From contig CM074857.1 of the NCBI GenBank assembly GCA_037501455.1, positions 110,083,501-110,147,500 of the forward strand: a stretch of DNA of 64,000 nt, read 5' to 3'. How positions within the stretch are numbered: position 1 is the first letter of the stretch; each line of letters opens with the position of its first letter. Below the pieces are notes generated by a model, which searched no databases, was not told the DNA's origin, and saw only the letters and a list, made by a program, of their open reading frames with translations. Of this stretch, positions 1 through 64,000 are shown piece by piece. This DNA comes from Lantana camara (taxonomy: Eukaryota; Streptophyta; Magnoliopsida; Lamiales; Verbenaceae). A program made the position numbers and the translations under genes.

Positions 1-3000
1 TCGTTTGCTTGGAACTTTTCCAACTCACTGCTCTGCCGTTAAGGGAGAAAATGTATCCTGACATTGACTTAAAATCATCTAAGTCAGATGCAAAGCTTGC
101 ATCGCAGTATCTTCCGATTACTAGATCTTTCTGTCGTCCGTATAATAAGAATAAATCCTTAATGCTTCGTAAGTACTTTAGGATATTCTTCACGGCAGTC
201 CAGTGACCTTCTCCAGGTTCTGATTGGAAACGGCTCGTTACACTAAGTGCATATGCCACATCTGGTCGAGTACACAATATTGCATACATTATGCTACCTA
301 TTGCTGAAGCATAAGGTACATGAGTCATTCTTTCATTCTCAAGGCTCGTCTTAGGGCACATCTTCTTCGAAAGAGATGTTCTTACACTCATGGGAAGAAC
401 TTTGTTCTTCGCATTCTCCATACTGAACCGTTTCAGTACTTTGTCTATGTACATCGATTATGATAGTCCTATCAATCTCTTAGAATGTAGGACGCATCAC
501 CAAGATCTTTCATCTTGAATTGGTTCAATAACCATGACTTGGTAACTTTCATGTCATCCTTTAAATTCCCAATTGGAAGGATGTCATCAACATAAAGCAC
601 TAAGACTTGCACTGAAGTCTCCAATTCCTTTCGATACACGTAGGAATCATTCGAATTTTGAACTAAGCCAAACGCTTTGACTGTTTCATCAAAACGAATG
701 TTCCAATTCTTGGAAGCCTGTTTCAATCCGTAGATTGATCTTTGTAGCTTGCAAACCTTTTGCTCACTCCCACTGAATGTGAAACCTATAGGTTGATCCA
801 TATAAATGTCTTTATCAATGTCTCCATTGAGAAAGGCAGTTTTGACATCCATTTGCCATATCTCATAGTCTTAATATGCAGCTATGGCAAGCATAATCCG
901 AATGGACTTTTGCATTGTAACCGGTGAGAAGGTTTCATCAAAGTCCACACCGGGCCTTTGAGTAAAGCCTTTGGCAATGAGCCTTGCCTTATAGGCTGCA
1001 ATGTTTCCATTTACTTCGAGCTTTCTCTTAAAGATCCATTTGCAACCTATGGGTTTTACCCCATCAAGCAAATCAACCAAGGTCCAAACTTAGTTGGAGT
1101 ACATGGAATCCATTTCGGATTTCATGACTTGTTTCCACTGTTTAGAATCCGAGTCTGACAGTGCCTTCTCATATGTTAGAGGATCGTTATCCTCTTGAGA
1201 GATTTCATGGAGAAAACCATACCATCTCTCAGGCTGTCTAAGAGTGCGTTCAGAACGCCTTAGAGGACGATTTTCACGTGTATCGAAGTTCGTAATTGGT
1301 TGTGGGATGTCAGACTGGGACGTGTCTTCTGAATGTGGTGTGGGATTATCTCGAATTTTTCGAGTTCTGTGATCTTGCCTTTCTTTTCTTCTAGGAACGG
1401 TTCCTCAAGAAAAGTTGCATTTCTTGAAACAAACACCTTTTGTTCAGTTTAATCATAGAAGTAATATCCTATGGATTCCTTAGGATAGCCAACAAAGTAG
1501 CTTAAGTTAGAACGAGCTTCTAATTTATCTCCCACTGTCCTCTTCATATAAGCAGGACAACCCCACATTTCATAAGGATTTTTGGGGACTGACTTGGAAG
1601 GAACAAGATTCAGAATCTTGGCTGCACTTTCTAGAGCATAACCCCAGAAAGAAGGTGGTAAGTCAGTGAAACTCATCATGGAGCGAACCATATCAAGTAG
1701 GGTTTGATTCCTTCTCTCAGAAACTCCATTAAGCTGAGGAGTTCCCGGAGGAGTCCACTGAGAGATAATTCCATTATCTCTGAGATGATTAAGGAAATCT
1801 TCACTAAGATACTCGCCACCTTGATCAGATCAACGTGTCTTGATCTTGTGACCAATTTGGTTCTCAACCTCTATAATGTCCCACATCGAAAGTGAGGGGA
1901 ACGAAGTCTCCCCTTATAAGGGGAGATGGATACCTCACCCTGTGGACGCGTTCTGCGCTACTGCTGGGTTCTCCAGTGGGCGCAGGAACAAAGCCGTGAG
2001 GGTGGTCTAATCCGGTTCCCACCCAAAGCGGACAATATTCACAAGGAAGGTGGTTCTGTGCTGTTACAACCTCCTTTTGAAGTTCTAAGAATTTCTCAAA
2101 AGCCTCAGATTTGTAATTCATTAAGTACACATAACCATAACGACTAAAGTCGTCAGTAAAGGTTATGAAGTACTAATGATTGTTTCGAGTGCTTACACTA
2201 AGCGGCCCACAAACATCAGATTGGATCAAATCCAAGGACTTTGTGGCTTGTTCCACACTTCCTTTGAAAGGAGTTTTGGACATCTTTCCTTTGAGACAGG
2301 ATTCGCAGGAAGTTAACTGTTTAAGGTCATTTTCAGAGAATGTCCCTAAGGTAGTTAACTTGCTAATTTTGTTCTTGAAAATATGTCCTAATCTAGTGTG
2401 CCACAAAGATGCAGAGACTTCGTCATCTCTCTTATGTTTTGTTTCTCGTTGTATATTCAAAATATTACTGTTTTGAGTTAGATAAAATCTATTGTTTAAT
2501 GTACCAAGATGATTTGAAGAATTATTCCTTTTGAGGAAAAAGTTACCATTCTTAATATTAATTTCATAACCTTTGCAATCGAGTATTGGAACTAAAATAA
2601 TATTACGAATAAGGTCTGGTACATAAAGGACTTTATTTAAAACTAAAACAGAATGACCTAAATCTAATCTAATTGTGCCTAAAGCTTGAGCTTTGACCGT
2701 TGAGCCGTCCCTAATCTTCAAGACACATTCTCCTCCCTTCAGCTGTCGGACCTCACTTAGCATCTGTACATCATTACAGATATGAGATCCACAACTGGTA
2801 TCAAGTACCCAAGAGTTAGAATTAATAGAAAGATTTACTTCAATGAGAAACATACCTTTCTTTAGAGTAGCCTTGTTGTACTCTTGGTAGTTTCTCCTCC
2901 AATGCCCCGGTTTGCCACAATGGAAGCAAACGTCCTCTTTCTAATCACGTTTCTTCTTTTGGGCTTTTCCCTTCGTGATGCCTCCATTGGGCCTACGGGA

Positions 3001-3682
3001 TTTCTTCTTCTTTTGGGCTTGCTTACCCTTGCCTTTAGAAGGGTTAGAAGAAGATAGAGCATGACCATCATAACCTTATTGTCCTTCTTGATCGTGCTTT
3101 CAGTAGTCACAAGCTGACTAATCAGCTCAGCTACACTAGCATTTGCTTGCTTCATGTTGAAGTTAAGGATAAAAGGGTTGAATGATGGTGGGAGCGAGGC
3201 TAGCAACAGATCCACTGAAAGCTCATCTCCCAGTGCCATGTCCATGAAGGCAAGTTTCTTAGTAAGAGCAAGAAACTTGAGTCCATATTCATGGACACTT
3301 GTACCTTCCTTCATTCTCAAATGGAACAATTCCTTTGAGGTGTTATACCTTGTAACGCGTTCATGAGAACGGTAAAGTTACTCTAAGTGGTCGTAAATCT
3401 CCCAAGCGAATTCCATGGACTCATGCTGTCTTTGCATGTCCGGAGACATATTAGCATGCATGGGACAACGGGCTTGGATATTATCATTCTTCCACTTCTG
3501 GATCGCATCCCGCTCAGCCCGGGTCGGAGCTTCCCCTTAGGGAACGGGCTCCGCCTCTAGAGAACATAAGTTCTCTTCTCAGAATCTAGAACGATTTTTA
3601 GATACTTAAGCCAATCAGAATAGTTGGAACCAGTCAACTTGTTTGACTCGAGGATCGATACTAGAGGGTTTTTGGTTGCCAT
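1..3682 (-). pseudogene. Decayed copia gag-pol of family I copy 1
   Basis: Reading on the minus strand from an ATG at 3682, the frames give in order: gag of the copia UBN2 type; a CCHC knuckle (CFHCGKPGHW) near 2920; a protease-type segment near 2790 where the expected DSG reads DTSCGSHIC; the GAG pre-integrase motif LWHTRLGHI near 2400; integrase pieces; and reverse transcriptase with LYVDDI near 590. The product would be the retrotransposon polyprotein. It is broken by several stops and frameshifts, a deletion of about 39 bp near 1565 relative to the copy at 60117-63999, another deletion near 480, and the insertion at 1872-2068. RNase H continues off the left edge. Confidence 0.85.
1872..2068 (-). 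mobile_element. TRIM-like solo LTR inserted in the copia integrase region
   Basis: This 197-bp block interrupts the integrase sequence and is absent from the sister copy at 61392-62450. It is flanked by ACCTC on both sides (1867-1871 and 2069-2073), as expected of a 5-bp TSD. On the minus strand it begins TGTAACAGC and ends near GATGTGGGACA followed by TTATA, and contains a conserved-looking GTCCGCTTTGGG stretch, resembling terminal-repeat retrotransposons in miniature of dicots. The extra TTATA beyond the expected CA end is unexplained. Family assignment is from recalled pattern. Confidence 0.6.
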
Positions 3683-4297
3683 TTCAAAACACGTAGAGAA
3701 TCACAGAATCTACGACCTAAATGGAAAAACAGAGAACTAAGTGAGCATGCTGAATAATAACGATATACATGAGATTAGGTCTTTAATCTATGTAGCTTCC
3801 ACTGTTTTTAGAAGATCTATAATTCCCAAAGATGTTAAGAGGATATTTGTTATCCTAATGGGTACTAAGATCCTAAGCACTTTATCTCAAACCCACGACT
3901 CGCAGACATTCTTAATAAAGCCTAAGGTAGGTATAACTTACCAATTCCAACATTGTGGAATTCTTAGTAATGTTTTTGCATCACCTATCTTTCAATATGG
4001 ACCCACGACTCGTGCAACATCCATATTTACTTAGGCGTTAAGATAGACCCATCAATCATAAGATCAAGATCAAAACTTAGTTCGAACGACCCACGACTCG
4101 CGGACATCGCCCTCCCCAAAATTGACCTCGAATTATTGATCATTTAAAATGATCAATTAGGAAACTAAGAACTAATAGATTTCATAGTCACCCCACGACT
4201 CATGGACAGTAACTAGCTTCCTCTATTAAACTTAAATCCTATTGATGGAATGCTAGGAATTTAATTCAAAGTTTGCACCTCGAATTAAACACCTATT
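3683..4297 (-). other. Leader of copia family I copy 1, distal part, with a spaced motif array
   Basis: Non-coding sequence between the gag ATG and the nested insertion. It contains four copies of a motif close to ACCCACGACTCG followed by a GACAT-like tail, starting near 3891, 4001, 4089 and 4191, about 90-110 bp apart. The last five bases, CTATT (4293-4297), are the TSD of the nested element. No convincing reading frame was seen. Confidence 0.7.
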
Positions 4298-6559
4298 TGT
4301 TGGTTGTAGCGGGCCCGAATCAGAATGACGGTATAGCGTGATATTCAAAAAATTTCGCCATAACCTCGTTATCAAAATATTTTAATAAAGCAGCGGAATA
4401 AATCGGGCAGCATAACTCTAATATATATAGGCATCGATAACATAATTTTAAATCATCTAACATATAATCACAATATGCAAATATTAATTTGGGCGGCATA
4501 ATGGTATTACCGTACTGCACAAATGGCTATCAACGGCACTTTTCCAGCACCTCGATATCTTCTCGTGAAACCAGCAGAGCTTCCCCGCAATATCCCCGAT
4601 TAAGAAAATTGGAGTGTGGGCTCCGGCAGTATTTCGCTAAATACTTGAGAAAATATTTTTCAAGAAAAACCCTTTTTTCTAATTTCAGAAAATCCCTATT
4701 TTCTAATTAATTAAGTGGATTATATATTAATTGTATAACCACCTAATTAAGTAATTAATTAATCCTTAATTAAGGATTAATTAACTAAACGAGAGAGAGA
4801 GCCGGATGGCATTTTCAAAGCTGCCAAAATTGAAAACCAAAGTTGTAAAAGAAATGAAAATACACAGCCACTATTTATATGGCCAAATTAAGGGGTAAAA
4901 TGGTCTATTCGAATGAAATAGGGCTGCCGCGTGCCCTTAACCGCCGAGTTCAGCAAATCCGAGGACGCCACGTAGCAGCTCACGCCGTCACAAGGCCAAT
5001 GCCGCCTGGCACGCGCGGAACAGAGCCCGCACGCGCCGTCCGTGTGGCGGCTGTGCCTTTGGCGCGTGTGATGCTCACGCAGGCGTGAGCACCTGCCACG
5101 TGGCGAACCGGTTCGGTCCAACCGGACGGTTCAGTGGTCAGACCGGTTCAGGGGTGAACCAGTCGGTTCAAGTTGGGCTCGAGCAACGCCACGTGTCCAA
5201 ATCCCATTCGTCCACGTGTCCGGGTCGGTCAAGCCATGACCGACCCTATCCGAACCCTAACCGATGACCCGACCTGATGGCCCACTTCCACGGCCCGTTG
5301 ACTTTTCAGTCAACACAATCTGGGCCGTTCTTTCTCGCTGGCGTGGTACGATCCTCATCGTCCACGTGTCGAACACGCTGGCGCCCAGTCAGCGCCCAGC
5401 TGACACGTCATCACTGCCACGTCAGCAAAAAACTTTTTTTTTTCTTTTTTTTTTGAAAAATTTTATTTTCTCCAAAATAAAATTTCGGGCATTTCCAACT
5501 CTTTGGAATTTAATTTATTTACTCAAAATAAATACCTTGTCTATTTTCAAACACTTTGAAAAATCATTTCTCTCTCTCGTTTTAATATTTTCTCTTTGAT
5601 CTTCGTTGGGGCTTGCGGGGGGACCTGCAGGACTAATTAATCTTAGCTCCAAACGGGTCAATCTATTATCATCCCATGACAATAATTGATTACCGTTTAA
5701 CAATATTTAATTCCACTAAATAAATATTGTTGAACTCTAAAATTAATTAAATTATTCACGAATTTCTCGATTTAGAATAATTTTGCATTTTACTCCTCTG
5801 TACAGATATCCATGAAAAATAAATCAATACCACTATCATTTATTTTTCACTTCTAATCTTGAAATTTCTTGATTCGCCTTAAGTCCAAATCCCCTGTATG
5901 TGAAACACATTCAACATACAACTTCGGTGACTCACACACGAAGTACTTTGGCCAAAGATTTAATTTGAACTTTTTGCAAATCTATTTCAGGGATATCTTT
6001 TAACCTTCCAGCAAGGCTACAGATTCCTCGATCAATATTTCTCTCTAGCACATTTCATGCAATCACCGAACGTACAAAGTATTTTAGTCACCCGTTACCG
6101 AGACCTCACTTCTGAGTACATCACAGTGATTAACACTACATGCCTAAAGTAGAAACATTGCCAGGATTAAGAGTCTAATGCTTCCGAGATTTTATTCATT
6201 TTAGATAGCAGTATAAAATGAACGATCTCAGTGGTCCAGTTCGATGTTTCCAATCTCATTGAAAATCATCAATGTGTTATAATCAGAAGCTCCAATTCCC
6301 TATGACGAAAGACTAATCATCTTATATAACACATTGTAGTCTTAATAAGAACATTTTCTTATCATACCGACTAGAACTTTAATGACACGTGATTCTTGGT
6401 ATTTAAAGTCTTTTCCTATGAAACACATTTCATATAAAAATACCATCACACGTCATTAATTATTAAATTTGTAAAATACTCATAACTTGCTGTAATTTCA
6501 GTTTTATTAATCCAAAATATTTGCAATATAATTGGATTTTCAGGGCATTAATCCCAACA
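4298..6559 (-). repeat. 3' LTR of copia family II
   Basis: A 2262-bp direct repeat of 11651-13911. Differences seen by eye include scattered substitutions, a 12-bp block present only in the other LTR near 11734, and a short block near 5390 missing from the other LTR near 12750. A TATA-like box reads TATAAATAG on the minus strand at 4879-4871. Short frames inside it occur equally in the other LTR and are not genes. Confidence 0.95.
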
Positions 6560-6574
6560 ATCTCCCACTTGCCC
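6560..6574 (-). promoter_or_regulatory. Polypurine tract of copia family II
   Basis: On the minus strand GGGCAAGTGGGAGAT lies directly before the 3' LTR terminus TGTTGGGAT. This is the purine-rich primer for plus-strand DNA synthesis. It overlaps the end of the polyprotein stop codon (6576-6574). The family I copy at 60072-60089 has nearly the same tract. Confidence 0.85.
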
Positions 6575-9500
6575 TAAATCCAATTGGCTACATATCTAAG
6601 ACTCATCCCTTCTACATGAGTGTCAAAACTCTTTTGCGCCAAAGTTTTAGTGAAGGGATCTGCTAGATTATTTACTGAGCCAATTTTCACCACTGCCACT
6701 TCTCCACGTTCCACATAATCACGTATAATATGAAACTTCCTCTCGATGTGCTTGGCACGTTTATGACTTCGAGGTTCCTTGGAGTTGGCCACCGCTCCAG
6801 CATTGTCACAGTACAATGTGATCGGCGTAAGTCCGTCCTTGACGACTTCTAGATCCATTAGGAAATTCCGGAACCAATACGCTTCTTTGGCTGCTTCCGA
6901 AGTTGCCACGTATTCGGCTTCCATGGTGGAGTCAGCAATGCAAGATTGCTTAATACTCCTCCAACTAAAGGCTGCTCCTCCTAGAGTAAACACATATCCA
7001 GACGTCGAACGCCTAGAATCCAAATCAGATTGGAAATCCGAATCTGTGTACCCAATAGGAATGAGCTCATCACTGCGATAGACAAGCATATAATCCCGAG
7101 TCCTTCTCAAGTACTTCAATATATGCTTTACAGTTATCCAGTGTTGGGGTCCAGGGTTTGACTGATATCTGCTGACTAGACCTACAGCATAACAGATATC
7201 TGGCCTTGTACATAACATGGCATACATGAGGCTTCCGACTGCCGAAGCATACGGAACATCTTTCATTTCTTCTGTCTCTTCTGGGATCTTGGGACACTGA
7301 TCCCGAGACAGATGAACTCCATGTCTGAAAGGTAATGAACCTTTCTTGGAATTCGCCATATTATATCTTGCCAACATCTTATCTATATATGCTGCTTGTG
7401 ATAAACCAATCATTTTATTCTTACGATCACGACAAAGTCTGATCCCTAGAAAATAACTGGCTTCACCTAGGTCTTTCATGTCAAACTGGTTTGACAACCA
7501 AATCTTAACTGCTGACAATATTCCAGTGTCATTCCCAATGAGCAGAATATCATCAACGTATAAAACTAAAAATGTTACAACACTATCATGATGTCTCTTG
7601 TACACACATGGTTCATCAGGCAATTGCATAAATCCAAAGGATTTAATTGCCTCATTAAATCTGATGTTCCATGACCTAGACGCTTGCTTAAGACCATAAA
7701 TAGATCTATCAAGCTTGCATACCATATGCTCCTGATTTCTGGCAATAAAGCCTTCAGGCTGAGCCCTGTATATCTTTTCTTGAAGGTGCCCGTTCAAGAA
7801 GGCAGTCTTTACATCCATTTGTCAAATCTCATAATCATAATAAGCGACAATGGAAAGGAGAATTCTTATGGACTTAAGCATTGCTACAGGCGAGAAGGTT
7901 TTGTCATAATCGATACCTTCTTTCTGGGTATAACCCTTTGCCACAAGCCTTGCTTTAAAGGTCTCAACCTTTCCGTCCACTCCCCTTTTTCTCTTGTAGA
8001 CCCATTTGCATCCAATAGGTTTAATGCCCTCAGGTGCCTCTACAAGTTCCCAGACTTTATTGGAATACATTGAATCTAATTCAGATTCCATGGCTCTGAC
8101 CCAACGGCCAGCGTCTATATCCTTTATAGCTTCATCATATGTGACAGGATCAGATACGTCAGATTCAACCACTTGGGTTAATCCTAGGTATCTATCAGGT
8201 GCTCTGACAATCCTCCCACTACGACGAGGTTGTTGTGTACTCGTCCCTACATCATATGTTATATCTGGTACATCATATGTATCTAACACATTTTCAGTTA
8301 CTACAGGTTCTTGGAATTCAGAATCTGATGTTGTCATTTCTTCTAACACAATTTTGCTTCTACCCTTGTGGTCATTTACGAAATCATCTTCAAGATATTT
8401 GGCATTAGTGCTCACAAACACTTTGTGATCGCTCGGATCGTAAAATATACCACCTCTTGTTCCTTTAGGATAACCTATGAACAAGCAAACCTCTGTTCTT
8501 GATTCCAACTTGTCAGGATCCTTCCTTAACACATGAGCTGGGGTTCCCCATATCCGAAGATAGGAGACACTGGGCTTTCACCCTCGCCACAGTTTCATTG
8601 GTATTTTAGGAACTGACTTAGATGGAACAAGGTTTAATATGTGTGCCGCCGTTTCGAATGCAAAGCCCCAAAACGAACTTGGTAGGGTAGCATGACTCAT
8701 CATAGATCTTACCATTTCCATCAGAGTTCTATTTCTCCTTTCTGCAACACCGTTTTGCTGGGGTGTACCCGGTGCAGATAATTGAGATCTAATCCCGTTT
8801 GCAGTGAGAAATTCTAGAAACTCTGTAGACAGATACTCACCACCACGATCTGATCGAAGTGCTTTGATACGTTTTCCAGTTTGATTTTCAACTTCAGCCT
8901 TGAATTCTTTGAACTTTTCAAAAGATTCAGACTTATATCTCATCATATAAACGTATCCGTATCTGGAGTAATCATCCGTAAAAGTGATGAAATACTCAAA
9001 ACCTCCTCTTGCTTGAATACTCATAGGACCACACACATCCGTATGAATTAACTCAAGCAATTCTGTGGCTCGATTACCTTTAGATTTAAAAGATCTCTCG
9101 ATCATTTTACCTTCCAAGCAGGATTCACAGACTGGTACTTCTGTTAAGTCCAAGGGAATCAACAATTCGTTTGAAATTAGTCTTTGGATCCTTTTTGGAT
9201 TAATATGACCAAGACGTAAATGCCACTTGTAAGCCTCGTTAGGCATAGGAGTTTTTCTTTTGGATGGTAAGTCAAGCGTAGTAGTGTTAAGTTCGGAATT
9301 AGGGTTTTTATCGGGGTATAACAAGAAAAGACCATCTTTTACCGTGCCAGAGCAAATAAACCTTTTATTTTGCTTAATGGTAAAGTTTTGTTCAAAACAA
9401 ACACTGAAACCATTATTTATTAAACAACTCACAGAAATTAAATTTCTGCGAACACACGGTATGTATAGATTGTCTTTTAACATCAAAACCCTATCACCAA

Positions 9501-10527
9501 AATACAAATTTATAGTCCCTACTGGTAATACAGATATACTTGTATTATTCCCGAGCAGTAGCTGCATCTCGCCATCTTCAAGCTTTCTGGTTAGCTTGAA
9601 CCCCTGCAACGAATTGCAAATATGATTAGTTGAACCCGAGTCCACACACCAGGAATCTGGTGGACTTCCAACTAAACATAATTCAATTAAACAAGATATC
9701 GATATACCTTGTCCAGATGGCTTAGCAGGAAGACTTGCTAAGTATTTTGGACAATTCCTCTTCCAGTGCCCATTTTCACCGCAGTGGAAACATTTTCCTT
9801 TGCTAGGTTTACCCTTCTTCTTCTGAACCTTTTTCTTGGGATTGAGAACCTTTCCCTTTCCCTTTTTCCACTTATTGACCTTTGGAGCCGTGGAAGTCGA
9901 TGCCTGAGCCAGGAGAACAGTTCCCTTAGTTTTCATCACTCCCTCTGCCACTTTAAGTTCGTTCATCAATTCAGGCAGAGAAAAATCCAATTTTTTCATA
10001 GAATAATTTTGCCTGAATGTGTCGAACGACTTTGGCAGAGAGCATAGGATCATATCCTGTTTGCTGAGATCATCAAATTTAGCACCAAGGCTTTCAATTT
10101 CGTTCAGACAAGCCATCATGTTCATAACATGATCCTGAACGGGTGATCCCTCAGACATCTTGGTAACTAACAGCCTCCGCATCAATTCGAGCCTCTTGGC
10201 TCGATTCTGTCCTCCAAACATCTGATGGAGATAATCCATCATGTTCCTAGCAGTTGGCATCTCATGCATTTGATGCTTGAGAACATTGGAGACAGATGTC
10301 AGGATATAAGACCTAGCCAAATCATTGGACTTGATCCAATTGGCGTAAGCATTTCTCATATCCTGAGTGGCTGTAGTTTCCGGTACCCCCGGACAAGGTT
10401 CAGTGAGCACTTGTTTCAGATTCTCGTGACCAAACACGATGTCAAGATTCATCTTCCAGTCAGCATAGTTAGACCCTTCAAGCCTATTTTCCTTTAGGAC
10501 CGATTGAAGCGGGCTAGCGGTCGTCAT
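6574..10527 (-). pseudogene. Copia gag-pol polyprotein, 1317 codons with two in-frame TGA stops
   Basis: One minus-strand frame runs from ATG 10527 to TAG 6576-6574, 1318 codons with the stop, giving the polyprotein that packages, copies and integrates the element. Domains in order: UBN2-type gag; CCHC knuckle CFHCGENGHWKRNC near 9790; aspartic protease CVDSGSTNHIC near 9640; GAG pre-integrase WHLRLGHI near 9210; integrase core with HTDVCG near 9035 and SDRGGEY near 8855; RT with YVDDILL near 7560; RNase H with YTDSDF near 7055 and the C-terminal copia motif NLADPFTK near 6665. The frame is interrupted at 8580-8578 (TGA just after the LWRG residues) and near 7822 (TGA where most relatives have Trp). 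No frameshift exists, so only these two bases stop full translation. The polyprotein is long for copia but within the usual range. Confidence 0.93.
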
Positions 10528-11636
10528 TGCTTTAAAACTAAAATATTAAAAGATCAAGTTATGATTTTGTATTTTACTTCTTTTGCGTCTAACCAATAAA
10601 TGAAATCCACGTAAGCATTTTTGGTTTACACAATTGTGACTTATCTAACCGCAGTTGACTCTCCGGAAGCGAGGTCGAAAACCGCTTAGAAAAAGCAAGT
10701 ATTAATCTTAATTAACATGCTATCTAGGTAACTCTTACCAAACTATTAATCCACCACGTTAACCTTTAGCCTCTAAGTGAATGTAACATAGCTCCGAAGG
10801 GAGGTTAATACATTACTTAGTCAAGCGTATACCATTACCTAGAAATTCGTACGAGTAGATCAGACACTCGACGGAGGCGTGGTCGAGCTGACTTTCCCCG
10901 TATTTCATTCTATCCGTAGAAGTCTAATCTTGTATACCGCGAATATATACCCACCGAAGGGAGTAGTATATATCCACTATACTATAGACGGGTAATGGAG
11001 GCCGTGAGAATCCAACTCTTTTCATCTCGCTCCCACTTGAATTTTATAAAGTTTGTGAATTATCTTCGATTATTAAATAATCACTTTTGGCGTCTTATTA
11101 ATTTTGGAAGTAATTAATCTAATTAATAAGCTCCCACCAGGATTATTAAATAATCCTAATAATATTCTAAGGCTTTAATAACTCTTTATTAATTAGCCAA
11201 AAAAAATATTAATCCAATTATGCATCATATTTAATCTCTATTAAACATTATTTATCTAATCATATTAAATAAATCATGCATAATTGAAACAACATAATAT
11301 CACATATTATCATGCCATTTTTAAAATTAAAAGCATGCTTGCAAATAATTATCACATAATTATCACGCTTTAAAATTTTTAATGGCCCCTTAAATAAATA
11401 TGTTTTAAATTATCACATAATTTAAATCATATTTACTGATTGGGTAATTAACCAGGAAGATTATTGAAATCAATTTCCAAAAAATTACCATTCCACGCAA
11501 ATTCCCAGAAACAGTGGAGGGGTCACAACGGTCCCACTTAAAACTCAGCCTCCTTTGACAGAATTTACGTGCACAGTATCAGACTTAAAATTATGCATCT
11601 TATGCTTTATCAATGCGAGTATATAATCAGAGCCCC
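10528..11636 (-). other. Leader of copia family II with spaced purine motif array
   Basis: Untranslated leader between the primer-binding site and the gag ATG. Around 10651-11020 it holds about five degenerate copies of a CCGAAGGGAGG-like motif (near 10663, 10793, 10870, 10948 and 10996), spaced roughly 50-130 bp. The rest (11040-11600) is AT-rich with repeated ATTATCACATAATT-like phrases. No reading frame of note. Confidence 0.65.
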
Positions 11637-11650
11637 GCTCTGATACCAGT
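11637..11650 (-). promoter_or_regulatory. Primer-binding site of copia family II
   Basis: On the minus strand the 5' LTR ends CCAACA and is followed by ACTGGTATCAGAGC. TGGTATCAGAGC matches the 3' end complement of plant initiator tRNA-Met, the standard copia minus-strand primer. Its place fixes transcription direction as minus. Confidence 0.9.
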
Positions 11651-13911
11651 TGTTGGTTGTAACGGGTCCGAATCAGAATGACGGTATAGCGTGATATTCA
11701 AAAAATTTCGCCATAACCTCGTTATCAAAATATTTCCAAAATATTTTAATAAAGCAGGGGAATAAATCGGGCAGCATAACTCTAATATATACAGGCATCA
11801 ATAACATAATTTTAAATCATCTAACATATAATCACAATGTGCAAATATTAATTTGGGCGGCATAACGGTATTACCGTACTGCACAAATAGCTATCAATGG
11901 CACTTTTCCAGCACCTCGATATCTTCTCGTGAAACCGGCAGAGCTTCCCCGCAATATCCCCGATTAAGAAAATTGGAGTGTGGGCTCCGGCAGTATTTCG
12001 CTAAATACTTGAGAAAATATTTTTCAAGAAAAACCTTTTTTTCTAATTTCAGAAAACCCCTATTTTCTAATTAATTAAGTGGATTATATATTAATTATAT
12101 AACCACCTAATTAAGTAATTAATTAATCCTTAATTAAGGATTAATTAACTAAACAAGAGAGAGAGCCGGATGGCATTTTCAAAGCTGCCAAAATTGAAAA
12201 CCAAAGTTGTAAAAGAAATGAAAATACACAGCCACTATTTATAGGGCCAAATTAAGGGGTAAAATGGTTCATTCGAAGGAAATAGGGCTGCCGCGTGCCC
12301 TTAACCGCCGAGTTCAGCAAATCCGAGGACGCCACGTAGCAGCTCACGCCGTCACAAGGCCAACGCCGCCTGGCACACGCGGAACAGAGCCAGCACGCGC
12401 CGCCCGTGTGGCGGCTGTGCTTTTGGCGCGTGTGATGCTCACGCAGGCGTGAGCACCTGCCACGTGGCCAACCGGTTCGGTCCAACCGGACGGTTCAGTG
12501 GTCAGACCGGTTCAGGGGTGAACCGGTCGATTCAAGTTGGGCTCCAGCAACGCCACGTGTCCAAATCCCATTCGTCCACGTGTCCGGGTCGGTCAAACCA
12601 TGACCGAACCTATCCGAACCCTAACCGATGACCCGACCCGATGGCCCATTTCCACGGCCCGTTGACTTTTCAGTCAACACAATCTGGGCCGTTCTTTCTC
12701 GCTGGCATGGCACGATCCTCATCGTCCACGTGTCGAACACGCTGGCGCCCAGCTGACACGTCATCACTGCCACGTCAGCAAAAAACTTTTTTTTTTTTTT
12801 TTTTTTGAAAAATTTTATTTTCTCCAAAATAAAATTTCGGGCATTTCCAACTCTTTGGAATTTAATTTATTTTCTCAAAATAAATACCTTGTCTATTTTC
12901 AAACACTTTGAAAAATCATTTCTCTCTCTCGTTTTAATATTTTCTCTTTGATCTTCGTTGGGGCTTGCGGGGGGACCTGCAGGACTAATTAATCTTAGCT
13001 CCAAACGGGTCAATCTATTATCATCCCATAACAATAATTGATTACCGTTTAACAATATTTAATTCCACTAAATAAATATTGTTGAACTCTAAAATTAATT
13101 AAATTATTCACGAATTTCTCGATTTAGAATAATTTTGAATTTTACTCCTCTGTACAGATATCCATGAAAAATAAATCAATACTACTATCATTTATTTTTC
13201 ACTTCTAATCTTGAAATTTCTTGATTCGCCTTAAGTCCAAATCCCCTGTATGTGAAACACATTCAACATACAACTTCGGTGACTCACACACGAAGTACTT
13301 TGGCCAAAGATTTAATTTGAACTTTTTGCAAATCTATTTCAGGGATATCTTTTAACCTTCCAGCAAGGCTACAGATTCCTCGATCAATATTTCTCTCTAG
13401 CACATTTCATGCAATCACCGAACGTACAAAGTATTTTAGCCACCCGTTACCGAGACCTCACTTCTGAGTACATCACAGTGATTAACACTACATGCCTAAA
13501 GTAGAAACATTGCCAGGATTAAGAGTCTAATGCTTCCGAGATTTTATTCATTTTAGATAGCAGTATAAAATGAACGATCTCAGTGGTCCAGTTCGATGTT
13601 TCCAATCTCATTGGAAATCATCAATGTGTTATAATCAGAAGCTCCATTTCCCTGTGACGAAAGACTAATCATCTTATATAACACATTGTAGTCTTAATAA
13701 GAACATTTTCTTATCATACCGACTAGAACTTTAATGACACGTGATTCTTGGTATTCAAAGTCTTTTCCTATGAAACACATTTCATATAAAAATACCATCA
13801 CACGTCATTAATTATTAAATTTTTAAAATACTCATAACTTGCTGTAATTTCAGTTTTATTAATCAAAAATATTTACAATATAATTGGATTTTCAGGGCAT
13901 TTATCCCAACA
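11651..13911 (-). repeat. 5' LTR of copia family II
   Basis: A 2261-bp repeat of 4298-6559, carrying the promoter for the element. It is GC-rich in its middle (about 12290-12780) with many CCACGTGTC-like words and AT-rich at both ends. Confidence 0.95.
12235..12243 (-). promoter_or_regulatory. TATA box in the copia family II 5' LTR
   Basis: TATAAATAG on the minus strand, conserved at 4871-4879 in the 3' LTR. The expected transcript start is about 30 bp downstream, near 12205, and the R region would follow. Confidence 0.6.
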
Positions 13912-13916
13912 CTATT

Positions 13917-15457
13917 TTCGAAAATTAGCTTAATATTTAATGGGAATTTTCTATGTAACCGGAGAGTTTTCCGGTTCGACCTCACCAACTTATATGTTAT
14001 CCATTTTAATTAGTCTTGATTAATGCAAGTACAACTTAAATGCATTTCACACAAGCGCATAGCAGATAACATGTCCTAGCTTGATACTAACATGTGATGA
14101 TCATGGGTTCTACCTATCTTATGCGTGATATGTGGGAGCCACTCCACAATCACAAGTTCTAATATAGATGCCACATAAAACAGTTTAAATCACATAAGGG
14201 AATTGGAAATAAAAACGATGCCCTATCTATTACAATAATAGAAATCCTCTCTAACACTTCAAGAAGTCTTCACTTATGGCCTCCATCTTGTTACTTGTTG
14301 TGTGGATCCATCTTACTCCATGCGTGCATTGTCTCCAAAATGAAAGAAAAAAACCTCATCGCCTATCTCTACTCTCAAATTACAATAAAAAGAAAAAGAC
14401 ATAAAGTAATAAGCCTCAATCTTCATATTGGCCTTAGACAATTACACGGGACATACCCCGGCCTCAAAAACAGTAATATGGAAAGCCACATAATAAACAC
14501 ATAACAGTACGCACATAAGTGGGGCACCGACCCCAATTTAAATTATAAATTTAACCAATAATTTAAAATTCTCGTTTTAAGCCCTAATGACTTAAAACAC
14601 GACTTAGACGCAATTCTTGTTCAAAAGCCTTTTCTATAAAACCCAAACAACGGTAAACTAATAAAATTCCAATTAATTTCTAAAAATTAATAATTTTATT
14701 CCTTCAATATTTTCAGAAAATAAAGTACGTAATTTCCCAAAATTTAAATCGTCTTAATTTCTCAAAATCCCAATTTAAACAGTTATTTCAAAAGTAATTC
14801 AAATTTAATAAAATAAAATTTTAAAGAAAAATTAAATCGAGATTTCTAGGATCAAAAATACGAAAATCACGAAAACATGAAAACGGGCCGGAACCCCAGA
14901 ATCGTGAAGCACCGCCGCGCGGCAGCGCGCACGTTCGTGCACGGTGTACGGCAACGTGCTGGGACGCGCGTCGTGCGCACACCGCGAGCAGCAGGGTGCC
15001 CGCGAATGGTGGGGCTTGGCCGGGCGTCCCGTGCGGTTGCGGAATGAAGCGTGCGGGATGTCCCGCGTGGTTGCTGGACGCCTGTGCGAGGGCTCCTAGG
15101 TGGCTCCCGCGTGGTTGCGGGAGGTGCTTATGGGGTTGGGGTGTGCTACACATTGGCACGTCCCAATCCGCGTGTTCGTTTCGTGTTTCGTTTTCCCATC
15201 TCAAGTTTCTCCAAAACCCAATTCAATCCAAAATTAAAAAATACTATTTAACCGAATTTAAACTAAAACAGTTTTTCAAAACACAATTTAAGAAAAGAGT
15301 TTTCATAAACTTTTAGGAAAAATACAGTTTCGTATTTCAGGCTTTCTAAAAAAACTCAAGAATACTCAATTCGCATCTAAGCCTAAGAATTTCTACCAAA
15401 TTCAGAATAATTGAGACGAATCAGAAATAGGCCTTGGAAGGTGGCTCTGATACCACT
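13917..15457 (-). other. Leader of copia family I copy 1, proximal part, with primer-binding site
   Basis: Continues the leader interrupted at 4297. On the minus strand the 5' LTR is followed at 15456-15440 by AGTGGTATCAGAGCCAC, a tRNA-Met-type primer-binding site. A GC-rich block at 14880-15180 contains repeated phrases around CCCGCGTGGTTGCGGG. A 127-codon open frame there (15204-14821) has no recognisable domain and is probably chance. Confidence 0.75.
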
Positions 15458-17388
15458 TGTTGGGAAAAAGGAACAGAAACGCAACGGAAATTTAAATTTT
15501 TTCCCAAAAGATAGAATCGAATCTTGCAATTCCTATCCCCAAATTCGTAGAGATCAAGAAACTCACTTAGGCAGCAGCTTTCTTGACACGTTCTAGCCGC
15601 CCAAGAACGCTCTTCACGCGGCTTGATCCCCAAAAGCTCGTTCGAATCTTTCAAGACTTCACGATAGTAGCCCTCTAGAGAAGTAGTCCACCAACCCCGA
15701 CCACGATCCGAATAGGGAGGATGCTAGTTCTATATTTGGTGTTTAGGCTCTAGGGTTTAGTGTATAATATTTAGAGAAGGAGAAATTGTTATCATCATCC
15801 CATGGGGTTCGAACTCTATGTATAAATAGGCAAGGGGTTCGAACCCCTTTGCTTGTTGAGCAAGGGTTTCCTAAATACTTTTGGTAAGAGATTTCTTGCT
15901 TGAAGACTAAGTCTCATACTTTGACCAAAAGTCTCCTTTTGACCAACTTGTCAAGCAAGAATAATATCTAACTCTCTTAGATATTTTATTTTACTTTATT
16001 TATTAAATAATAAATAACTTGAAGACTAATAATTAATTAATTCATAATTAATTATTTATTAGACTTTATTTCTCCAAATTAGGACTTTAATATCAATTAA
16101 AAATTAAATCAAAGTCCATTAAATAATTAACACATTAATTATTTAATATATACACATATATACACGTGACTACATGTGACACCAAGGACACGTGTCATAC
16201 ACGTGTTCCACACGTGTGCTTCACACGTGTGGATCCCACCATTCTCCTAATGGTTCGATCAACTCGTTTAATCGATTCAAGCCTTAACCCACGTGACCGG
16301 GTTGTTGTGTGTAACCCTCTAGGTTCTTAATTCAATTAGCAGTGACCCTAATTAATTAGTTCCTTAATTAATTAATCAGTCCATAGATCAAATGGCCATA
16401 GTCTAGCAACAGGTGTTTGACCCCTAGCTGAATAAGAATGTCTCGATTCGACAGAACCTTTAAGTCATTGACATATGTGAGATACAATCCTTCTACGTCC
16501 CATCTCTCAATCAAGATCTAGGGCAAGGGAATAATTAGAACCCTAATAATCTTGATCTTAATGTTAAGTGCATTTCATATCCATTTGATCTCAATCCAAG
16601 AAACTCTTTTCTTGATATCTTGATCCACTGCCTTGGCCAAGGACTCCTAGATTGCATATGAATGACTTACACAATAAGAGATCAACTTGCTCATGCAAGT
16701 GTAGGTCCTTTATTGATTCTCATATACTTTCATATGCCACTTGTACAGCCCCAGCATAAGCCTTGAATCAGTTGTCTAAGGCGACACCCTTTAAAGCTTA
16801 CAGCTAAGACTACAGAGTTAGCTCATAAAGTATTAATGGAACCTCAAGTCTAAGGATCACTTAATCACATCAATAACTCATGAGATATTTCCTAATCTGG
16901 AAGTTTCTATTTCCAGATATAGAAATTTTCTTTCCCATTTAGGAATCTTCTCACATGGGATACCTCAGTGTACTTACTTAGAATAAGTAAGAACCCCAAT
17001 GTATCACGCACTTATCAACTATACACTTTGCACCCCATGAAACAAGGTGGTCCTTCTTAAGGGCGTGATCACATGAGCAAGCCTCGAATGAGTCAGGTTG
17101 ACACTCCCACTGTCTGTAGGACTCATCGGCTTGGAGTGATTTCTAATCATGACTTATGTGATATAGGGCTCGTCTCGTGAACCACTTCACCTAAATGGTT
17201 GAGTCCTATAAGTCACATTGATTAGGGGAGTTCTTATACATGCGCAGTCAAAAGTAAACACACAATCAAACAAAAGCATATAAAGAAGTGTTGCCTTAAT
17301 TCGTATTATTCAAAGGTTGTCTGTGATTTACAAAAGGAAAGTACTAAAGCTGACTATTACATCGGCTTTCAGGGCACTATTCCTAACA
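15458..17388 (-). repeat. 5' LTR of copia family I copy 1
   Basis: A 1931-bp LTR that begins TGTTAGGAATAGTGCCC on the minus strand at 17388 and ends CCCAACA at 15458, next to the primer-binding site. Homologous LTRs occur at 42936-58564 (interrupted) and 58565-60071 (truncated). It contains runs of CACGTGT words (16165-16230) and alternating AATTAATTA stretches. Confidence 0.9.
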
Positions 17389-19422
17389 ATGTGTGCCCAT
17401 ACCTCGCGGATTTTCTCGCTTTGGTCTCATTAAGGGTAACACCCAGCCTAACGCACCTTTTCTTGTAGCACTCACCGTAGGGATGGGAAGGAGGTTTCTT
17501 TTGAACACACTCCTCAAAATGTGCTATATAACGAGTCACGCATTGTGGGTTGTTTCTACCACATTGAACCTTCTTCATGGGGTCTCCAATCACAAAGGTT
17601 GGCTTACTCCCGGAGGTGACTCCCTTAGGGGCTTAGCCCATCCCCCTCGATGATCAAGGATCTAGTCTCTGTTCTAGTCCCCCGAGGCAATTCTCCCACT
17701 TCATGGAATATAACATAATGCCTCTTACTAGCCTCGCTAGTTATTTGTGGTAATTTTCCACCTCATGGAATAATATATAGTGCCGCTTATAAATAGTTTT
17801 TTTTTTCTTCTTTCTCTTCTCGTATACTTTTCCATATGTGTTTGTATACTTGTTTCACAAAATAGACACCACAAGATAACATCAACTTAATAGGATAATA
17901 TATTAAATTATCACCATCGGATCTCTTGACCATCATTACTCTCGATAGATCATCTTTCTCGCGTTCGTTCTTTCTCAATAGACCAACATTTCTAAGGATC
18001 TACATATTATTATGATCCACAGAAATTATTATCACAAGAATATCTCACTCTATAGAGATTGTCTCTCTATCGGCCAATTGTTTAAACACTTTTTTTTTTT
18101 TGATAACTCCATGACGATTATAGTAAACCCACACATTTCCTTTAAATAAAGTTCTAGCACATGAAAATTAATTCTAAGAATCGTATATTCAAAACTGGGT
18201 TCACATGAAAAGTGATAGAATAAAATTTCTTATCTCGATTTCATCACATTAACCCCGACACTTCTCTTATTTAAAAAGGTTAAAGCTGTTTTTAAAATAA
18301 GCAAATTGTGCACTTTATAACTAAATGAATTATTAAAACACATCAAATGTACCCCCACATTTCTCAACAATGGGGAATGATTATATCACCAGAATTTATT
18401 GTACCAACTTCCACGTATAGAAATAATTCATAATAACCTTGATAATTCTCATTTTCTATTAGTTCTATTTCAACAAAGAAAATTGTAGAAATAATTTATT
18501 TCACCATTACAATTTATAGTGTTATATATATAATCACATAAAATAAATTTTACTTTTCATATAAAATCTGCCCAATGCTACAAAGTATAATAAGGTGTAA
18601 CATACCTTTTCTCCTCCTAACAAAGTATGCCACAAATTGCTTCATGTTTTCCGGATAATCAGATTCAACATTATCGATCATTACAAGATTCAATACCAAT
18701 TTAAATCGGTTGCACTAATTAATAAAGTTATGAACAAAACTTCATTTTATTTCATATCCATATTATGCATATTAAACAAAAGAATAACTTCACAATCATA
18801 TACATGTCCAGCAAAAGTTAATCAGTTCTTTAGCAAAATTAGTTGTTTATAACATATAAATAAAATTAATACATAACCACACATTAGTTTCTAATTATGA
18901 TCTGATAACATTCATAACACACTTATCACTTCAACTAATAGCTAGTATCACATATTGTAGATAGGCACGATATTGTAACTACCGACACATATATGATTTC
19001 TACTTGAAATTCAGTATTTCCTAATCGAACATTGTTATTTTATTTTCCCCTTTTTTTTATTTCTAATTAGAAGAAATTGATTGTTAAAATTAGATCAAGA
19101 TAATTGGAAACACCTAGGGGCTAGGATACGCAACCCCGTAACATTGATCAAATAGCTTTTTGAAAATTTATATTGGCGTCCCGCAAGTATATTAAGTAAA
19201 GTCATTATAGTGTGAAATTTATACAACAGAATATTTGTTGCAGCATGTGAATCCTCATGTAATATTATCAATTAGAGGACTATATAAATAATATAATAAG
19301 AACCAAATCAGCTCAATTAAATAACCAACTAATAATTATAATACCCCACATGAAATGTGTCAATGTAACTTCTCAAAACCAATCAACTTATAAATAAGTA
19401 GGATGACCACATTTGTAACACA
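17389..19422. other. AT-rich intergenic stretch, no gene recognised
   Basis: At 17690-17800 a phrase containing CATGGAATA is duplicated about 60 bp apart. A 74-codon minus frame (17593-17369) is cysteine-bearing, but its last codons enter the LTR next door, so it is probably not a gene. The rest (18000-19420) is AT-rich with no open frame over 75 codons, no terminal repeats and no RNA gene that I could see. Confidence 0.5.
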
Positions 19423-19427
19423 TTTTA

Positions 19428-22400
19428 TGTCGCACCGCGCACAATAGGTCACCATATCCCCCGCACCAAGGTCCAGTCCACATATGAAATGGAAGTTCGT
19501 ACATGAACCAAACAGTAGCAAATGAAAAACCGACAGACTCACACCTAGGCTAGGCGGAACGTAGACCCTGAACTTCACAAAACATCCAACATAAATGCGG
19601 AAGCATAAATCATGCCATACAAAAATCCAAAACAAAATAAGCAAGTGATGGGTTCAACTAGCATAGATCCCTAATCCCGGATATCAAATCAAAACATAAA
19701 TCATAAATATAAACGGGTCCAAACTATCCCTAGAAGTCTGTCCCAAAATCCATAACATAATTCAAATAATTCATGCTTATACATATCCGTACATACGATC
19801 ATAATACATAACTAAAAACCAAATTCAAAATGCAAGTGCGGAGACCCAACTTATACAAGACTCGACTCCAAGGACAGGCTCACTCAGCCTAGCTCGGACT
19901 CCAAAGCCAAAACATGCAAAGATAAAAACATAGGGAGGGGAGAGGTCAGTCCAAAGACTGACTGAGGGGATACCCACACACACCTACATATATGTAGAGC
20001 ACAGCATGTTCAAAATTAAATGTTCGTGAATCCGGGATTAGGTTTTGCATGCCAAAACATTCGCCCGTGATAATAGATATATAGGGTGACTTATCAAAAC
20101 ATAACAAACAAAACTTAACTTATACATATATCATGGCGTATGTTCAAATTCAAGCAGACTTAGCAAGCATATCAAAGCATGTTTTATTAGGCTAATAATA
20201 TTCCAAAATTTATCTTAATTTATGAATCTACTCCGTTTCACGAACTTAGACAAACAGACCGAACGCTCGACGGGTACGAGCTCAAACTCCAACCAACTCC
20301 TCAGTTCAAAATCATACTAAGTTCAAGCAGAATCAAAATTAGACAGTGATGGAAGGGGTAGCTATCCTAACCATCTAACAGGTGAGGGGAGTGCTCAATG
20401 TTTCTCCAACCCTCAGGACTCCATCCCCCAACCAAACCTCCTGGTGGGTTCCGGTACATCCTTTCAGACAGATGGAGACTGCACTTGGGAGTAACCCGAC
20501 GGCCCGATGCCGTCTCGGGGCTCCTTTGCACAAATCTCTGGGGGCCATCAAAGTTCAAAGTTCAAACCCGCTATTGACAGACAGACAGACATAACTCATG
20601 CATATCGTACTTATCATATCGTACGTACATACCACACACATACTTACCTCAAAATCACATCAAAATCAAAACTAAGCATACATAGGCTCATACATAGCGT
20701 TCATAATTTCAAACATATGACGAAACCATCAAAATACATACCTTGTACATATTTATATATACATAAGGCTTATAAGTCGCATGCAATTGAAAACGGGCAC
20801 ATTTCATTAGGGTCTAACTATATCCTAACCTCACCTTACACCGAAGAAGCTAAAACACGACGAATGATCTACCCCGGAATCAACTTAGCCGACAAAACAC
20901 CACCCCGGGTGCACCTGAACAAACTGAAGACAAAGCACAAGACTTAGACTCGAGAATGAACCACATAGATGCACGACGTATGCATAAGTGCTTAAGAGAT
21001 ACAAACACGTAGACAAAGCTCATATTCATATCAATTTCATGCAAGAGAAGCCATTAAATAGCTTAACATATTCAATCATATTCCTAAAACACGTTAAGGA
21101 ACGTTCATGTGCTCAATTAATGCATAATACAACATTTAGACACTTAACAAGGTGCACATATGATTCGTTCAAACAATTCACATCACTCAAGCATCGTAAA
21201 ATGCATATAAGAACAAATACATACACATACACATGATATAACAAGTTAGGAACAAGTTTGGAGGTGAAAAAGTGCAAGAAAAGTGGAAGAAAAACATAAG
21301 AAATGGTTCCGAGCAAAAACGGGCAAAAGCTAGAAATTTTCTGAAACTGACAAGTTGTAGGAAAATGATCATAACTTGAGTTTGAGAAATGGGAATTTAG
21401 TTTTGTTTCTTAGAAGTGAAACTAGACACATAGATCATTCCAATCGTATATGGCTCGAATTATGGTTCAAAGCGAGGCGAAAATGCCGTAGGTTTGAAGT
21501 TGAACGAAAGCAGTTTTTTGGCAAAGTGGCGACACAAAAATGAAACAGTTATATCTCACAATCCACAACGAATTTTGAGGTGATTTTAATTGGAGAATGT
21601 GCTACACTCAAAAAGGTTTCTACAATTAAAAATTTAGCCAAATCTAAGCACTTATGAGCTCGTGGCGGCCGTGACAAAATTGCATTGAAAACCAGTCGCA
21701 ACCGCGAACCAAATCTCTTAACTCCTTTAAAAAGAGGTTGCGGGCGTGACCATTTTTACACATAATTCGGTCGCGGGCACGACCGAGCTCGTAGCAGCAC
21801 AACCATGGAGGCTGATACGTACTGGAGAGGTTCCAACCTCCCCAAAATCGAACCCACACCACACGAAAAGGCACAAATCAACATATAACATCAAATAGCA
21901 TACGTAGAACACATTCGAGCACAAATCGAAAACACGAAAACCCTTATTATTCATCATCTCCCCAAATAAGCACATAAGCACTAAATCACGCCACGAAATG
22001 TACGTAGAATCAAAGCACGTAACGAGAGGAATACAATGGTTACCTTGGATCGTTGATCGGATGAACGGGGACGGGGTTCTTAAGCTCAAAGGGTTTGGCT
22101 TGGGGCTTTCTTCTTTTTCTTCTTCTCTTCTCTTCCTTGTATCTAACGTGGAAAGGGGGAGGGAAGGTTGATATTTCAGCTCTTTTTAGAGCTAAAATGG
22201 GTAGGGTCAAGTGAAAACGGGTCGGGTCAAAAAGTCCGGTCCGGTCCTTTCGGATCGGATTTTAAAACGGTAGGGGTATCAATCGAGCTCAGAAAAAAAT
22301 ACAAGGTTAATTTTATTGGATCCGAATCATCGAAATGAATCCAATGGTAAGGTTAGAATTGGAATCCAAATTCTCAAGCTCAAGATAGCCGAAAAGGCTC

Positions 22401-22610
22401 CAAAACACCCTAATTTCAATTAGGTCCCTAAATTCTCAAATATTGGGCATTCGAGCCCAAACATATTTAATTAAATTCTGAAGTGCATATAACTTAAAAT
22501 AAATTCATGTTGACACATAGTACATGCGATAGCACATACAATTCACAAAATAAGGAATTAAACTCTCTCGTGACATATTATCCGGGTTGCCGAAAAGTCG
22601 GGGTGTTACA
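19428..22610 (-). repeat. Solo LTR of a long-LTR element, probably Ty3/gypsy
   Basis: Begins TGTCGCACC and ends GGTGTTACA in the plus reading. It is flanked by TTTTA on both sides (19423-19427 and 22611-22615), so it is a 3183-bp solo LTR left by LTR-LTR recombination. The minus orientation is inferred from the related LTR at 25356-30473, which has a gag remnant beside it. Shared landmarks include CCAACCAAACCTCCTGGTGG near 20430 and 26400. It contains GC-rich dyad motifs at 21660-21800. Confidence 0.8.
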
Positions 22611-22615
22611 TTTTA

Positions 22616-23730
22616 CATTTAGGGGATGTCAGTAAAACCTATTAATACCATATTAGCCATAATATGCATGTGTTTTAGCACTAATTTCTCTTTAAAGGAC
22701 CACAAAGACTATTGAAATTTAAAAATATTTCGAACACTAATATCAAATTTTAATACCAACATCATTCTAAATTCTAGTAGCAATTTTATAATACCAAGCA
22801 ATCTAGTGTTTTGGAGCCAATAGAAAAGATTTTGCACTACTAATAGGAGCGTTTAATACAGTTTATCTCTCAACTTTAATATTCATTATATGACAAAATC
22901 TTGTACCATTTTGAAATTTTTAAATTCTCCTATTAAGCTAAATGGACCTTTGCATAACTGATAACAAGACAATTCAATGCTAATTAAATAAGATATAACT
23001 TATCTTAATGCATTCTTTGAAGTAATGGAAAACGTCAAATTATAGCTGATCGAAGTCCAATAAATATTACGGAGTAAACCCAAATTCCATATTAATTTTC
23101 ATTTAATTTTATAACTCCTCAAAATGCATTAGAGCATCAAATAATACCTGTAACTTATGAAAATTTATATTCACAACTCATAAAACAAGTACACTCAATT
23201 AGCAATAATTTTGGGTAATATCAAGAATATATATATGTATAGTTGCCTCCTAAACACACTGATGATTTCTAACAATATATTCAAATTCCCTTAACATGCA
23301 TATTATTTGATGAATTAACCTAACACACTTTGATGCCGTGGTCTATAAAATAGGAATACCAAATGCAATATTTTCATTTTCCTTTCCAGTTATTAAAATG
23401 CAACAAGAAAGATTGAAACAAAGACCAGTCACGTCATATAATGCATATCATATTTACTAATGAGTTTCACCAATCAAATATTTTAAATTTAGATATTTGA
23501 TCGTACCTTTGCAAATATGAGATTAGAGATAGTTTATCATACCAATTGGGTTCCAACTCAAATTTCGAACAATCAAATCAGCTTGTTCAACTCCAGCTTC
23601 AATTTGTTCAACTCTTGCCATTCTCAGATGTTTGTTCATAGGACCAAACATTCAGTTAGAGATATAATAAAATTACAATATATTAATACATCTCAAACAC
23701 ATATCACAATCATGTCTTTAGATTTTCTCA
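22616..23730. other. AT-rich intergenic stretch, nothing recognised
   Basis: AT-rich sequence without an open frame of note except an 83-codon plus frame (23517-23768) that runs into the neighbouring inverted-repeat element and has no recognisable domain. No terminal repeats or RNA genes were found by eye. Confidence 0.5.
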
Positions 23731-23739
23731 TTATTCTGC

Positions 23740-24026
23740 CGGGGAATTCCCGAAAACTCCCCAAATGATAAGCCCAATTCCTTTTAGCTCCCCATTTTCA
23801 AAAATGATGTATTAAAACTCAAGAATCGCGTATCTAAAACCTCAAATGATGTATTTGAAATACAAGGAAAAAATCATGTATCTAAATCCCAGAATCTTGT
23901 ATCCAAATCCCAGAATTGCGTATCTAAATCCTAGAATCTCGTATCTAAAACCCCAAATGATGTATTTGAAAATGGGGAGCTAAAAGGAAGTTTTCAAACC
24001 CATGGGGAGTTTTAAGGAATTGCCCC
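23740..24026. mobile_element. MITE of 287 bp with internal phrase repeats
   Basis: The ends are inverted repeats: GGGGAATTCCCGAAAACTCC on the left pairs imperfectly with the right end GGGGAGTTTTAAGGAATTGC. It is flanked by TTATTCTGC on both sides (23731-23739 and 24027-24035), a 9-bp (or 8-bp) TSD, fitting Mutator-like or hAT-like origin. The interior repeats a phrase like CGTATCTAAATCCCAGAAT four to six times. No coding capacity. Confidence 0.75.
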
Positions 24027-24035
24027 TTATTCTGC

Positions 24036-24669
24036 AAGCTATTATTTAGCATATAATAAACGATTTGAATTTTAAAGGAATTAAACTTGGTGCCTGAATC
24101 TTTAAGGACCTTAAGGACTAATTTTTTACCCAAACACATTATATAATCAAACAATTTAACACATTAAGATAATCAATCAATTTAACATAGACCCAATCAC
24201 GATCTTAAATTGTTGTGGAAATTGAGCAAATTTTCTCATGATTAAATAATACACAAATAAATTATTAATAATAATAGCTAGAAGAATAATTAAAGAACGC
24301 TTGGTCTGTAGGAGTCACGCCACTTGACGTTGTCCTAAGATCGTGATGGCCTCCCCTCCGTGCGGGTATTGTCGGCTCACCACCATCCCAAGATAAAACC
24401 CAAAAGGCCATAACCGTCGTTTTCTATTGTGAGCACGATCACAAGGAAACTATGGAACGAAACCTTATCACGTTGCCCAAAACTATAGTATATGAAAATA
24501 GATATATAGTGATATATGTAATGCTTGTGTGACTTAGTCTAGACCCCTAGGACCCTATTTATAGTGTTGGAATGCAAACTTAAGACAATCAAAACCAAAT
24601 AAATGACATTGTGGGAGTTACACAAATTAATTTGTAGGTTATGATTTTTAAGTTTTAAAACTTTTCAAA
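24036..24669 (-). other. Possible fragment of another LTR or promoter region
   Basis: On the minus strand, TATAAATAGG near 24560 is followed by a moderately GC-rich stretch down to about 24300, then AT-rich sequence. This resembles the U3-R-U5 layout of an LTR, but no partner repeat, TG..CA termini or TSD was found here. The boundary with the gag remnant near 24670 looks like a rearrangement or deletion joint. Confidence 0.3.
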
Positions 24670-25086
24670 TTCAACAATATCTTTCTGTAAACTCTTGGAC
24701 AAATACACCCCATGTCAACTCTTCGTTCGTTGCCTCCAGTCGAGAGATAACCCTTAACCACCATTGTCTAGCTTGTCCTTGGAGAAGAAAAGTAGTAAGG
24801 CGTGCCATATTTTGGGGATTGCACGGCGATACCTCGAATATGATTTCCATTTCTGAAAGCCACTCCTCGTCCCCGATATAATCACCCCCTTAGAATTGGG
24901 GAGGATTGAAAGTCCTAAACTCCTGGTAAAGGTTTCCATCGGATCCATAGGTTGAGCTGTAGTTGAAGGTTGTCCTTAATTCGGTTGGAAGTGTTGGAAC
25001 ATCGCAGTCATAAACTTCTCGGCGTTGAATGATGGATGAGGATGTCGGTGAGTAGGTTGACCGTAGTTTTGAGGATGTGGTGGCAT
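24670..25086 (-). pseudogene. Ty3/gypsy gag remnant
   Basis: From an ATG at 25086 the minus strand reads a short, Pro/His-rich N-terminus, a stop at 24978-24976, then after a frameshift the gag-domain pattern around EEWLSEMEIIFEV and QGQARQWW, ending near FVQEFTERY at about 24670. The pattern fits the Retrotrans_gag domain of Ty3/gypsy elements. All of protease, RT and integrase is missing. It lies just downstream of the LTR and primer-binding site at 25332-30473, so it is the start of that element's internal region. Confidence 0.7.
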
Positions 25087-25331
25087 CCTGAAAAACTCGA
25101 CTAATACAAGATAGATATATGCATGTCGGTTACTAAGTGAGTATGTCACATAATTAAACCAAACAAAGGCAATCAAGAAATGCAATACAATACCGAATAT
25201 AAAGTCAACAAGTTGATAGAAATCAAACACGTAGCTTAGAATATCACATTGCAATGTACACATAATTAAATTGTCCTATGTCGTTTGACCTAGACAGGCA
25301 CAACTCGACAATGAACTCTGGTTTTACAACC

Positions 25332-25349
25332 TAGAGCTCTGATACCACT
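25332..25349 (-). promoter_or_regulatory. Primer-binding site beside the 5.1-kb LTR
   Basis: On the minus strand AGTGGTATCAGAGCTCTAG follows the LTR terminus after about 6 bp. TGGTATCAGAGC is the tRNA-Met-type site. It shows that the LTR at 25356-30473 is a 5' LTR read on the minus strand. Confidence 0.8.
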
Positions 25350-25355
25350 TTAGGA

Positions 25356-28300
25356 TGTAGCACCCCGCATGGTGGGTCACCACATCGCCGCATCAAAGCC
25401 CAATTCACATACAAAATAGAAAGTCCCTACATGAACCAAGCAGTGACGAACGGGAGACAGACACACACACACCTAAGCTAAGCGGAACATAGACCCTGAG
25501 TTCAAAATTAAAACATCAAAATGTAGGTGCGGAAGCGAAAGCATACAACCAAACATAAAATAAACAAGCAGCAGATGACGGGTTCCACTAGCATAGATAC
25601 CTAATCTCGAATAACAACGATAAACGTAAATCCAACGGGTTCAACTATCCCTGGAAGCCTGTCCCGAAAATTCATAACATAAAAATTAAAACATACATAC
25701 ATATATACACACTTATCCGAGTTACAAAATGTGAATGTAGAAAGACTTAAACTTAAACAAAAGACTTGACAAACTCCAAAGACTCGACTCACGCCGCCTA
25801 ACTCAACTCCAAAGCTGGAACCTACAAGCTAAAAACGTTGGGGAGGGAGAGGGTCTGTCACGCTGACTGAGTGAGGGGCTACCCACACGCACTACATATA
25901 TATAAGGTGAGCACAACACATTCAAATCATAATTGTTCATAAACCCGGGGTAGTTTTTGCACACAAAATCATTTTGCCCATGATAATACATATAGGAAGT
26001 TCTTAGAAGAACGGATCAAACCATAGCTTAATTTATACAAATCATATCGTATGTTTCACATCATAACTTACCAGTTCGTAACTTATTTTATCTTTACAAA
26101 ACATAATCATATTTTACCTTATTAACGAATCTATCCCCGTTTTACAAACCTCATCACAACATACATACGTATAGCATAGCAGGTACGAGCATCATAGTCC
26201 AACCTCCTTCTCATTTCATATCGTATCGTATCAAAATTAAAACATAAAATAAACATACGTATCATATCTTACCAACCTTCACAACTGCGATAGGAGGGTG
26301 TATACGCGCTAGGATAGGAGGGTGTATACGCCCTTGCCATCCTTATTTATATGTGTGGGTCGTGAGTGCATGAATCTCACGCCCGAGGATTCCATCCCCC
26401 AACCAAACCTCCTGGTGGGTTCCGGGTTGATCCTATATGGAGACTATGCCCAGGCCTATCCCGATGGCCCGCTGCCATCCCAGGTCGCCTGATGCAATAT
26501 AATCCAGGGGCCAACATACCAAATCATACCATATCAAAAAGTATCATATATATCGAATTATATCATAACCCGCTACATATCATATCGCATCATATCAAAT
26601 GTAACATATCTTACCAGTGATGCCCTGCCCGTTTGGCCGTATAGGTATGACGTCATGAGTGTGCTACTTGCGCATTTCAATTATTTAACTATGCAATTAT
26701 ATGTTCAATTTTCTTTATAAATGTTGATCATATGCTATATGTTCTATCTTTTGGACTTATGTTTGAATTATGAACGTTTTGCCCATTTTGACTCCGTTTC
26801 TTATCAGTTTGACTTCGAAAATGATTTTGAATTTCATGAATACATGATATGTATGAGATATATGAGTTATGAATGTGCTTATATTCTCGTTATACGTTTT
26901 TGGACTCGTTTGTTGAGGTCTTGGATCGTTTTTGTAAAAAGGGGACTTAAGGGCCCAAAAAACTTTTAGCGTACCTTGGGTTCCGGGTCCCATAACTTGA
27001 GCTCGGGAATTCGGATTCAAATTCTAACACCACCATTTGACTCATATCGACAATTCGGATCCAATGGAACAAGCCTCATAATTTTCTAAACCCATTTGGA
27101 CCTCCAAAAATTTACCAAACCTAGCCCCAATTGTATGACCCGTATTTGACCCGTTTTAGCTCCTTTTGACCCAGTTCTGGAATCCATTTCTTGCTAACAA
27201 AATACCCTACCCTCTCTCACCCCTCTCATTCAAACCACACCAAGAGATAAAGGAAAAAGTGAAGCCAAAAGAAAGAAAGAAAAGGAAGAAAGAGAATTAT
27301 TCATACCTTGAACCTTTGAGCTCATTTCTCCTCCATTCTTCATCCAATCCAAGAGGTAAGTATATTTTGGTGTTCTCCACATCTTGATGGTTCTTTTAAT
27401 CCATGATTCTTATATTTTCACCTTGGTTTGAGCATGTTATGAAGACATGTATGAATAGTGAGGGTTTGTGTGAATATGTTGAGTATGTGTTCATTCTTGC
27501 ATCTTTTGATGATCTAAGAGTTGTGGGATGTTCCTTTGTGCTTATTTAACTCGTTTATGAGCTTGGATTACTTGGTAGTTGAGTATTTAATGAATCACCA
27601 TTAATGAACTTTACATTTCTTGAATTTTAAGATGGATATAAAATGAACTCTAAGCTTTCATGTTGTTGCTCCTGCGTTTAGCTGCTATTATGGCCTAATT
27701 TATGCTTGCCTCTTGCATGATTTGTTGTTGGTTTGATGCCCCTTCTTACCTTCACCGGTCTGCCCTATTTTTGGATCATTTTTTATCTACTGGACAGGGG
27801 TCGCAGCCGTAACCGCATTGTGAACAACTCGATCGTGGCCATGACGCTTATGCAGAAATACTAATGATGTAGCATCGTGGTTGCAATGATTCATGGCACG
27901 GTCATGACATGCATGTAGGGGAGGCTACTGACTTTACGTCGCGCCCATGACGCTTTGCGTCACGGCCACGATGCGAAGTCAGAAAGTTTTTGATCTTACG
28001 TCGTGCCCGCGACGGATGTTATCACGGCCGCGACGTTGCTTGGCACTTTGTGTGATCTTTTCTTGCTTTGTTTGAGTTTTGTTTGATCTTTCCCACCTTG
28101 TTTATAACTCGTATGCATTATTAACTCGTAATATTATATGTTATGCTCCTTGCTTTGGATTTATAATGTGATTTCGGTGCTCATATGCGAACTATGATCT
28201 TATATGACCTAAGTGCCATATTATTTCATTTCATTCGCATTCATATGCATTGTCGAGCATCTAATTGGTTCATGTTGAGTCTAAAAGTGTCTTTTGTTGT

Positions 28301-30473
28301 TGTTTAGCTCAAAGGAGCAACCCGTTGGTGACGAGGTGGTTCCGTAGGCGTTTCTTGTTACTTCTTTTGACTACACTGCTTTGTAAAGGTGAGGTTTTCT
28401 TTCTTTTAGTTATTATGACCTACAACCCTACATGTTTTGAGCCAGCATGCGATTTATGTATAGTATACGATAGATATGTATGGATACGTACTTTGGGGCT
28501 TGTTCCATTTGTTATAAGACTTTGAAAATATTTTTATACGTATGTAAGATATATCTTCGTTTGTTTTGAAAAGCTTTGAATTGTGCATGCATTTGTGGCG
28601 AGTTTTGGCCTTGAAAGATAGACCACTTGAATATGAACTTGATCTTAATTTTCTTGGGCCCCGGGAATGTGGGTAAGGAGCATTCGGGATGGCCATGGGG
28701 TCGCCGGACAAACCTCCTGTGCACATTTCCATTTGAGATAATTCGCCCAACGTCGGGAGGTCGAGGGGAAGGTAGGCTTTCTTAAGCCGGCGGCGACCAC
28801 CATCGAAGGAGTGGGTAGGAGTAATTAGCCCCCAACATGGCTAAACACAAATGCAAGACTTAGATAAAAAATGAACCACATAGACGCACGACGTATGCTT
28901 ATAAATGTGAGAGATGCAATCACGTATGTAAAACCCATTTTCATACCAATTTCATACAATAAAAGACATCACATAACACATCATATCCATTCATAACCAT
29001 AAACACGCTAAGAAAGCGTTTATGTGATTCGTGTATGCAAATGAGTACAATTGAGATGGCCTACGGTAGCACTTAAGCATTCACATACACTTAACACTTA
29101 ATAACATACCATATAATTATATAACGTATCATAATGCATCAATTCATATTCATTTAGTTGCATAAAACAAGTTAGGATCAAGTTCGGGGAGGGAAAAAAG
29201 CACACGAAATAAACCATAGGACAAAACGTACGTATAAGCACAAATAGGGGGTCACGGGGGTGACCCTTCCCCTTTACACATTCAGCCAAGGGGGTGCCTG
29301 AACTCAGGGGCTCAGCCCCTAAAGAAGTCATGGGAGCTACTCCTTCTTAGTGTAGGGAAATCACGAAAGTGACTCAAGGCAGCGGCCAAGCCCCTATTTC
29401 AACACAATGCCACGGGAGTGAGGCCTTTTCTCTTGGCATCACTCATGGGAGTGAGTTGCAGCAGCAACCAAGCTTCAACAGTAGGAACAATAGCGGGACA
29501 GGGGAGGGAAAGGGCAAGGCACACAGCAAGCAAGCATAAGGCAACCATCAAGCAAAACTCAATTATAAACACACAAACACAACCTAAATCACAACCTTAA
29601 GCATTTAAGAGCAAAAGAAAAGCATGAAATGGCATAAAATGAAGGTCACCATGAACAAAGCTCCAAGGTACATTAATGGTGGATCATGCATTAGCCAACC
29701 AACAACCAAAATTCCAACAAATAAACAACAAGGGAGTTCAAGGGAACAACATATATCAATCTTAGAGCAAATAATTCAAGAATGAAGTCATGGGATCAAA
29801 TTTTCACATATGCATACTATTAATCATCTTCTCCAAGCTCAAGGAATCAAGAAAATAAACAACATTCAATCGGATAGAAACAAAGCTTAAGACGAGAGGA
29901 ATTCATAGCTTACCTCGAATCGTTGATCGGACGAGAGACGAAGACGGAACTTGTGCTCAAAGGTGTAAAGATGGTGAAAACCCTCTTTTTCTACTTTCTT
30001 CTCTTGTAGATCGTGTGAGCAAGAATGAGGGAGAGAATGGTTTGGTTTGAGATAAAAAAAACTAAGGAAAAATCGGTTCGGTTCGGTTCAAGAAGGGTCC
30101 GGTTCAATCGGTTTGAATTTTAAAACGGTAGGAGGTTTAAACGGCTTCAGAAAAATATAAGGCTTGTTTCGTTGGACCCGAATCGTCGAAACGAATTCAA
30201 TGGAAAAGTCAGAATTCAAATCCGAATTCCTGAGATCAAGTTATCTGAAAAACGGCTCAAAAACCCTAATTACGATTAAGTCCCTAAACTTCCGGAAATG
30301 GACATTTGAGTCCAATCACATTTTATTTAAATTCTAAAGTCACCAATAAGATGAAATTAAATACACTTTAACACATAAAGCATGTGACGTCACGTAATTC
30401 ACATAATTGCAATTACGCAATTAAACTCACCCGTGATGTCATACCTGGATTGTCGAAGAGACAGGGTGTCACA
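25356..30473 (-). repeat. 5' LTR of a truncated long-LTR Ty3/gypsy element, enlarged by an internal insertion
   Basis: Begins TGTAGCACCCCGC and ends GGGTGTCACA in the plus reading, and shares landmarks along its length with the solo LTR at 19428-22610. It is 5118 bp because about 2.2 kb (26618 to about 28830) is inserted relative to that LTR. Short frames here (for example 26366-26620) are not conserved. The gag remnant on its left shows element orientation. No 3' LTR partner of matching age was found in the window. Confidence 0.75.
26618..28830 (+). repeat. Opposite-orientation LTR fragment inside the 5.1-kb LTR
   Basis: This block reads like the reverse complement of the same LTR family. 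It opens TGATGCCCTGCCCG..GGTATGACGTCA, matching the reversed end of the host LTR, and near 28655-28735 it matches the reversed central landmark. Host LTR homology resumes at about 28840. A true terminus at the right side was not found, so it is a fragment or has a rearranged end. It contains a dense array of GC-rich dyad motifs at 27789-28040. Confidence 0.6.
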
Positions 30474-30734
30474 TTTATTTTACTGGATAAACGTAAATTT
30501 TTAGTGCAAACAACAATAATAAAACGTCACCAATTTTGAGGGTCAAACGTTACCACTTTGAATAAATGAAACAACTACTCAAGTCGATAAGCAATTGAAA
30601 AATGTTTACTTTAAAGAATAAAAACACGTTAAATATGACAGGACACAGCTAGGCAAAAAGATGATCGATATTAAATCATTTGTTTCCTCAAAAAATAATA
30701 AATACGTTGGAGTATTTGTAGCGGGACCCATTGT

Positions 30735-32150
30735 GGTTTGTAAAAAGTTCAAAAAAGACCTTGTAGTACAAAATATAATTTAAAAACTCCTAAGGTTTCA
30801 AAAACTGTGCACATAGAATCCTGAACCCATCAGTTGTATTGCACGCACCTATTTTGTGACTGGAATTCTATTTTTTATGCATAATTGAATGTGAAATGTC
30901 TTTTATACCCTTATACAAGACCTGAAATGAAGACTCCTCAAATAATGTTTTTTATGTTGCCCAGAAAACCCTGTGTTTTAAATAAGTTGTGCTAAAACAT
31001 CCACCATTTACAGCCCAACACCACCACTCCTATCGCCGAATTTGCACCACCACCACAACTCATCTTCCTTCTCTCCTTGTAATTCAACCACCATCGGCGC
31101 CGACACCCACCATCAATCCCGCCGCCTCCACAAACACACAATCACAATCACACGCAAACACACACGCACAGGCCTATCCTCTCCGTCTAATCTAGCAATG
31201 TCGCCGTCATCGGAGAAGGCGGGGCAGATTTGTCTCTCATGATTGGAGATTAGTTGAGGTGTGCATCGATCTGGTCGTTTGGTAGTGGTTTGGCGTAGAT
31301 CTAGTTTTCGGTGGTAGTGGCGGTGTGGATCTGGAGGGAGTGCAGTGGATCTGGGGCCGGGAGAGGTGCGGTGGTCGTTTTGGTAGTTGTGAAGGTGTAG
31401 ATCTGGTTTTCGGTGGTGGTGGGGGAAGGGGGGAGGGGATCTTGAGGGACTGCAGTGGATCTGGGGTTGGGAGAGGTGCGGCGACGATACCTTGGGTGGT
31501 GGTACGAGAATTGGCGGTGGTAGAGGATCTGGGGAGAGAAGCCCTAAAATGCAGGGGTGCTGGTGGTGATCAGCGGTAGCAACGGCGTCAGAGGGGCGAT
31601 AGAGCTGGGGAGTGGTGGAGTGATGAGGTGGGGTGTTGTTCAGCGGCAGGCTTGAGAGAGGAGGTTGGCGGCATAGTGGTGGTGTTGCCTCGCCTGCTGC
31701 TGTGTTTGGGGTTGGGAAGGGGATGATTAATTGTGATTGGGAAGGGGATGTTAATTATGTATAAATGTTTTATTTTTTTATTTTATAATCTTACGATAAA
31801 ATTTATATAATTTTGTGGATATACTTTCTTAAAAAAAATTATTTTTAAAGATCATGTAAATCATATCTTTTATAGCATTTGATCACGTAAATAAATTCTC
31901 TTTGAAAAATTTTATGTTTTAATTATTTCATTAAATTAAAAAATAAAAATAATGTAAAATAAAAATAAATGATAAAAAAAATGGGTAAAATATTATCTTA
32001 TTTGAAGAGGCAATTAAGGAGTTTCACCCTTCGCAACGAAACTGAGTGATGTTTGGGGGCGATGAAAAAAAATTTAAAACCATGAAGTTTTAACGTTTTA
32101 TGGATTATATTTCGAAGTCTAGGGTTTTCTGTGCCAAAACCACATGGCTT
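30735..32150. mobile_element. Probable Mutator-like nonautonomous element
   Basis: The ends are long, diverged inverted repeats: CCATTGTGGTTTGTAAAAAG on the left, and CCATGTGGTTTTGGCACAG when the right end is reversed. Both continue about 70 bp through an AAATATAAT phrase. Between them lies a C-rich then G-rich region (30990-31700) that looks like sequence of captured or UTR origin, with open frames that have no recognisable domain. I could not assign a TSD. Boundaries are approximate. Confidence 0.45.
31293..31490 (+). repeat. Imperfect tandem duplication of about 100 bp
   Basis: Two consecutive units contain GTAGATCT(A/G)GTTTTCGGTGG, then GTGCAGTGGATCTGGGG or CTGCAGTGGATCTGGGG, then GGGAGAGGTGCGG. 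It lies in the G-rich interior of the probable Mutator-like element. Confidence 0.65.
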
Positions 32151-32279
32151 TGAGTGCATATAGCTCCAAATACACTTCCAGGAAAAGGAATGACATGTAT
32201 AAAAAAAGAATTTGGCAGGAAAGAAAACATTAAAGTTCCACCCAAGCAACGCACTACCTTATATATTGTTACTTATCCA

Positions 32280-32429
32280 TTTCAGCTTGTTTGAGCAAAG
32301 ACACAGATTCACATTAAACAGACATCAAGAGTACATTCATCCAAACCATGTAGGTCTAGTAATGAGGGAAAAACCGATAGCAATAGCATAATCACAAATA
32401 ACAGCAAATACAATAAAGCATCAAGGAGT
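32280..32429 (-). other. Probable 3' UTR of the SRRM1-like gene
   Basis: Sequence directly after the stop codon of the splicing-protein gene, T-rich on the minus strand. No perfect AATAAA is present. AATGTGAAT near 32310 is a possible weak poly(A) signal. The end is a guess. Confidence 0.4.
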
Positions 32430-35400
32430 TCAATTGGCAAAGCCCTTCTTGGCTCGAAGCGACTCAAGAGCCTTCTCACGAAGCTCTTTCTCAAGCCTTT
32501 TCTGATCAGAGTCCATCCCCTGAGTGGTGCTAGCTTGTAAATCTCGCCTTTGAATAATTCCAATTTCAGAATGAACTCGCTCAAGATCTGATGAAGAACT
32601 ACCTGCATCGCTGGACTTAAATTTTAGCTTCTCTGCATGCCGTCCATCCTTTCTACGGAACCTCTCCTCTCGCCGTCGACGCCGCTCCTCCCTTTTCAAC
32701 TTTTTCTCTTCTTTTCTCCTCCTTTTTGCCTCCTTCCTCTCCTCATACGAATCATAACTAGAACGATCGTATGATTCTACCTCTTGTCTATCCAACTTAT
32801 GCTTCATCTTTTCTTTGGATTTAACTTTATGCTCATAGGTTTCCTTGGAGGGCGAATTCAGTGAACCATTCCTATCATTCTGCTCTGACTTCATTGACGA
32901 CTTAGGCAATGCTCCCAGCTCTGGAGACCGATAACCACCTTTGCTATCATCAGCCCTAGCTATTTTCTTATCCTTAACACTAGTACTCTCAGCATTATAT
33001 GATTTCCTTCCTTCCAAGCTCAAAAAACTGGTCTTAGGAGTAGATGGCAGTTTTTCACCACATTCATCATGATCCCACATCTCAGGTTGCCCGTCACTGT
33101 CCATACATGTACACATAGAATGTAAAGCAAATTAGTTAAGTCACAGAATACCAATCAACCCAACAAGAATATTGTAGCAACAGAAACCTGTTTTGCAGTT
33201 GGGTGTTTCTAGACTTTTTCTCATGAGCAAGACCATGAACTTCAGCAGATCCATGTACATCTTTACGACACACAGGGGTTGGAGAAACTTTGCTTGAAGA
33301 TCTATATAAAATTGGAACATCCTAAACTCAGGAATCTACATTATTAAAGAAACAGGGTTCATAATGATAACAATTCACACAAAACCTTGTAGAGAACTTG
33401 TTATCATCATCTGCACTCGTTCCAGAACTATCATGACGAGGCTTATGCCCAGCAGCTTTCCGCGCAGTGTTTGGGCTCACAGGAAGTGTCATATTTTCCC
33501 TCCTCTGGTAAGGACTGGCAGGAGGACTAGTAGACCTGCAAGAATGAACACTTTAACTTGCCAACAGGTACCTTACATCAATTCATGGAAAGACCAAAGA
33601 TTACATTTAGAGATTACATTTAGACACACGTTCAAACCTTTGTTCTTCAATATCACTTCTGCCCTTAGAATCAAATGGGTATTTTCGCATGGAAGGTGTG
33701 GCTAACTCTTTCCTCAGTAAATTACTTCGATCCAGCATGTCCCTCTGTGGTGACCTCAGAGTATCGACAGGCCTGCTTTCACCAAATCTTGTATTACGTT
33801 CCTCAGAAGGGAGTTCAGCCCTTCCATTGGGAGAAACACGACAAGCAGGAGAATATTTCTCATGTCTCCTGCAAAAGAAACAAGAGTAAAGCGGAGTTTC
33901 AAACCTTTACATTGTATACTTGCTTGTACTACAGACTTTGGCAACTCTAGAATTAGTTCAAGGGAAGCGAACACAAACGCATTTGGAACTCAGTATCTGG
34001 GATTTAAAAAAAGGAGCCATCTTTCCCAGACAATTACTACCAAGATATGTCTTATGTCATACCACACTCGTGTATTAATACCCAAAACCAGCCATTACAA
34101 CTGTTTCTTTAGTTGCGGCTATCACATTTTTACCTCTTTGTGGAAATAAATACACTGGTGGTGTCTGAATTACATAAAGGAAACAGGCAAAAGAGTTGAG
34201 TTGTACTACAATTTATGACCTATAGCCAAGAGTATAAGATGTATTCAGGTTCCTTTATGTTAAATTAACTACTTTTTAAGATTTTTATTCAGCTATAGCA
34301 TGGATGTGGTAAGGATGAAACAAATGCTCTCGCGAAAAATAGACTTTCAAATCCCAAATGAAGTTTTCACTAGAAGGATGCTACAATGTTATTAACTGGT
34401 ATTTACTTACCTACCTGAATTGGCTGACATAATTTTCTTAATGCCAAAAATACTGAGGCAATACGCTTCTTCATATAGGGGTCAATCCATGCAAAGTTTG
34501 CATGGGATGTGAGAGAACAGTATTTGGAAATATATTTCCAACTCTTTTAACTTGTCTTATTCTTATAGGGCCTCAGTTCTTTCTCATGAAAGATTGCAAT
34601 GAATTGGTAGGAAACAATTTATCATACCTTCATATATTTGTTACATCTCTATGCATCCCATAACAAAACTGACGCCCATTCCTTAATTAACTAGGCACAG
34701 GTAGAGGCTTTTTAAAGCATCTAAAATATGAATAACCAGATTTCATGCCAGCTATGATCTCATGCTTGTACCTGGCTCTTTCTCCAGGGGGTTGTATAAT
34801 TGATTTTGCTCCTTTCGGAGATGCTCTCCTGATTGGTGATAAAGAACTACGACCAATATGTGAGGCAGAACTTGATTCTCGAGGAGAAAATCTTTGATGA
34901 ACAGGGGTAATAGATCTTTTTCTAGCATGCATCGCGGACCTACGGCGAACTGGAGATATAGATCTCTGCCGTGGAGTTGAAGGAGAACGCCGGTATCGCC
35001 TTCTTGAAGGAGATGGTAATTCATGACGTGGCGATCGTGAGCAGCGCCGCACTGGAGATGGTAAACGACGACGTGATGGAGATGGTGATCTACGACGAAT
35101 TAAAGATGGAGATCTCCTTCCTTGCATAGGAGATGGGGTTCTATGTCGTAGAGGAGATGACGAACTGCCTCGTAAAGGTGTCTTAGACCTATAACTCACC
35201 GGTGATTTCCGTATTGGTGATCTTGACCTATGCCACACAGGAGATCGTGATCTGCGGCGTAAGGGAGATCGTGATCTGCGGCGTAAGGGAGACCGCGATC
35301 TGTGATGAAATGGAGAGCGAACCCTATATCTTGAAGGGGATGGAGATCTGCGTCGTGAACGAGAATAGGATGTCCTCCGCCTTGGTGAAGGAGTACCACG

Positions 35401-38400
35401 GATAATATTTCTCCGACGAGGTGTCAAAGACTGTTTTGGAGAAGGGCCACAGCGTCTTTCCAAAGAAATGGAGCGATTCCTTGATGGTGGTGCTTCTTGT
35501 ACGCTTCTTGACCTCTGTCTTTCACTGTGCAGCCAGATTCAAGGTTAATATAATTAAAAAAGTGACAACCCCTCTTATCATCACATAGGAAGCAACTCTG
35601 TATTGAAAATAAAAAAGAAAAACGAGACACCCTTCTTAATAAAAAATTAACCTACTTTGATTCACTTCTCGATTGGGAGGACTTCATAGGAGAAATTGAG
35701 CGCTTCCATCTGCTGAATGGAGAAAAGGTTATTAACTATATGCGCTGCTAAAAAAAAAAAAATCAGTAATGCATGCCATATGCAATATGATTTATCATGA
35801 TCAGCATGCATACCTTGGAGATGGTGAATGATGGAATGAATCTGGTGATAGCGAACCCCTGTGCAAATAGGATACATAGTAAGCCTACACTCTACAGAAT
35901 TCACAACAGCATGCCATATATTTCTAGGTTCAATCTTTTTCATCCTCAAAGTAAAGCAAATATGAATTAAGAAAAACTATCCGTTACTACAGCTACAAAT
36001 CAACTGCTAGTAACCTAGGGAACAGTTCCGCGTGTTGAAATTTCAGCCCAAATGACAATAATTTAACATGGCACTAGTGTGATAAGTTGAGACATCGTTT
36101 GGATTACACAAATTAGCAGAAAACAATTCTTAACTACCACAGGCTAAGCACTCGTTGCGGTTGTTTAAAGAGAAAACCATTTGTGCAAAATTCTTTTGAC
36201 AAAAGTGACATTAGAAAAAACATCACACCAAACTGACAAACCCTTACCCAGCTTCTCAAAAGTCATATATCACTAGCATTGATGTTTTCAATCAGAAAAT
36301 GATGTGGGGAATAGAAGGCTTTAGATTCACTTTATAGTAGTAACTAGTAAGGCGATCTTCATATTCCAAGTCACTCTTGGAAGGTAACTCATTTTTTAAA
36401 GAGGATTGTTGCTGGTTCCCAACTACCCGAGTGAGACTCGAACCTGTGATCTATCTGTTCATCACAAGTGCAAATGTTTACCACTAAGCTATCTGTTTGT
36501 GTCTCCTAGAAGGTAACTCATTTGAATGTAAGCATTACAATTTACAACCAAAATTTAGTTAATTTTCGTTGTGTGAAAAAGGTAGTAGACTTAAAACAAT
36601 CGAAGCAACAAATGAAAGATACAAAACAAGTCATAAAATATACAATATATTTATATCTTCGGCAGATTAAATTCTACGATTAGTATCTAGCCTGGCGACT
36701 AATATCTACCCCGGAGACATAGTTGTTAAAGGCGAGAGGCGAGGCGAGAGACCGAAAGGCGATAAAATAAATAAAAATTATTATAAAATTATATGTAATG
36801 CAAATATAGTGTAAAAACATATTTAAAATTATAATTGATAAATAAAACCTCTTTCTCTCCATAAATACTTGTATAAAAACTCAATTATAGCTAATAGCAT
36901 ATTAATTTATAATAGCATATCAGAGTTGATTTCTTGTTTTGAGAGAAATGACCGCCTCTTTGTTCTTGACATTTACCGCTAGAAAAGTAATCTAGGTTTT
37001 ACCTTCTTTTTGTCTTATATATTATAAATTTACCTTAGATAATGGGCCTATAGTTCTTTTCTAATGAACTAAAAAAGAGGCCCACTTGTAATCAGTCCAA
37101 AAAAGAACATTAAAAACCTAAGAAAAGCTCTGCGCACAAAAGGCGCGCCTGAAGCATAGGCGAGAGGCGATTCAGGCGACTCAAGGCGGCCGCCTCTCCG
37201 ACATTGCCTCGCCTGACCATGTGCAAGGCGAGAAGCCCTCGCCTCTAGCCCGAGGCGACCAAGGCGCTCGGCTTTAACAACTATGCCCGGAGAAACCTTA
37301 ATAGTGCTCAAAGACCTGAAAAGAAGCTATCAGACTCATTCTAGTGTAGCTTCAAGTTAAATTGGTATACTTTTCTGTGCATATACGAAGCATGATCTAT
37401 TTATATAACTAGGCTCACGATTGTGGGTTCTGATACAGAATTAGTGCTTCTCCGTGAAGCAGAACTCTTCCCCTACTCAAACCAATGACATAATTTGAAC
37501 CAAAACACATTGAGTGGCATAACAACAAATCTGGCCTCGCTTCTCTGAAAAATATTTTAGTGCTCCACTATTTTAAGCTCACTTGATTTCCAGCTTAAGG
37601 GCTACTGGCCATCGCACACTACAATCCAAGACCATCATTCACCTGACTCTAGACAAACATTACAGCACAGAGTTTTAGCAGTTTTGAGCAATATTTCCAA
37701 ATTAGAGAACGAACAACAGCAATGAGACTTAGTATGACAAAATGGAACCAGTACTCGTATTCCTAATGACCTGTTACCCACAAGATCAATAGTAGGAACT
37801 GTACATCGATAAAACTTCAGCCTACTGCCCACATATTGCACCCTACAGGATCTAATCATAAAACCAAGGCCATTATTCTAAATGTTCTAGGAACAGCATT
37901 TCAATTTCTTCCATAGTTGTTAAAGGCGAGCGCTTTGGTCGCCTCGGGCTAGAGGCGAGGGCTTCTCGCCTTGCACATGGTCAGGCGAGGCAATGTCAGA
38001 GAGGCGGCCGCCTTGAGTCGCCTGAATCGCCTCTCGCCTATGCTTCAGGCGCGCCTTTTGTGCGCAGAGCTTTTATTAGGTTTTTAATGTTCTTTTTTGG
38101 ACTAATTACAAGTGGGCCTCTTTTTTAGTTCATTAGAAAAGAACTATGGGTCCATTATCTAAGGTAAATTTATAATATATAAGACAAAAAGAAGGTAAAA
38201 CCTAGATTACTTTTCTAGCGGAAAATGTCAAGAACAAAGAGGCTGTCATTTCTCTCAAAACAAGAAATCAACTCTGATATGCTATTATAAATTAATATGC
38301 TATTAGCTATAATTGAGGTTTTATACAAGTATTTATGGAGAGAAAGAGGTTTTATTTATCAATTATAATTTAAAATATGTTTTTACACTATATTTGCATT

Positions 38401-40740
38401 ACATATAATTTTATAATAATTTTTATTTATTTTATCGCCTTGTTCGCCTTTCGGTCGCCCCCCTCGCCCGCCTCTCGCCTCTCGCCTTGAAAATACCCCC
38501 CTCGCCCGCCTCTCGCCTCTCGCCTTTAACAACTATGGTCAGTATCATTAACAATTGAAATAATTTTAGGAACTTAAAAGTCTTAGAGAACTGATACATA
38601 TAAATAAATCAGTTCCCATCCATCTAGGTACTATTGTGAGGAAGTTCCACAAGTTTCCATCTTTACTCATGGGAAGGTGTCGACTGAATAGTGGCAAAAG
38701 AAATGGAACAGTGAGGACAAAATAGCAGATTTTTGTTATTCCTCTTGTCTGACGTGTCTTGCCAAATCAGGTTTCCTACATTCAGCACCAATCCTAAAGT
38801 GTTCATGATACTCGAATCAAACATGCGTTAGAGAACAACATATTCTTTCTTTTTTTATTTTTACCTTTAGCTGTCAAGAAAATACTTGGTCATATAATTT
38901 CTCCAACACAAAAACAAATCTTAACCGAAACAAAAGCCTTACAAATAAAATATCAAGGGTCAAGCTAAACATAGCACAAGTAATAAATCAATACACATTT
39001 ATCAGTACCTGCTATGTCTACTCAGCCCATTTCTCTTGTACTGTTCTCTGTCCTCTGCTGGCTGGATGCTCGACCGCCCAGAACCACGCCTAACACTAAG
39101 CTCCAAGTTAGCACGCCTCTCTCTGGACATTGCACCATCACCATCCTACAGCAGTTTGAGGTAAAGGATATGAACCGAAATAATTGCAGAAGCAGAAGCA
39201 GGCTGAATACATTGAAACAGAAACTAAGGTAAGGAAACAAAATTAGCTCCATAGAATCAAACTCTTGCATGGAAAATATAATAGTTACCATCTTTGTTTT
39301 GTCTTGCTCAGCTTCTTGCTTCTCCTTCTCTTTCTTTTTCTGAATTTCAGTTGCTATGCGATCGGTCTCTGCCTGTAATTACAAAAAGAAAGCAGGATAG
39401 ATAAAGATAAAGCAGTTCACACAGCTGCAAATAGAAGACTACAAAATCAAGTCAAAACACTAACCTTCTTCTTCTTAGTTTCCTCTTCTTTCGCATCCAG
39501 AAACTGTTGGGGGACACCACTGACGTTTTGTTGAGCACTCAGAAGCAGAACCCAGAGCTCTTTCATGAACTTCCCTGTATTTCTCTCCATAAATCCAGTA
39601 AGTGAAATCTGAACTTGCTTTCCATTAACTTGCTGCAGCCAGTTGCGTATAATCATTACTTATAAAAATCAGATTTACTACAGGATTAAAATTTAAAAAC
39701 AATTACCATACAATGACTCATCTGACTTAGAAAACCGCAGATTCTCCAAATAATTTGCAAAGTTACAACTTAAGTAAACAATATGAATATAGTTTATCAG
39801 GAAACAGTGAGTTTGAACTTCAGCAACAATAAATCGTGCTGCTACTCTATTTCTTAGCTAAATATATGACACTTTGCTTGAATATAACCATTCAATCTCA
39901 GTCAAAAAGAAAAGTAGTCATTAAAGAAAATTACCTTTCCCTCCAAAAGACCATAAATAAAATTGATAAGCACTTCATCTTCAAAACCAATTAGCTCAGT
40001 TACACGCCTAGCAATCCAAGGCCTCATAACATCCATCTTCACTTTTGTCATGTCCACCTAAACAATCAGGTGTAACAACAAAACGAATAATCAAAGCAGC
40101 ATTCCAACATCAAACATGGTACTCACCCGATCACAACGTACAGCAACACAAAAACAATTTGGCAACCCGATTAATCATGTGATCTGAGTACTTATTGCCG
40201 CTATATCTCATGGAAAAATGAGGAATGGAAATTTTTCTTGCCATATGTTTCGGTAACAATTTGTCCAGAAATATAAAAAATGTTCATCTGAATGGCTGTT
40301 GAGCTTAACCAAAATCAGTCCTTAGCACATAAACTCCCATACTAAAATTTTATTTTTTTTTGGTCGAGACTCCCATACTAAAATAACGTAAATAGGATAT
40401 TAACAACAAAACTAGGTAATAACATTGAAATAAAGATACCCAAGGAAAGACAAAACTTGATAAAAAAAAAATCCCGGAGACGGACCAGATTTTCCAATTC
40501 GGGGGCGAACTTCTGGGACTTGAGTAGTTTCGCTTGCTTGTTCGAGAACCGAGTGTCTTGGTCGGCAGACGTACCCTAGTTCGCAGTAAATAGAAGAAAA
40601 CGATAAATAATGATTCAACGACAAGATCTGATTCAGTTGAGCATGAACAAAGGTCAGATTAACAGAAAGATGTTCGACGGATCATAATTAGAAGAAATTT
40701 ACAGAACAGAGAACTTTACCCGGAAAAATCCGCCTGACAT
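32430..40740 (-). CDS. SRRM1/SRm160-like splicing coactivator with PWI domain, 13 exons, 878 aa
   Basis: Nuclear SR-related protein expected to bind RNA through its PWI domain and assist spliceosome function. Exons I derive (minus): 40740-40720, 40575-40486, 40057-39935, 39632-39465, 39372-39289, 39145-39009, 35858-35814, 35712 or 35709-35656, 35524-34772, 33868-33638, 33535-33386, 33301-33188, 33096-32430. All introns are GT-AG. With the 35709 acceptor the lengths sum to 2637 nt, exactly 879 codons with the stop. The PWI domain spans about residues 29-125, with Pro-Trp-Ile at 50-52. Residues 135-160 are Lys/Glu-rich. Exon 9 (about 242-491) is dense in SPSRRR-type repeats. The last exon has a charged KREERRRRREE helix and ends near LRAKKGFAN. 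The start is supported by the family N-terminus MSGGFFRGTSADQDTRFSNK. No damage was seen. Confidence 0.95.
35656..35712 (-). promoter_or_regulatory. Tandem NAGNAG 3' splice site at exon 8 of the SRRM1-like gene
   Basis: The intron 7 acceptor reads TTCAGCAG on the minus strand. Use of the first AG starts exon 8 at 35712 and of the second at 35709. Both keep the frame and differ by one residue, an added Ser before Arg-Trp-Lys-Arg. Such sites often give two isoforms. Confidence 0.7.
36395..36508 (-). mobile_element. tRNA-derived SINE in intron 6
   Basis: Flanked by a perfect 15-bp direct repeat GAAGGTAACTCATTT (36380-36394 and 36509-36523). On the minus strand it has a box A-like TAGCTTAGTGG and a box B GGTTCGAGTCTC, the split RNA polymerase III promoter of tRNA-derived SINEs. 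At 114 bp it is short for a plant SINE and may be 5'- or 3'-truncated. Confidence 0.8.
36718..37285 (-). mobile_element. hAT-like nonautonomous element, copy A, in intron 6
   Basis: Ends are inverted repeats CATAGTTGTTAAAG. It is flanked by CCCGGAGA on both sides (36710-36717 and 37286-37293), an 8-bp TSD as made by hAT transposases. It is 568 bp, with GGCGAGAGGCGAGG-rich ends and an AT-rich middle, and has no transposase frame. Orientation is opposite to copy B at 37912-38537. Confidence 0.85.
37912..38537 (+). mobile_element. hAT-like nonautonomous element, copy B, inverted relative to copy A
   Basis: The same element as 36718-37285 read in reverse, highly similar over nearly its whole length. 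It is 626 bp and longer partly because a 35-bp GC-rich block near the right end (about 38460-38525) is duplicated. No TSD was found: flanks ATTTCTTC and GTCAGTAT do not match, which suggests a later rearrangement or inverted duplication rather than clean insertion. Confidence 0.8.
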
Positions 40741-40936
40741 TCTTCTAGGGTTTGTTTTGTTCACAGGGTTGAGATGGCCGGTAGGGGTTTGACGGGAAGT
40801 GCTTGTCGAATGTGCTCGGTGAGGTTATTTGAACGTCGGGAATCGGGATAGCTCACAACGGCGGCGTTTGGAAGAAATGAACCTAAACTTCGAAGAGTCG
40901 GAATATATTCCTCTTAATCAAAATGTTAGGCAAAAT
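40741..40936 (-). promoter_or_regulatory. Probable 5' UTR and core promoter of the SRRM1-like gene
   Basis: Only about 190 bp of native sequence remain between the start codon and the hAT-type insertion. Just upstream of the ATG is AAACCCTAGAAG on the minus strand, a telo-box-like AAACCCTA common near start sites of plant housekeeping genes. No clear TATA box was seen. The original distal promoter now lies beyond 42710. Confidence 0.5.
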
Positions 40937-41039
40937 TTTAGGGATGGCAACGAGTCCTCGAGAGCAACATATAATTTTTTAAAATATATATTATATATTA
41001 TTTCTATATTTCCATATATTTATTTTTTATATATATATA

Positions 41040-41155
41040 TTTTTTTTATTTTATTTTTTTTTTTATAACACATACCCCAAGTGACCAGAGGGATTTGAAC
41101 CGGGTTTTTGCCTTCGAGAATCAACCCTCAAACCACTTGGTCAACCCCTGTTGGC
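41040..41155 (-). mobile_element. tRNA-derived SINE with A-rich tail
   Basis: On the minus strand a box A-like TGACCAAGTGG is followed by box B GGTTCAAATCC and an A-rich 3' tail (a T-run at 41040-41066 in plus reading). Flanks share an imperfect TATTTATTTT..ATATA repeat, a likely TSD in AT-rich sequence. It is inserted in the hAT-type element. Confidence 0.6.
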
Positions 41156-41189
41156 TATTTATTTTATATATTATCATATATATATGTAT

Positions 41190-41931
41190 TATGAGAGTGT
41201 TTGTAAACTCTAAAAATAAGCACTTATCTGACAAGTGCTTATTTTTAGTCGTTTTGGAGTGTTTGGAACAACGACTTCTGCTTATTTTAAACATAAATAA
41301 ATCAGAATCCAGAAGCAGTTCAGGGCACGCTTCTGGATTCTGCTTATAAATTATACGGTTAATTAAAATTTTATTTGACAATAATATCCTCATAAAATAT
41401 TAATATTTTTAATTTAACACGTATACAACTCTAAGACTTTATATATTTCTTGCATCTTTTCTGTTTCAACTAAGTAATATCTTTTCTAGTTTGTATAATA
41501 TTATTTAATAGATACATTCATAACTTAAATTATGGTTATACAAATATAATAATTTATATTAAAATATTTATAATATAATAGGTATTTTATATTTTTATAA
41601 AATGATCTATTTAATATGTTATTATTTATAAATGAAGGAATATATAAAATAATTCAATGTTTGATTAATTATAAATAATTTTATATAAATTTATAATAAA
41701 TTTGAAATTAATATAATATTTAAAAATAATTTAAAATATGTTAGGGGTAAATTAGTAACTTAATAATAGTTAAAAGTGATTGTCAACTTTTCTCTGCAAA
41801 CAATCAACTGATTATTTTTCTTTTTATCACTTTTTTTTTTCAAACACTCATCGCTTTTACTACTGCAATTTTTTACAACTTTCACTTCTACTTCTATTTC
41901 TGTTTATGCAGTAGAGTTTGCAAACACCCCC
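41190..41931. mobile_element. MITE nested in the hAT-type element
   Basis: Termini GAGTGTTTGTAAACTCT (left) and AGAGTTTGCAAACACCCCC (right) are inverted repeats. TATATGTAT flanks both sides (41181-41189 and 41932-41940), an 8- or 9-bp TSD. It has a palindromic AAAATAAGCACTT near 41215-41250 and no coding frame. Probably hAT-type. Confidence 0.7.
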
Positions 41932-42710
41932 TATATGTATATATGTCTCTTTAGCAAAAATCCTACAAATCCATTTGCTTTTTCTCCCCCACATACTCCC
42001 GCAGATCAGTCGCCACCCTCACGCCTCACACCACCACCACGCCGCATCTCGCCCTCACTCCACCGCCCCTCGCCGCCTCTCGTCTCACGCCATCGGATCT
42101 CTTTCGATTTGAGGAAGTGGAGCACGTCTCGCCACCGTCTCTTGCCCTCGCACCACCAGATCTCCTTCCATTTGTAGCATATCTCGCCACCACCGGCCGT
42201 CGCTTCTCGCCCTCAGTTGATTCTTAAGTTTTGGGATATTGATCTGAAATCCCCTTTGAGTTATCTAAGTGAAATTTGGAAAGTCCTTCACTCGACCACT
42301 TTTTTTTTTGTATGATTTTTTACTTTCTCGAGGTCTATTGTGTTTAAATTTCATGATTTTCATGAAATCGGATGTTGATTGTGTAGCTGTGTTTACACAT
42401 TTTATAAATTTAAGATCTTGATGTTCAGATTTTTAACGGAATATTTGTTGTGTTTGTTGATTTACGCTCTAATTTCATCCCTTTGAGAGTTGAATGCCTC
42501 TATAATGTGTTTTCTGATCTGGTATCACATTGGCTTGCGAGCCGAGCAGAGCCGAGCCATTTCAAACCAAGGTCCAAGCCAAACCTGAGCTAGAAAACTA
42601 AGGCTCGCTTGCTCGCGAACCTGGTTCTGAACCCTAATATTTAGGGCGAGCCCAAGTCCGAGGCCCAAAAAAATACCAAGGCTCGGCTCGTTGCCATCCC
42701 TAGGCAAAAT

Positions 42711-42935
42711 CACACTTTTCGTCCCAAAATTCATTTAGTGTTGCAATTTACGTACCATATTATTTACGAAATCTAGATTTAGTCCCAAATTTGGCCAAAG
42801 TGTTGCAATTTAAGGTCTTTCATTAAATCAGTAACAAATCCGTTATAAGTCCGTTAGTTTGCCCATTTTAAAGGGAAGTGGAGAAACCTAAAAGAGCTTT
42901 TGGGGGGAAATCTTTTAAACCATATTTATTCTTAT
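42711..42935. other. Native intergenic sequence between the hAT-type element and the copia LTR
   Basis: About 225 bp, AT-rich, with the phrase GTGTTGCAATTTA appearing twice (near 42740 and 42802). It may be the original upstream region of the splicing gene. No feature recognised. Confidence 0.4.
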
Positions 42936-44173
42936 TGTTGGGAAAAACACGAAAAGGAAACGCAGCGGAAATTAAAAATTTTCCCAAAAGTCTGCAATTC
43001 CTATTCCCAATTCGTAGAGATTCAAGAAATCACTTAGATCGACGCTTTCTTGACACGTTTGAGCCGCCCACAAACGCTCTTCAAGTGGCAATTCCCCAAG
43101 CTCCTTCGAATCTTTTAAGACTACACGAAAGTTTAAAATTTTCCAGAAGTTTAATCGTTGTGTTGCAATTTTCATATCGTATCGTAGGGTGTTTTAGAAA
43201 CTTACAAAGTTAGAATCTTTCTAGTGATGTCGTTACCGCCTAACGAACACCCTTTAAGCGAAAATCCCTCGAACGGTCTTCGAATTAGACTCCAAAGTAG
43301 AAGCCCTCCAAAGCATATCCACACCAGTCCTAGAACACGATCAAGCGAGTGAGAATGCTAGTTCTATAGCTTGTGTTAAGGCTAGGATTTTTGCTTTGAA
43401 AACTTTGCTTTTAATTTTCTCAAAAACTTAACACTTCGTGAGTGTTGGTCTAAAGCATAAGAGAAGCATCATCCCTAGTATATATACTAGGTTGGTTCGA
43501 TCCTATTAGGGTTTCCAAGACCCAATTAGATTGTTTTCTTGCTCACTAATTAACTAATTTAATTATTAATTTAATTGGAATAATAAGTTCTTACCTTATT
43601 CTCCAAGTCTTTGCAAGAACAACTTTCTCTCTCCTACAATAGGAAGTTGGACTTTTCAACTTTCCTTAAGTTAAAAGTCAAGATTCAATAAATAATTTAA
43701 TTCCCAATTAATTATTTATTGGGTTAAGTTTATTTGAGAATAGTCTTAATTAATTCAAAATTAATTAAAAGACTAAAATTAATTAATTACAATTTAATTA
43801 ATTAATTATAGAAAAGAATTCGCGTGTGAAATAAATCACGCGCCTAGACCAAGTAAGCAACACGTGTGCGAGACACGTGTTGGCCACGTGCGCGTGAAAC
43901 ATGGCAGCCACGTGTGCGTGACACGTGGCAGTCACGTTCTGAGCATGACACGTGGCGGGGCTCTCATTTTTGTGGCCCTCTTTCGATCAACAATTTGATC
44001 GTTCGTTAATCATATTAACATCCTACCATAACCCTTGTATTTTGGCATTTGTGTGTGACCCTTTAGGTTCATTATTCGATTAGCAGTAACAGTAATTAAT
44101 TAATTCCCTAATTAATTAATCACTTCACAGATCACACACTACCATAATCTAGCAATGGGTGTGTGACCCCTAT

Positions 44174-45018
44174 TGATGAGGCCTGAAAATCACTCTCGAA
44201 TCAGAGCCGTCCACGTGGCAGCACACCGCTGACTAATACCCTGACGCTCGCCTTGGTGGGCTCATGGGCCTTCACGCCGCTCAATTGCCAGGTAATGTCA
44301 TCCATCAGTCAGCGGATGACCATTCGGACCAAGGGCCCTAACCAATGGGTTTGACGCTCGTATAGCGGCCCTCAGGGTTATCCTTCACAGGGAAGCACCC
44401 ACATGAGGGCCCCACTAACACGCTCGGGATTCCGGCGCTCAAGGGTCATATATCGCGGGGAGGCCATCCATGCACTCTTCGAGCGTCACCAGCGTTCGGG
44501 CATGGCCCTGCCCCGTTTCGTTGGATCCGAACCTCGGCAGAAAGAATCCTAGGCCCATCCCCCGCATAACCCTCGTCAACAACCTCTGACACAAAAGTAC
44601 AGTGCCCCGCCCACCTGACACGCCGTCACCCTTTTCAGGGATGTCATTCTCACTCCACCAAAGTCTGACGCGTGTTAGGGCAACACAGGTTTGGGACCAC
44701 ATGGTCAATTTACCCATTTACCCCCATCCCTAACATATAAATAAGAGAGAAGTCATGCATTTTCTCCCAAGTGATCATCTGCATACAAAACCACACACAC
44801 TGTTCTGGGCATTTTCTGGTTAATCTTCTCAAAGCTTTTCGTTTCGCCACAGTAACACTACCTTTGTAGCTTGCACACTTGGTGTTATCCTAGCTGGAAG
44901 AACCCACGCTCAAAAGGAAACCCAGATCCTGAGGCTCTCACGCCTGTGATGGTCTTTCCCTTTTCAAACAAATTCTAAAGTGTTGTTGCATTAGGAAACT
45001 CAGATTCCTGCACCATCA
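44174..45018 (+). repeat. 5' LTR of the Ty3/gypsy element
   Basis: 845 bp, TGATGAGGCC to CACCATCA, essentially identical to 55714-56558. TATA box ATATAAATA at 44735-44743; transcription is expected to begin near 44770. The 92-codon minus frame in each LTR is not considered coding. Confidence 0.95.
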
Positions 45019-45022
45019 TTTT

Positions 45023-45040
45023 TGGCGCCGTCTGTGGGAA
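45023..45040 (+). promoter_or_regulatory. Primer-binding site of the Ty3/gypsy element
   Basis: TGGCGCCGTCTGTGGGAA begins a few bases after the 5' LTR. This form is common in Tat-type elements. I did not assign the matching tRNA. Confidence 0.8.
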
Positions 45041-45095
45041 ACCATCATTTCTTCCTCTGAAAGCTAGTTGAAGAGTAACACCTAAGTCTTGAATC

Positions 45096-48000
45096 ATGGT
45101 TACTGCCACAAGATCTGGAACCCTAGGGAACAGGGGGGGTCTTCCTCCCCCCAATGGAGAAAACGCTAAGAGCCCTGCTCTCGCCGGAGGGGCACCGCCC
45201 CTTGTGGCCGGAAACGTTGACGCCACTGCACCCCTCCCAACTGGAAACGAAACGGGAGGATCAGGTTCCAATCCTCCCCCCCCAACTTTCGCTCCAAGTG
45301 TCCCTGCCTCCCATCTTGGTGTATATCCTATGGCCATGCCGCCGCCAGGATACGCGCTCACGCAGCCCGGAGTAATGCCTGGAACAACGCCGGGAATGAT
45401 ACCTTTGGTCCCTCCATATCAAGTGGGGACACTGAACCTTCCCCTGGCAGTGCCAAGAGAAATACAGGGGGTGGAGATGCCCCAACTCACTACACAACAA
45501 CTTCAGGCGTTGTACGCGCAGTGCGAGAGCCAAGCTGTACAGAATGCCTGGGAGCATTTCACTATGGCTTATTTCCCTTCATACGCTGGCGCTCGGATAG
45601 CCCCACCCTTGGGCGGGCTCCCTGCACATCCTTTGACAATGGCCCAAAATGCTCTACGGGCACAGCAACCTCCCCCACCTGCTCCGAATCAAGAAAATCA
45701 AGCCCCACCGAGGGTCCAGCAAGAACGGCCCGTTGATGGAGATGATAGGGCTCCTCGAAATGAGGTGGCCGGAAATGATGAAGAGGTCCAGTCAAGGGCC
45801 ACCAGGAGGGAAAACCGCAGAAATGTCGGTGACCCTCAGCTAGGAGCGGTGCAAGACCAAATTCGAGGGCTACAAAACGTGGTAGAGCAGCTCTCTCGAG
45901 CACGGTCTCACGCCCCCCGTGAGGGGGACGAGAGGTCCAAGGCCAGAGACGTTCGACGACCACGTAGCCCCGTTTCCCACCGAAGGAGAGAAGCCAGCTA
46001 TGAAGACCCCGACGAACGAGATTATCGGATCATGGCGGGCGATTCCCCTCTCGTCGAGGAAGTCCTAATGACCCGCGCAGGGAAGGGTAAAATTCCCTCA
46101 TCAGTCAACAGATACGATGGAACTACGGATCCATCCGAGCATCTGGACCATTTCGTGCACCTGATGCACCTCTACGACCATCCAGACAACTACTGGGCCA
46201 AGGTGTTTGTCACCTCCCTCACAGGAATGGCCCAAGAATGGTACAAAAAGCTCCCCCCACGCTCAATCCGAGGGTACTATGACCTGACGGATGCTTTTGT
46301 CAGCCACTTCAATTCGCTGAAAGCACCGGCCCCAGCTGCGACCGCTCTTTACAGCCTGGTCCAAGGGCCGAGCGAGACTCTTCGATCTTTCATGGGGAGG
46401 TTCAACAAAGAGATTTTGCTGGTAGAAAAACCCTCGATGGACTTTTTGAGGCACGTGCTGTTCGGTGCCATCAACATGAAGCATTACGTCAGCAAAGAGT
46501 TTGTGGAGGAAGTGGCCAAGAAAAAGCCGCGCTCGTTGATGGAAATTCGGGAGATTGCAGACTCTTTCTTTACCCTCGAGGATATGTATATAGCGAGGGA
46601 GCGGAAGATGGCGAATGCCCCTCGCCCCATCAGAAACCCCGAGGACAGAGTGGAACCCAACAGGAGTCACCGCCGCAGCCCGATCCCCGCTCGTCGTCAT
46701 TCCTCTCCCCCGCGGAGGCTCGAGCGGGTCCCCCTCAATCGCCCAATTGCCGAAGTATATTCTCTGGCGGACCAGAAGCTGTTTAAAAGGCCGCCCAAGC
46801 TAAGAGAGACCGAGGCGCAGAAACGCTCGGGAAAATACTGCGCTTTCCACAAGCAGAAGGGGCATGATACTAATGAATGCCGCCACCTGGAGAAAGAAAT
46901 TCAGCGGTTGATCGCCGGGGGGCATCTCAAAGAATTTGTGAAAGTACTAGAGGGGTACGATGAGCATTGCCAAGCGCTCGAAAGAAGAAGAAGCCGCTCA
47001 CGCTCCCGAAGTCCTCGTCGCCAGCGCCCTGAGAACAGCGAGCGCAATAAAGGGAAAGGGGTAAACATGGAAAATCAACCCTTTGCGGTCATTCACATGA
47101 TTGCGGGAGGCCCCTCGGGAGGCGACTCCAATGCTTCCCGCCGCCGCCACATACGGAGCTATAATCAAAGGCCGGCAATCCCTCGCTCAGTGCTCTCCGT
47201 GGACAGCTCACCACGCTCAAAAGAGGATGATGTTATAGGGTTTACAGAGAAAGATCTTGAACACATTGTAACACCCCATGGGATAGGAAAAACCTCTGAC
47301 TGTCCCATGGTGGTTAGTTTAGACGTTCATAACCACACTGTAAAGAGGGTTTTATTCGATAGTGGAAGCTCTGTGAACGTTCTCCCTTACTCAACGTTTC
47401 AACAAATGAATATAACAAACATCCCCCTCGAGCCTCTCAGAACTGCCCTCGTAGGGTTTGGAGGCTCTGAGATCGTCCCTTGCGGACAAATTCGCTTGGC
47501 CACCTCTTTTGGTCGCGCCCCACAGCGAAAAACTCTGAGCGTCCTCTACACCATCGTCGAGGTGGATCTTCCTTACAACATCATCATTGGGCGCCCAGCC
47601 CTCGTGGATTTCAAGGCTGTAATTTCCACCTATCATCAAAAGGTCAAGTTCCCAACCCCCGAGGGTACCGGAGAAATTTTGTGCAACGTCAAAGAAGCTT
47701 GGAAATGCTATATACTTTCGCTTCGGAGCCACAAGCCCAAACAATCCATTCAACTTGGGTCTACTAAGAAATCTGTTGATTTCCCAGAGTTAAATGAGGA
47801 TGGCCCTGAGCGCAAAAGAGCCAAGCTGAACAGAAAGAAGAATAAAAAGAAGACAGCTGGAGACGTTCAGTGCTCGGAGAGTGGGCCGCCGGGGGCCGTC
47901 GACGGTTCTTCCTCAGAAAACGAGGGTGATGAGCCCAAGAATACTCTCACTGGAAAGAAACGAGCGTTAGAAGCACCGAGGCCGGAAGTTCGGATTGAAC

Positions 48001-51000
48001 CCACTGAGGAGTTTTTGACCGTCGAATTGGAGCCTGGAAATCCAGATAAAACAACCCAGATTGGCTCGAGCCTGGATGAGCCCTCGCAAGTTTTGATGAT
48101 CGACTTCCTAAGGGAGAATCTTGACGTTTTTGCGTGGAAAGCTTCTGACCTCACCGGAATAGATCCGAGCGTCATTGTCCACAGGTTGAACGTGGATCCA
48201 ACCTTCAAGCCCATCAAACAGAAGAAGAGGGACGTTCATGGATTCAGGAAACGGGTCATCGAAGAAGAGGTTAATAAATTGCTTGATGCTCAGTATATTG
48301 AGGAGATCTTATATCCGGAATGGCTCTGCAATGTGGTGCTCGTTCCAAAGAGCGCCAATAAGTGGCGCATGTGCAACGACTTCACAGACCTTAACAAAGC
48401 GTGCCCAAAAGATCATTACCCACTACCGAGGATCGATCAGTTGGTAGATTCTACAGCCGGATGTGAACTAATGAGTATGATGGACGCCTTTCAAGGATAT
48501 TATCAAATCTTCATGGCGCCCGAGGATCGCCCCAAGACTGCGTTTGTTGTGCATTTAGGTGTTTACTGTTTCAAAGTCATGCCCTTCGGGCTCAAAAACG
48601 CGGGAGCGACTTATCAACGCCTTGTCAATAGGATGTTCGAGCGCGAGATTGGAAAATCTATGGAGGTATATGTGGATGATATGATAGTCAAGAGTGAGCG
48701 CCAACACTCTCATCTGGAAGATCTCAAGCAGACTTTCGACATCCTTCGTCGCTACGGAATGAAGTTGAATCCCTCAAAATGCACCTTTGGCGTTCGAGGG
48801 GGTAAGTTCCTGGGATACATGGTTAGTCAACGTGGCATAGAGGCAAACCCCGAGAAGATTAGAGCCATCCTGGACATACCCTCCCCTCGTAACCTGAGAG
48901 AGGTCCAGGTGCTCGTGGGAAAGATCATTTCACTAAATAGGTTCATCTCCCGCTCGGCGGACCGGAACTTACCCTTCTTTAAAATTTTGCGCAACGCTCG
49001 AAACTTTTCCTGGAACGAGGACTGCGAAAAGGCCTTACAAAGCATGAAACAGTACTTGACGAGCGCGCCTCTGCTGACCAAACCGGTCCCGGGGGAAAAC
49101 CTGTTTGTCTATCTATCAGTTTCTTTAGAAGCCATGAGCGCTGTCCTCGTAGCAATCCGCGAGCGTAAGCATATGCCGGTATATTACCTGAGCAAAACTC
49201 TACAGGGGGCCGAGAAAAGATACATGGAAATTGAGAAATTTGCCTTTGCGCTCGTTAACGCATCCAGAAGGTTGAGGCCATATTTTCAAGCTCACTCCAT
49301 CACAGTGCTAACAGATCAACCACTCAAGCAAGTCCTATCCAAGCCGGATGTTTCGGGAAGGTTAATTAAATGGGCCATTGAACTCAGTCAATTTGATATC
49401 TCCTTCGAGCCACGTACAGCCATACAGGCTCAGGCAGTGGCAGATTTGTTGGTAGAACGTTTCAATTTGGAGACTGTGCCGCAGGAGGACGAGGGTTTAT
49501 GGCTTTTGCACACGGATGGCTCCTCGACCTCACAAGGGGGCGGTGCCGGGGTGACCCTCAGGGATCCCCTCGGAACAGAAGTTGACTACGCAATCAAGCT
49601 AGCGTTTCAAGTCACCAACAATGAAGCCGAATATGAGGCACTCATCCAAGGGCTCAGGATTGCGCTCCAAAATGGTGCCGCTCGTGTCACAGCATACGTT
49701 GATTCGCAGTTGATAGCGAGTCAAATTGATGGTAGTTATGAGGCTCGAGAAGCCACAATGGCACGGTATCTATCGAGCGCCAAGGAAGAGATAGCCAAGT
49801 TCAAGGAATTCCATCTTTTGCAAGTTCCGAGAGCAGAAAACGAACGCGCTGACGCTCTCTCGAAGTTTGCGTCCGCTCTTGACGGCCACAGTGAACGCGT
49901 AGTTACGTTTCTGAGAACAGAGGAACCACTGATAAGTAAAGGCGAACCCTCGAAAGAAGTGCACATGATTGACCCCTCCGAGCCTTGCTGGCTTGACGAG
50001 ATTGTCAGATTCCTCCGGGATGGAACATGCCCGAGCGACAAAGTTGAGGCTCGGAAGATCAAAAGTAAGGCCCCTCGTTTCTCGTTGGATACCGAGGGCA
50101 GATTATTCAAACGATCCTTCCAGGGTCCACCGATGCGATGTTTAAGACCCTCGCAAGCTAAAGAAGTTTTAGAGCATGTACACAGTGGAAGTTGTGGAAA
50201 CCACTCGGGCGGACGAATCTTGGCGAAGAAAATTTTAAGGAGTGGATTTTATTGGCCCTCGGTATTGCAGGATGCCATTCAATATTCCAAGAAGTGTCCC
50301 AAGTGCCAGTTCCACTCCAACACCCCCCAGTTGCCGGCAGCTCAAATGATTCCTATTGATGTTTCCTGGCCTTTTGATCAGTGGGGCATTGATATCGTGG
50401 GACCTCTCCCAATGGCGGTCGGGCAAAAGAAGTTCGTAATACTTGCTGTGGATTACTTCACCAAGTGGGCTGAAGCAGAAGCGGTAGCCAAAATAACGTT
50501 CAAAGTTGTGAGAGATTTCATTTGGAAGAATATCATCTGCAGATACGGCATCCCGAGGGTGCTCATCTCAGATAACGGTTCCCAGTTTATTGCTGCGGAC
50601 ACGAGGGATTGGTGCTATGAATTAGGGATCGAGCAACGATTCACTTCCGTGGGCCACCCTCAAGCTAATGGTCAGGCTGAAGTGACCAACCGAACCATAC
50701 TCCAGCATTTGAAAACGATGCTCGAGAGTAAGAAAGGAGAATGGGCTGAAGAGCTTCAGGGAGCTCTGTGGGCTTATCGTACTACTCCGCGAGCGGCAAC
50801 AGGGGAAACCCCTTATTCCCTCGTGTACGGCTCTGAGGCCATGATACCTGCGGAAATTGCACAAGAATCCGCACGCGTAGCCTATTTCGAGCCTACAATC
50901 AACGACGTCAATAGAGCGCTCGAGTTAGATTTGCTGGATGAAAGGAGGGACTCTGCGTGGGCACGTATTCACAAATACAAAGCAACCGTCGCTCGCCAGT

Positions 51001-51218
51001 ACAATAAACGTGTTAAAGAAAGGACTTTCCAGCTAGGGGACTTGGTCCTCAAAAAAGTTGAAGTCTCAAAACACGTAGGCAAGTTGGACCCTAATTGGGA
51101 AGGCCCCTTCAAAGTCATTCAAGTACGAGCGAATAACACCTACTTGCTAGAAACTTTGCAAGGCGAGCGTCTTCCTAGGCCATGGAATGCACATAACCTT
51201 AGAAGGTTCTACGTGTAA
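45096..51218 (+). CDS. Ty3/gypsy gag-pol polyprotein, 2040 aa, intact
   Basis: Encodes capsid and replication enzymes of the element in one frame. Order by approximate residue: Pro-rich N-terminus to 200; Arg/Glu-rich stretch 210-320; Retrotrans_gag 346-450; knuckle CAFHKQKGHDTNEC at 582-595, a C-X2-H-X4-H-X4-C variant usual in this lineage; protease DSGS at 755-758; RT with YVDD at 1192-1195; RNase H with TDQPL near 1410; a second RNase H with HTDGSS near 1472, NNEAEYEAL near 1508 and YVDSQL near 1534; integrase zinc finger from His 1693 to CPKC near 1735; integrase core with WGIDIVG near 1765, SDNGSQF near 1826 and Glu near 1862. It ends without a chromodomain. The first ATG after the primer-binding site is taken as start. 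No stop or frameshift. Confidence 0.95.
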   Translation: MVTATRSGTLGNRGGLPPPNGENAKSPALAGGAPPLVAGNVDATAPLPTGNETGGSGSNPPPPTFAPSVPASHLGVYPMAMPPPGYALTQPGVMPGTTPGMIPLVPPYQVGTLNLPLAVPREIQGVEMPQLTTQQLQALYAQCESQAVQNAWEHFTMAYFPSYAGARIAPPLGGLPAHPLTMAQNALRAQQPPPPAPNQENQAPPRVQQERPVDGDDRAPRNEVAGNDEEVQSRATRRENRRNVGDPQLGAVQDQIRGLQNVVEQLSRARSHAPREGDERSKARDVRRPRSPVSHRRREASYEDPDERDYRIMAGDSPLVEEVLMTRAGKGKIPSSVNRYDGTTDPSEHLDHFVHLMHLYDHPDNYWAKVFVTSLTGMAQEWYKKLPPRSIRGYYDLTDAFVSHFNSLKAPAPAATALYSLVQGPSETLRSFMGRFNKEILLVEKPSMDFLRHVLFGAINMKHYVSKEFVEEVAKKKPRSLMEIREIADSFFTLEDMYIARERKMANAPRPIRNPEDRVEPNRSHRRSPIPARRHSSPPRRLERVPLNRPIAEVYSLADQKLFKRPPKLRETEAQKRSGKYCAFHKQKGHDTNECRHLEKEIQRLIAGGHLKEFVKVLEGYDEHCQALERRRSRSRSRSPRRQRPENSERNKGKGVNMENQPFAVIHMIAGGPSGGDSNASRRRHIRSYNQRPAIPRSVLSVDSSPRSKEDDVIGFTEKDLEHIVTPHGIGKTSDCPMVVSLDVHNHTVKRVLFDSGSSVNVLPYSTFQQMNITNIPLEPLRTALVGFGGSEIVPCGQIRLATSFGRAPQRKTLSVLYTIVEVDLPYNIIIGRPALVDFKAVISTYHQKVKFPTPEGTGEILCNVKEAWKCYILSLRSHKPKQSIQLGSTKKSVDFPELNEDGPERKRAKLNRKKNKKKTAGDVQCSESGPPGAVDGSSSENEGDEPKNTLTGKKRALEAPRPEVRIEPTEEFLTVELEPGNPDKTTQIGSSLDEPSQVLMIDFLRENLDVFAWKASDLTGIDPSVIVHRLNVDPTFKPIKQKKRDVHGFRKRVIEEEVNKLLDAQYIEEILYPEWLCNVVLVPKSANKWRMCNDFTDLNKACPKDHYPLPRIDQLVDSTAGCELMSMMDAFQGYYQIFMAPEDRPKTAFVVHLGVYCFKVMPFGLKNAGATYQRLVNRMFEREIGKSMEVYVDDMIVKSERQHSHLEDLKQTFDILRRYGMKLNPSKCTFGVRGGKFLGYMVSQRGIEANPEKIRAILDIPSPRNLREVQVLVGKIISLNRFISRSADRNLPFFKILRNARNFSWNEDCEKALQSMKQYLTSAPLLTKPVPGENLFVYLSVSLEAMSAVLVAIRERKHMPVYYLSKTLQGAEKRYMEIEKFAFALVNASRRLRPYFQAHSITVLTDQPLKQVLSKPDVSGRLIKWAIELSQFDISFEPRTAIQAQAVADLLVERFNLETVPQEDEGLWLLHTDGSSTSQGGGAGVTLRDPLGTEVDYAIKLAFQVTNNEAEYEALIQGLRIALQNGAARVTAYVDSQLIASQIDGSYEAREATMARYLSSAKEEIAKFKEFHLLQVPRAENERADALSKFASALDGHSERVVTFLRTEEPLISKGEPSKEVHMIDPSEPCWLDEIVRFLRDGTCPSDKVEARKIKSKAPRFSLDTEGRLFKRSFQGPPMRCLRPSQAKEVLEHVHSGSCGNHSGGRILAKKILRSGFYWPSVLQDAIQYSKKCPKCQFHSNTPQLPAAQMIPIDVSWPFDQWGIDIVGPLPMAVGQKKFVILAVDYFTKWAEAEAVAKITFKVVRDFIWKNIICRYGIPRVLISDNGSQFIAADTRDWCYELGIEQRFTSVGHPQANGQAEVTNRTILQHLKTMLESKKGEWAEELQGALWAYRTTPRAATGETPYSLVYGSEAMIPAEIAQESARVAYFEPTINDVNRALELDLLDERRDSAWARIHKYKATVARQYNKRVKERTFQLGDLVLKKVEVSKHVGKLDPNWEGPFKVIQVRANNTYLLETLQGERLPRPWNAHNLRRFYV

Positions 51219-52259
51219 ACTTCAACCTCTTTGTAATGGCCCGTCCGCGGCATGAGATGTTTTCTTTGATGAAAAGCGCGTTGTAATAATTCCCAGGAAT
51301 GCATTTATAACAGTAAGTATTTAATTCTTTGATTTTGTTATCCATTTATTTTTTTATTTGATCTAATGATTCGAGCACCAAAAGGCCTACTCCGTGTTGA
51401 GCATCCTCCACGTTGAACGGTCTACGCAATACATCAATTGTTTCAAAACTACACTGTCCAGGTGTTGATATTCATCCACCTATAACAATTTGAGCGATTT
51501 GTAAGAACAAATCCTAAAGAATGAGCGCGTCGGACAGTGGGGAGCGCAACGCTCAACTTACGCCAGCTGAGTGCTCATCGCTCCAGTTTGTGCCCGTAAG
51601 AACCCCCTCTGACCCTCATCCAATTGGGTAAGAGCACGCTCGTAAATAGTGGATGCCACTAACACTACAGCTACGCTCGTTTTAACCCTTACTAAGCCAA
51701 CCCTACAGGCCAAATGTCTACGGCCGGTACTCAACTGAATCTTTAGGGATTTCCTAAGTTCAAACTCAAACCTCAAGGAGAATATGGCCTGGGAATATTC
51801 ATAACAATCACCCTCGCGCCTGAGTTTCCTCAAAGGTTTTCTAAGTCCAAATACACAGTTCATCTTTACTGAGGCCTGGGAGCCTTCCTAAGGGTCACCC
51901 TCGCGCCCATACTTGCAATAAGCCAGCCGCCTAGCGTCGCGAGCATCTAAGCTTAATTTGCATGATGACGAATGTCAGAGGACCGTCGTAAAAGACGCCT
52001 TGGCCTACTTACACACTAATCGCAAACGCTCAAACAAGCAGATTTCGATATGAAAGCTTCAAAGCTCAACAAGTTTACATCATTCACCATCCAAGAGCAA
52101 AGAAAAACCATTCAAACAATAAAGCAGTAGAGAAAGAAAGCTAAAGTATGAAAAGAAAATCAATACGTTAAAGGAATAACAGGAGGGTTAAATACAAGCA
52201 TAAGATGTTCATAATGATGGAAAGGAATTTAAAACAGCAAGGGATCAGCATAGAGAGAT
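51219..52259. other. Non-coding gap between pol and the antisense gene
   Basis: About 1 kb separating two convergent genes, so it should hold both 3' ends. A phrase of about 35 bp, GGCCTGGGA...CACCCTCGCGCC, is repeated at about 51787 and 51873. A minus frame of 101 codons (51863-51558) has no recognisable domain. Confidence 0.6.
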
Positions 52260-55124
52260 TCAATGGGCCGGAGCGTCTGGTTCAGGAGGGGCTGTTGCTA
52301 GGGGAACTGGAGCCAGTACGTTAGCATCAGAGGTATGATCCTCGCCGGGCTCATCCGCATCCACTACGTCCATAAGAGTGCCTTCATCTTCAATCAAGAG
52401 AGGCTCGGGATCCCTCCGGTTTGCGGCAATAAACTCCCTCTGGAGCGTTTCCACCAGCTCCTGATACTCGGGCTCCGCTAGATTATCCGTGGGATCCTCC
52501 TCCTGGACCATTGGCTCGCCGTTCTCATCAAGATCCATGCGCAGACGAGCGTCGGTACGAGCGCTTTCCGGAGCCAGTCCAAACCTCACCATCTGCCCAA
52601 TCGCCTTGTGAAAGAAGCGTCGAGCATTATCGAAGCATTGGATGTTGGCCGCAAACACAAAGGCTTTAGAGCGCACGAACTTCTTCACCGCCTCCCAAGA
52701 TACCTTCGCCTCCAAGCCCTGTATTTTGCCCTGCAAATCAGCGAAGGCCTTGTTGGCTGCCTCGTTTTGGCGGGTGCTTTCCGCTAACTGCTCCCCCAGT
52801 TCCACATTTTGAGCCCTCAGCTGGTCTCGCTCCTCCTTCATTTTCTTGTGACGCTCGTCGAGAGTAAGGTAGGCCTCGTCCGTCTTTCGAAGGTTCTCCC
52901 TCGCTTGGTCCAAATCACGTTGGGTTGTGGTCAGTTGAGCGTGGAGGTTGTTGTAATCCTCTTGCAGTTGGACCGGGTCAGAGACGCGCAGCAATTTCTT
53001 GTACTTGGCTTTATGCTCAGAATATGCTTGCGCTCGCCCTTGCAAGTTTTTCAGCCTCGGGATTACCTCCTGGAAGCAATAAACGAGGGTCATTATCCGA
53101 ATGTGGAAGGAAGAAAAGGAGATTTGATATAGAGGAATAAAGAATTACCGTCAAAAGGACGTGGCATGCGTCATCCGCAATGCGAGCGGGATCATGATTG
53201 TTCAGCTTGTCATGATCGCCGGAAAATTGTAGTTTTCCAACGATGTCGGAGACAAGGTTGACGGAATAAGCGCTCTTCTTTAGGAGTACAGGGCCCTCAG
53301 TCCGCTGCCGCTTGTAGCGAGAGTCACCCTTGCAGCCTATCTTCCAAAATACTTCATCCTCAGAAGATGAAGTGTCGCTGCCCTCGCCGCGGTGGCCCAC
53401 GACCACCTCTTTACCCTTGCCTGAAATGGGGAGAGAATCTGGCATCCTCTTTCTCTTCCCCAGACGGTCGGCACGGATGATCTCGTGAATACGGACAGGC
53501 TCACCCGAGCGGTTCCGTGACCCGCTGGAGCTGAGGGAAATTGGGCCCACGGGGGCAGCCGGCGGAGGAGTGGCCTCGCGGGTACCCTCCAACGTTAAAT
53601 CCTCGATTGGGCCCCTCGGAGGAACTTCATTTCCTGCGCCCCCACGGGCCTGCCCTTGTCCTCTGCCCGCCGCTCGACGGTTTACCCTCGCCCTCGGTGG
53701 GCGGTTCTGCTGTGTTTGCGGCTGTTGAGGATCCGCGGCGGGCCCTTGAGCACCCAACATCCGTGATAAGGCCTCAGCATTCATCCCTCGTGAGAGTATT
53801 TGGATACCTGCAAATAAAGGGGAACGAGCGTCATAAGAACGGTTGTTTGAATTGTATAAACGAGAAAGCAGGGATAACTGTAAGTCAGAGAACTATTCTA
53901 AAGGTTAGAGATGTTAGTTCCTAGAATCTAACCGTCGAGGGCCATAATGTCAGTAGGCGGATGGAGAATCATTTCAGGGGGGCAGGATAATCCGTATCGG
54001 AACAACACTCCTTCATTCTTCACTAAGGTCTCCGCCTCAATCCACTTCTTTTCAGCCCGCATCTCGAGCGCTAACCCCATCGCCCACTCCTCAAAATCCT
54101 TGTTCCTCATCCTCTCCCTAATCAGGGGACCCTCACCATGAACCAGCCATTGTCGGTGAACTCCGAAAATTCCCCCGGGAGCCCCCACGAAAAAATATTT
54201 CTCCTTCCAGTGCTCGCCATATGAGGAAGATGGAGAATTTATCATCTTAAAGCCTGATTTGGCCTGAGCGTAGTAAAATCCATCTGTGGGCGACGAGCGT
54301 GGTGAGCGGGCCGCTTGGATCAAGCTGTCAAAATTGATGATCGAGGGTGCTTTGCCCAGGGCCTTCATCGTTATTATGAACGTGTTGATTAGGGCTATGC
54401 CGTTGGGGAGAATTTGTGAAGGGCAAAGCCCTAAGTGTTGGTAGATGTTGGCGGCCTCGCGAGCGATGGGAAACCTCAGACCCCCAGCCAGAACGGCGTC
54501 CCAGTATACAGTCAGCATCCCGGGCGGTGGTCGATTGGCTCTTTCTCCCTCCTCCGGGAGCCTCGTGGGAAACACGGCTTCATCCCAATATGCCTTCGCC
54601 CTCAACTCATCCAAGTCACCGAGGGTCAGAATACTCTCAATTTCCTCCGGAGACCTGTCAGTCTGATGGCGGTTGTCTTGTCTTACTCGAGTGACAGGCT
54701 CCTTGCCTCTTCTGTGACGCCTCCTGGAAGGTTCTGCCTCGAATGGACGCCCAGATGGTCCCGCTTCACCCTCGGGAGCCGCCATCGCTACTGTGATCCT
54801 GTGATCTTGGGGTCTCACAGCACTGTTCAAAACTGGGAGGGCTCTTTCCCCTTGTCTCATCATTTCCATCACATTGTCCATCTCCTCAAAGGGATCTTCC
54901 TGCTCACCGAGAACACGCTCGTCCATCCCCTGAACAACATCGTTCACCTCTTCCTCCCCGGCGTCAACTGGAGCCTGGGCCACCGATATAGCCATGGGAA
55001 TACCTCCAACTGGGTGCGCCCTAGTTAGGGGAACGGCCACGGGGACATCACCATGAGGAGAAGAGCTCCCCACGGACATCTCCTCAATCTCCCTCACATA
55101 ATCATCGGCTTGATTTCCGGCCAT
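52260..55124 (-). CDS. Spliced antisense gene of the Ty3/gypsy element, 886 aa
   Basis: Three exons on the minus strand: 55124-53933, 53807-53149 and 53069-52260. Both introns (125 and 79 bp) are GT-AG with TTTGCAG and CTTCCAG acceptors, and the lengths sum to 2661 nt, exactly 887 codons with the stop. Acidic N-terminus; residues about 199-330 (from PPPGMLTVYWDAVLAGGLRF) match my recollection of the Pfam 'putative gypsy type transposon' domain (PF04195); a basic GKRKR stretch lies near 514; about 620-740 is a long predicted coiled coil; the C-terminus is acidic. No catalytic motif. Function unknown; such antisense genes occur in several Tat-lineage elements. The uninterrupted frame argues it is still under selection or very recent. 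Confidence 0.88.
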
Positions 55125-55405
55125 GGTCAGTTTTCAATTTTTGGGGAATAGGATTTCTAACAGAGAGCTTAAGGGGGGATAAACTTTCTGAAACAAATTC
55201 AACGGTGGATGGTGGTTTTTCCTTCAAGGGTTTGTCTCACACAACCTAAAGCTAATGTTAGTACGGGGAAAATAAGAAGAAGAGTCAGGAATTTTTTACC
55301 TAAGATTTGGAGAAGAAGAAATTCGCCGGAGCAAAGGACTCTTGCTATGGATATGCTTGAAGGAAGTCTGAATGCGTGAAAAAGCTTCCAAGGCCCTGCA
55401 AACCC

Positions 55406-55414
55406 TTATATATA
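55406..55414 (-). promoter_or_regulatory. TATA box for the antisense gene
   Basis: TATATATAA on the minus strand, about 280 bp upstream of the antisense start codon, between it and the 3' LTR. A transcript start near 55380 would leave a 5' UTR of about 255 bp. It lies inside the element, so the gene need not depend on an LTR promoter. Confidence 0.6.
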
Positions 55415-55699
55415 GGGGAGGTGGAGCATGGGTTGGGGATGAAAATTCAAAAATGCAATCATTTCCCGCCTAGGAAACCCCCCACATTTGGTAACCGCCT
55501 CACGTCTCCCGGAGTCCACGCGCCCACGTTCCCACTCAGCATTAAATGCGGACTTGACAGCATTTAATGCGATGTCAGTTTGTGTCCGTTACAGAAGGCC
55601 AGCAGTCTTCTTGAGGGTAATGCCCCGTCCCTCGGATATTTGAAATTCAGGATCCCTCCTTTATAAATTCTACAGTACGCTCGATGCGATACTACAGAA

Positions 55700-55713
55700 T
55701 TTGGGGGGCAAAA
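55700..55713 (+). promoter_or_regulatory. Polypurine tract of the Ty3/gypsy element
   Basis: TTTGGGGGGCAAAA directly before the 3' LTR start TGATGAGG. It primes plus-strand synthesis and fixes the element's orientation. Confidence 0.85.
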
Positions 55714-56558
55714 TGATGAGGCCTGAAAATCACTCTCGAATCAGAGCCGTCCACGTGGCAGCACACCGCTGACTAATACCCTGACGCTCGCCTTGGTGGG
55801 CTCATGGGCCTTCACGCCGCTCAATTGCCAGGTAATGTCATCCATCAGTCAGCGGATGACCATTCGGACCAAGGGCCCTAACCAATGGGTTTGACGCTCG
55901 TATAGCGGCCCTCAGGGTTATCCTTCACAGGGAAGCACCCACATGAGGGCCCCACTAACACGCTCGGGATTCCGGCGCTCAAGGGTCATATATCGCGGGG
56001 AGGCCATCCATGCACTCTTCGAGCGTCACCAGCGTTCGGGCATGGCCCTGCCCCGTTTCGTTGGATCCGAACCTCGGCAGAAAGAATCCTAGGCCCATCC
56101 CCCGCATAACCCTCGTCAACAACCTCTGACACAAAAGTACAGTGCCCCGCGCACCTGACACGCCGTCACCCTTTTCAGGGATGTCATTCTCACTCCACCA
56201 AAGTCTGACGCGTGTTAGGGCAACACAGGTTTGGGACCACATGGTCAATTTACCCATTTACCCCCATCCCTAACATATAAATAAGAGAGAAGTCATGCAT
56301 TTTCTCCCAAGTGATCATCTGCATACAAAACCACACACACTGTTCTGGGCATTTTCTGGTTAATCTTCTCAAAGCTTTTCGTTTCGCCACAGTAACACTA
56401 CCTTTGTAGCTTGCACACTTGGTGTTATCCTAGCTGGAAGAACCCACGCTCAAAAGGAAACCCAGATCCTGAGGCTCTCACGCCTGTGATGGTCTTTCCC
56501 TTTTCAAACAAATTCTAAAGTGTTGTTGCATTAGGAAACTCAGATTCCTGCACCATCA
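55714..56558 (+). repeat. 3' LTR of the Ty3/gypsy element
   Basis: 845 bp, identical to 44174-45018 except G at 56151 where the other has C. It carries the same TATA box, so it could drive transcription into the flanking copia LTR. Confidence 0.95.
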
Positions 56559-56872
56559 CCTATCCGAATAACGAAATGAATCGAAGAACCTTTCAGTCAA
56601 TGACAATCTGTGAAATATGATCCTCCTACAACTCCATCTCTCAATCAAGAACTAAGGCATGGGAATATTTTGAGAGCCCAAATATTCTTGATCTTTAAAG
56701 TTAAGTTCGTTTCATATCCATTTCGATCTCAATCCTAGAAAACCCCATTTTCTAGATATCTTGATCTTTCATCCACCTTGGCCAAGGGTTTAATGCTTAA
56801 TAGACTACGAACAACTTAATCAGTAAGAGATCATTCTTCTTAACTTAGGTCCTTTATCGATTCTACTAATTC

Positions 56873-57904
56873 CAGTGTTTTGAAAACCGGACCGGACCGG
56901 CCGGTCCGACCGGTTCAAGCGGTGACCGGTACCGTCTCTAAAACCGCTATGTTTCGGATCGGGTAAGGACCGGCAAAACCGGCCGGTTAACCGGCGGTTT
57001 TAGCCATGGAAACCGGACCGGATCGCCGGTCCTTAAAAATACCCTTTTTTTTCTGCCCTTTTTGGTGTTGATTTCCGGCCGCCGCCTGCCGTTTCCCGGC
57101 AATTGGAGACATTTTTTTACTGAAAATTTATTAAGTGAAAAATAGAGGAGATAGAGTGATGACTAAAGATTTACAAAAATGAAAAATAGAAGGAGATTGG
57201 CGAAAAGAGATGAACAAAATTGTCCTCAATAATGACGTTCTTGCCGGATCTCCCTTGCTGCTGTCGCCGGAGGAGTTGCGCCTACATAAGACTCGTTGAA
57301 AGTAGAAGCTCTTCACTGTTGTGTGTTGTCTCCTTGCAGAGGGAAAAAACAAAGAAGAAGAAGAACAAATTTTGATTTTAGAGAGAGATGGAGAAGGCTT
57401 CGGCGGCTTAATAGAGTTGCTCCCTAGGGTTTAATTTTAAATATACATGCCCTTTTTATTCATTCTTTCCTTTGGCAAATTTGTGATAAAAAGTTTTTAA
57501 TTTGACATCACATTTATATATATTTTCTTTGTTTGTTTTTTTTGGTTTGTAAATTATTTTTCATGTGTATAATCTTATTTACAATATTTATTTTTAGAGT
57601 TGCAATAAAACTTAAATATATAATATGACCGTAAATAGGGAAATCAATTATTTTTATTTTAAATATTAGGATTTTGAAAGATATTATGTGTAAAAATTAT
57701 ATATTAATCTTATTTAAATTTTTGAGGAAATTTAATTTATATTTCTAATATTATAATATATATATATACAATAAATCTAATAAAATAATAATTATTATTT
57801 ATTACGTCATACCGGTTCGACCAGTGGTTGGACCGATCGAACCGGTTGAACCGGTAACCAGTAAGGCTACCGGTTCGATCTCCGGTCCGGTTTTGAAAAC
57901 ATTG
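56873..57904. mobile_element. hAT-type nonautonomous element in the copia LTR
   Basis: Termini CAGTGTTTTGAAAACCGG (left) and, reversed, CAATGTTTTCAAAACCGG (right), with TSD ACTAATTC at 56865-56872 and about 57905-57912. CAGTG ends and 8-bp TSD fit hAT. Subterminal regions are full of ACCGG and CCGGT words. The middle (57060-57420) contains short frames such as 57352-57131 with no recognisable transposase. Confidence 0.85.
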
Positions 57905-58564
57905 ACTAATTCTACATATGTCACTTGTGTAATCCCAACATAGGCTGTGGTTCAGGTGTCTATGTGGCGACACCCTTTTGAACCTATATCAAATATTACA
58001 GAATTAGCTCATATGAGACATTACAGAATCTAAAGTCTAAGGATTAATGAATCACGTCATTGACCTGTGAGATATTTCCTAATCTGGAAGTTTATGGAAA
58101 CTTCCTTTCCCATTTAGGAATGTTCTCACGCGGGACATCTCAGTGATGAAGTTCTTGTAACAATCACCCTTATGTATTATGAACGTATCAACGTATGCAC
58201 TTATCACTCCATGAAACTGAGTGATCCTTCAAAAGGACATAATCACATAAGCAAGTCTTAGCAGAGTCAAGGTCGACACTCCCATTGTCTGTCGGACTCA
58301 TCGACTTGGAGAAATTTCTAATCCTTGCCTATGGAGTTAAGAACTTGTTTCATGTGCGGTTCCCATAACGACAAAGTTCTTAACGGTCTTATCGGATTAG
58401 GGTAGTTCAATACATGCAAAACAAAGTCAAACCCAAATAGGCATAAATAAGCACATAAAGAAGTGATTGCCTAAAAATCATTTCGTTTATTATTCAAAGA
58501 CTGTTTGTGATTTTACAAGGAAATAGTAAAGCCAAAAGCTGCTTTAAAGGCACTATTCCTAACA

Positions 58565-60071
58565 CTAGATTATTAATCCACACCAACCTCGATCACGATC
58601 TAAACAGGGAGGATGCTAGTTCTATGTTTAGTGTTTAGGCTCTAAGGTTTGTGTGATATAATATTGGAGAAGGAGATTTTTCTATCAATCATCAAGGGGT
58701 TCGAACCCCTTGTATTTCTAGCTACGGGGTTCGAACCCCATATCCCTTTTGGAACAAGATTCTTATCCTACTAGCTAATTAATTCCTTGCTTGGAGAGAA
58801 AGACTCTCGACTTTGACCAAAAGTCTTCTTTTGACCAACTTATCTTCCAAGGAAAAATATCTAACTCTTTTAGATATATTCTTTAATTATTTATTTATTC
58901 ATAATAAATAATTTGATGCTAATAATTAATTAATTTATAATCAATTATTTATTAGACTTGATATCTCCAAATTAGAACTTTAATAATAATTCATAATTAA
59001 ATTAAAGTCCATTAAATAATTAATCAATATTATTTATTTAACATACACGTGTCCCACACGTGTCACGCAGGACACGTGTCCCACACGTGTGTCTTACCCT
59101 CTAGGTTCTTAATTCAATTAGCAGTGACCCTAATTAATTAATTCCTAATTAATTAATCAGTCCACAGATCATACTACCATAGTCTAGCAACAGGTGTGTG
59201 ACCCCTAGTTGAATAAGAATGTCTCAATTCGAAAGAACTTTTAAGTCATTGACATATGTCAGATAAAGTCCTCCTACATCCTATCTCTCAATCAAGATCT
59301 AGTGTAAGGGAATAATTAGAGCCCCAATAATCTCGATCTTAAAGTTAAGTGCATTTTATATCCATTTGATCTCGATACAAGAAACCCATTTCTTGATCTC
59401 GATCCACTGCATTGGTCAAGAACTCCTCTATGGCATATGAATGACTTACACAATAAGAGATCAATTTGCTTACGCAAGTTTAGGTCCTTTATCGATTCTC
59501 ATATGCTTCCATGTGCCACTTGTGTAGCCCCAGTATAAGCTTTGAACCAGCTGTCTAGGGCGACATCCTTTAAAGCTTATAACTAAGACTGCAGAGTTAG
59601 CCCACAAAGCATCGATGGAATCTCAAGTCTAAGGACTACTAAATCACATCAATGACTCGTGAACAAGCAAGCAAGCACCCCCATGTATCATGCACGTATC
59701 AGCAATACACTTTGCACCCCATGAAACAAGGTGGTCCTTCTTAAGGGCGCGATCACACGAGCAAGCCTCGAACGAGTCATATCGACACTCCCACTGTCTT
59801 TTGGACTCATTGGCTTGGAATGATTTCTAATCATGACTTAAGTGATTTAGGGCTCTTTTCATGAACCATTTCTCCTAAATGGTTGAGTCTTATAAGTCAT
59901 ATTGTTTAGGGGAGTTCTAATACATACATATAAAGTAAACATATAATCAAACAAGAGCATATAAAGAAGTGTTGCCTTAGTTCGTTTATTATTCAAAGAT
60001 TGTATGTGATTTACAAAAGGAAAAGTACTAAGCAGACTATTACATCAGCTTTCAGGGCACTATTCCTAACA
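58565..60071 (-). repeat. Truncated 3' LTR of copia family I copy 2
   Basis: Homologous to about 15676-17388 of the copy 1 LTR; the outer 200-odd bp next to 58565 are missing. On the minus strand it starts TGTTAGGAATAGTG at 60071, directly after a polypurine tract, confirming it is a 3' LTR. Confidence 0.85.
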
Positions 60072-60116
60072 ATCTCCCACTTGCCCATCAAAGCCACTCA
60101 TAAGCTAATCTAAGTC

Positions 60117-63100
60117 TCATCTTGCAAGATGACTTTCGAATACTTCTCGACTAAGAGGTTTTGTAAGTGGATCTGCTACGTTCTCTACTGATGTGACCCT
60201 CTCTATTTGCACATCACCCCGTTTGATGATATCATGGATTAGGTGATACTTCCTCATTGTGTGCTTGGTCCGTTGGTGAGATCTTGGTTCTCTTGCTTGA
60301 GCAACCGCCCCAGTGTTGTCGCAAAACACAGTAATGGGGTCTTTCATGCTAGGAAGGACATTCAATTCTTGAATGAAGTATCTAATCCAAACACCTTCCT
60401 TAGCTGCATCATTTGCAGCTAAGTATTCGGCCTCAGTGGTCGAATCTGCAGTGGTCGTTTGCTTGGAACTTTTCCAACTCACTGCTCCGCCGTTAAGGCA
60501 GAAAATGTATCCTAACATTTACTTAAAATCATCTAAGTCAGATGAAAAGCTTGCATCATAGAATCCTTCGACGATTAGATCTTTCTGTACTCCGTATACT
60601 AAGAACAAATTCTTAGTTCTTCACAAGTACTTTAAGATGTTCTTCACGGCAGTCTAGTGACCATCTCCAGGCTCAGATTGGAAACGGCTTGTTATACTAA
60701 ATGCATAAGCCACATCCGGTCGAGTACATAGCATTACATACATTATGCTACCTATTGCCGAGGCATAAGGAATATGAGCCATTATTTTTTTCTCAAGATT
60801 TGTCTTAGGACACATCTTCTTTGAAAGACATGTTCCTACGCTCATGGGAAGATTCTTATTCTTAGAATCTTCCATGATGAACCGCTTCAGTACTTTATCT
60901 ATGTACATAGACTGTGATAGTCCTATTAATCTCTTGGATCTATCTCTATAGATGTTAATGCCGAGAATATAGGATGCAACACCAAGATCTTTCATCTCGA
61001 ATTGATTCGATAACCATGACTTGGTAACTTTCATGTCATCCTTCGAATTCTCAATTAGAAGGATGTCATCAACATAAAGTACCAAGAATTACACTGAAGT
61101 CTCCAATTCATTTCTATACATACAAGACTCATTCGAGTTTTGAACGAAGTCAAATGCTTTGACCGCTTCATCAAAACGAATATTCCAATTCCTAGAAGCC
61201 TATTTCAATCCATAGATTGATCTTTGGAGTTTGCAAACCTTTTGCTCACTCTCACTGAATCTAAAACCTATGGGTTGACCCATATAAATGTCTTTATCAA
61301 TGTCTCCATTGAGAAAGACAGTTTTCACATCCATTTGTCATATCTCGTAGTCATAATACGCAGCTATGTCAAGCATGATTCGAATAAAATTTTACATTGC
61401 AACCGGTGTGAAGGTCTCATCGAAGTCCATGCCTGGCCTTTGAGTGAGCCCTTTAGTAATAAGTCTTGCCTTGTAGGCTGCAACATTACCATCCACTCCA
61501 AGCTTTCGCTTAAAGATCCATTTACACCCTATGGGTTTTACCCCATCAGGCAGATCCACCAAGGTCCAAACTTGATTAGAGTACATGGATACCATTTTGA
61601 ATTTCATGGCTTGTTTCCACTGTTCAGAATCCGAGTCTGATAGTGCCTCCTCATAAGTTAAAGGGTCAATATCCTCTTGAGAGATTTCATGGAGAAAACC
61701 ATACCAACTCTCAGGTTGTCTAGGAACGCGGTCAAAATGCCTTAGAGGAGGATTTTCACGTGTATCGAAGTTCGTGATTAGCTGTGGGGTAACAGGTTGG
61801 GACGTCTCTTGCATATGTGGCGTGGGTATGTCTCGAATTTCTCCGTGTTCTGTGATCTTGGCTTTCTGTTCTCCAAGGAACAGTTCCTCAAGAAAAGTCG
61901 CATTTCTTGAAACAAACACCTTTTGGTCCGTTTGATCATAGAAGTAGTATCCTATGGATTCCTTAGGATAGCGAATAAAGTAGCATAAGTTAGAATGTGC
62001 TTCTAACTTATCTCCCACTGTCCTCTTCACATGAGCAGGATAACCCCAAATTCTCAAGTACGAATAACTAGGGATTTTGCTATGCCATATTTCATAGGGT
62101 GTTTTAGGGACTGATTTGGAAGGAACAAGATTCAAAATCTTGGTTGCACTTTCTAGAGAATAACCCCAGAAGGAAGGTGGTAAGTCAGTGAAACTCATCA
62201 TGGAACGAACCATATCGAGTAGGGTTCGATTCCTTCTCTCAGAAACTCCATTAAGTTGAGGAGTTCCTAGAGGAGTCCACTGAGAGATAATTTCATTATC
62301 TCTGAGATGACTAAGGAATTCTTCACTAAGATACTTGCCACCTCGATCAGATCGAAGTGTCTTAATCTTGTGACCAGTTTGGTTCTCAACCTCCTTTTGA
62401 AATTCTAAGAATTTCTCAAAAGCCTCAAATTTGTACTTCATTAAGTACACATAACCATAACGACTAAAGTCGTTAGTAAAGGTCTTGAAGTACTGATGAT
62501 TGTTTCAAGTGCTTACACTAAGTGGCCCACAAACATCAGTATGGATCAAATCCAAGGTCTTAGTGGCTCGTTCCACATTCCCTTTGAAAGGAGTTTTGAA
62601 CATCTTTCCTTTGAGACAGGATTCACAAGAAGTTAACTGTTTAAGGTCATTTTCAGAGAATATCCCAAAGGTAGTTAACTTGCTAATTCTATTCTTGGAA
62701 ATATGTCCTAATCTAGCGTGCCACAAAGATGTTGAGACTTCGTCATCTCTCTTACGTTTTGTTTCTCGTTATATATTCAAAATATTGGTGTTTTGAGTTA
62801 TATAAAGTCCATTGTTTAATGTACCAAGATGTATTGAAAAATCATTCTTTTTAAAGAAAAAGTTACCATTCTTAATATGAGTTTCATAACCTTCACAATC
62901 AAGTATTGGAACTGAAATTATATTACGAATAATGTTTGGTACATAAAGGACTGTATTTAAAACTAAAACAAAACGACCTAAATCTAATTTAATTATGCCT
63001 CAAGCTTGAGCCTCAACACTTGAGCCATCTCCAATCTTCAAGACACATTCTCCTCCTTTGAGCTGTTGAACCTCACTTAGCATCTGTACATCATTACAGA

Positions 63101-63999
63101 TATGAGATCCACAACCGATATCAAGTACCCAAGAGTTAGAATTAAAAGAAAGATTTACTTCAATGAGAAACATATCTTCTTTAGAGTAGCCTTGTACTCC
63201 TGGTAGTTTCTCCTCCAATGCCCCGATTTGCCACAATGGAAGTAAACGTCCTCTTTTTTATCACGTTTCTTTTTTTGGGCTTTTCCCTTCTTGATGCCGC
63301 CATTGGGCCTAAGGGATTTCTTCTTCTTTTGGGCTTTCTTGCCCTTGCCTTTAGAAGGCTTAGAAGAAGATGGAGTTGTGACCATCATAATCTTTTGTCC
63401 TTCTTGATCGTGCTTTCAGCAGCCACAAGCTAACTAATCAGCTCAGCTGTAGTAGCATTTGCATGATTCATGTTGAAGTTAAGGACAAATAGGTTAAAAG
63501 ATGGTGGGAGCGAGGCTAGCAACAAATCCACTGAAAGCTCATCTCTGAGCGGCATGTCCATGGAGGCAAGTTTCTCAGTAAGAGCAAGAAACTTGAGTCC
63601 ATATTCATGGACACTCGTACCTTCCCTCATTCTCAAATGGAATAATTCTTTTGAGGTGTTATACCTTGTAACACGTTTATGAGGGTGGTAAAGTTGCTCT
63701 AAGTGGTCGTAAATCTCCCAAGCAAATTCCATTGATTCATGCTGTCTTTGCATGTCCGGAGACATGTTAGAAAGCATGAGACAACGGGCTTGGAGATTAT
63801 CATCCTTCCACTTCTGGATCGCATCCCGCTCAACCTGGGTCGGAGCTTCCCCTTGAGGAATGGGCTCCGCCTCGTAGAGAACATAAGTTCTTTTCTCGGA
63901 ATCTAGAACGATTTTTAGATTCCTAAGCCAATCAGAATAGTTGGGACCAGTCAACTTGTTTGACTCGAGGATCGATACTAGAGGGTTTTTGGTTGCCAT
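60117..63999 (-). pseudogene. Decayed copia gag-pol of family I copy 2
   Basis: From ATG 63999 the minus strand reads UBN2-type gag to a nonsense codon near 63430, then in shifted frames a knuckle region VYFHCGKSGHWRRN near 63215 (its first Cys is Tyr), a protease-type segment near 63110 with DIGCGSHIC in place of DSG, pre-integrase MWHARLGHI near 62720, integrase with SDRGGKY near 62350 and the conserved PLGTPQLNGVSERRNRT stretch near 62260, RT with LYVDDILL near 61075, and RNase H with the copia C-terminal motif NVADPLTK near 60165. At least four frame changes and several stops make it non-functional. The order gag-protease-integrase-RT-RNase H is that of Ty1/copia. Confidence 0.88.
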
Positions 64000-64000
64000 T

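Follow-up and report, generated by a model that had tools for sequence, protein, structure and literature searches.

Antisense ORFs carrying the TRP28 domain (PF04195) are a published hallmark of Retand elements, and hence the kind of gene described here is already known. In the part of Vicient 2025 (PMC11963269) that was available, 97% of the Retand clusters of recently active elements (61 of 63) carry such ORFs, and DNA binding is the predicted activity of TRP28. The same source counts 104 antisense ORFs in its 63 representative clusters, mainly ORFs of at least 600 bp, includes an 'SMC'-type label in its table, and gives G21, P25, L34, P46, N47 and F55 as the well-conserved residues of PF04195. 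Its Retand ranges are 315-1,194 for the LTR, 7,380-12,869 for the internal region and 2,933-6,566 for the stretch from pol to the 3' LTR. No word starting with 'intron' occurs in the available text of that survey, and a search of titles and abstract openings for the splicing of antisense Retand genes yielded no description of it.

Antisense transcription is also described for maize Grande, in which gene23 is transcribed from its own promoter and has a nuclear product, according to the accessible sections of PMC7264820; these sections urge attention to antisense and spliced transcripts. An additional RNase H domain (aRH) between RH and integrase (INT) is the arrangement of Ogre and Retand, as given in the available part of PMC6317226, whose survey took ORFs of at least 250 codons.

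Here we describe a minus-strand gene in a 64,000-nt stretch of Lantana camara DNA (the whole stretch is called the window below). We regard it as probably a spliced antisense gene with an accessory role, carried by a recently inserted element of the Tat lineage (most likely Retand) and encoding an 886-aa protein that would be nuclear and act in trans.

A young Tat-lineage host element

We found that the gene lies within a complete Tat-lineage Ty3/gypsy element of ~12.4 kb (44174-56558, Table 1), with LTRs of 845 bp, an internal region of 10,695 bp and 4,495 bp between pol and the 3' LTR. Since the two LTRs differ at only 1 of 845 sites, the element is young; assuming 1.3e-8 substitutions per site and year, the insertion age is on the order of 50,000 years. 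The original prediction of a young Tat-lineage host thus agrees with the near-identical LTRs, the 5-bp target-site duplication and two RNase H domains in gag-pol.

Table 1. Positions of the host element's parts and of the antisense gene within the window.
Feature	Positions	Strand	Details
Target-site duplication CCTAT	left 44169..44173, right 56559-56563	.	5 bp, read from the element flanks
5' LTR	44174..45018	+	845 bp, TGATG...CATCA; 99.88% identity with the 3' LTR, single difference at 44611
Primer binding site region TTTTTGGCGCCGTCTGTGGGAAAC	45019..45042	+	directly adjoins the 5' LTR; basis, position and sequence
gag-pol	45096..51218	+	single intact 2040-aa ORF; basis, Pfam domains in order and motifs
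Spacer, pol stop to antisense stop	51219..52259	.	1041 bp
Exon 3	52260..53069	-	residues 618-886 and stop; long coiled-coil helix followed by an acidic tail
Intron 2	53070..53148	-	79 nt, GT-AG
Exon 2	53149..53807	-	split codon 398 to residue 617; proline/glycine-rich basic linker, KRKR at 515
Intron 1	53808..53932	-	125 nt, GT-AG
Exon 1	53933..55124	-	residues 1-397; ATG in ACCATGGC context; weak PF04195 at residues 210-265
Probable 5' leader intron	55188..55299	-	112 nt, TAG/GTAAAA ... TTTGTTTCAG/AA; 38% GC
TATA box of antisense gene, TATATATAA	55406..55414	-	outside the LTR; matches TATAWAW
Polypurine-like tract TTTGGGGGGCAAAA	55700..55713	+	immediately precedes the 3' LTR
3' LTR	55714..56558	+	845 bp

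The gag-pol ORF encodes, in order, gag, protease (FDSGSS), RT (YVDD), RH, a second RH (aRH) and integrase, with a weak Pfam match for the protease (18.7 bits vs the cut-off of 24.3). The RNase H domains are RT_RNaseH at residues 1334-1433 and RVT_3 at 1473-1592 (Pfam), and the succession RT, RH, RVT_3, Integrase_H2C2, rve places aRH between RH and INT. The second domain matches models and chains of RNase HI from halobacteria and other prokaryotes and looks intact, with the expected acidic residues kept as judged by eye. The first has Ser in place of what we take to be its catalytic Asp. This substitution fits the decay of the original RH that is reported for Tat elements in the available part of PMC6317226.

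The presence of both RH and aRH places the element in the Tat lineage. The position of aRH is shared by Retand and Ogre, and an antisense ORF between pol and the 3' LTR is a further Retand feature; the single uninterrupted gag-pol ORF together with this antisense ORF favours Retand. Hence, judged by its sequence organisation, the element probably belongs to Retand. No tandem repeats were found in the element and no tRNA genes within the 64,000-nt window.

The element is inserted in one copy of a repeat family that occupies 16305-17390, 44050-44173 plus 56584-56864, and 59088-60073. The related copies show the insertion site uninterrupted, and both flanks of the element align to 59088-59499 and to 16305-16720. 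The window also holds a second LTR-type element at 4297-13911, with direct repeats of ~2.26 kb that are 97% identical; between them, the minus strand carries Ty1/copia-type ORFs for gag, integrase and RT. At either end of the window (1-3683 and 60455-64000) lie two Ty1/copia segments that are related to each other (84-91% identical) and whose ORFs are either interrupted or truncated at the window edge. An inverted repeat pair, 36730-37285 and 37912-38480, has 95% identity over 569 bp with ~630 bp between the copies.

Open frame, splice sites and predicted promoter

Joining the three minus-strand exons (1192 + 659 + 810 = 2661 nt) gives exactly 887 codons, that is, 886 aa and a stop, and this terminal stop is the only one. 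The original prediction of three exons with GT-AG introns and no internal stop was correct in its join coordinates. Neither intron length is divisible by 3; retaining intron 1 brings an in-frame stop right past the junction, and retaining intron 2 shifts the frame and runs into a stop. The introns are T-rich at 37-38% GC, compared with 54-59% in the exons. A tblastn search of the window for a second copy of the gene returned nothing beyond the three exons.

We compared the open frame with 300 dinucleotide shuffles of the region. The longest stop-free runs in its six frames are 398, 294 and 291 codons (sum 983), and the shuffles gave a longest run of 308 and a top-three sum of at most 634. The exon 1 run and the top-three sum therefore exceed all 300 shuffles; neither the second nor the third run does so by itself.

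We scored codon usage with a log-odds model trained on the element's own gag-pol and not on the antisense gene. The annotated frames scored +86.0 (exon 1), +17.8 (exon 2) and +62.8 bits (exon 3), each the best of six; 14 of the remaining 15 exon frames were negative, and one, on the opposite strand of exon 3, was weakly positive (+11.4). The joined coding sequence scored +166, and the highest of 500 base shuffles reached -142; since shuffled sequences gain stop codons, this control in part repeats the evidence of the open frame. In the spacer between pol and the antisense stop, the codon score was negative in all six frames and the longest stop-free run was 109 codons, on the minus strand; the 3' ends of the two transcription units would face each other there. 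An ORF on the plus strand (54435-55028, 197 aa) was rejected as a shadow of exon 1, as it has no family match and exon 1 scores negative for codon usage in each frame of its opposite strand.

These scores bear on whether the frame is intact merely through the youth of this copy, the gene no longer mattering to the family. The single LTR difference does leave little time for decay. However, the source copy would have had to be intact too, the codon usage is strongly coding, and 61 out of 63 recently active clusters of Retand retain antisense TRP28 ORFs, as reported in the available part of PMC11963269. Hence, we consider it quite improbable that the gene is only carried along.

Splice sites were scored with approximate weight matrices over donor-acceptor pairs 60-400 nt apart in ranges chosen around each join, with the frame left open. 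The intron 1 pair ranked first of 50 open pairs and the intron 2 pair first of 36. Intron 1 has a weak donor, seventh in score among the region's 124 GT sites, and a rival donor at 54136 with the same acceptor scored 8.78 vs 9.08 for the annotated pair. This in-frame donor would remove 68 codons (53933-54136) downstream of the TRP28 region; since those codons score as coding (+21.4), we take it as an alternative form at most. Together, stop-free runs, codon usage, splice pairs and GC contrast are four partly independent tests that agree, and they confirm that the gene is more than chance.

A mechanical ORF list splits the gene into pieces of 398, 255 and 277 aa, and these could be three separate, unspliced antisense ORFs; each is longer than the 600-nt threshold of the survey, as stated in the part of PMC11963269 at hand. 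Against this, the top-scoring splice pairs sit exactly at the frame changes, the introns are AT/T-rich next to GC-rich exons, and a TATA box and an ATG-free leader precede exon 1. We therefore hold separate ORFs to be very unlikely and proceed with one spliced gene.

The TATA box TATATATAA lies 282 bp upstream of the ATG at 55124, where a minus-strand TATA had been predicted at about 280 bp, and 300 bp into the internal region from the 3' LTR boundary. Minus-strand TATAWAW occurs at two locations in the whole 12.4-kb element, 55414-55406 and 51309. The 281-nt leader from TATA to ATG is free of ATG, and the start context ACCATGGC is good. The leader probably contains an intron (55299-55188) that was absent from the original prediction: judged by site scores, its donor at 55299 is the only leader donor above 2, and its acceptor TTTGTTTCAG before 55187 is the best in the leader. 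Over both strands of the whole window, scores as good occur at 1.35% of GTs and 0.72% of AGs. A bacterial promoter and terminator scan, inapplicable to a plant, was set aside; it gave 1 promoter-like site on the plus strand vs 0.7 expected.

The antisense transcript might itself be what works, pairing with sense genomic RNA to give dsRNA and siRNAs that limit the element, the reading frame being incidental. From the anatomy, the transcripts would overlap by ~3 kb, and the available part of PMC7264820 allows a regulatory RNA role in some cases, which may coexist with a protein role. A noncoding RNA, however, needs neither 887 open codons, nor coding-type usage, nor frame changes exactly at splice sites, and we judge this explanation unlikely. 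The open frame, splice-site grammar, codon usage, TATA box and intact element are all read directly from the DNA, and we continue with the protein-coding reading.

The predicted protein and its proposed action

A profile search placed a match to PF04195 at residues 210-265 of the spliced protein (E = 4.7e-4, 20.8 bits) and scored exon 1 alone slightly higher (E = 1.7e-4, 22.2 bits). The original prediction of a relation to PF04195 is thereby supported by a weak match, one that stays below the gathering cut-off of 26.2 bits. At ungapped spacing, 5 of the 6 conserved TRP28 residues are present (G215, P219, P240, N241, F249) and position 34 is Y228; this agreement is weak evidence, since the register was picked for best fit. 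A single-sequence structure model gave no usable fold for the TRP28 region (pLDDT 33).

The exon 2 product is a linker of low hydrophobicity without a family match. An NCBIfam search of exon 2 for the 'PolIII' label that appears in PMC11963269 found no match, and so exon 2 gives no help to a one-spliced-gene reading for Retand. Basic stretches of the product (RRR at 134, KRKR at 515) hint at a nuclear protein.

Exon 3 is modelled as a single helix with a heptad pattern over residues 32-122 of its product (protein residues 649-739), followed by the acidic tail, with pLDDT 90-96 in the core and 77-79 at the ends; the coiled-coil C-terminus of the original prediction is thus supported by the single-sequence model. 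It matches SMC models (TIGR02168, E = 2.4e-5), at 22.3 bits vs a cut-off of 567; an SMC identity was rejected, as the match reflects coiled-coil similarity only.

We found no homologue of the spliced protein at E <= 0.001 among the 7993 scored protein-database candidates sharing most words with it, and none of exon-1 residues 150-398 at E <= 0.01 among 2512 scored candidates. A control search with pol gave 3134 relatives at E <= 0.001 among 7957 scored. Among the best 120 of these 3134, none carries a lineage label and the organism-named ones are all plants; the best four of the 120 by score are from Centaurea (49-54% identity), and the highest identities are in Sesamum (60-61%), with Paulownia at up to 60% and Primulina at up to 59%. 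This distribution may reflect an asterid host. The protein search depends on shared exact 5-residue words and plant polyproteins are present in the database; hence, the result for the antisense product points to fast divergence or to limited sensitivity. The product also had no match in viral contigs or GTDB genomes, which are viral and prokaryote sequence and therefore little informative, and a viral-contig search with the RT part was likewise without match.

By analogy with other elements, the product is most likely a nuclear accessory regulator. An internal minus-strand Pol II promoter ~300 bp before the 3' LTR would give an antisense pre-mRNA, which would lose the probable leader intron and the two coding introns. 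The N-terminal half of the resulting 886-aa protein would contain a divergent PF04195 (TRP28) domain; a basic linker, possibly bearing a nuclear localisation signal, would connect it to a long coiled coil, with an acidic tail behind. It would enter the nucleus and self-associate through the coiled coil, its TRP28 half would bind element DNA or chromatin, and it would act in trans on the transcription, silencing or integration of the element. The nuclear and DNA-binding steps are taken from other elements, namely from Grande gene23 and the published TRP28 prediction, as given in the available parts of those reports.

A more specific role would be that of an anti-silencing factor guarding the element from host methylation, comparable to the accessory proteins that Vandal DNA transposons of plants encode. 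The fit is only a general one, in that a young element carries an extra protein that may be nuclear, and Vandal accessory proteins are cited as protecting against de novo silencing in the accessible part of PMC11728184. We regard this analogy as improbable for the present gene and keep to a nuclear accessory regulator acting in trans.

Sense RNA from the LTR promoter would serve as genome and as gag-pol message, and the antisense protein would need its own spliced minus-strand transcript. The introns had been predicted to bar the product from packaged RNA; the antisense orientation already does that, and what stands is that the introns bar unspliced minus-strand RNA from giving the full product. 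From such unspliced RNA, only the part containing TRP28 (398 aa) would be made, and the coiled coil would be missing. Because GT-AG reads CT-AC on the sense RNA, the introns should escape splicing there and persist through reverse transcription.

We tentatively extend this model to Retand as a whole, as a serious possibility that falls short of being the expected outcome: a single conserved gene, spliced and coding for a TRP28-linker-coiled-coil protein, may have the antisense TRP28, 'Smc'-like and other ORFs as its exons, with introns that are kept through many rounds of retrotransposition because they are antisense. If so, splicing could decide which RNA makes the protein. If the gene model holds widely, ORF-based surveys split one protein and treat its parts as unrelated domains. 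Antisense TRP28 ORFs are near-universal in recently active Retand elements (61/63, in the available part of PMC11963269); the gene model names a protein and the RNA junctions that would make it.

Comparison with known systems

The locus agrees with the Retand TRP28 ORFs of Vicient 2025, as far as the available part of PMC11963269 describes them, in its antisense orientation, its position between pol and the 3' LTR and its TRP28-like region. The lengths of the LTR, of the internal region and of the stretch from pol to the 3' LTR all fall within the published ranges, and gag-pol is in one ORF, as in 37 of the 63 clusters. In contrast, the antisense ORFs here join through two introns into one gene model for an 886-aa coiled-coil protein, the PF04195 match does not reach the curated cut-off, and the tandem repeats of about half of the recently active elements were not found. 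Given the length thresholds of the published surveys, such a gene would be recorded as up to three ORFs; what is possibly under-described is that separately listed antisense ORFs may be exons of one gene.

Grande gene23, as described in the accessible part of PMC7264820, is likewise an antisense accessory gene between pol and the 3' LTR with its own upstream promoter; the likeness is one of arrangement, and the promoter here is predicted from the TATA box and leader. Its product is nuclear, whereas here there are basic patches only. PvRetro13 ORF2, known through the same part of PMC7264820, is an antisense ORF with 'SMC' similarity, and exon 3 here matches SMC models too, a likeness of labels; the label here stands for a coiled coil only. 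Ogre resembles this element in retaining an intron within a Tat-lineage element. However, Ogre carries its intron in gag-pol, in sense orientation, whereas the present element has antisense introns and an unbroken gag-pol ORF.
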